From Gemmatimonadota bacterium (GTDB taxonomy: Bacteria; Gemmatimonadota; Gemmatimonadetes; Gemmatimonadales; Gemmatimonadaceae): a stretch of DNA of 34,252 bases. Positions 1 through 34,252 of the stretch are shown here, piece after piece. Both the position numbers and the translations under genes were made by a program. Location of the stretch: contig VGVM01000029.1 in assembly GCA_016874035.1 (NCBI GenBank), forward strand, positions 1-34,252, read 5' to 3'. Each line of letters starts with the position of its first letter. Within the stretch, counting starts at the first letter, position 1. The notes beneath the pieces were generated by a model. That model did no database searches. It was not told where the DNA came from and worked only from the letters and a program-made list of their open reading frames with translations.

Positions 1-21
1 CGGCCGTCGGCGTAGCGTGGT

Positions 22-510
22 TCACTTTACGGTGACCGCCTCGTCGGCCAGCAGCCGGTAGATGCTTACGACACGTCCGTTCTTCATCTCTTTGCCCACG
101 GAGAACAGCCCTGAGACCTGCGTCGGGAGGTGGGTGAACTTCGCTTTCTTGCCTCCTTTCATGGTGACCATCACCCAGTCGTTGTAGCGCACCGGCGCGC
201 CGAAATAGCACATGTCGAGGCTGGCATTCAGCATGAACCGGCTGACGCCCTTGGTATCCAGGTCAAGCGGCAGGATGAACCCCTTGACCGAAATCCGCTT
301 GCCATCCAGTGCCTGGATAGACGGAGGGATATCGATCTTGATCGGCTTGGGATCCAGCGGATCGGGGATCTCCATCTCGAACGCACCAAGCACCTCGAAC
401 CCGACGGGCTTGTAGGGTTGGGCTCGCGCCTCGCCGGCACTGATGGCCGCGAACAGGAGCGCAGCCGTCGGGATCAACGCGTTCCTCAGCATCGGGTGTA
501 TGCGGTTCAT
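22..510 (-). CDS. Secreted DUF3299-type protein (second copy)
   Basis: About 162 aa, small exported protein of unknown biochemical function. Residues 1-31 form a signal peptide ending ARAQ. The mature part carries the DUF3299-like core: LDGKR (68-72), KGFILPL, then Cys101 in MCYFGAPVRYNDW. The same LDGKR...F(I)xPL...FGA order is found in the protein at 6068-6547, so the two are paralogues, although this copy lacks the poly-proline stretch. The open frame extends upstream to 612. I chose the ATG at 510 because it begins the signal peptide and lies 7 nt after the stop of the upstream gene, so the two are probably co-transcribed. DUF3299 proteins accompany zinc-regulated ABC transporters in Vibrio and Pseudomonas (family knowledge); a role here is inferred only. 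Confidence 0.75.
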   Translation of the reverse strand: MNRIHPMLRNALIPTAALLFAAISAGEARAQPYKPVGFEVLGAFEMEIPDPLDPKPIKIDIPPSIQALDGKRISVKGFILPLDLDTKGVSRFMLNASLDMCYFGAPVRYNDWVMVTMKGGKKAKFTHLPTQVSGLFSVGKEMKNGRVVSIYRLLADEAVTVK

Positions 511-517
511 GAGCGGC

Positions 518-3082
518 TCACGGCCTTCGCGAAGGCGCAGCCGGGGGAGGCGACGCCTCGCGGGCCAGCCGGCGATACACCGCGCGCGCGCGGTCGAACT
601 GCGCGAAGACATGCGCCTTCTCCGTGGTGGAGTCCCAGCCAGGCCAGGCGTCGGCCATGATCTGGAGCATGTCGATCCACTTCAGGGCGTAGTCGGCCGA
701 CGCGCGGTCCCGCACCGGACGCCCACCGACGCTGATCCAGATGGGGTTGGTGAATGCCTGCGCATACAACGCGTCGAGCGGGTAGCGTTCGCGCGCGCTC
801 CCTTCGGCACGGAGATGGTACCATCCGCTCTTCGTGACCCGCAGCGTCGTTGAGAAGGCGGCCGATGTGCGCGCGGAGTCGAGTGGAATCTCCGCAACTT
901 CCGCGCCATTGAAGATCACCGAGATCTTCTGCAGCGGCGTCACCGATTTCACCCAGCCCTTGAGCGTCACGTTCCCCGCTGCTGCGAGGTGTACCGTATC
1001 GCCGGCTGACTTGTCGTTTACCCTGAGATCAACCAAGGGACCGGTGCTGACAAAGGCGCTGCCGCGGCGCACTGAGTTCCAGAACGCGTCGGCTGACGCC
1101 GGGCCCCCGCACCTGGCGTAGGTGCGCACCGACCCCACCTGCCGCATGATCGGCAGGTTGTCGATCGTATCCTCGCCGCCGATGGCCGTGACGCGGATGC
1201 CGTTGTTGAGCAGGGCATACCAAGGGACGAAGGGCCCCCGTCCGGCTGCGGCCCACTCGATGGCGTCCACGAGGCCGAGTGCCGCGTCGGGGATGAGCGC
1301 CTTGCCGAGTCCCAGGGCCTGCGCGCTCATCGGGTCGGCCTCGCCGCTGAACGCGTGCACGTACGCGGTGATCGCGCCATCCTTCCGCGCGCGCTCGAGG
1401 ATGTCTGCGTTGCTGGGCGCCAGCGTCGGCGGGTACGCGGCCTCGTAGCCGATGGTCACCGGAAAGAGCGTCTCGAGCCAGGCGCGCATCCCGAACGCCG
1501 CGACATGCCCATAAAACGGCGGGCGGTGCTCTTGTCCAACGACGAGGAAAGGACGGTCGCTCGGGGACGACGCGGTGCCCGGGCGCCACAGCATGCCCAC
1601 CGGTTCGCGGCCATCGTTGTGGGCGAACGGTACGTTCACCACCGTGACGTCCTCCGCGGCCGCCGACTGCAACAGCGCGGACAGATCATAGCGGAGCGGG
1701 CCACCGCCGTGGATATGGGTACCCGTAGACCCGCTGCACCAGCCGTCGTTCGCCATGCTCGCGATGCGTGGCAGGTCGATGTCGAGGTCCGTGACCTGCC
1801 CGGACCGAATATCGGCGGTGCGGTGCTGCGGCGAGAACTCAAAGCCCTTCATGACGTCGAGCGTGACCTGGCCGACGGGGAGCTCGACCTCGAACGCGCC
1901 CGTTGTCTGAAAGGCCCGGTCGGTGGCCCAGGTCCAGCGCGCAAATGCGCTCGCCGGAGCGTAGAACTTCGCGTCGGCAGCGGTGAGGTGCACTCGCGCG
2001 GCTGTCGGCTGGCGGCGCGACGCGTCGTTCACGCGCACGCGCAACGTCCCCATCGGACGCTTCCACGTACGACTCGTGATGACCACCTCGCGCACGCGTC
2101 CCGACGCCACGTCGATAATCGCGAGGTGCGGCAGGCCCCGGGCATTCGAGAGGAACGCAATCGACCTGCCGTCCGGAGACCAACGCGGGTTGAATGCGTC
2201 GGCTGAGTCCGACGTCAGGCGCCGCTCGTCTGAGCCATCCATCGCGCGGGTGTACAGGTTGTTCCATGGAGCGCGGCCCCCGCGCGCCGAAACGAACACG
2301 AAGCGACTGCCGTCCGGCGAGACCTCCGGGCGCGTCTGATACAGCGTCTGTTCTTCGAGCAGTACCGCACGGGTGGCGAGGGAGTCGAATCCGGCTGCAG
2401 GGATCCGCACGACGTTGCCCGAGCCTCCCTTCGCACCGCGGTTCGCAAGGATGAGGAGCTCGCGGCCGTTGCGCAGCCAAGCAGGCTCGATGCTCATGTC
2501 CTGCGCGGTGAAGTACGGACGGTCAATGCCGCTGTTGCTGTCGCGGGTGGTTTGCACTTCGTCCCCGGTCCATGCCCCGGCGGCAATGGGCCGAATGAAG
2601 ACGTTGAACCACCCCGCCGGCTTCGACGCCGTGTAGGCGATCTTCGTACCGTCGGGCGAGAACCGCGGGTCGACGTAGTTCTGGTCGTCCGATGTCAGTG
2701 CGCGCGTCTCGCCGCTTTCGAGGTTCAGGATTTCGAGTTGAATGGTCTTTCCGCCATCGTCGGCGGTATAAACCAGCCACTTTCCGTCGGGGGACCAGTC
2801 GGGGGTCGAGTAGTACTTCGGCCCCGTGACCAACTCTGTGGCGGCGCCGGTTGCGGGGTCCACGCGCCACAGCGAGCCATGCATCGAGACGGCAATCCAC
2901 CGTCCGTCCGGCGACCACGCCGGCGCCCATGGCGTGGAGTTCGCCACGGGTGGGAAGTGATAGCTGTGCATGTAATTGCCTCCGTACTTGGAGGCCGGGT
3001 ACGGACGGCGTACCTGAGCCGGCAGCGCGCTCACGCAAACGAGGAGCAGCAGCGCTGCGCGGCAGGCTGAATTCAGCTTCAC
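518..3082 (-). CDS. Secreted TolB-propeller / CehA-like metallohydrolase
   Basis: 854 aa, exported (signal peptide about 1-23, ending PAQ). Residues about 50-330 hold a TolB/WD40-like beta-propeller with repeated SPDG blades (WSPDGRW 57-62, WSPDGKW 97-102, FSPDGTK 141-147, WSPDGRS 301-307). The second half is an amidohydrolase/PHP-like domain of the CehA/McbA type: HxH at 455-458 (THIH), Glu-His at 518-519, His526, His576 and an acidic GGED at 635-638 are candidate metal ligands. Such proteins are annotated as metal-dependent hydrolases, but the substrate is unknown. The start is GTG at 3082; an ATG two bases upstream reads straight into a stop. There is no clear Shine-Dalgarno site. The DUF3299 gene follows 7 nt downstream. 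A perfect TTGACA and three phased GAACGG repeats lie upstream. Confidence 0.8.
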   Translation of the reverse strand: MKLNSACRAALLLLVCVSALPAQVRRPYPASKYGGNYMHSYHFPPVANSTPWAPAWSPDGRWIAVSMHGSLWRVDPATGAATELVTGPKYYSTPDWSPDGKWLVYTADDGGKTIQLEILNLESGETRALTSDDQNYVDPRFSPDGTKIAYTASKPAGWFNVFIRPIAAGAWTGDEVQTTRDSNSGIDRPYFTAQDMSIEPAWLRNGRELLILANRGAKGGSGNVVRIPAAGFDSLATRAVLLEEQTLYQTRPEVSPDGSRFVFVSARGGRAPWNNLYTRAMDGSDERRLTSDSADAFNPRWSPDGRSIAFLSNARGLPHLAIIDVASGRVREVVITSRTWKRPMGTLRVRVNDASRRQPTAARVHLTAADAKFYAPASAFARWTWATDRAFQTTGAFEVELPVGQVTLDVMKGFEFSPQHRTADIRSGQVTDLDIDLPRIASMANDGWCSGSTGTHIHGGGPLRYDLSALLQSAAAEDVTVVNVPFAHNDGREPVGMLWRPGTASSPSDRPFLVVGQEHRPPFYGHVAAFGMRAWLETLFPVTIGYEAAYPPTLAPSNADILERARKDGAITAYVHAFSGEADPMSAQALGLGKALIPDAALGLVDAIEWAAAGRGPFVPWYALLNNGIRVTAIGGEDTIDNLPIMRQVGSVRTYARCGGPASADAFWNSVRRGSAFVSTGPLVDLRVNDKSAGDTVHLAAAGNVTLKGWVKSVTPLQKISVIFNGAEVAEIPLDSARTSAAFSTTLRVTKSGWYHLRAEGSARERYPLDALYAQAFTNPIWISVGGRPVRDRASADYALKWIDMLQIMADAWPGWDSTTEKAHVFAQFDRARAVYRRLAREASPPPAAPSRRP

Positions 3083-3218
3083 ATATGGAAGACTACTGAG
3101 GGCCTCAGGCCGCCGCCGAGGCCAAGAACTGAACGGTCCGGAACGACTGTCGAACGGTTCCCGGGTTGACCCGAACGGCCTCAGTGAGTGTCAAGACATC
3201 GGCCGCCGGGACGCTACA
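3083..3218 (-). promoter_or_regulatory. Candidate promoter/operator with three GAACGG repeats at 21-bp spacing
   Basis: This 136-bp gap precedes the metallohydrolase gene. On the plus strand GAACGG occurs at 3131, 3152 and 3173, exactly 21 bp apart (two helical turns), with a related GAACGA at 3141. An inverted repeat CGGGT-TG-ACCCG (3162-3173) and CTGAGG-G-CCTCAG (3096-3108) lie nearby. On the minus strand a perfect -35-like TTGACA lies at 3194-3189, but no good -10 sits 16-18 bp downstream, which would suit an activator-dependent promoter. Its use as a regulatory site is inferred. Confidence 0.4.
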
Positions 3219-4073
3219 CTAGCGCCGGACTTCTCGCGTTGTGCGGAAGGACACGTTGTCCCAGTACCGAACCTCGGAGATCGAGCCGCCATCGGAGAGG
3301 TCGCCGCCGTCCGCGCTCGCTCGCGTCGCGCCGACGACGAATGAGCGCCACAACGGAGCTTCGCGTCGCGCCGGATTCGTGAATCGCACGGCAGTGTCTT
3401 GATGCGCAAGATAGCCGTCAATCCACGCTCGGACGACGCCGTTCCGGGCGTCCACGGTGCTGTTCAGCTTCAGCTCCGCCTCGATCCGATGCCAGCGACC
3501 GGCTTTGATGGGCGCCAATGGGCATCGCGTTCCGCCATACGCGTCGTCCCGGCTCCACTGCATGCCGAGCCCGCAACCGCCATTGTGCATCACCACGACA
3601 AACACGTCGCTCGATTCGTCCAATTTCTCGCCCAACGCCGCGCGAAACAGCAGCAGCATCCGCGTGACCCGCGCGTTGTCAAGGTTAAACGTCGTGTCGG
3701 GGATGTAGAGATCCCCCGAGAAGAACACTGTCGAACCAAGCCCGAGCGTTGAAGTCTGCGTGAAGCTCAAGGCCGCCGCCGGCTCGGCGGGGGTTCGTGT
3801 CGCAACGTAGCGCATCTCGGCGACCTTTCCGCGGCTTCGCCCCGTCGGATCGTCGACTACGCGCACCGAGCCGACCGGATCGGCTTTGAACGGGCCGAGT
3901 GTGCCGTCGTCGAAGGTCGCGGCCGCGAGTTCCTGCTGGCCCGAGCGTGCCGCTCCCTGCACAAAGTCGTGGGCCGGCTCCGGTGCGCGCGGCACGCGGC
4001 CCGTCATCGCCGCGGCCGCCACGAGGCCGCCACAGCTCAGGAGCACGATCACGACGCGGCGCGCGAGCATCAT
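3219..4073 (-). CDS. Secreted jelly-roll protein, polysaccharide-lyase-like
   Basis: 284 aa, exported or membrane-anchored by an N-terminal hydrophobic segment (about 6-24). No lipobox cysteine is placed convincingly. The body contains AATFDDGTLGPF near the start, a central KAGRWHRIEAELKLN stretch and a following VVRAWIDGYL. This order (G-x-W-H-x-I-E...K-L-N...D-G-x-x-x-x-W-I-D-G) resembles concanavalin-like beta-jelly-roll folds of polysaccharide lyase (PL14/PL20-like) and LamG-type proteins. I cannot identify catalytic residues, so binding rather than cleavage is possible. The start is ATG 4073, with a second ATG directly after it. It lies 18 nt downstream of the ABC permease on the same strand and is probably transcribed with it, though the functional link is unclear. 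Confidence 0.6.
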   Translation of the reverse strand: MMLARRVVIVLLSCGGLVAAAAMTGRVPRAPEPAHDFVQGAARSGQQELAAATFDDGTLGPFKADPVGSVRVVDDPTGRSRGKVAEMRYVATRTPAEPAAALSFTQTSTLGLGSTVFFSGDLYIPDTTFNLDNARVTRMLLLFRAALGEKLDESSDVFVVVMHNGGCGLGMQWSRDDAYGGTRCPLAPIKAGRWHRIEAELKLNSTVDARNGVVRAWIDGYLAHQDTAVRFTNPARREAPLWRSFVVGATRASADGGDLSDGGSISEVRYWDNVSFRTTREVRR

Positions 4074-4091
4074 CGGGCGCTCACGCCGCCG

Positions 4092-5363
4092 TCAGAGCCG
4101 GACGGTAAGTCCATCGGCGAGTGCGTTGCGGTACGCGCGCCAAGCCGGCAGCAGGCCCACCAGCAGTCCAGCGACAACAACCCCGATCAGGTAGGCCCAT
4201 TCCAGCGTCCCGGGCGCAGCGACCTGGATCCACACGCCGAAGCGTTGTTCGGCGACGCCACGCCCGGCGATGATGACCGCGTACGCCGCCGCCATTCCCG
4301 CGACCGCACCTGCCGCGCTGAGGACGCCCGACTCAAAGACAAGCAGCGAGGCGATGCGACGGGGACCGGCACCGAGGGAACGGAGAATGGCCATTTCGCG
4401 GCGCCGCTCCTCAAGCGTGCTGTACAGCGCGACCAGCATCCCCAGGAGTCCGACGAGAAGCACGGCGCCGCTGATGATCTGCGCGCCGTCCTCGGCGTAG
4501 GCGATCGAGTTCCAAAGCTCGGTGAGCGCCACTGCCGGGAGAATCGCCGTGAGCGGCTCCGTCACGTCGGTGTTCATTTCCCGCTGCAGGCCGAGCGACT
4601 CGAAGCGGTTTTGCGTTCCGGCGAGAAACGCGGTGATCGATTCCTGCTCTGCGTCGTGGCTGTGGGCCTGCGGCGCTCCGGCGGCGTCCTTCCGGTTCGC
4701 GCGGTCCTCCTCGTGCTCCTCTTCCGGGTCCTCGTGCATCGCGGTGATGCCCTCGAGCGTCACAAATACCGAACGGTCGACCGGCGTCAGGGTCGGCGCG
4801 AGGATGCCGACAACGGTGAACAGGTGATGATCGTGATCGGCGATTCCTTCACCCCGCAGCCCGTGGGTGACGGCGATCGCCGTGTCGAGGCGCAGCCCGA
4901 GCCGCTCGGCGACCATGCTGCCGATGACGAGGTCGCTCTCACCCGCCAAGAGCCGCCCGCTGGCGAGCGTGATGCGGCCATCGTCGCGAAACCGGTAGCG
5001 CTCGAAGAACTCCGGAGTTGTACCGATGAGGCGGAAGCCGCGGTACGAGTCGCCGAGCGAAATCGGGATGGTCCAGGCGATCGCCGCGTGCTTCGACCAG
5101 CGTTCGTAGGTCTTCCATGTCATCGATCCGGCGGGCGAGCCGATGCCGAACACCGACGAGAGAAGCAGTTGCTGACTCCCGCCGCGGGCTCCCACGATGA
5201 GATCGGTATTCCGTATGGTGCCGGCAAAGCCCTCGCGCACCCCACGGCGAACGGCCTCGACGCCGACGAGCAGCGCCACCGAAAGGGCGATGGACGCCAC
5301 AGTGAGTGACGTCGCCAGGCGTCGGTTGGCGAGGGACCGAAGGGCGAGGGTGGGAGTCAGCAA
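4092..5363 (-). CDS. FtsX/LolC-type ABC permease with His/acidic periplasmic loop
   Basis: 423 aa. Layout is one N-terminal membrane helix (about 17-37), a large periplasmic domain, and three C-terminal helices (about 295-320, 345-370, 385-410) around the typical ERRREMAILRSLGA coupling segment. This is a MacB/FtsX-family permease. Unusually, the periplasmic domain has an HDHH cluster (177-180) and a strongly acidic, His-containing loop (about 209-240, with MHEDPEEEHEED and AHSHDAEQE), which suggests divalent-metal handling. The start appears to be TTG at 5363, 12 nt after the ATPase stop, with GGGA and GAGG upstream; no earlier ATG would supply the first helix. Gene order matches zinc-responsive DUF3299 operons (Vibrio zrg, Pseudomonas PA4063-4066, from memory). 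Metal specificity is inferred. Confidence 0.85.
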   Translation of the reverse strand: MLTPTLALRSLANRRLATSLTVASIALSVALLVGVEAVRRGVREGFAGTIRNTDLIVGARGGSQQLLLSSVFGIGSPAGSMTWKTYERWSKHAAIAWTIPISLGDSYRGFRLIGTTPEFFERYRFRDDGRITLASGRLLAGESDLVIGSMVAERLGLRLDTAIAVTHGLRGEGIADHDHHLFTVVGILAPTLTPVDRSVFVTLEGITAMHEDPEEEHEEDRANRKDAAGAPQAHSHDAEQESITAFLAGTQNRFESLGLQREMNTDVTEPLTAILPAVALTELWNSIAYAEDGAQIISGAVLLVGLLGMLVALYSTLEERRREMAILRSLGAGPRRIASLLVFESGVLSAAGAVAGMAAAYAVIIAGRGVAEQRFGVWIQVAAPGTLEWAYLIGVVVAGLLVGLLPAWRAYRNALADGLTVRL

Positions 5364-5375
5364 GTTCCCGTGGCC

Positions 5376-6071
5376 TCAGGCCGTGACGCGATTGATCGCC
5401 GGCAGCGACACGCTGCGGTCGAACCGCGCACTCAGCGACAGGTCGTGCGAAACGAAGAGCAGTGATGAACCCGCCTCCGCACATTGGCTGAACAGCAGCT
5501 CAATGAAGCGATCCCGGAGGTCGGTATCGATCGCCGAGGTCGGCTCGTCGGCAATCACCAACCGGGGCGCTCCGATGAGCGCACGCGCCGCCGCCACGCG
5601 CTGCTGTTGGCCTACACTCAGCTCATTGACCCGCTGCCCCAGCAGCGGCACAATTGCGAGCCGTTCCGCGAGCTGCGCGACGGCGCGTTCGATGGAGCCG
5701 CCGGGGAGCCGCGCGCGCCGCGCCGCGTGCAAACGGCAGGGCAGCCCGATGTTCTCCTCGACGGAGAGCCAAGGAATCAGGTTGAAGAGCTGGAACAGGT
5801 AGCCGATGTGCACGCCGCGGTGCGCGTCCCGCTCCGACGGTCGCAGGTCGCCCAGCGCTCGGCCCAGTACCTCGACCCGACCGGCGGTCGCCGGAAGCAC
5901 GCCGGCGACGAGCCCGAGGAGCGTCGTTTTTCCCGACCCGCTGGGTCCGTGCAGGAAGACCCGTTCGCCCGTGCCGATCTCAAATCGGTCGACGCTGAGG
6001 ACCTCCGAACCCGTGCGGTAGCGAAAGCGGACATCCGAGAAGACGACCGCGCGTTCGGCGGTGGGCGTCAA
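5376..6071 (-). CDS. ABC transporter ATP-binding subunit (LolD/MacB type)
   Basis: 231 aa from the proposed start, a normal size for a LolD/MacB-type ATPase. Walker A GPSGSGKT (42-49), Q-loop Gln94, signature LSVGQ (151-155) and Walker B plus catalytic Glu in VIADEPT (172-178) are all intact. The signature is LSVGQ instead of LSGGQ, a mild deviation. The frame stays open upstream to 6182, but that part overlaps the DUF3299 gene in another frame. The likely start is TTG at 6071, whose last bases form TTGA with the upstream stop (4-nt overlap, translational coupling), with AAGG 5 nt upstream. It powers the permease encoded 12 nt downstream. Confidence 0.88.
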   Translation of the reverse strand: MTPTAERAVVFSDVRFRYRTGSEVLSVDRFEIGTGERVFLHGPSGSGKTTLLGLVAGVLPATAGRVEVLGRALGDLRPSERDAHRGVHIGYLFQLFNLIPWLSVEENIGLPCRLHAARRARLPGGSIERAVAQLAERLAIVPLLGQRVNELSVGQQQRVAAARALIGAPRLVIADEPTSAIDTDLRDRFIELLFSQCAEAGSSLLFVSHDLSLSARFDRSVSLPAINRVTA

Positions 6072-6547
6072 CTTGCCTTGTACGGCGTGCTGGCGATTCC
6101 TTCCATCTCGAAGGCAACGACGCCGAACGGCGACTGCACCGTCTTCACGCGCAGAATGCCCTCGAAGAACACCGGCTCCCACCAGCCAATCCGCATCGTC
6201 TTCCGCGGTGGCATCTTCACGTAGACCATCTGGTTCGGTGGCGGCGGCGGCGTGTGCACGCAGGCACCGAAGTACGGAACGAGCAGGAACTGGTCGGCCT
6301 GCTGCATGTTGTCTTCAAGGGGGACGATGAACGCCGCGATCCGGACCCGCTTCCCGTCGAGGGCCTTGAGCGTATCCGACACCAACCCTGTCCGGTAATT
6401 CATGCCGCTCAGCAAGCGCCAGCTGATCTGCGCAGCGGGCGTAGCGGCGCGCTCGAGTGTCGACAGGGCAGGGGAGGACTGCGCTGACGCCGTGGCGCCG
6501 CACAGCACGAACAGGACGGCCAGGCCCGCACGAAATAGGATTGGCAT
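6068..6547 (-). CDS. Secreted DUF3299 protein, first gene of ABC module
   Basis: About 159 aa with signal peptide 1-23 (ending ATASAQ). The mature protein has the DUF3299 signature: LDGKR (63-67), FIVPLED, then YFGAC (Cys96) followed by His-Thr and five prolines (about 99-104) and NQMVYVKM. Family members occur beside zinc-responsive ABC transporters, but their biochemistry is not known to me. The frame runs open to 6691, but the ATG at 6547 is chosen because it starts the signal peptide. The stop overlaps the TTG start of the ATPase gene, so the three genes 6547-4092 form one translationally coupled unit. The 177 bp upstream would hold their promoter. Confidence 0.85.
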   Translation of the reverse strand: MPILFRAGLAVLFVLCGATASAQSSPALSTLERAATPAAQISWRLLSGMNYRTGLVSDTLKALDGKRVRIAAFIVPLEDNMQQADQFLLVPYFGACVHTPPPPPNQMVYVKMPPRKTMRIGWWEPVFFEGILRVKTVQSPFGVVAFEMEGIASTPYKAS

Positions 6548-6724
6548 CGCGAAGCGTCTCAGGGGAGAAGGGTCGGACGAACGGCTCCTGACTAGGTACA
6601 CGAAATCGCGGGCGCGTGCGCCGCCACAGAGCCGAGTGGTGTCGGGGGGCGGCCGACCGGTCGGAACAGGAAGGTGAACGTTCCGCGGCACTTCGTGAAT
6701 GCCGGCCCAAAGCGGGGGCCGAAG
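6548..6724 (-). promoter_or_regulatory. Intergenic region with 12-bp palindrome before DUF3299-ABC module
   Basis: This gap follows the P-type ATPase stop and precedes the DUF3299 start, both on the minus strand. It contains a perfect 12-bp palindrome CCGACCGGTCGG (6653-6664), a palindromic GAACGTTC (6676-6683) and a 6-bp hairpin CGGCCC/GGGCCG (6703-6708 with 6716-6721) just after the ATPase stop. The hairpin lacks a U-tract, so termination is doubtful. I could not see the AT-rich Zur-type palindrome expected for a zinc regulon. The palindromes are candidate operators only. Confidence 0.3.
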
Positions 6725-8662
6725 CTACAGGGTGGAGTTCTCGAATTCGCTCTTCGATTCCGCAAACCGCAGGATGCGCGAGCTGTTGACCACTACGACG
6801 ACGACCGCCGCGCTCTGCGCAATGGCACCCGGAAGCGGCGACAGCACGCCTGCGGCCGCCGCACCGATCAGCAGCACGGAGAGCCCGAAGGCGAGCCAGA
6901 CGTTTTGCGTCATGACGGTACGTGTGAGACGCGCGAGGCCCACGAGCTTGGGAATCCGGTCGAGATCGGACCCAAGCACCGCGACATCGGCGCCGCCGAG
7001 GGCCACCTCGTTGAGCTGCGCACCGATTGTGACCCCAACGTCGGCGCCGCGCAACGCCGGGGCGTCGTTGACGCCGTCACCAACCATCATCACGGCGTGA
7101 CCCTTCGCCTGCAGGCCGCGCACCACCTCCAACTTTTGCGCCGGGAGCACCTCGGCGATGATTTCGTCCATGGCGAGCGCCTCGCCGACTTCCCTGGCCA
7201 CGGCGATGCGGTCCCCTGTCAGCAGGATGCTCCGTTCGATGCCGAGTTCGCGCAACTTCGCCAGCGTCTCGTGGGCGTCGGCGCGCGGCTGGTCTCGCAG
7301 CGCAAACCATCCCACGTACTGCCCGCGCCAGGCAACCCAGACTTGCGACGGGTCGGCGCCGTCAGCCTCGGGGAGGCGAACGCCCGCCTCCACCAGGAGC
7401 GCGCGCCTGCCGAGCAGCGCCTGCGCACCGTCAACGACGGCCACCACGCCGAGTCCCGGCCGCTCCTTCACGTCGGTCGGACGGTGCGGTTCGATACTGC
7501 GCAGCCGAGCCTCGTGGACCACGGCCTGCGATGCCGGATGCAACGACCCGAAACCGCAGGCGGCGGCGATGGCGATGACCGAGACTTCCGTCTCGCCTCC
7601 GGCAGGGTGCACTCGCGCCACCATCGGGGTACCCACGGTCACGGTGCCTGTCTTGTCGAGGACAAGCGTATCGACATCCGCCGCCTGCTCGAAGAAATCC
7701 GCGCTCTTGATGAGCACGCGGAGGCGCGTCGCGACCGTCATGGCGGCAACCACCGCGGCCGGCCCGGCGACGACGAGCGCGGTCGGTGTCGCGACGACAA
7801 GGATGGTGATCGCGCGAGAAAGGTCGCGCGTGAAGAACAGCGTCGTGGCGGCAATCGTGAGCACCAGCGGCAGCCAGGCGCCGGCGCGACGCTCGAACTG
7901 ACGCAGCAAAGGCACCGACGAGCGCTCCATTTCGGCGAGCAACGCCACCACGCGACCGAGCACCGTGTCCGCCCCCGCCCCGCGCGCCTCGATACGGAGC
8001 AGGCCGTCGACGGAGACGCTGCCGGCGAAGACGGCGCTGCCGGGTCCGACGTCCTCGTACTGGGATTCCCCGGTGATCGCTGCCTGGTCGACAGCGGCCC
8101 GCCCCTCAAGCACCACTCCATCCACGGGGATGCGCTCGCCCGGGCGAACCAGGATCAGGTCGCCGGCGACGACGGCCTCGGGCGCGACGACCTCCTCTTT
8201 CTCCAGGCGCCAGCGCACGGCGCGGCGCGCGCCGAGGGCGCGAATCCCGTCGATCGCCGCGCGCGCGCCAAGCGCGCTCCGTTCCTCGAAGAGGCGACCC
8301 AGCTCAAGAAAGAGGGGAATGAGGGTGGCCGTCACGAACGCCCCGGTCGCCGCTGCCGCGAGGATGGCGATGGCGACGAGTTGGTCGGTGGCGCTACGTG
8401 TGTCGCCTGTCACGACACCCCGGATGCCCGAGACGAGTGTCGGCACGCCGACCACGGCGGCGGCGACGCCGCGAATGAGTTCGCCGATCTGCCACTGGTC
8501 GGGTGAGAGCCGCGTGAGCGCCGTGCCGAGTGCCAGGAGGCCGAGCCCCGCGACGCTGGTCACGAGCCGAACGGTGATCCGGCGCCGCTCGTCGGGCGCG
8601 AGCGCCGTGCCGACCTCCCCGCGTGCAGGTTCGAGGGTCGTTGCCATGACTCCTGTAGTCAT
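6725..8662 (-). CDS. P1B-like P-type ATPase with TPT in place of CPC
   Basis: 645 aa cation pump of the inner membrane. Actuator TGES (197-200), phosphorylation site DKTGT (336-340, Asp336), an HP dipeptide (375-376) typical of P1B pumps, and the hinge GDGVNDAP (528-535) are all present. The membrane ion-site motif, normally CPC or CPx, reads ATPTAL (TPT at 292-294). There is no N-terminal metal-binding CxxC, and I see only one cysteine in the protein, away from the membrane. A soft-metal substrate such as Cu+ or Cd2+ is therefore unlikely by cysteine ligation; substrate unknown. Start ATG 8662 overlaps the upstream SPFH stop as TGATG; a later ATG at 8647 is also possible. It is the last gene of the SPFH operon. 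Confidence 0.88.
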   Translation of the reverse strand: MTTGVMATTLEPARGEVGTALAPDERRRITVRLVTSVAGLGLLALGTALTRLSPDQWQIGELIRGVAAAVVGVPTLVSGIRGVVTGDTRSATDQLVAIAILAAAATGAFVTATLIPLFLELGRLFEERSALGARAAIDGIRALGARRAVRWRLEKEEVVAPEAVVAGDLILVRPGERIPVDGVVLEGRAAVDQAAITGESQYEDVGPGSAVFAGSVSVDGLLRIEARGAGADTVLGRVVALLAEMERSSVPLLRQFERRAGAWLPLVLTIAATTLFFTRDLSRAITILVVATPTALVVAGPAAVVAAMTVATRLRVLIKSADFFEQAADVDTLVLDKTGTVTVGTPMVARVHPAGGETEVSVIAIAAACGFGSLHPASQAVVHEARLRSIEPHRPTDVKERPGLGVVAVVDGAQALLGRRALLVEAGVRLPEADGADPSQVWVAWRGQYVGWFALRDQPRADAHETLAKLRELGIERSILLTGDRIAVAREVGEALAMDEIIAEVLPAQKLEVVRGLQAKGHAVMMVGDGVNDAPALRGADVGVTIGAQLNEVALGGADVAVLGSDLDRIPKLVGLARLTRTVMTQNVWLAFGLSVLLIGAAAAGVLSPLPGAIAQSAAVVVVVVNSSRILRFAESKSEFENSTL

Positions 8663-9774
8663 CAGTGGTTGGGCGGCCCCGGCATGGGTGTGGCGACCCC
8701 CTGCGGATTCACGGTGATGCGCATCCCGCTGTGGTTGCCGCCGGGCGGCGGAGGCGGAATCCACATGACACGGGCTGTACTGAGCGCGCGCTCTATCGCA
8801 TCGCGGTACAGGCGCTCGCGCACGACCGGCGCGTTCGCGCGATACTCACGTGCCAGCGCGCGGAACGCGGCGGCCTCACCAGTCGCCAGCGCGAGCTCGG
8901 ACGCGGCCGTGGCGCGGGCGGCCTGAACGGAGGCGTCGGTCGTCGCCGCTGACGCCGGGACGATGGCCTCGGAGAAGGCGAGGGCATCCTTCCGCGACGT
9001 CTCGGCTCCGATGAACGCCGTTTGCACCGCGGCAAAGTCATAGGTCAGAGCAGCCGGCGGTCCCAGGCTGGTGAGTTCGAGCGAGGTCAGCTCGAGCCCC
9101 GACCGCGCGGAGTCAAGTCCATCCTGGGCCCGTCGGCTCGCGGTGGCGATCAGGTCCTTGCGTCCGTCGGACAGCACCTGATCGACACGCATCTCGCCGA
9201 TCGAACGAAGCATGGCAGCGGTGACCTCGACCCGCAGGACGTCGTGCGCCTCCGGGCCGTAGAAGAAGAAGGTGGCCGGCTCGCGCACACGGTAGCGCGC
9301 CACCATCGTGAGTTGCACGATGTTGTGGTCTCCCGTGATCGCATAGCCTTCGCGCAGCGGATCGAGGCCCGCGTCGATGGCCATCGGGGGCGGTTCGCCC
9401 TCGTGCGATTCGTTCGGGGAACCCTCCTGGCTTGCCTCCTCCGACGGCCGCACACCGCCCGACGTCAACGTGCCGATCGTCACCTCGGAGATTTGGCGGG
9501 TCCGAACGCGAACGACCTCGTCGATCGGGCGAGGAAGGGCGAAGAGCAGGCCTGGGCCGTGCTCCTGCAGCGCCGCCGTGCTGCCGACGAGGCGGCCCCA
9601 GCGCAGGACGAGGGCCGTTTCGTCCTGCCGCACCACGGTGATGCCCGAGAACGCGTAGACGACCACCATGGTGAGGATCCACCAATGGATGCGACGCCAC
9701 GCGGTGTCGGCAGCGCGCGCTACCGGCGCGGCGAGACGGGAGAGTTCCTCTGCGCCCGCGCTGCGCCGTCTCAC
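8662..9774 (-). CDS. HflK-like SPFH membrane protein
   Basis: 370 aa. A single N-terminal helix (about 31-44, WWILTMVVVYAFSG) leads into an SPFH/prohibitin domain: VVRQDETALVLRWGR, then GPGLLFALPRPIDEVVRVRT, followed by an acidic Ser/Glu/Pro-rich insert (MAIDAG after it) and the ITGDHNIVQLTMVARYRV strand typical of HflK. An Ala/Glu-rich helical region and a Pro/Gly-rich tail (IPPPPPGGN) follow. HflK proteins form membrane cages with HflC around FtsH; that partner is not encoded here. The frame is open far upstream, but that part lies over the HflC-like gene in another frame. The GTG at 9774 overlapping the upstream stop as GTGA is the best start. Confidence 0.85.
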   Translation of the reverse strand: MRRRSAGAEELSRLAAPVARAADTAWRRIHWWILTMVVVYAFSGITVVRQDETALVLRWGRLVGSTAALQEHGPGLLFALPRPIDEVVRVRTRQISEVTIGTLTSGGVRPSEEASQEGSPNESHEGEPPPMAIDAGLDPLREGYAITGDHNIVQLTMVARYRVREPATFFFYGPEAHDVLRVEVTAAMLRSIGEMRVDQVLSDGRKDLIATASRRAQDGLDSARSGLELTSLELTSLGPPAALTYDFAAVQTAFIGAETSRKDALAFSEAIVPASAATTDASVQAARATAASELALATGEAAAFRALAREYRANAPVVRERLYRDAIERALSTARVMWIPPPPPGGNHSGMRITVNPQGVATPMPGPPNH

Positions 9775-10691
9775 GGCCGGTCCCTGGACTGCAGGAACGA
9801 GAACGGCTCCGCATCGGTGCGCAGGATCATCGACGTCTGGCCGTTCGTCATCTTCACGAGCGATTCGAGCGACCGCGTGAAGCGGTAGAGTTCGGGGTCC
9901 AGCTTGTGCGCATCGGCGTAGGTCCGCGCGACCTGCGCGGCGGTCTCGCCCTTGATGCGGGCCGTTTCCTCGGCACCGCGCGCGCGAATGCGAGCAGCGC
10001 GCAGGTCCGCCTCCGAACGGATCCTCCCCGCGGCGAGCGCCCCCTCCGCCTCGAAGCGCGCGGCAAACTGGCGGCGCTCTGCCCGCATCTGGTCGAACAC
10101 CGCGGCGACGTTGTCGGCCGGCAGTGCGAGCCGTTGGATACGGACCTGCTCGATCCGGACTCCATAGCTCGTGGCCGCGAGCGGCGCCGTTGCGGCCAGG
10201 AGTTCGGTCTCGATGCGCCCGACTTGCAGGTTCTGCGGATTCGTCGAGACGAGCGCGGAGAGGTCGTGCCCGCCGAGGGTGGAGATCGCCGCGTTGGTGA
10301 GAAGCCCGTCGAGCTTGCCTTCCGCACCACGGTCCACGCCGACGGCCTGCACGAACGCGAGGGGGTCGTCCACCCGCCAGATCACGAAGGTCCGGGCAAT
10401 CACGTTCTTCTTGTCGTGCGTCAGCATTTCGGTCTGCCCTGTCTCGTAAACGCGCCGGCGCATGTCGACCGTAATCGCCTCGTCGATGGGCCACGGGAAC
10501 TTCCAGTGGAGTCCGGCGGTCGTTGCCGTGCGCGTCGGCTCGCCGAATCGCGTGATGAGCACCGCGGTCCCTTCGCGCACCACGACCGCCGTGGCACTGA
10601 GGACCATCGCCAGCAGGGCGCCGATTCCCAGGGCGGCGCGGAGCCAGCGTTGCATACTCATGGCGTGCGGTTCGTTTATTGTGTCAGCCAC
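9771..10691 (-). CDS. HflC-like SPFH membrane protein
   Basis: 306 aa, near the usual HflC length. An N-terminal helix (about 16-36) is followed by the SPFH domain: VVVREGTAVLITRFGEP, GLHWKFPWPIDEAITVDMR, and the HflC-like HDKKNVIARTFVIWRVDDPLAF. A long charged helix (about 205-260, Arg/Ala/Glu-rich) precedes the end. The start is GTG at 10691, because a strong GGGAGGA Shine-Dalgarno (within 10693-10705) lies 6-7 nt before it, the best ribosome site in this operon. This makes it overlap the upstream gene by 16 nt. An ATG at 10661 is the alternative. It overlaps the HflK-like gene by 4 nt, so 1:1 expression of the two is likely. Confidence 0.88.
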   Translation of the reverse strand: MADTINEPHAMSMQRWLRAALGIGALLAMVLSATAVVVREGTAVLITRFGEPTRTATTAGLHWKFPWPIDEAITVDMRRRVYETGQTEMLTHDKKNVIARTFVIWRVDDPLAFVQAVGVDRGAEGKLDGLLTNAAISTLGGHDLSALVSTNPQNLQVGRIETELLAATAPLAATSYGVRIEQVRIQRLALPADNVAAVFDQMRAERRQFAARFEAEGALAAGRIRSEADLRAARIRARGAEETARIKGETAAQVARTYADAHKLDPELYRFTRSLESLVKMTNGQTSMILRTDAEPFSFLQSRDRP

Positions 10692-12595
10692 AATTGTCCT
10701 CCCTCGCGCAGGAAGCGCGCATCAACGATCGTGAAGGGACGCCGGGAGAGATTCTCCTCCAGGGTCTCGAGGCGCCGGCGGAACATGTACTCGCTCGGCG
10801 CAATCCGGTATGCGGTTTCGAGGGTCCGAAAACTCCACGCGGCGCCTACGGCCTCGGCCCGTTGCTGCTCCCCCTCGGCGCGCGCCGTCGCCGAGGCCAG
10901 CACAGCCTGCAGTTCCGCCTCCGGAATCGCGCGGTTCCGATACGCTTCCGCCTGGCCGACCTGAGTTGCGGCTTGAATCTGCGCCGAGATGACTCCCTCG
11001 TACGCCGGCGCGACAGCAACGGGAGGATGCATGCCGCCGACCGTGAATCCGACAATGCGTACGCCGAGGTTCAGCGAATCCGCGCCACGCTGCACCATCT
11101 CGCGCATGCGTCCGGAGAGCACCGCCACGTTCTGCGACAGGACGTCTGAAAGGGACTTGTCGATCGTGTTCCACATGACGGCGCGGTACCCGAGCACCCG
11201 CAACGCGTCGATCGGGTTCTGCGCATGGTAGCGCCAGGCGCGCGGATCGGTGATGAGGTACTGGATCGCGGCGTCAACCGTCACCAGGTCGCGCCCATCC
11301 CCGAGGAGGAGCGTGAACTCGTTCCCCGCGTGCAGCACCGACCAGATGACATCCTCGGGCCCGCCCCATACCTCGTTCGCCTCGCTCTCATGGCCGATAC
11401 GAACGGCCTGCACCCGCCGCACGGGGAACCTGTACACAGCATCCGCCGGCCACGGGAAGTGCAAGTGGAGACCTGGCTCGAGCGGCGGACCCGGCACAGG
11501 GACGCCGAAACGCTCGACCAGCGCCTGCTCATCCACCTTTACCACTGTCAGCGATGTGGCAAGCCACCCGATCAGGAGTAGGCCTACCGCCAGCGGCTCG
11601 ATACTCCGCCGGACAACCGAGAGGGCCCAGGTGGATCGCAGGTCGATGCCGAGCCGGCGCTCGAGATGGTCGAGGAGGCTGGCGAGCGCATTGGCGCGGT
11701 TGCCGAGCGCATCAATGGCATGCGCACGCACCGGGAACGCCGGCGCAATGCCCGATGGCGCGGGCGGAGCGACGATCAAGTCGAAGCACACCCAGGCGAG
11801 GGTGAACGTCAGCGCGAAGTGGATCGCGGTTGCCACACCGTGAGCCTCGAACATGGCGGCCGCGATCGCGGCGGTACACGCACCCAGCGCCCAGGCCAAC
11901 GCGCGCGAGGCGCGCGTGAGTGAACGCGCTTCCGGGAGCACCACGGGGTCGATGCCGCGGAAGTAGTTGGCCGCCGCCGCGGCCAGCGCGGCGAAGACCA
12001 GCGCAACAACGATCGCGACGATCCCCTGGGACCGAATCGGCACAACTATATAAGTAGGCGTAAGCGCCGACCGCGCGACCGCGACGGCGCCGATGATGCC
12101 GAGGGCGAGGCGCAGGTTGTCCAGTGGCCCGCGACTCGCCCACCAAGCTGCGCCGGCCTTAACCGCCGCTTCCCAGCGGCGCTCAATGAATGGTATCAGC
12201 ACGGCCTGGGAACGGGCCGGGGAAGGGCCGGGCACCGGCGGGGTCGCGCTCGCGTCGCCGGCGACCGCTTCGGGCGGAGGCTGTTCCCCGCTCACCGGTA
12301 TCGTCGGCGGGGCGGAGGTGGCGTCCGGCGCATCGGCTGGTTCCGTCGGCGAGCCCTGCGGCCGACGCCGCATGACGCTGGAGGTCGTGACGCCAACCAA
12401 AATGCCTGCGGCGAGGAACAGGACGATCGCGACGTCGAGCAGGGCGTTGACGAAGAGCGCGCGCGCACCCGCACGCGCGAGGACCGCGCCGGCGGATCCC
12501 GCCGCGATGAGCAATGAGAGGACGGCGAGGTGACCCGAGTTCGCTGTCGCCGCCGCGGTCAGGCCGGTCGTTGGTTTGTCGCCGTCAGCCGCCAC
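10676..12595 (-). CDS. Large multi-span SPFH protein, first gene of SPFH/ATPase operon
   Basis: 639 aa, about twice the size of a normal HflK. The N-terminal half is unusual: helices at about 22-42 and 47-70, a Pro/Ala-rich linker (78-130), more helices (about 160-178, 189-210, 232-250, 255-275), a predicted helical segment, and a last helix (331-352). Only then comes the SPFH domain: VVKVDEQALVERFGVP, GLHLHFPWPADAVYRFP, and a coiled-coil region rich in Ala/Glu/Arg (about 545-600). The C-terminal part resembles HflK; I do not recognise the N-terminal membrane part. The start is GTG at 12595 with AGGA about 6 nt upstream. It is read with the HflC-like, HflK-like and P-type ATPase genes. Confidence 0.83.
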   Translation of the reverse strand: MAADGDKPTTGLTAAATANSGHLAVLSLLIAAGSAGAVLARAGARALFVNALLDVAIVLFLAAGILVGVTTSSVMRRRPQGSPTEPADAPDATSAPPTIPVSGEQPPPEAVAGDASATPPVPGPSPARSQAVLIPFIERRWEAAVKAGAAWWASRGPLDNLRLALGIIGAVAVARSALTPTYIVVPIRSQGIVAIVVALVFAALAAAAANYFRGIDPVVLPEARSLTRASRALAWALGACTAAIAAAMFEAHGVATAIHFALTFTLAWVCFDLIVAPPAPSGIAPAFPVRAHAIDALGNRANALASLLDHLERRLGIDLRSTWALSVVRRSIEPLAVGLLLIGWLATSLTVVKVDEQALVERFGVPVPGPPLEPGLHLHFPWPADAVYRFPVRRVQAVRIGHESEANEVWGGPEDVIWSVLHAGNEFTLLLGDGRDLVTVDAAIQYLITDPRAWRYHAQNPIDALRVLGYRAVMWNTIDKSLSDVLSQNVAVLSGRMREMVQRGADSLNLGVRIVGFTVGGMHPPVAVAPAYEGVISAQIQAATQVGQAEAYRNRAIPEAELQAVLASATARAEGEQQRAEAVGAAWSFRTLETAYRIAPSEYMFRRRLETLEENLSRRPFTIVDARFLREGGQLWLTQ

Positions 12596-13159
12596 AGGTG
12601 TTCCTGTGCCGACATCCAGTTTGGCGCGAGACTGCCACGATCGCCTCCGGCCTGCTCCGGGTCACCGCTGAACGCTACCGCGCGCCGCCAAGCCGCGGTT
12701 TCGCGCCTCGCTCAATGGCATCTGCGACCGCTGAGTGGTCGTTAAGGGCCGTTCAGGCACAGGAAGGAGAGTACGACCCGGTTCGTTGCCGGTCGGTGGC
12801 GTCCCAACAATGGCCACTGAAACGCCTTCCACCGCGGTTGCACGTTGGCCAGTGCTCCCCAAGTGATAGCAAAGAAGAGCATGAATACCTGTTGCTCAGT
12901 GACCCCGCCCATAAGGCCGCCTCCCTCTAATGACCGGTCCCGCTAACTCCGATTCCGCAGCGCGTTCCTTATCGCTGCGCGACAACTGCTGCGAAAGTCC
13001 GCTGCATACCGTGAATGTGCCTCCGGCCGTCCACGCACCGCAAGTTGTAACCACGCCGCGTGCTACCAATCGCACGGTATGGAAAGCCTCAGTGCGTAAC
13101 GCTGCGACCCCGGTCAGCCCAACGTGGGTGAACACGCTAGCATCGGCACGGCGCACCCT
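12596..13159. other. Intergenic island between SPFH operon and mnmA
   Basis: 564 bp with no full-size gene. It holds the 56-codon frame (12742-12912), an inverted repeat CTGAACG/CGTTCAG (12668-12674 with 12750-12756) and two similar short sequences flanking the small gene (12657-12673 and 12934-12947; both read GTT(C)AGCGG(T)GACC on the minus strand). The promoter of the SPFH operon must lie here. The remainder (12913-13159) shows no convincing coding pattern and no RNA gene that I can recognise. Confidence 0.5.
12742..12912 (-). CDS. Small hydrophobic protein, possibly a truncated gene
   Basis: A 56-codon frame beginning with ATG 12912 and a good GGGAGG Shine-Dalgarno about 6 nt upstream (12919-12926 region). 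The product starts MGGVTEQQVFMLFFAITWG, then ALANVQPRWKAFQW, and ends in a hydrophobic SFLCLNGP. It reads like the first one or two helices of a small integral membrane protein and stops where a second helix should continue, so it may be a remnant of a longer gene. Third-position GC looks lower than in the neighbours. A 5-bp hairpin (12725-12729 with 12737-12741) begins directly after the stop. I do not recognise the family with certainty; the absence of a continuation in other frames argues for decay or for a true mini-protein. Confidence 0.45.
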   Translation of the reverse strand: MGGVTEQQVFMLFFAITWGALANVQPRWKAFQWPLLGRHRPATNRVVLSFLCLNGP

Positions 13160-14224
13160 CTACTCGATAAACCCACCGCCGAGCACTACGTCGCCGTCGT
13201 AGAACACCGCTGATTGCCCGGGCGTTATCGCCGCGACAGGCGTGTCGAGCGTGACCGCAACCGACTGCGAGTCGCGCGCTGTCACTCGCCCCGGAACAAT
13301 GGGCGCGCGGTGGCGCACGCGCACGCCAACCGTTGATCCAACCGCCGGCGCATCCGCGAGCCAGTTGGTCCCACTCGCGCGCACCTCGCGACCCATCATC
13401 TCCTCGCGCGTACCGATCACCACGGCGCGGTCCTCAGGCCGCAGTGCCACCACGTACATCGGTTCACCAAACCCGCCGGGCAACGCCTTCCGCTGGCCGA
13501 TCGTGTACCGCGCGAACCCCTCGTGCTCGCCGACGGTTGTGCCATCGGTCGTCACCACGGGCCCGCGCGACAGCGCCGGCGCGTCGGCCGGCAGCCGCCG
13601 CTTCAGCACCGTCAGGTAATCGCCATCGGGCACAAAACAGATCTCCTGGCTCTCCGCCTTGTCCGCGACGCGCGGCAGTTCGAGGTCGCGCGCCACCTGC
13701 CGCGTCTGCACCTTGGTCTGGTCGCCCACCGGGAGCTTGAGCCGCGGGAGTACCTCGCGCTTGATGCCCCAGAGGAAGTACGTCTGGTCCTTGCCCTCGT
13801 CCACGCCCCGCATGAGCCGGCCGTCCGCCACGCGCGCGTAATGCCCGGTGGCGATCAGCGGCGCGTCGATCGCATCGGCCTTGGCCACGAGGTCATCGAA
13901 CTTGGTGAACGTGTTGCACCGCACGCAGGGAATGGGCGTGCGGCCGCGCGCGTATTCGGACACAAAGTCGGCGATCACGTCCTCGCCGAAATGATCCACC
14001 ATGTTCAGCACATAGTGCGGAATGCCGAGCTGTTGGGCAACGCGGCGGGCATCGCTGGTCGAATCGAGCGAGCAGCAGGGACGGTCCGGGAGTTCGGCCC
14101 CGTCCTCGAACAGCTTCATCGTGACGCCGACGCAGTCGTACCCCTCGCGCACGAGCATCGCCGCGGCGACTGAAGAATCCACGCCGCCGGACATCGCTAC
14201 GAGGACGCGGCGCGGCGAGGGCAT
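13160..14224 (-). CDS. mnmA: tRNA-specific 2-thiouridylase MnmA
   Basis: 354 aa, the normal MnmA length. It puts sulfur on U34 of tRNA(Lys, Glu, Gln) in the cytosol, using ATP and a persulfide relay. The PP-loop SGGVDSS (12-18) adenylates the uridine. The two catalytic cysteines are present: Cys103 in CVRCN and Cys196 in EICFVPDGDY. IATGHYAR, KDQTYFLW and FARYTIGQRKAL are further family signatures, and the C-terminal beta-barrel is complete. The start is ATG 14224, or GTG 14227 directly before it. The gene begins 3 nt after the stop of the cysteine desulfurase, the sulfur donor, so the two are an operon. Confidence 0.97.
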   Translation of the reverse strand: MPSPRRVLVAMSGGVDSSVAAAMLVREGYDCVGVTMKLFEDGAELPDRPCCSLDSTSDARRVAQQLGIPHYVLNMVDHFGEDVIADFVSEYARGRTPIPCVRCNTFTKFDDLVAKADAIDAPLIATGHYARVADGRLMRGVDEGKDQTYFLWGIKREVLPRLKLPVGDQTKVQTRQVARDLELPRVADKAESQEICFVPDGDYLTVLKRRLPADAPALSRGPVVTTDGTTVGEHEGFARYTIGQRKALPGGFGEPMYVVALRPEDRAVVIGTREEMMGREVRASGTNWLADAPAVGSTVGVRVRHRAPIVPGRVTARDSQSVAVTLDTPVAAITPGQSAVFYDGDVVLGGGFIE

Positions 14225-14227
14225 CAC

Positions 14228-15382
14228 TCAGGCCGCGACCATTCCTCGCGATCGGTTGGCGAGTTTCGTGAACACATCAATCGCCCGCGCGATTCCCGCA
14301 TCCGTCGTCAACGGGCCCACGCTCATGCGGATGGACGCCCCCACCTGCCCGGACGGGTCGATCGCGGCCAGCACGTGAGAACGCCCCGTGCTACCGCTCT
14401 GGCAGGCCGACCCGCCCGAGCAGGCAATTCCATGGAGATCGAGCGCCATCAGGAGCGATTCGCCGTCGGCCCCGGGCACCGTGACATTCAGGATGTGCGG
14501 GGCGCGTTCCGCTCCGCCCGCATTGATCACCGCATCGGTCACGCCGGCGCAGATGCCCGCCTGAAGCTGGTCGCGCAGCGCGCGGTACTTCGCCACGATC
14601 GCCTCACGCTCACTGGCCGCCAGCTCACACGCGACGGCGAGGCCGACGGCGAAGGCGACGTTCTCCGTACCGGGGCGACGACCGCGATCCTGCGACCCGC
14701 CGAAGAACAGCGGCTCGAGCGGCGTCCCGCGGCGGAGGAACATCGCGCCGATTCCCTTGGGCGCGCCGATCTTGTGCCCGCTGATGCTCGCCAGGTCGAA
14801 CGGAACCTTTCGCACGTCCACGTCCACCTTCCCGAACGCCTGCACGGCATCGGTGTGGAACACCACGCCGTGCGCCTTCGCGTGCGCGGCCGCGTGCGCA
14901 ATAGGCTGCACACTGCCGATCTCATTGTTCACCCACATGAACGACGCCAGCGCACAGTCGTCGCCGATCGCCGCCTCGATGGTCGCCATCGGCAGCGTGC
15001 CGGTGGAATCCACGCCGAGCACCCGCTCTTCGGCGCCCTCACGCGCACACTTGTGCACGGCCTCGAGCACGGCCTTGTGCTCGATCGAGGACGTGACCAC
15101 AGCGCGGCGCCCGCCTTCCTTCAGGATCCGCCAGCCGCCGAGGATCGCGAGGTTGTCGGCTTCGGTGCCGCCGGAGGTGAAGCAGACCTCGTCCGGCTGC
15201 GCGCCGATGCATGCGGCCACGCGCTCGCGCGCCTCATCGAGTGCTGTGCGCGCCTCGCGGCCCCAGCGGTGCGTGCTGGACGGATTCCCGAATCGCGCGT
15301 CGAAGAACGGCGCCATGCGCTCGAGGACTTCCGGGCGCACCGGCGTCGTCGCGGCGTGGTCGAGGTAGATCGGCTCTGGCAT
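14228..15382 (-). CDS. Cysteine desulfurase (NifS/IscS family)
   Basis: 384 aa PLP enzyme releasing sulfur from L-cysteine as an enzyme-bound persulfide. The N-terminus YLDHAATTPV is typical. The PLP lysine is Lys204 in SISGHKIGAPKG, and the active-site cysteine is probably Cys327 in the CSGGSACQSGS loop (Cys321 precedes it). The GTENV motif (237-241) is present. The start is ATG 15382 without a clear Shine-Dalgarno. It lies directly upstream of mnmA, so its main role is probably to feed thiolation of tRNA, possibly also Fe-S assembly. No IscU or other Fe-S scaffold gene is next to it. Confidence 0.95.
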   Translation of the reverse strand: MPEPIYLDHAATTPVRPEVLERMAPFFDARFGNPSSTHRWGREARTALDEARERVAACIGAQPDEVCFTSGGTEADNLAILGGWRILKEGGRRAVVTSSIEHKAVLEAVHKCAREGAEERVLGVDSTGTLPMATIEAAIGDDCALASFMWVNNEIGSVQPIAHAAAHAKAHGVVFHTDAVQAFGKVDVDVRKVPFDLASISGHKIGAPKGIGAMFLRRGTPLEPLFFGGSQDRGRRPGTENVAFAVGLAVACELAASEREAIVAKYRALRDQLQAGICAGVTDAVINAGGAERAPHILNVTVPGADGESLLMALDLHGIACSGGSACQSGSTGRSHVLAAIDPSGQVGASIRMSVGPLTTDAGIARAIDVFTKLANRSRGMVAA

Positions 15383-15490
15383 TGCCAGAAAAGTAAGGGG
15401 GCCGGCGCGTCAGGACACCCGGCCGGGCAGGGGGGACATCCGCGGCAGCGATAGATTTCCCCGCGCCCCGCAGCCGAACCCACGGGCCAC

Positions 15491-16204
15491 ATGGACCAGT
15501 TCAACCTCCTCAGCCTGATCTTCCTGGTGTACCTGTTCGTGCTGTTCCCGCGGGCGGCACTGCGGTCGGCGCGCGTGGTGCGCCAGACGGTCGAGGCGGG
15601 CGTGCCGCTCCCGCGCACCCGCGTGCTGCTCTCGACGCTGTTCACGCTGCTCGTGACGTTCATGATGGCGTGGGTGAACGCCCAGGCCATGGGGCGCGAC
15701 CTCTGGGCGGTGGACTGGTCCCTGCGCAACATCGCGCTCGGCGTCGTCGCGTTCATCGTGCTGCTCGGCGCGATTCCGCTTTCACGCCGGCTGCGAACGC
15801 CGGAGGAGCTTCGGCGCCAACTCCTGAACGGGATCGTCCCGCGCAACAACCAGGAGATGGGGCTGTTCACGCTCGCGGCGATCGGGGCGGGGATCGCGGA
15901 AGAGGCCGCCTACCGCGGCGTCGCGGTCTGGCTGCTCACGCTCGTGTTCGGCGCGCCGATTCCCGCGATCCTCATGTCAACGATGGCGTTCGCGGTTGCG
16001 CACGCGGTGCAGGGCGGCAAGTCCATGGCGATCGTCGCCGGCGTAGCGCTGCTGTTTCACGGGCTTGTCACGCTCACCGGCACGCTCGTGATCGCGATGA
16101 TTGTGCACGCGGCGTACGACATCGTCGCCGGTATCGCTGCCCGGAAGAAAGCCGATGAGCTGGAGCGATCAGCCGGCCAACAACCGGGCGCGAACGTCCC
16201 ATAG
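15491..16204 (+). CDS. CPBP-family intramembrane metalloprotease
   Basis: 237 aa, about six membrane helices. The CPBP (Abi/Rce1-like) motifs are complete: EE(137-138)AAYR(142)G, then FAVAH (His171), then HAAYD (His206 to Asp210). These glutamate and histidine residues bind the catalytic metal in the family. Targets of bacterial CPBP proteins are mostly unknown; some are immunity or membrane-quality proteases. The start is ATG 15491. It is divergent from the cysteine desulfurase (108-bp gap), and its end overlaps the tail of the convergent dioxygenase gene by 36 bp. Confidence 0.9.
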   Translation: MDQFNLLSLIFLVYLFVLFPRAALRSARVVRQTVEAGVPLPRTRVLLSTLFTLLVTFMMAWVNAQAMGRDLWAVDWSLRNIALGVVAFIVLLGAIPLSRRLRTPEELRRQLLNGIVPRNNQEMGLFTLAAIGAGIAEEAAYRGVAVWLLTLVFGAPIPAILMSTMAFAVAHAVQGGKSMAIVAGVALLFHGLVTLTGTLVIAMIVHAAYDIVAGIAARKKADELERSAGQQPGANVP

Positions 16205-16906
16205 GGCGGGGAAGAAGCGCTGGCTGATTGACCGCGCGAGGAACTGCGCGCCCATCGTGCCACCCGTGCCGCCGGTTCCCGGGCCGATGACGCGCTCGAC
16301 CAGCTGCACATGCAGGAACCGCCAGCGCTGGAAGGCCTGGTCGTACTCGATGAACGCCTCGGCGAGGAAGAACATCGGGTCGGGGCCGGGCCCCGTGTAG
16401 AGCTCGTCGAGTGTGCGGCCGCGCGCCTTCAGGAGGTCGAGGAACAAGTCCTCGAGGCGCGGCGTCGCGAGCGCCTCGGCGATCGCGGGCGGGATCGCCC
16501 CGCCGGCCTGCAACGCCTTCACGAACGCCTCGTCGCGCATGCCCGAGAGCGCGCCGACGATGCGGAACTGCTCGCTCTGCTGGCCGCTCGACGACCCCAG
16601 AAAATTGCGGAACTGCTGGAACCGCTGCGGCGGCAGCGTGTCGAGCGACGACAGCTGCTCGGCGACAATGCGCATCAGTGTGTTGATGCGCTGCAGGTGC
16701 CAGAGCGAGCGCTCGCCGTCGCCTTTCTGCAGGTCGGCCCGGAGCGCGTGCAACTGCTGGATGATCACCTTGAACCAGAGTTCGCTCGCCTGGTGCACCA
16801 CGATGAACAGCAGTTCGTCGGGATGCTCGGGCTGGGACCGCGGCCGTTGCAGCGAGAGGAGTTCGCGCAGCGCGAGGTAGTCGGGGTAGTTGACGTCGGC
16901 GGCCAT
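16169..16906 (-). CDS. kynA: Tryptophan 2,3-dioxygenase (short form)
   Basis: 245 aa, shorter than the usual 260-300. Haem enzyme opening the indole ring of tryptophan to N-formylkynurenine. Family landmarks: DELLFIVVHQASELWFK (His38, the distal-pocket His), SSGQQSEQFR with Arg115 for substrate carboxylate, WRFLHVQLVERVIG with haem-ligand His199, and GTGGTGGT (210-217). The usual SSGFQS reads SSGQQS, replacing a hydrophobic residue near the pocket by Gln. The start ATG 16906 has no strong Shine-Dalgarno. It lies 21 nt after the bshB1 stop, so the two may be co-transcribed. No kynurenine formamidase or kynureninase is seen nearby. Confidence 0.9.
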   Translation of the reverse strand: MAADVNYPDYLALRELLSLQRPRSQPEHPDELLFIVVHQASELWFKVIIQQLHALRADLQKGDGERSLWHLQRINTLMRIVAEQLSSLDTLPPQRFQQFRNFLGSSSGQQSEQFRIVGALSGMRDEAFVKALQAGGAIPPAIAEALATPRLEDLFLDLLKARGRTLDELYTGPGPDPMFFLAEAFIEYDQAFQRWRFLHVQLVERVIGPGTGGTGGTMGAQFLARSISQRFFPALWDVRARLLAG

Positions 16907-16927
16907 GACGGTGGGCTGGGAACCGGG

Positions 16928-17644
16928 CTAGAACGTGGAGACGTCGAGCGTCGTGATGTCATCCACGCGCATGGTCTCATATGTGAAGAACGGCTCACCG
17001 AACCGGCGGCGGATCAAGGAACCATAGTGTGCGGCCTGATGCCGCAGCACGTGGAGGAACGGATCGCCGGTGGGGTAGGCCTCGCCGGCGGACAGTGCGC
17101 CGTCGAACTGCGACGCGAAGCAGCGCACCGCATTCAGCTTGGTCTCGAGTTCGTCGCTGATATCCACGACGAACGTTGGCTTCACGTGATCCTCGCGGTA
17201 CGCAATCGCGTGCACAATCTTCACCGGGCGGTGCTTCGGCACGTCCGGTGCGACCTTCGCGAGGCCGGACACGAACACGGCGTCGCGGATGAGCTTGGAC
17301 GCAGCCGAGTGATCCGGGTGGTTGCCGCGCGGGGCGGGCGCGATGACGATCCTCGGCGCAAACCGGCGGATGACACGCGCGAGCTGCTCCCGCGTTTCCG
17401 GCGTGCTCACAACGCCGGAGTCCGGGAGTCCAAGATTCTCGCGTGTGCTGACACCGAGGACGGCGGCGGCCGCAGCGGCCTCGGTGGCGCGGAGTTCAGG
17501 CGTGCCGCGACTCCCCATCTCGCCGCGCGTGAGGTCGAGGATCGCGGTCGTGCGGCCGAGCTTGTGGAGCTTGGCGAGCGTGCCGCCGCAGGTCAGCTCG
17601 ACATCGTCGGGGTGGGCGCCGACGGCAAGGACGTCAACTGGCAT
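16928..17644 (-). CDS. bshB1: Bacillithiol biosynthesis deacetylase BshB1
   Basis: 238 aa LmbE/PIG-L-family zinc deacetylase. It removes acetyl from GlcNAc-malate to give GlcN-malate, step two of bacillithiol synthesis. AHPDDVE (10-16) supplies the His/Asp metal ligands and HPDH (109-112) a further metal-site histidine. TRGEMGSRGTPELRA (39-53) is the signature that separates BshB1 from other LmbE proteins. The start is ATG 17644. It is divergent from ridA across 57 bp. bshA and bshC are not in this window. A BshB1 gene suggests that this organism uses bacillithiol as its low-molecular-weight thiol (inference). Confidence 0.93.
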   Translation of the reverse strand: MPVDVLAVGAHPDDVELTCGGTLAKLHKLGRTTAILDLTRGEMGSRGTPELRATEAAAAAAVLGVSTRENLGLPDSGVVSTPETREQLARVIRRFAPRIVIAPAPRGNHPDHSAASKLIRDAVFVSGLAKVAPDVPKHRPVKIVHAIAYREDHVKPTFVVDISDELETKLNAVRCFASQFDGALSAGEAYPTGDPFLHVLRHQAAHYGSLIRRRFGEPFFTYETMRVDDITTLDVSTF

Positions 17645-17701
17645 GGGTGGAAGTTACGGAGCGGCGTCGGCAAACGGGGCGCGGCCGTAGCTTTCCGGTC
17701 C

Positions 17702-18079
17702 ATGGAACACATCTACCTCCCCAATACGCCGAAGCCACTCGGTCATTATTCGCCGGGCGTACGGCACGGCGGGTTCATCTTCGTGTCGGGGCAGCTCCCG
17801 ATGGTGCCCGGCGCAACGTCGCACACGATCGGGACGATCGAGGAGCAGACCGAGCAGGCGCTGCGGAACGTGGAATCGGTGCTCGTGGCGGCCGGGTCGT
17901 CGCTGGACAAGGTCGTGCAGATGACCGTGTACATCTCGGATGGCGACCTGTGGGGCCGCGTGAACGCCGTGTACGCGAAGGTGATGGGCGAACACCGGCC
18001 GGCACGCGCCGTCGTACCGGTCAAGGAACTGCACTACGGCTACCAGATCGAGATCCAGGCCATTGCCGCCGGAGACTGA
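17702..18079 (+). CDS. ridA: RidA/YjgF-family enamine/imine deaminase
   Basis: 125 aa, exactly the usual size. RidA proteins form trimers that hydrolyse reactive enamine/imine intermediates made by PLP enzymes, protecting the cell from 2-aminoacrylate. Visible landmarks are GHYSPGV, GGFIFVSGQLP, the conserved VVQMTVYISD strand, Arg102 in RPARAVVPV (the catalytic arginine) and the EIQAIAA ending. The start is ATG 17702. The end overlaps an alternative TTG start of the SDR gene, and the two probably share a transcript. Because it sits near tryptophan dioxygenase, an aminomuconate-deaminase role is thinkable but unsupported. Confidence 0.93.
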   Translation: MEHIYLPNTPKPLGHYSPGVRHGGFIFVSGQLPMVPGATSHTIGTIEEQTEQALRNVESVLVAAGSSLDKVVQMTVYISDGDLWGRVNAVYAKVMGEHRPARAVVPVKELHYGYQIEIQAIAAGD

Positions 18080-18083
18080 CAGC

Positions 18084-18875
18084 GTGTGGGCCGGCAAGCG
18101 CGCCATTGTCACGGGCGCGTCAGGCGGGATCGGCGAAGAACTGGCCGTGCAGCTTGCCGCTGCGGGGGCGCACGTGGCGCTGGTTGCCCGGCGCCGCGAC
18201 GAACTCGAGCGCGTGGCATCACGCTGCGGCGCGGGCCGGGCTCAGGTCGTCGTAGCCGACGTTGCGAACCAGGCCGACTGCGAACGCGCCACCCGCGAGG
18301 CGATCACGGCGCTCGGCGGCCTGGACGTGCTGGTCCACAACGCCGGCCAAGCGATGTGGGCGCCGTTCGAGGACATGCAGGATGCCACCGTCTTCGAGAA
18401 GATGCTCGCCGTGAACTACCTCAGCGTGCTCTGGAGTACGCGGGTTGCGCTCGCCGCACTGAAGGAATCGCGCGGGCGGATACTCGCCGTGAGCAGCATC
18501 GCGGGCATCACGGGTGTGCCGCTCCGGAGCGGGTACGTCGCGGCCAAGCACGCGATGACGGGGTTCCTCAACACGCTGCGCATCGAGCTCGCGGACGCGG
18601 GCGTGAGCGTGACGATCATTCACCCGGGGTGGGTGGCGACGGGCTCGCAGGCGCGAAACCTGGGCGCGGACGGGAACATGCTCGGCAAGATGCCCGTGAG
18701 CGTTTCCGGCGCCGCGACCGCGGCCGATGTCGCACGGGCGCTGCTGGCCGCCGGTGCGCGCCGCGAACGCCGCGTCGTGCTCGGCTGGCGGTCGCGGATC
18801 GGCATCTTGCTGAAGGAGTTCTTCCCCGGGCTGATTGACGGGATGGCCGCGAAGGCGATCCGCCGCGGGCGCTGA
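18084..18875 (+). CDS. Short-chain dehydrogenase/reductase (SDR)
   Basis: 263 aa classical SDR oxidoreductase. The Rossmann motif TGASGGIG (10-17) binds NAD(P); Arg36-Arg37 after the second strand suggests NADP preference. HNAG (about 85-88) and the catalytic Ser138, Tyr151 and Lys155 (in SSIAG and YVAAK) are present. The C-terminal part is rich in Arg/Lys with a hydrophobic helix (RIGILLKEFFPGLIDG), which may attach it to the membrane, as in lipid- or steroid-type SDRs. The substrate is unknown. I prefer GTG 18084, with GGAGA 9 nt upstream; TTG 18063 inside ridA is the alternative. A strong hairpin terminator follows 15 nt after the stop. Confidence 0.9.
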   Translation: MWAGKRAIVTGASGGIGEELAVQLAAAGAHVALVARRRDELERVASRCGAGRAQVVVADVANQADCERATREAITALGGLDVLVHNAGQAMWAPFEDMQDATVFEKMLAVNYLSVLWSTRVALAALKESRGRILAVSSIAGITGVPLRSGYVAAKHAMTGFLNTLRIELADAGVSVTIIHPGWVATGSQARNLGADGNMLGKMPVSVSGAATAADVARALLAAGARRERRVVLGWRSRIGILLKEFFPGLIDGMAAKAIRRGR

Positions 18876-18889
18876 GCCGGTGTGAAGAC

Positions 18890-18922
18890 AAAGCGGCGAC
18901 GGGGCATCCCCGTCGCCGCTTT
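18890..18922. terminator. Perfect 15-bp hairpin terminator (probably bidirectional)
   Basis: The arms 18890-18904 and 18908-18922 are perfectly complementary (15 bp, beginning AAAGCGGCG on the left) with a CAT loop. The stem ends in AAA on one side and TTT on the other, so each direction gets a short U-run. It lies between the plus-strand SDR gene and the minus-strand gene ending at 18966. A second, shorter hairpin (18933-18941 with 18945-18953, 9 bp) follows and may serve the minus strand. Confidence 0.85.
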
Positions 18923-18965
18923 CGTTACTTGGTCGCGGCGCGCTGCGCCGCGAGAACGAAGCTGG

Positions 18966-19352
18966 CTAGAACCCGCCGCCGCGGCGGCCACGGCCCATCG
19001 CGGAGTTCTCGTCGAACTTGGCCTTGTCGGCGTCGCTCGTGAGCAGCGCCTTAAGGTCCGCGTTCCGCTTGGCGTTGGCTTCCTGCATCTTCGCCATGAA
19101 GTCCGGGGCCTGGCGATCCGAGTTCATCATGGCCTCGCGAGCCGCCGTGATGATCGTCTTCGCCTTGGCCATCTGGTCGGCGCTGAGCGTGATGCCGTTG
19201 AACAGACGCGCCATCTGGGTCGAATCCTGCTGTTCCGGGGTGCCCCGGCCACCGCGACCCATGCCCATCCCACCACCACCGCCGCCACCCTGGGCGGCAG
19301 CCGAGCCCGCCATCACGGCGAGCAAACCTGCCACTGCAACGAGCTTACGCAT
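18966..19352 (-). CDS. Small Gly-rich secreted protein, Spy/CpxP-like in style
   Basis: 128 aa. Signal peptide 1-22 (ending AAAQ), then a Gly/Met run (about 23-37), a helical middle with LFNGITLSADQMAKAKTII and two further charged helices ending LLTSDADKAKFDEN, and a final Arg/Gly-rich GRGRRGGGF. The pattern 'L-S-x-x-Q...K...L' and the all-helical, charged nature recall periplasmic Spy/CpxP or zinc-resistance-associated proteins, but the LTxxQ signatures are not clear, so this is a style match only. The start is ATG 19352, with an excellent GGAGG 4 nt upstream. It is on the same strand as the efflux array but separated by 132 bp, so it is probably its own unit. Confidence 0.7.
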   Translation of the reverse strand: MRKLVAVAGLLAVMAGSAAAQGGGGGGGMGMGRGGRGTPEQQDSTQMARLFNGITLSADQMAKAKTIITAAREAMMNSDRQAPDFMAKMQEANAKRNADLKALLTSDADKAKFDENSAMGRGRRGGGF

Positions 19353-19380
19353 GAGACCTCCAATTACCTTCGAAAGTTGA

Positions 19381-19399
19381 GCGCGGCGTCGTGCCGCGC
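19381..19399 (-). promoter_or_regulatory. Leader hairpin before the Gly-rich gene
   Basis: A perfect 7-bp stem GCGCGGC/GCCGCGC (19381-19387 with 19393-19399) with a 5-nt loop lies about 29 nt before the ATG at 19352, in the probable mRNA leader. It could be a leader structure or a weak upstream terminator; there is no U-run. Confidence 0.35.
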
Positions 19400-19484
19400 A
19401 TGTCCTGCCATCCAAGTTAGACGTACGCACGGGGGCAATGTTTTGTTCGCTCCGGGTGCCCCCCACGGTGCCTCCGGGGGGGAC

Positions 19485-20741
19485 TTATTCGTACCTGAGG
19501 GCGTCCACCGGGTCCAGCCGGGCGGCCCGCTGGGCCGGGATCACCCCAAAGACGAGCCCGATCCCCACACTGACTGCCACCGCGATCAGGGTGAGCGCGA
19601 CCGGCGCCTGGGCTTCGATGTTCATCAGGGCCGTGACGCCTTTCCCAACGGCGAGCCCGAACCCGACACCGATCACGCCGCCGATGCCGGTCAGGGTCGC
19701 CGCTTCGATCAGGAACTGGATCAGGATGTCGCGCCGCGTAGCGCCCATGGCTTTCCGCACGCCGATCTCGCGCGTGCGCGCCGTGACCGACACCATCATG
19801 ATTGCCATGACGCCGATGCCGCCCACGAGCAGCGCGACCGAGGCGAGCACGATCATCACCAGGAAGAACGTCCCGGTGATCGAGTTGAACGTGTCGAGCA
19901 CCTGGTCCTGCGTGATCATGTCAAACGTGTTCTTGTCGGCTGGCCGCAGCCCGCGCAGCTCGCGAATCGCGACGGTCACGGCTTCCTGCGCGTCGGCCAC
20001 GCTGACGCCCGGCTTCGGCTTCACGCAGATGAACAGCGCGTTCGTCTTGTCCACGTTGTAGGCGTAGTACACGTACCGAAACGGCATGATCGCGCCGTTG
20101 TCGGTGCCCGGCGGCGCAAAGATGTTCGACGGCGGTTGGTAGATGCCGATGACTTCAACCGGCCGGCCGCCAACGAGGATCGTCTTGCCGAGCGGTTCGA
20201 TGCGCCCAAACAGGCGCGCGGACTTTTCCTCCTGAATCACCACGACGGGCGCGCCGCTGCGCAGCTCGGCCTTCGTGAACCAGCGGCCCGCCACCAGCTC
20301 GCCGCCCTGGATCTCCTGGAAGTGATCGTCCGCACCGTTCACGATCGTCGCGCGGGTGCGCTCGCCCTGGTACTCCATACGCGCCTGGATCTGCGCCCAG
20401 ATGCCGGCGTAGAAGACTTGCGGCAGCGCCTGGATTGCGTCGGCCTCTTTGCTGCTCAGGTCCGGGCGGATGCGGATCCACTTGGGGAGGCGGTCGGGAT
20501 TCACCAGCGACGTGTTGAACACCTTCATCACATAAAACGTGGTCGGCCCGGCCACCTCGAGCGCGTTCGTGATCTGTTTCTGGATGCCCTGCACGATGGA
20601 CGCCATCGTCATCACGGTCGAGACGCCGATCACGACACCGAGGATCGTGAGCGCCGAGCGCATCTTGCTGACGCGCAGGGCGTCAATCGCGATCCCGATA
20701 TTCTCGCGATAGGTGTCAGTGGCGCGCAGGTGAATGGCCAT
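19485..20741 (-). CDS. MacB-type ABC permease, B-type of third pair
   Basis: 418 aa, the last of six consecutive permeases. One N-terminal helix (about 27-48), a large periplasmic domain, and three C-terminal helices around TARTREIGVRKAMGATRRD; the C-terminus is AARLDPVDALRYE, as in MacB-like permeases. The N-terminus IGIAIDALRVSKMRSALTILG groups it with the B-type members at 22091 and 24651, but it lacks their Cys-bounded acidic loop. The frame extends to 20858, but ATG 20741 gives the normal family start and lies 34 nt after the preceding gene. It has no fused ATPase and probably shares the ATPase encoded at 27193-27987. The substrate is unknown. Confidence 0.9.
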   Translation of the reverse strand: MAIHLRATDTYRENIGIAIDALRVSKMRSALTILGVVIGVSTVMTMASIVQGIQKQITNALEVAGPTTFYVMKVFNTSLVNPDRLPKWIRIRPDLSSKEADAIQALPQVFYAGIWAQIQARMEYQGERTRATIVNGADDHFQEIQGGELVAGRWFTKAELRSGAPVVVIQEEKSARLFGRIEPLGKTILVGGRPVEVIGIYQPPSNIFAPPGTDNGAIMPFRYVYYAYNVDKTNALFICVKPKPGVSVADAQEAVTVAIRELRGLRPADKNTFDMITQDQVLDTFNSITGTFFLVMIVLASVALLVGGIGVMAIMMVSVTARTREIGVRKAMGATRRDILIQFLIEAATLTGIGGVIGVGFGLAVGKGVTALMNIEAQAPVALTLIAVAVSVGIGLVFGVIPAQRAARLDPVDALRYE

Positions 20742-20775
20742 GGTCAGCTCGCGCGCGGGTTCAGGGACCGCCCGC

Positions 20776-22020
20776 TCATGTTTCCGCCCGCAGCGCCGTG
20801 ATGGGGTCGAGGCGCGCCGCGCGCCGTGCGGGATACACCCCGAACGCCACGCCCACACCCGCGCCGAGCCCGACGGCGAGCGCGACCGACCACCATGTCA
20901 CGCGCGCCGGGAGCGGGGAGACCGTGGCGACCATCCAGGCGAACCCCCAGCCGCTCAGCACGCCAATGACGCCGCCGGCGCTCGCCAGCGCGATCGCCTC
21001 GGCGAGGAACTGGCGTTCGATATCCCGCGACTTCGCGCCGACCGCCTTCCGGATGCCGATCTCGCGCGTGCGCTCGGTCACGGCCATCAGCATGATGTTC
21101 ATGATCACGATACCTCCGACCACCACACCGATCGCGACGACCGCGGGGATCACGCTGAACAGCACCTGCGTGAGGCTCTTCCAGAACTCGACGAGGGCGT
21201 CCGCGGTTTCGACCGAGAAGTCGGATTCCTCGCCGGGGCGCAGGCGGTGCGCGATGCGCATCGCCTCTTCCGCGCGCGCCATCGCCGGTGCGACTTCGGC
21301 GGCTTCCTTCATCTTCACCGAGATCGTCGTCGTGAGGCGCCGGCCGTAGAGCATCTCGTAGCGTGTGAGCGGGATCAGCGCGAAGCTGTCGAACGACTGG
21401 CCCAGCACCCGGCCCTTCGACGCGACCACGCCGATCACCTCGAACTGCTCCAGTCCGAAGCGTACGAACTGGCCGATCGGGTTCACCTGCTCGAAGAGCT
21501 TCTCGGCGACTTCATGCCCGATCACGGCCACCGGGCGGCGCTGGACCAGGTCCACTTCGGTCAGCGCGCGGCCGTTCTCGATCTTGTAGTCCTGCACTTC
21601 CTGGTACGGCGCGGTGATGCCGAACACAAGGATGTCGCCGACCGTGCGGTCCCGCCACGAGATGTCGGACTGCGGGGTGGGGAAGCCCGAGGTGAGCCCG
21701 ATCGCGGCGGCGTCGGGCAGCGCGTCCTGGACCGTGCGGGCGTCGGCGGCCGATATGCGCGGTCGGCGGGAGACGCGCTTCCACATCTCGTCGTCGAAGA
21801 AGCCGACTTGGATCGGTGTGCGGCGGACCTGGAATGCGTTGGTGCCGATCACCGCGCCCGCGATGTTCTCCTTGACGTACGCGTTCATCCCCTGGATGAT
21901 CGCGACGACGGCGACAAGGAACGCCACCGACACGATGATCCCGAGCAGCGTGAAGAAGGACCGCAGCTTGTTCGCGCCGATCTGCGCGAAGGCGGTCCCG
22001 AGGATGTCGCGAGTCTGCAA
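20776..22020 (-). CDS. MacB-type ABC permease, A-type of third pair
   Basis: 414 aa. N-terminal helix (about 20-45, within SFFTLLGIIVSVAFLVAVVAI), periplasmic domain, and three C-terminal helices around TERTREIGIRKAVGAKSRD, ending AARLDPITALRAET. The N-terminal FFTLLG and MNAYVKENIAG segments resemble the A-type members at 23357 and 25918. The start appears to be TTG 22020; the next ATG would remove the first helix. AGGTAGGG lies about 9 nt upstream. A perfect 11-bp hairpin lies between this gene and the preceding permease gene. It probably forms a heterodimer with the permease encoded 34 nt downstream (inference). Confidence 0.88.
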   Translation of the reverse strand: MQTRDILGTAFAQIGANKLRSFFTLLGIIVSVAFLVAVVAIIQGMNAYVKENIAGAVIGTNAFQVRRTPIQVGFFDDEMWKRVSRRPRISAADARTVQDALPDAAAIGLTSGFPTPQSDISWRDRTVGDILVFGITAPYQEVQDYKIENGRALTEVDLVQRRPVAVIGHEVAEKLFEQVNPIGQFVRFGLEQFEVIGVVASKGRVLGQSFDSFALIPLTRYEMLYGRRLTTTISVKMKEAAEVAPAMARAEEAMRIAHRLRPGEESDFSVETADALVEFWKSLTQVLFSVIPAVVAIGVVVGGIVIMNIMLMAVTERTREIGIRKAVGAKSRDIERQFLAEAIALASAGGVIGVLSGWGFAWMVATVSPLPARVTWWSVALAVGLGAGVGVAFGVYPARRAARLDPITALRAET

Positions 22021-22050
22021 AGGCGGACCCTACCTGCCACGCGGTACGTA

Positions 22051-22079
22051 CGTGGCGCGCACCCCACGTGCGCGCCACG
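22051..22079. repeat. Perfect 11-bp hairpin between permease pairs 2 and 3
   Basis: The arms 22051-22061 and 22069-22079 are exact reverse complements (CGTGGCGCGCA and TGCGCGCCACG) with a 7-nt loop. It lies in the 70-nt gap between the end of one permease gene (22091) and the TTG start of the next (22020). No U-run follows on the minus strand, so partial termination, RNase processing or 3'-end protection is more likely than full termination. Confidence 0.75.
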
Positions 22080-22090
22080 GGGGAATCTAC

Positions 22091-23353
22091 CTACTCGTAC
22101 CGCAGCGCCTCGACGGGGTCGAGCCGCGAGGCCTTCATTGCCGGCATCATCCCGAAGGCGATTCCGGTCAGCGCTGCGGCGCCAAGTGCGGAGACCACGG
22201 CCGTGACAGGCACCGACGCCGGTATGGAGGTGTTCGTCCGGATGACGAACGCGATCACCGCGCCGATCCCGAGCCCAACCGCCGCGCCGATGCTGGTCAG
22301 CGTCGCCGCCTCGACGAGGAACTGCCACAGGACGGTGCCGCGCGTCGCCCCCAGTGCCTTCCGCACGCCGATCTCACGGGTGCGCTCGGTGACGGAGATC
22401 ATCATGATCGCGACGACGCCCACGCCACCCACCAGCAGCCCGACGCCGGAGAGCGCGATGCCGACGAGGAAGATCGCGCCGAAGAGCTGGTCGAACACTT
22501 CAAGCATGCGTTCCTGCCCGACCAGCGCGAAGTTGTTGGGCTGCCCCGGCCGCAGCCCGCGCTGTGAACGCATGAGCGCGGTCACGGCGTCCATCGCGAC
22601 CTCGCGTGAGACACCGACGGTCGGTTTCACGAAGATGATCAGGGAACGCCAGACCTCCATGTGACGCCATGCGGTGAGCATCGGGAGCAGTGCGCGCGGC
22701 TGGTCCGGCCCGCGTCCGTCCATGGACTTGAGGAAGCCGGCCTTGGTGTGAAACACGCCAATCACGGTGAACGGGCGTCCGGCGACCTGCACTTCCTTGC
22801 CGATCGGGTCCGAATCGCCGAACAGCTGCACCTTCAGCGAGTCGTTGATCAGGAGGACGCTCGCGCCCGCGTCGTGCTCTGTCTTCGAGAACGAACGTCC
22901 CGGGTAGATGTCGGCCTGGTCCGTCTGGATCCAATCCTCGCTCTGTGCATCGAACCCGACGTTCTTCACCTGCCGGTGGCGATACGTGAACGTGCCCTGG
23001 CCGCCGATGATCGCCGTGGCGGTCGCAACTTCGGGGAGCCGCTGCACGGCATACCAGTCTTCCAGTACGATGCGCGGGTTACGGCGGTCGGGGCAGGTGT
23101 CGTCGGTGCCGTCACAGTTGTTGATCCCGATGTTCCGGCGGCGGAGCTGGAACACGTTGGCGCCGAACTCGTCGAGGTCGGACTTGAAGCTCTTCTGGAT
23201 GCCGGTGACCGTCGCGCCCATGGCCACGACGACGAACACGCCCACAGCCACGCCTGAGATTGTGAGGGCCGCGCGCACCTTGTTCTGCTGCATGGCATCG
23301 AGCGCGATGGTCACGCCCTCGAGCGACATGCGGATCTTGTCCCAGAGGCGCAT
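22091..23353 (-). CDS. MacB-type ABC permease, B-type of second pair
   Basis: 420 aa with the MacB permease layout: helix about 30-50, periplasmic domain, three C-terminal helices around TERTREIGVRKALGATRGT, C-terminus SRLDPVEALRYE. The N-terminus MRLWDKIRMSLEGVTIALDA is nearly parallel to the B-type gene at 24651 (MRFIDKVKMSLEGIGIAYDA). At residues 80-87 it has the Cys-bounded acidic loop CDGTDDTC, at the same position as CDDSGDTC in that paralogue. The start ATG 23353 is only 3 nt after the preceding A-type permease, so the two are tightly coupled, consistent with a heterodimer. Confidence 0.92.
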   Translation of the reverse strand: MRLWDKIRMSLEGVTIALDAMQQNKVRAALTISGVAVGVFVVVAMGATVTGIQKSFKSDLDEFGANVFQLRRRNIGINNCDGTDDTCPDRRNPRIVLEDWYAVQRLPEVATATAIIGGQGTFTYRHRQVKNVGFDAQSEDWIQTDQADIYPGRSFSKTEHDAGASVLLINDSLKVQLFGDSDPIGKEVQVAGRPFTVIGVFHTKAGFLKSMDGRGPDQPRALLPMLTAWRHMEVWRSLIIFVKPTVGVSREVAMDAVTALMRSQRGLRPGQPNNFALVGQERMLEVFDQLFGAIFLVGIALSGVGLLVGGVGVVAIMMISVTERTREIGVRKALGATRGTVLWQFLVEAATLTSIGAAVGLGIGAVIAFVIRTNTSIPASVPVTAVVSALGAAALTGIAFGMMPAMKASRLDPVEALRYE

Positions 23354-23356
23354 TGG

Positions 23357-24595
23357 CTATTCCTGTCGAAGGGCCGCGATCGGGTCGAGCCGCGCGGCTC
23401 GGCTCGCGGGGTACATCCCGGCGACGATGCCGACGCCGGCGCCCAGCACGAGGCCGAGTGCGATGGACCACGGAGCGACGGCGGCGGGCAGCGGGGTGAG
23501 CGCGGCGATGGCCTCAGCGCCGCCGATCCCGAGCCCGATGCCGACCGCCGCGCCGACCAGCGACAGCGTCGAGGCCTCCACCAGGAACTGCGACATGATG
23601 TCGCGCCGCCGCGCGCCCAGCGCCTTGCGCACGCCGATTTCCCGCGTTCGCTCGGCGACGGCCACCAGCATGATGTTCATGATGACCATCGCGCCGACGA
23701 TCAGCCCGATCGCCGGCAGTGCGGAACCGAATACCACGAGTCGCTGCTGGATCCGGTTGAAGAACTCCATGGCGGATTCCTGGGTCTCGAGCTCGAAGTT
23801 GTCGGGTTTGCCGGGCGGCACGTGCCGCGCGCCGCGCAGGACTTCGCGCGCCGACTCCATCCCTTCGCGGACGAGGTCCGGTGTCGGCGCCTGCACGATC
23901 AGCGTCTGGATGTCACCCACGGGGCGAATCACCCGCTGCAGCGGCGTGGTGTACGGCGCGATCGCGAGGCGATCCATAGAGAAGCCGAACACCGACCCCT
24001 GCTTCTCGATTACGCCGATCACCGAATACGGGGTGCCCATGATGCGCAGCTCGCGCCCGATCGGGTCCAGTCCATTGAAGAAGTGGTCCGCGACCTCGAC
24101 CCCGATCACGACGACCTTCGAGCCGAGCTGCGTTTCCTGCTGGTTGAATGCCCGGCCGCTGGCGATGTTGAACTTCTTGATCGTGAAGTACTCGTCCTCG
24201 GTCGCAACAGCCTGTACCTGCCTCGGGCGGGAGGTCGGCGTGGACGCGTACACGAAGGTCTCGCTGGTGATCGCGCTCCGGCTTCCCGGCGGGAGCACGG
24301 AGCGCACCAACTCGGCGTCGGGGACGTAGATGCGCGGGCGGCGGAGGAACTCGCGCCACTGCTCGTCGGTGGTGTTCGGGTTGAAATTCGGCGCGCGACG
24401 GAACGTGAACGTGTTTACGCCGAGGATCCGGCCGGCGAAGTCTTCCTCGACGTAGCGCCCCATGCCCTCGACGATCGAGATCACGGCGATCAGGAACATC
24501 ACGCCGATCGTCACGCCGAGGAGCGTGAAGAAGCTCTTCAGTTTCTGGACGCGGATGGTGTTCAGCGCGAGCCGAACCGCTTCGAACCAGGCCAT
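23357..24595 (-). CDS. MacB-type ABC permease, A-type of second pair
   Basis: 412 aa. The N-terminus MAWFEAVRLALNTIRVQKLK with SFFTLLGVTIGVMFLIAV and GMGRYVEEDFAGRILGVNTF closely parallels the A-type gene at 25918. A periplasmic domain and three C-terminal helices around AERTREIGVRKALGARRRD follow; the end is AARLDPIAALRQE. The start is ATG 24595. It is preceded by a 55-nt gap containing a hairpin and followed after 3 nt by its B-type partner. No ATPase domain is fused. Function by family: mechanotransmission-type export or lipoprotein/peptide efflux together with a MacA-like adaptor; the substrate is not deducible. Confidence 0.92.
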   Translation of the reverse strand: MAWFEAVRLALNTIRVQKLKSFFTLLGVTIGVMFLIAVISIVEGMGRYVEEDFAGRILGVNTFTFRRAPNFNPNTTDEQWREFLRRPRIYVPDAELVRSVLPPGSRSAITSETFVYASTPTSRPRQVQAVATEDEYFTIKKFNIASGRAFNQQETQLGSKVVVIGVEVADHFFNGLDPIGRELRIMGTPYSVIGVIEKQGSVFGFSMDRLAIAPYTTPLQRVIRPVGDIQTLIVQAPTPDLVREGMESAREVLRGARHVPPGKPDNFELETQESAMEFFNRIQQRLVVFGSALPAIGLIVGAMVIMNIMLVAVAERTREIGVRKALGARRRDIMSQFLVEASTLSLVGAAVGIGLGIGGAEAIAALTPLPAAVAPWSIALGLVLGAGVGIVAGMYPASRAARLDPIAALRQE

Positions 24596-24613
24596 GGCCG
24601 CCCTACGGGCCGG

Positions 24614-24638
24614 CGGCAGGGGCTGTTTCAGCCCGCCG
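24614..24638. repeat. Hairpin between permease pairs 1 and 2
   Basis: GGGCTG (24620-24625), loop TTT, CAGCCC (24629-24634) form a perfect 6-bp stem. After a 2-nt bulge it is extended by CGGC (24614-24617) with GCCG (24635-24638). It lies in the 55-nt gap between two permease genes, mirroring the hairpin at 22051-22079. Confidence 0.65.
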
Positions 24639-24650
24639 TTCGTGCCACCG

Positions 24651-25910
24651 CTACTCGTGCCGGAGCGCCGCGACCGGGTCGAGGTTCGACGCCCGCATGG
24701 CGGGGAACATCCCGAACGCGATGCCCGTCAGCGCACTGACGCCCAGCGCGGCGACGACGGCCAGCGGCGGCACCTGCGCCGCGATCGGCGTCGCGGCCTT
24801 TACGACCATGGCGACGATCCAACCAAGCACGAGGCCGATCATGGCCCCGGTGGCGGTCAGGGTCACGGCCTCGACGAGGAACTGCCACAAGATCGTCATG
24901 CGCGTGGCGCCCAGCGCCTTCCGCACGCCGATCTCGCGCGTGCGCTCGGTGACCGAAATCATCATGATCGCGACCACGCCGACGCCGCCCACCAGCAGGC
25001 CGACGGAGGACAGCGCGATCATGACCAGGAAGAACATGCCGAAGACCTTGTTGTACACCTCGAACAGCTTGTCCTGCGTGATGATCGCGAAGTTGGACTC
25101 GCGGCTGGGCTTGAGGCCGCGGTACGCCCGCAGCGCCGCCGTCACGTCGTCCTGCGCCTGCGCCGGGGCGACACCGTCACGCGGCTTCACCGCGAATCCC
25201 ATCCATTGCACCCGCGCGCCGAGGTGGCGCGAGAGCGACGTCAGGGGCATGACAAACTCCGGCCGTGCCTCGCCGGCAAGGAAACTGGCCTCGTTCTTGT
25301 AGACACCGATGACGAGGAACGGGCCGCCGCGATTGGACTCGAGGACGATCTCCTTGCCGAGCGCGCTGCCATCGGTGAAGAGCCGTTCCTGCGCCGTCTC
25401 GTTGATCACCACAACGCGCGACGCGTTCCGGTATTCCTGCTCGGTGAACGCGCGGCCGTCCACGAGCGTGGGCGGGTTGATGCGCGTCCAGTTCGCGGTG
25501 AAGCCGGTGTAGCTCACGTTGCTGAGGAAGCGGTCGCGGTACTTCGCGGTGCCACTCCAGCCCTGCCGCGCACCGACCTCCGCGAGGGACGGGACCTGCT
25601 TCAGCATCTCGACTTCGTCGAACTTGAGCGGCGGGTTGGAGCGCCAGCGGCAGGTATCGCCGGAGTCGTCGCAGCTCTCGAAGACGATCGGGAAGCGCTG
25701 GACGAAGAAGCTCGTCGGGCCCGCGGACTCGAAATCCTTGGCCACGCTCACGTTGATGCCATGAATGGCGGCCGAGATCACGACCACCACGAATACGCCG
25801 ACCGCGACGCCCAGGATGGTGAGGCCCGCGCGCACCTTGTTGGCCTTCATCGCGTCGTACGCGATCCCGATGCCTTCCAACGACATCTTGACCTTGTCAA
25901 TGAAGCGCAT
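24651..25910 (-). CDS. MacB-type ABC permease, B-type of first pair
   Basis: 419 aa with the MacB-permease layout: helix about 30-50, large periplasmic part, three C-terminal helices around TERTREIGVRKALGATRMT, C-terminus SNLDPVAALRHE. The N-terminal MRFIDKVKMSLEG and the Cys80-Cys87 acidic loop CDDSGDTC mark it as B-type, like the gene at 22091. The two cysteines probably form a disulfide in the oxidising periplasm, with the acidic residues possibly binding a cation (inference). The start is ATG 25910, 7 nt after the A-type permease stop. Confidence 0.92.
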   Translation of the reverse strand: MRFIDKVKMSLEGIGIAYDAMKANKVRAGLTILGVAVGVFVVVVISAAIHGINVSVAKDFESAGPTSFFVQRFPIVFESCDDSGDTCRWRSNPPLKFDEVEMLKQVPSLAEVGARQGWSGTAKYRDRFLSNVSYTGFTANWTRINPPTLVDGRAFTEQEYRNASRVVVINETAQERLFTDGSALGKEIVLESNRGGPFLVIGVYKNEASFLAGEARPEFVMPLTSLSRHLGARVQWMGFAVKPRDGVAPAQAQDDVTAALRAYRGLKPSRESNFAIITQDKLFEVYNKVFGMFFLVMIALSSVGLLVGGVGVVAIMMISVTERTREIGVRKALGATRMTILWQFLVEAVTLTATGAMIGLVLGWIVAMVVKAATPIAAQVPPLAVVAALGVSALTGIAFGMFPAMRASNLDPVAALRHE

Positions 25911-25917
25911 GGATCCG

Positions 25918-27162
25918 CTATTCCTGCCGCAGCGCGGCCACGGGGTCGAGCAGCGACGCGCGGCTCGCAGGGTACACGCCGGACACGATTCCCACGCCTG
26001 CGCCGATCAACACGCCCACGCCGATGGACCACGGCGCGACGTAGGTCGGCATGGGCGAGACCTCGCGAATGACGAAGGCCAGACCCGCGCCCGCCGCGAT
26101 GCCGATCGCCGCGCCGAACGTGCTCAGCGTCGAGGCCTCGATGAGGAACTGGATGAGGATGTCGCGCCGCTTGGCGCCCAGCGCCTTGCGGATCCCGATC
26201 TCATGCGTGCGCTCGGCGACGGCGACGAGCATGATGTTCATGATGACGATCGCGCCGACCACGAGGCCGAACGCCGGGAGCGCCACGCCGGCGAGGACGA
26301 GGTAGCCCTTGATCTTGTCCCAGAACGCGAGGGCCGAGTCGGCCGTCTGGAGCGAGAAGTCGTCCTTCTGTGCCGGGCGGAGCTGATGGCGCGCGCGCAT
26401 GACCGCGCGCACGGCCTCCTGTGCGGACGGGATTGCCTCGGCCGTGGGCATCTGCACGACCACCGCGTCAATGGCCCGCGACTGGAAGTTCAGCATGCGG
26501 CGGATAGGCGAGCGGAACGGCGCGTACACATAGTTGTCGAAGGACATGCCGAACGCGCTGCCGAGCGATTCGCCGACGCCGATGATCGAATAGAACTTAC
26601 CGGCCATCTTCACCTGGCGGCCGATCGGATCCACGGTCGGGAAGAGCCGCTTCACGAGGTCCGGGCCGATCACGACGACGCTGGCGCCCGTGGTCATCTC
26701 GCCCGGCGTGAACAGCCGGCCCGACGTGACGTCGAGGCGCTTGATCTCGAAGTAGTCGCCGTCCACCGCGGTGACGGACGCGCGACGGGGCCGGGAGCCC
26801 TCGGCTTCGACCTGCACCTGGCCGTCGGAGTACATGGACCACTTGGCGCCCTCGGGGAGCGCCTCGACCACCGGTTCCACATCGGAGTCGAGGATCCGTT
26901 GGCGCCGTGCGTACTCGCGCCAGGTGGCATCGTCCACGTCGCCGATGTTGATGTTCGGACGGTGGCGAAGCTCGAACGAGTTGACCGCGATCAGTTTCCC
27001 GACGAGGTCTTCCTCCATGTACCGCCCCATGCCGTCCACGATGGACACGACGGCGATGAGGAACATGACACCGATACAGACGCCAAGCGCCGTAAAGAAG
27101 CTCTTGAGCTTCTGCACGCGGATGGTGTCAAGCGCGAGGCGGATCGCCTCGAACAGGGGCAT
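25918..27162 (-). CDS. MacB-type ABC permease, A-type of first pair
   Basis: 414 aa, the first permease after the ATPase gene. The N-terminus MPLFEAIRLALDTIRVQKLK, SFFTALGVCIGVMFLIAV and GMGRYMEEDLVGKLIAVNSF define the A-type. The periplasmic domain is followed by three C-terminal helices around AERTHEIGIRKALGAKRRD (His in place of the usual Arg) and the end SLLDPVAALRQE. The start is ATG 27162, 30 nt after the ATPase stop. It pairs with the B-type gene 7 nt downstream. Assignment as a permease is secure; the substrate is unknown. Confidence 0.92.
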   Translation of the reverse strand: MPLFEAIRLALDTIRVQKLKSFFTALGVCIGVMFLIAVVSIVDGMGRYMEEDLVGKLIAVNSFELRHRPNINIGDVDDATWREYARRQRILDSDVEPVVEALPEGAKWSMYSDGQVQVEAEGSRPRRASVTAVDGDYFEIKRLDVTSGRLFTPGEMTTGASVVVIGPDLVKRLFPTVDPIGRQVKMAGKFYSIIGVGESLGSAFGMSFDNYVYAPFRSPIRRMLNFQSRAIDAVVVQMPTAEAIPSAQEAVRAVMRARHQLRPAQKDDFSLQTADSALAFWDKIKGYLVLAGVALPAFGLVVGAIVIMNIMLVAVAERTHEIGIRKALGAKRRDILIQFLIEASTLSTFGAAIGIAAGAGLAFVIREVSPMPTYVAPWSIGVGVLIGAGVGIVSGVYPASRASLLDPVAALRQE

Positions 27163-27192
27163 GGCTGTGCGCGGTTGGCTGGCGACCGGCGG

Positions 27193-27987
27193 CTAGAACC
27201 CCATCCGGCTGGCGAACTTCCCCTTGTTCTCGTCGCTGGCGATCACGCCGTCGCGGAGCACGACCACGCGGCGTGCATGCGCGGCGATGACGGGTTCGTG
27301 CGTCACCATGATGACCGTCTGGCCGGACGAGGCGAGGCTCTCGAACACGCCCATGATCTCCTCGGACGTGGCCGAGTCGAGGTTGCCGGTCGGTTCGTCG
27401 GCGAGGAGGATGGACGGCCGGTTCACCAGCGCGCGCGCGATCGCCACGCGCTGGCGCTGGCCACCCGAGAGTTCGTTGGGACGGTGGTGCACGCGATCGC
27501 CAAGCTTCACCGACGCGAGCGCCTGGAAGGCGCGTTCCTTCCGCTCGGAAGCCGAGACGCCGGCGTACACGAGCGGCAACTCGACGTTGTGCAGCGCGGT
27601 GGCGCGGGGCAGGAGGTTGAACGTCTGGAAGACGAACCCGATTTCCTTGTTGCGCACTCGCGCGAGGTCATCGTCCTTCATCTGCGAGACGAGCTGCCCG
27701 TTCAGCCAGTATTCGCCCGCGTTGGGCGTATCGAGGCAGCCGATCAGGTTCATCAGCGTGGACTTGCCCGAGCCGGAGGGTCCCATGATGGCGACGTATT
27801 CATTGCGGCGGACCGCGATGTTGACGCCCCGCAGGGCGCGCACGATTTCGCCACCCATGTCGTATTCGCGCTTCAGGTCCCGGGTGACGATCACCCAGTC
27901 CTCGCTCGGCGTCTGCCCGGGCAAGCCGAGCACCGCCTGGCGCTCGGCCGTCGTCGAAAGCGGCGCTTCTTCCACGTGATTCGTCAC
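27193..27987 (-). CDS. MacB/LolD-type ABC ATPase serving the permease array
   Basis: 264 aa. Walker A GPSGSGKS (69-76), Q-loop Gln121, signature LSGGQ (173-177) and Walker B LLADEPT (194-200) are intact; the H-loop is His in VTHEP. It is the only ATPase gene in the efflux operon although six permeases follow. The open frame extends to 28071 over the adaptor gene, but GTG 27987, one base after the adaptor stop and 5-6 nt after GGGAG, is the best start. About 30 extra residues precede the nucleotide-binding domain. It would energise the export complexes formed with the adaptor and TolC. Confidence 0.92.
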
Positions 27988-27988
27988 G

Positions 27989-29290
27989 TTAGCTCCCGGC
28001 CTTCTTGTTCGCGTTTTCGGTGTTGGCGTTGGCCGCGGGCTTGACCACGGTCTCGCGCACGAGGGTGCCATCCTTCAGTTCACGGATCGCCTGGTACGTG
28101 CCGGCGACGATCTTCTCGCCGCCGTCGAGGCCCGACAGCACCTCGAAATACTTCTCACCCGCGATCCCCACCTTTACGGGCTTGAAGGTGACTTTGCTGT
28201 CCGCGCCGACGATGAATACGCCCTCGACGTCCTTCTTGCCGACTTCCTTGACCGGGGTGCGGCCGGGGATCTGGGCGGTGTCTGCGTTGTTGAGCGCCTC
28301 GTTCTCACGCGCGGTGAGCGCGATGATCGGGATCGAGAGCACCGACGTCCGCGCATCCGTGATGATCTTCGCCGTCGCCGAGAAGTCCGGCTTGGTGTCC
28401 TTTGGCGGGTTGATGAGCCGGATCGTGACTTCGTAGTCGATCGCCTGGTCGCCGGTGGCCGTCGCCGACGCGCCACGCACCGAGCTGTTCGAGATCTTCA
28501 CGACGCGACCGAGGAAGGTCGTGTCGGGGAAGGCATCGAGCTGGACGACCGTCGAGTCGCCGATCGAGATGCGCGAGACGTCGGTCTCGTCCACCTTGAC
28601 CTTCGTCTCGAGCACGCTCATGTCCGAGATCGTCAGCAGCGTTGCCGCGTCACGGTTCATGGTGCCCTGGATCGCCGTTTCGCCCTGCTCGACGACGAGG
28701 CGGGTGACGCGGCCGGCCATTTCCGCATACAGCGTGGTCTTGGCGAGGCGCACCTTCGAGTCGCGGACGCCGGCTTCGGCCTGCGCGACGTTGTGGCGCG
28801 AGGCCTCGACGAGCGCCGTGTTCACGTCCACGGCCGTCTTGAGCTGCTCGAGCTGCTCGGCGGACACGAGGTTCGGGTTGCTCTGGCGGATCTCCTGCGA
28901 GCGACGGTAGTTGCTCTGCGCCTGCTGGAGGTTCGCCGTGGCCTGCGCCGCCGAGGCGCGCGTGTTGGCCATCTGGGCTTCGGCGCGCTGGACCGCCGCG
29001 AGGTACTCCTCCTGGTCGATCTGGAGGAGCAGCTGGCCCTTCGTGACCCAGTCGCCTTCCTTCACGGCGAGCCGCGTGATGCGGCCGGTGATATCGGCGG
29101 CGACGTCCACCTTGCTCTGGGCGCGCACCTGTCCGCTCGCCGTCACCGACGAGACGAGGTCGCGCTTCTCGACGGCTTCAATGCGGACTTCGGTCGCCTT
29201 GTTGCCGCGCTTCTTCGCTGCCACCGTGCCGATCCCGGCGATGGCGCCGATCACGACGACGAAGATGACGATCTTGGAGTTCTTGCTCAT
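27989..29290 (-). CDS. MacA-like periplasmic adaptor (HlyD/MFP family)
   Basis: 433 aa. One N-terminal membrane anchor (about 7-25), two half-lipoyl segments ([20 protein letters not shown] at 69-88 and [13 protein letters not shown] at 192-204) flanking a coiled-coil hairpin (about 95-185), then beta-barrel and membrane-proximal domains. MacA proteins bridge an inner-membrane ABC permease and TolC. The C-terminus is rich in Asn/Lys/Ala and probably unstructured. The start is ATG 29290, 18 nt after the TolC gene. A single adaptor gene must serve all permease pairs unless others exist elsewhere in the genome. Confidence 0.93.
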
Positions 29291-29308
29291 GGTCAGTAAT
29301 GCCTCGGA

Positions 29309-30772
29309 TTAGCGGAGGGGGCGGCCGACGGCGCTCTCGAGCGCCGCATAGGCCCGGTGGAACTCGTACAGGGCGTCGATCCGGTCGGTCTCCGCCCGTT
29401 CAAAATCGCTACGTGCCTGCTGCAAGTCCACGAGACTGTTCAACCCGACCCGGTAGCGTTCCTGCGCCAGCGTCAGGGCGGAACGCGACAGCGTCGAGTT
29501 CTGCTCCTGCAGCCGGAAGGTGCGGAAGGCAGCGATCAGCGTCGTGTACGCCGAGGTGACGTCCGCCGTGAGGCGGAGTTCCTGCGCGCGGACGCGGTAG
29601 CGGGCGTCCTGACGGCCGGCGGATGCATCCTGGACCGCGAGCTCGCGGCTGAAGCCGTCGAACAGCGGCAGCGAGAGGCCGAGCGAGAGGTTGTACGGGT
29701 TACCCGTGAACTTGAACGGGAACGCCTTGTTCTGGTCCCGGAGCACGCTCGCCTGCGCATCGGTGAACACGATGCTGTTGCAAGCCGCCGTGATGGCCGG
29801 CATGCCGGCGCCGCGGCGGAGCGAGTCGGTGGTGAAGCAGCTGGCGCGCGAGCTCGCTACCTGGTTGGCGCCCTGATTCACGAGGTACTCGCCGTCCGTG
29901 TACTGCTGCGCGACGCCGCCGAAGGAAGCACTCGCCGAGAGACTCGGGAGGTATGCCCCCTGCGCGGCCCGCACGTTCGTCTGGGCCGCCATCTCGCGCA
30001 TGCGCAATGCCTTGAGCTGCGGGTTGGCCGACTGCGCCATTTCAAGCAGGGCTGCCGCCGTCATGGTCGGCTCGGCAACCTCAAAGCGCGAGGTCAGCGA
30101 GACCTGGTCCGGCTTCGCCACGCCGATCTGCTGGAAGAGCTGGAGCATGGACACCTCGGCGAGGTTCCGGGCCCGGAGCGCTGCCACCTGCTGCTGACCG
30201 ACGGCGACTTCTGCGCGTGAGACGTCGAGCGAGGTGGCCGAGCCCACGCCTGCGCGGGCCCGGGCGAGTTCGAGCTGCAGTTCGTTCGACTTGACCAGCG
30301 AATCCTGCACTGCGGCGCGGGCCTGGGTCTGGAGCACGAACAGGTACTGCTGCGTCACGCCCGAGACCAATGCCTGCTCGGCGGAGGCGACGTCGGCGTC
30401 GGCGGCGTCCTCGTTCTGCTTGGCGCGACGGAGCCCCGCAAACGTGTTGGCGCTGAGGCTGGCGTTGAGGTTGAGCCCCCAGGACGACGACATGATGTCG
30501 GAGTTCGAACCGAACGCGACGCCGGCGAAGAACTGCGGACGACCCTGGCGGTAGCTCGCGTTCAGGTTCGTGCTCGCGCTAGGGAGGAAGGCGCCGTAGG
30601 CGTTCTTGACCGCGTTTTCGGCGCGGCGGCGACCGTTCTGGGTCTCGAGGAACGACGGGTTGTTGCGCTTGGCGAGGCCCACGGCCTCATCCAGGGTCAG
30701 GCTGGTCGGGACCTGGGCAGCCGCCGGGACTGCGAGGGTGGCGGCAAGCGTCAAAATGGCAAATCGGCGCAT
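29309..30772 (-). CDS. TolC-family outer-membrane efflux protein
   Basis: 487 aa, the usual TolC length. Signal peptide 1-20 (ending PAAAQ). SLTLDEAVGLAKRNNPSFL is the characteristic N-terminal repeat start of outer-membrane efflux proteins. Long Ala/Gln/Arg helices around QALVSGVTQQYLFVLQTQA and its second-half counterpart DVTSAYTTLIAAFRTFRLQE form the periplasmic tunnel, with YRVGLNSLVDLQQARSDFERAE near the end. It is the first gene of the efflux operon; the promoter should lie in the 79-bp gap upstream. The start is ATG 30772. Confidence 0.94.
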   Translation of the reverse strand: MRRFAILTLAATLAVPAAAQVPTSLTLDEAVGLAKRNNPSFLETQNGRRRAENAVKNAYGAFLPSASTNLNASYRQGRPQFFAGVAFGSNSDIMSSSWGLNLNASLSANTFAGLRRAKQNEDAADADVASAEQALVSGVTQQYLFVLQTQARAAVQDSLVKSNELQLELARARAGVGSATSLDVSRAEVAVGQQQVAALRARNLAEVSMLQLFQQIGVAKPDQVSLTSRFEVAEPTMTAAALLEMAQSANPQLKALRMREMAAQTNVRAAQGAYLPSLSASASFGGVAQQYTDGEYLVNQGANQVASSRASCFTTDSLRRGAGMPAITAACNSIVFTDAQASVLRDQNKAFPFKFTGNPYNLSLGLSLPLFDGFSRELAVQDASAGRQDARYRVRAQELRLTADVTSAYTTLIAAFRTFRLQEQNSTLSRSALTLAQERYRVGLNSLVDLQQARSDFERAETDRIDALYEFHRAYAALESAVGRPLR

Positions 30773-30851
30773 GGAATGGGGCGGGTTTGTAGGGGTGAAC
30801 GCAACCTTATACGTGGGACGAATTTCAGATGTTTCAGCCGGGGGGGCCGAA
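30773..30851 (-). promoter_or_regulatory. Probable promoter region of efflux operon
   Basis: 79-bp gap before the TolC gene. On the minus strand a -10-like TATAAG lies at 30811-30806, about 35 nt before the ATG. No good -35 is found 16-18 bp upstream (AAACAT), so the call is weak. Transcription may also come from the gene ending at 30852. Confidence 0.3.
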
Positions 30852-31541
30852 TCAGTCGCGGACGGCCGTCAGGCCGAGCGCCGGAATGACGGCCTTGATG
30901 ATCCGTCCCGAATCATCCACCCAGACTTCCCGTGGGGGGCCGGTGGGCCCTTGGAGGAGCAGTCGGGTCGTGTCGAACCGGCGCAGGTCAATGACAACCG
31001 GGGTGCGCCCGGCGGCCTCAACCCGAACGGTTTCGACCGTGTTTCTCCGCGGTACCAGGACCGCCACGGACGCGCCCGCGCCCCGCCTGGCGATCAGCCA
31101 CAAGTGGTGGACGATGTCATCGTCCGCCACGACCGTCCCGGCGGGAATGCGGAACTCGCGGGCGGACTCGCCGTCGGAGTGCACCAGGCGAGAGGAAAAA
31201 CGCCCATTGGCGACCTGCCCCAGGTAGGACTCGACCGTCCGGCCGGAGTCGCGCACCTCGCGTGCGTAGCGTGAGGGCTGGCCGGCAGTGTCGGCGCTGA
31301 CCGACGGGACGATCCGGCGGGTTCCGTAGGCGGCCGTGGCCTGGGCGACCATGACCGGACCGCCCGGGCTGGGCGCGAGCCGGACGGAGAAGTCCTCCCG
31401 GCCGATCCGGACGTTGCCGCGGTAGAGGGTGAAGCTGCCCTCGTCGAGCGAAACGACCTGGGCTCGGGCGGGGAATGCCGCGGCCGCCATGGCGACCGGG
31501 ATCGCGATGGCGATCGCGATTACAGAACCGGCGAGCCGCAT
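30852..31541 (-). CDS. Secreted protein of unknown function
   Basis: 229 aa. A signal peptide (1-28, ending PARAQ) precedes a beta-rich protein beginning VVSLDEGSFTLYRGNVRIGREDF. This opening looks like outer-membrane-associated proteins that keep an initial 'E-x-x-F-x-x-x-x-x-G-x-x-x-G' strand pattern, as in DUF6134-like proteins, but I do not recognise the family with certainty. No catalytic motif is visible. The start is ATG 31541, divergent from the large sensor gene. It ends 79 bp before the TolC gene on the same strand. Confidence 0.65.
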   Translation of the reverse strand: MRLAGSVIAIAIAIPVAMAAAAFPARAQVVSLDEGSFTLYRGNVRIGREDFSVRLAPSPGGPVMVAQATAAYGTRRIVPSVSADTAGQPSRYAREVRDSGRTVESYLGQVANGRFSSRLVHSDGESAREFRIPAGTVVADDDIVHHLWLIARRGAGASVAVLVPRRNTVETVRVEAAGRTPVVIDLRRFDTTRLLLQGPTGPPREVWVDDSGRIIKAVIPALGLTAVRD

Positions 31542-31577
31542 GCGACAAAGATAGCCTCGGAGGGGGTATAATCCGCC
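31542..31577 (+). promoter_or_regulatory. Divergent promoter with TATAAT next to a GTG start
   Basis: Only 36 nt separate the two divergent start codons. On the plus strand a perfect TATAAT (31567-31572) ends 5 nt before the GTG at 31578, with a partial -35 (GCGACA, 31542-31547) 19 bp upstream. A start site about 7 nt after the -10 box would fall on the GTG, implying a leaderless mRNA. On the minus strand TATCTT ends 6 nt before the ATG of the divergent gene, a weaker mirror image. Confidence 0.5.
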
Positions 31578-34252
31578 GTGCTTTCGCTCTCGCCGCGCCG
31601 CACGGCCGTGCTGTCATGTGGGGCCCTCGTGGCCATGGCGGCCTGGCTGCGTGCCGGCGCCCCGCTGCCCGGCTCCAGCCCGGATGCCCCGGGTCGCGCG
31701 GCGACGGCGGCGACGACGGAACTCCGCGAGGCGATCGAATCGGAGGCGGCGGCGTTGCGGGCAATCGCATCCGCGGCGCTCGACCGGGTTGGCGGGTCTC
31801 CCGCGAGCGCCTTCGACGCGCTGACGGGCCTTGTCGCCGACAATCCCCGCCGGTCCGTGGCGGCGACGCGTGACGGCCTGGTGTCCGCCTGGGGTGGTCG
31901 GTACCTCGGCCCGACGGATTCGCTCAGCGGGCCGATCGGTGTTGTCGGCAACGAGTTTCACCTGGTCCTCTACGCCGTCGTGATCCGCGACTCGGACCGC
32001 GCGGTCGCGTCGTCGCTGATCCACGCGGCGCCCCCCGGCGACGGGCTCGCCCGCGGACTGGACATCGCGATCGTGGAGAACGGCGACGTCGCCGGATTCA
32101 CGTTCGGCTCGCCGGGGGCGCCGCTCCCCGAGGGCGCGCAGCTCGCGACCGTGGGCGACACGCCGGTGATCGGCGTTCGGGCGACGCCACTGGAGCCGGC
32201 GGCGTACGCCGCACGCCAAGCCGAGCGCCGGCAGCTGTGGGGCGGGTTTTTGCTGGCACTGGCCGCGGTGGTGGTGCTGGTCCGGATCTGGCGTCGCGCG
32301 CAAGCACGCGGTCGCGTCGGGGTGCTGGCGATGGTCGTGGTGCTCGTGGCGATCGTGCCGTTGAGCGCGTACTCGAACGCGTCGGTCCTGTTCAGCCCGG
32401 CGGTGTTCTATGTCGCCGAGGGTGGCCCGCTGAGCGGCAGTATCGCGGCGGTCGCGCTCGTGGCGGCGACGCTGCTGGCCGGTGTGCTCGCGGCGTATCG
32501 TGCCGACGCGCTGCCGCGGGCCCGGATCTGGAGCGTGGTGACGATCGGTATCGTGGCGGTCGTCGCACCGTTCGTGATCACGGCGGTCGCGCGCGGGATC
32601 CGGTATCCCGCGGACGGCGCGTCGCCGCTGTTGTGGATCGCGTGGGAGACGGCGGTCTTCCTGACGGCCACGCTCGCGCTCGTCACGATGATCGCGGTGG
32701 GTGGCGCCCGCACGGCCGATCGCGGCCTCCCGCCCTGGGTTGCGGTGCTGCTCGCCGCGGGCGCCACGGCGGTTGCGCCGATGGTCGTGACGGCGCGCGG
32801 CGGCTTGCCGACATGGTACGCCGTGGTGTGGGCAGTGGCGATCGTCGCCGTGGCCGTTTCGCGCCGCGGCGCAGCCCGGATCGGCGCGGCGGCGGCGGTG
32901 GCGGCGTTTGGGGCAGCCGCGGTCACGTGGAGCGAGACCGTCAAGGCGCGCGTCGTGCTCGCGGAACTCGATGTCAGTTCGCTTTCGGTCGCGGACTCGG
33001 GCACGAGCGCACTCCTGCGCCGGTTCCCGCTGCAACTCGATTCGAACAGCGCGGCGCGTTCGCGTGCCGAACTCATGGCCCAGTTCGCCGCGTCGGAACT
33101 GGCCAGCTCGAACCACCCGATCGACCTCACGACGTGGTCGCCGGGCGGCGCCGCGGTGATGGTGGACCTCCGCGTTGGCCTGGGGCCCGGCACGGCGCGC
33201 GGGGTGGAGTACTTCGCGCGCATGGCGGCCGAGACACGACAGCCCGTGCTCACGCATGTGCCGGGCGAGCAGAGCATGCTCACGGTGCTGGCGCTTCCGC
33301 ATGTGGACGGCACGGTGACCACCGCGGTGCTCTCGCCGCGTACGCGCCTGGTCGCGCCGGACCCATTCCCGACGATCACCGGGCTCGCGCCGCGCCGCGG
33401 CGGCGGCGAGGACCCGCCGTACACGCTGCAGGCATCGCCCGCGGACCTCACGCAGTACGTGTCGTCCGAGGCGGCGTGGACGCGGCGGAACGATGAAATC
33501 CACGGCGACTGGTTCCTGCCATCGGGCGCGCAGGTGCTGCATGTGCACGCCCGGGTGCCGCTCAGTACCTACGGCGCCCTCGCGACGCGCGGCGCCCTCC
33601 TGGTGTTCGCCAACCTCGCGTTGTTCGGCGCGGTCTGGCTGCTGCTCGTGGTGGCGGACGGCGGGGCGCGCCGCCCGCTTCTCGATGCGACCACGACCTG
33701 GCTCCGCAGTTACCGCGCGCGCCTGACGGTCTCGCTGTTCGGCGCCTTCGTACTGCCGGCCGCGGCGTTCACCACGTGGAGTTACACGCGCCTCCGCGAC
33801 GACGATGCGCGCGCGCGCGACGTGCTGGTGGGCGAGACGCTGCGTGGCGTGCTGGCCTCGCCGAGCACCGGGATCGACTCGCTCGCGGCGCGGTTCGATG
33901 CGCCGCTGTTCCTGTTCGCCAACGGCGTGCTGGTCGCATCGAGCGACCCGCTCTTCGATGCGCTGGCGCCGATCGGTCGGCTGTTGCCCGCGGAAGCCGC
34001 GGCCGCCCTGCTGCAGGACGACGACGGGTTCGCGACCGCGGATCTCGTGGTGGGTGGCGCACCGATGCGCTTCGGGTTCCGCGCGATCGCGGATAGCGGG
34101 AATGGTGGTCGGCTCGTGTTGGGCGTCCCCGCGCGCACGGCGGGCCTGGCCCTCGATCAGCAACGCACGGACCTGGTGTACCTCGGCGCGGTGATCACCA
34201 TTTCCGGCGCGCTGCTGGCGCTGTGGTTGTCCGGCATAGCGGCGCGCGCGCT
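31578..34252 (+). CDS. Large multi-span membrane sensor, probable histidine kinase (partial)
   Basis: Open from GTG 31578 to the window edge, over 890 codons without a stop; the 3' end is missing. Layout: N-terminal helix (about 8-22), an extracytoplasmic region, a cluster of about seven to eight helices (221-460), a second extracytoplasmic region (about 460-670), helices near 672-692 and 715-735, a further sensor-like domain (about 740-865), and a last helix (868-887) ending GIAARAL, where a HAMP domain would begin. This resembles NtrY-like sensor kinases of Gemmatimonadota and Bacteroidota, but no HAMP, His-box or ATPase domain is inside the window, so kinase identity is inferred. The upstream in-frame TAA at 31569 fixes GTG 31578 as the first possible start. 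Confidence 0.72.
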   Translation, partial: MLSLSPRRTAVLSCGALVAMAAWLRAGAPLPGSSPDAPGRAATAATTELREAIESEAAALRAIASAALDRVGGSPASAFDALTGLVADNPRRSVAATRDGLVSAWGGRYLGPTDSLSGPIGVVGNEFHLVLYAVVIRDSDRAVASSLIHAAPPGDGLARGLDIAIVENGDVAGFTFGSPGAPLPEGAQLATVGDTPVIGVRATPLEPAAYAARQAERRQLWGGFLLALAAVVVLVRIWRRAQARGRVGVLAMVVVLVAIVPLSAYSNASVLFSPAVFYVAEGGPLSGSIAAVALVAATLLAGVLAAYRADALPRARIWSVVTIGIVAVVAPFVITAVARGIRYPADGASPLLWIAWETAVFLTATLALVTMIAVGGARTADRGLPPWVAVLLAAGATAVAPMVVTARGGLPTWYAVVWAVAIVAVAVSRRGAARIGAAAAVAAFGAAAVTWSETVKARVVLAELDVSSLSVADSGTSALLRRFPLQLDSNSAARSRAELMAQFAASELASSNHPIDLTTWSPGGAAVMVDLRVGLGPGTARGVEYFARMAAETRQPVLTHVPGEQSMLTVLALPHVDGTVTTAVLSPRTRLVAPDPFPTITGLAPRRGGGEDPPYTLQASPADLTQYVSSEAAWTRRNDEIHGDWFLPSGAQVLHVHARVPLSTYGALATRGALLVFANLALFGAVWLLLVVADGGARRPLLDATTTWLRSYRARLTVSLFGAFVLPAAAFTTWSYTRLRDDDARARDVLVGETLRGVLASPSTGIDSLAARFDAPLFLFANGVLVASSDPLFDALAPIGRLLPAEAAAALLQDDDGFATADLVVGGAPMRFGFRAIADSGNGGRLVLGVPARTAGLALDQQRTDLVYLGAVITISGALLALWLSGIAARA

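Follow-up and report, generated by a model that had tools for sequence, protein, structure and literature searches.

Gene organization of the locus

The stretch of DNA analysed here (the window) comprises 34,252 nucleotides of contig VGVM01000029.1 from a Gemmatimonadota bacterium (assembly GCA_016874035.1). It carries an operon of four genes encoding three SPFH proteins and a P1B-type ATPase, followed by a DUF3299/ABC module (Table 1). Coordinates and Pfam matches agree with the four overlapping ORFs on the minus strand reported in the preliminary description: according to ORF coordinates, the overlaps from the SPFH trio to the ATPase gene are 16, 4, and 1 nt, and all three SPFH proteins score above the Band_7 gathering threshold, which places them in the SPFH (Band 7) superfamily. 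The four genes are almost certainly produced together, as had been proposed, a view consistent with both the overlaps and the linkage kept across phyla, and the DUF3299 gene possibly lies on the same transcript.

Table 1. Genes of the SPFH-ATPase operon and adjoining features in the window
Feature	Coordinates	Strand	Evidence and remarks
Large HflK-like SPFH protein, 639 aa	10676..12595	-	Band_7, E 1e-8 (Pfam); counterpart of PA2439/PaFlo5
HflC-like SPFH protein, 306 aa	9771..10691	-	Band_7, E 2.6e-24 (Pfam)
HflK-like SPFH protein, 370 aa	8662..9774	-	Band_7, E 2.3e-13 (Pfam)
P1B-type (HmtA-like) ATPase, 645 aa	6725..8662	-	E1-E2_ATPase + Hydrolase (Pfam); TPT replaces CPC in metal-site helix
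DUF3299 protein, PA4066 family	6068..6547	-	Likely start near 6547; matches PDB 4HSP (E 1.1e-19)
ABC transporter ATPase, MacB/LolD/FtsE type, PA4064-like	5376..6182	-	
FtsX/MacB-type ABC permease, PA4065-like	4092..5363	-	His/acidic-rich stretch
mnmA + nifS-like cysteine desulfurase	13160..15382	-	Conserved host genes bordering the acquired set; identity to sister species 64-77%

The operon contains no ftsH, as originally observed, and the single FtsH of the genome is encoded on a different contig. The accompanying idea that the pump sits in the place of FtsH is nevertheless weak, because canonical hflK-hflC operons, described as hfq/hflX/hflK/hflC in PMC13086221, contain no ftsH either. In 17 congeneric species the operon and the DUF3299 gene are missing, while the sister species examined keep the mnmA-nifS flank; the operon was probably acquired horizontally. 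Bin contamination was ruled out: mnmA and nifS lie on the same contig and match congeners at 64-77% identity, so the contig belongs to this genome.

Conservation and regulation of the gene set

Although the preliminary description knew of no characterised counterpart, the Pseudomonas aeruginosa operon PA2434-PA2439 (hmtA operon) has this composition. The arrangement of three SPFH genes with a pump is therefore not new, being already known from the hmtA operons of Pseudomonas and related bacteria. Related loci were sought by class- and phylum-level searches of approximately 150 genomes, and most were retrieved via the HflC-like gene alone. The order large HflK-like, HflC-like, HflK-like, ATPase on one strand was recovered by HMM in 73 of 84 related loci, in addition to the window, and is carried by Proteobacteria, Acidobacteriota, Armatimonadota, and Myxococcota. 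Because the same order recurs so widely among loci found mostly by a single gene, the association is not a matter of chance.

Departures from this order also occur: some related loci hold SPFH trios with no adjacent ATPase, and in one (L044) the pump lies upstream. Such cases, together with a search that found no SPFH-pump interaction data, would fit co-transcription within one shared stress regulon in the absence of any physical association between the SPFH proteins and the pump. This explanation appears improbable, however, as the fixed order and overlapping genes over several phyla, the last three genes being spaced at a median gap of -4 nt, exceed what a shared regulon needs.

Neighbouring genes in related loci include COG0523-znuABC, ZnuA with an ABC-3 permease, and ZIP and CDF genes. 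Of 71 loci, 51% have a Zur-like box upstream of the operon's first gene; among background stretches the share is 2.4%. Upstream of the window operon, no GTTATANNATAAC-like Zur site was found beyond chance expectation; the genome encodes one Fur-family regulator, and the host regulator's own site may differ.

Classification and predicted structure of the SPFH proteins

In NCBIfam, the two HflK-like proteins reach 119.8 and 104.4 bits against an equivalog cut-off of 159.4 (TIGR01933), and the HflC-like protein reaches 129.6 bits against a cut-off of 134.4 (TIGR01932). Because these scores fall under the HflK/HflC equivalog cut-offs, the operon proteins are, by this measure, HflK/HflC-like paralogues rather than orthologues. 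The large protein has approximately six predicted N-terminal TM helices, followed by another TM segment, the SPFH domain, and a long helix. Structure prediction was run without plasmid-record rows, and the SPFH-containing half of the large protein resembles HflK of FtsH-HflK/C cryo-EM structures, with HflK as the best match in both sequence and fold. The full-length model also matched the CDF (YiiP/ZnT) fold at Z 10-12, values at which helical-bundle matches can arise by chance. A likeness of the N-terminal part to CDF zinc transporters was considered and dropped because it gained no support from Pfam (no hit), from profile-profile comparison (hhalign probability of 0.2% against CDFs), or from a fold search restricted to this part, which returned no CDF among few candidates and only weak GPCR and other helical matches.

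The resemblance of the large protein to HflK of FtsH complexes, in structure as well as sequence, the presence of one FtsH elsewhere in the genome, and the existence of pump-free trios would all suit an alternative in which the trio acts with FtsH in the manner of HflK/HflC, controlling turnover of the pump or of other zinc-starvation membrane proteins, with no role as a transport scaffold. Against this unlikely alternative, proteobacterial carriers of the operon also encode a canonical HflK (271-409 bits) at a different locus, which would make another FtsH-directed set superfluous, and the trio is accompanied by the pump gene in the large majority of cases.

The pump and its metal site

The ATPase lies above cut-off in the heavy-metal (P1B) group of NCBIfam (460 bits for TIGR01525, cut-off 346; 384 bits for TIGR01512), and its catalytic motifs TGES, DKTGT, TGD, and GDGVND are intact. 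Soft-metal P1B pumps use a Cys-Pro-Cys site, and relatives of the window ATPase read ACPCALV at this position; the window protein reads ATPTALV, so the TPT-type motif noted earlier is real, and no Cys-containing CPX or XPC motif is present in its metal-site helix. The protein contains a single Cys and has no N-terminal His-rich tail, and the last-helix HN of HmtA-like pumps is replaced by QS (QS or QH among the TPT/APT pumps). The window protein and its nearest relative (L041) have TPT, and a Myxococcota locus (L042) has APT; CPC is present in all the rest that were read out, L043 and L044 among them. The same motif in an independent MAG, at 70% identity, rules out sequencing error as the source of TPT. 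The novelty lies in the TPT that replaces CPC in this pump and in its nearest relative, with catalytic motifs intact, and a full-text search of the open-licence literature found no described TPT-type P1B ATPase. Because its ATPase lacks CPC, the window operon is a variant of the hmtA-type operon and not a plain member.

The ATPase tree has long branches and includes, for comparison, two further P1B ATPases encoded by the same genome. Apart from these two, the window protein shares a 78-row clade (SH-aLRT 99) with Pseudomonas-type ATPases from hmtA-type operons, with L044 outside, and the TPT pumps fall within a supported non-proteobacterial clade (SH-aLRT 98-100). Since the Cys-Pro-Cys site is absent and QS stands for HN in the last helix, the metal of the window pump may differ. 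A stronger form of this idea is that the TPT ATPase moves neither zinc nor copper and instead handles another, harder ion (e.g., Mg or Mn), or serves as an ATPase-cycling sensor or regulator. The loss of both metal-site cysteines in all three TPT/APT pumps, the altered last helix alongside conserved TGES, DKTGT, and GDGVND, the near absence of Cys, the missing His-rich tail, and the supported TPT clade are consistent with this form, which nonetheless seems rather unlikely: the TPT-type pump of an Acidobacteriota MAG adjoins ZIP and CDF zinc-type transporters, and the branches of the tree are long.

Most P1B ATPases are exporters. By sequence, the closest solved structure is a cadmium-translocating ATPase, zinc-transporting ZntA is also among the matches, and NCBIfam assigns the window ATPase to a cadmium-family subfamily, all of which would accommodate a metal exporter expressed in connection with envelope stress, with the SPFH proteins as stress-response scaffolds protecting it. 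This must be judged quite improbable in view of the importer pattern of the Pseudomonas operon, which is induced by zinc starvation (PMC4542158), with a 5- to 14-fold rise when znuA is mutated, with Zur binding to the PA2439 promoter (PMC8531726) and the counterpart proteins more abundant under zinc depletion. According to a review, cells that overexpress HmtA contain more zinc and copper, and the import direction comes from a single study and needs confirmation; among pumps of this operon type, metal import is known only for P. aeruginosa HmtA, from such overexpression. In one study, P. aeruginosa hmtA was unresponsive to zinc addition (PMC8531726).

Proposed function and significance

We lean slightly towards a horizontally acquired, divergent hmtA-type operon in which an SPFH dome or microdomain recruits or encloses a divalent-metal pump serving zinc-type homeostasis. 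Within the inner membrane, the three SPFH proteins would build a hetero-oligomeric dome or microdomain resembling that of HflK/C and co-assemble with the P1B-type pump, coupling the trio to a role in transition-metal homeostasis. The pump would move a divalent metal, putatively zinc, across the inner membrane, from periplasm to cytoplasm by analogy with HmtA, with TPT possibly affecting its specificity, and the adjacent DUF3299/ABC module would handle the metal or a metal chelate in the periplasm. That such a cage or microdomain surrounds the pump is plausible by analogy, because stomatin encapsulates aquaporin-1 and urea transporter-B in red cells (PDB 9ZD2; PMC12407830); this precedent for a transporter enclosed by an SPFH oligomer is eukaryotic, and no case of a bacterial SPFH oligomer enclosing a transporter was found. 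A more elaborate version, in which a three-subunit SPFH assembly (one subunit with an extra multi-helix membrane part) encloses the P-type pump and provides it with a private periplasmic chamber supplied with substrate by the DUF3299/ABC module, and in which the cysteine-free (TPT) pump of the window lineage has a new ion specificity, is doubtful. Deletion of the P. aeruginosa trio as paFlo5-6-7 produced only mild phenotypes, and zinc limitation is absent from the conditions reported for it in the available part of PMC13086221.

This kind of operon is known but poorly understood. HmtA is a rare reported metal-importing P1B ATPase, and no explanation for the three SPFH genes in its operon was found. 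The wide conservation, Zur boxes, and metal-transporter neighbours make a direct test of the set worthwhile; if the cage proves true, bacterial SPFH cages would gain a pump client rather than a protease. The cysteine-free TPT clade offers a natural comparison for the determinants of ion specificity and direction in these pumps.

Comparison with known systems

In P. aeruginosa, PA4063-PA4066 is a Zur-regulated ABC system separate from the hmtA operon. The window shares with it the adjacent genes for a PA4066-homologous DUF3299 protein, a MacB-type ABC ATPase, and an FtsX-type permease; a His-count scan of positions 3219 to 6725 identified no PA4063-like His-rich periplasmic protein. Since the PA4066-family and PA4064/65-like genes lie next to the SPFH-pump operon, whereas in P. 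aeruginosa they are located elsewhere, the window brings together counterparts of two Zur operons that Pseudomonas carries apart.

With E. coli FtsH-HflK/HflC (7VHP, 7VHQ, 7WI3, 9CZ2), the window shares SPFH domains preceded by a TM helix and followed by a long C-terminal helix. However, it encodes three SPFH proteins rather than two, all scoring under the equivalog cut-offs, its large SPFH protein adds the N-terminal part with approximately six TM helices, and its operon includes a pump and no protease.

The closest counterpart is the P. aeruginosa hmtA operon (PA2439-PA2438-PA2437-PA2436-PA2435/hmtA, PA2434; PaFlo5-6-7), whose SPFH and ATPase order, Zur-bound promoter, and zinc-starvation induction are taken from PMC4542158, PMC8531726, PMC11761036, and PMC13086221. 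Both have three HflK/HflC-type SPFH genes followed by a P-type ATPase gene, PA2435-PA2439 being likened to the window by published annotation and by the matching order that numerous other Pseudomonas genomes show, as P. aeruginosa is not among the 80 loci listed. The window operon differs in having no PA2436 and no recognisable Zur box where the P. aeruginosa promoter is Zur-bound, in reading TPT where proteobacterial relatives read CPC, and in carrying a DUF3299/ABC module directly after the pump.

Gene set and conservation of order

The operon in the window is best read as an acquired metal-homeostasis operon of the hmtA type (PA2439-PA2435 of Pseudomonas aeruginosa, with the pump HmtA), wherein an SPFH assembly would organise a P1B pump within the inner membrane. 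Re-examination agreed with the four ORFs, strands and overlaps first described, and the assignment of three SPFH proteins and a P-type ATPase held, with Pfam and NCBIfam assigning three of the products to Band_7 (SPFH) and the fourth to the heavy-metal P1B ATPases. All three SPFH proteins score beneath the NCBIfam HflK/HflC equivalog cut-offs. In the large SPFH protein, an N-terminal region predicted to hold about six TM helices precedes an HflK-like TM helix, an SPFH domain and a long helix; over its C-terminal half the protein matches SPFH cages, among them the HflK of FtsH-HflK/C complexes. An apparent match of the N-terminal region to a CDF-like fold, at Z values reaching 11.9, failed to hold up in further tests and was dropped. 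FtsH is single-copy in the genome, on a different contig from the operon, and a fourth SPFH protein is located on contig C31. Because proteobacterial carriers hold a canonical HflK at a separate locus (271-409 bits), the operon SPFH copies are paralogues.

The preliminary description had suggested a check for conserved co-location, which was indeed found: 73 of 84 loci contain exactly large HflK-like, HflC-like, HflK-like and ATPase genes, a count that is descriptive because the HMMs derive from five of these gene sets and because related genomes do not count as independent cases. Eighty loci came from a genome scan using the HflC-like alignment, and retrieval did not require ATPase adjacency. 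The same four genes occur in the same order in Burkholderia ubonensis, Paraburkholderia sprentiae, a Rhizobium and Klebsiella aerogenes (reached via plasmid tblastn with the large SPFH query). Six loci lack a neighbouring ATPase, one (L044) has it upstream, and in four others (L047, L060, L086 and L100) the departure seems mostly due to ORF calling. The median intergenic gap of the last three genes is -4 nt in related loci. The Myxococcota genome of locus L042 also encodes a second SPFH trio (L143, 7372-11715) with no P-type ATPase found beside it; similar pump-less trios are present at L058, L065 and L095.

A variant pump of probable foreign origin

CPC is found in the metal-site helix of every proteobacterial ATPase in the set and of the Armatimonadota one, while the window ATPase and its closest relative, from Acidobacteriota, carry TPT and the Myxococcota ATPase carries APT. 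Where the last helix of the proteobacterial pumps reads HN, the window ATPase shows QS; it retains TGES, DKTGT and GDGVND. Since both cysteines are lost and the enzyme motifs are intact, the sequence points to a changed ion site rather than decay. The TPT pair and the Myxococcota ATPase form one clade (SH-aLRT 98-100), with the Armatimonadota ATPase beside it (support 88), all in a tree with long branches. Other P1B ATPases of the host genome carry CPC and TPC, the latter at L136 (G000 contig C1).

The adjoining mnmA and nifS are 64-77% identical to their counterparts in congeners, and the two remain side by side in all five sister loci examined. In 17 congeners nothing close to the HflC-like gene was found (best others near E 1e-5), and DUF3299, two copies of which bracket the left portion of the contig, is absent; 149 further genomes sampled from the phylum yielded no match to the ATPase at E 1e-100. 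The contig is therefore native to the genome, whereas gain is the most likely origin of the pump/SPFH and DUF3299 genes. No contrast shows in GC content. A locus in an Acidobacteriota MAG is the nearest relative (ATPase 70%, HflC-like 69%).

Features of the window outside the four-gene operon
Feature	Position	Strand	Remark
DUF3299, first copy	22-612		
TolB-like propeller + CehA/McbA-type metallohydrolase	518-3082		after ABC permease
Weak polysaccharide-lyase-like protein	3219-4073		after ABC permease
DUF3299, second copy	6068-6547		
Tryptophan 2,3-dioxygenase-like ORF	16169-16906	-	
Long ORF, C-terminal part a Rid-family domain	16310-18079	+	overlaps the dioxygenase-like ORF
Run of at least four MacB/ADOP-type permease genes, then RND/MacA-type adaptor and TolC-like gene	19485-30772	-	
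Further ORFs	20776-22020; 25918-27162		amid permease row

Relation to known metal-homeostasis systems

The statement that no characterised system has this composition was incorrect: the P. aeruginosa hmtA cluster has the same composition, as matched through published annotation and Pseudomonas relatives, and many other Pseudomonas genomes carry the operon (genome scan and HMM loci). A znuA mutant induces PA2434-PA2439 (PA2435 5.6-fold, PA2437 14.4, PA2438 10.6, PA2439 9.0; PMC4542158), and zinc depletion raises protein levels of the cluster (PMC11761036). Gel shifts show Zur binding at the promoter of PA2439, and hmtA mRNA was unresponsive to zinc addition in the same study (PMC8531726). HmtA is reported as a zinc and copper importer, on evidence that needs confirmation according to a review (PMC10393844). 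Transport direction and ion of the window pump, provisionally taken from HmtA, are uncertain because the window protein has TPT. In another study, deletion of paFlo5-6-7, an SPFH trio in one predicted operon, had mild effects (PMC13086221); the source gives PA14 locus tags, and from gene content we read the trio as PA2439-PA2437. The putative co-assembly of SPFH proteins and pump has its precedent in stomatin around aquaporin-1 (PMC12407830). The coupling of SPFH and pump genes is conserved yet unexplained and, together with the cysteine-free pump clade, of moderate interest.

Boxes resembling GTTATANNATAAC (≤2 mismatches) precede the first gene by at most 400 nt in 51% of 71 loci versus 2.4% of random windows from the same loci; a search of the window found no such Zur box for its operon. 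COG0523-znuABC lies immediately upstream of the operon in P. sprentiae, and the operon is followed by ZnuA, ABC ATPase and ABC-3 permease genes in Armatimonadota and by ZIP and CDF genes in Acidobacteriota. ZIP-like genes also adjoin or lie near the operon at three gammaproteobacterial loci (L056, 5224-5733; L103 and L114, near 7300-7900). In the window, the operon is followed by genes for a PA4066-related DUF3299 protein (PDB 4HSP, E 1.1e-19), an ABC ATPase of the MacB type and a permease of the FtsX type, the same make-up as PA4063-PA4066, another Zur operon of Pseudomonas.
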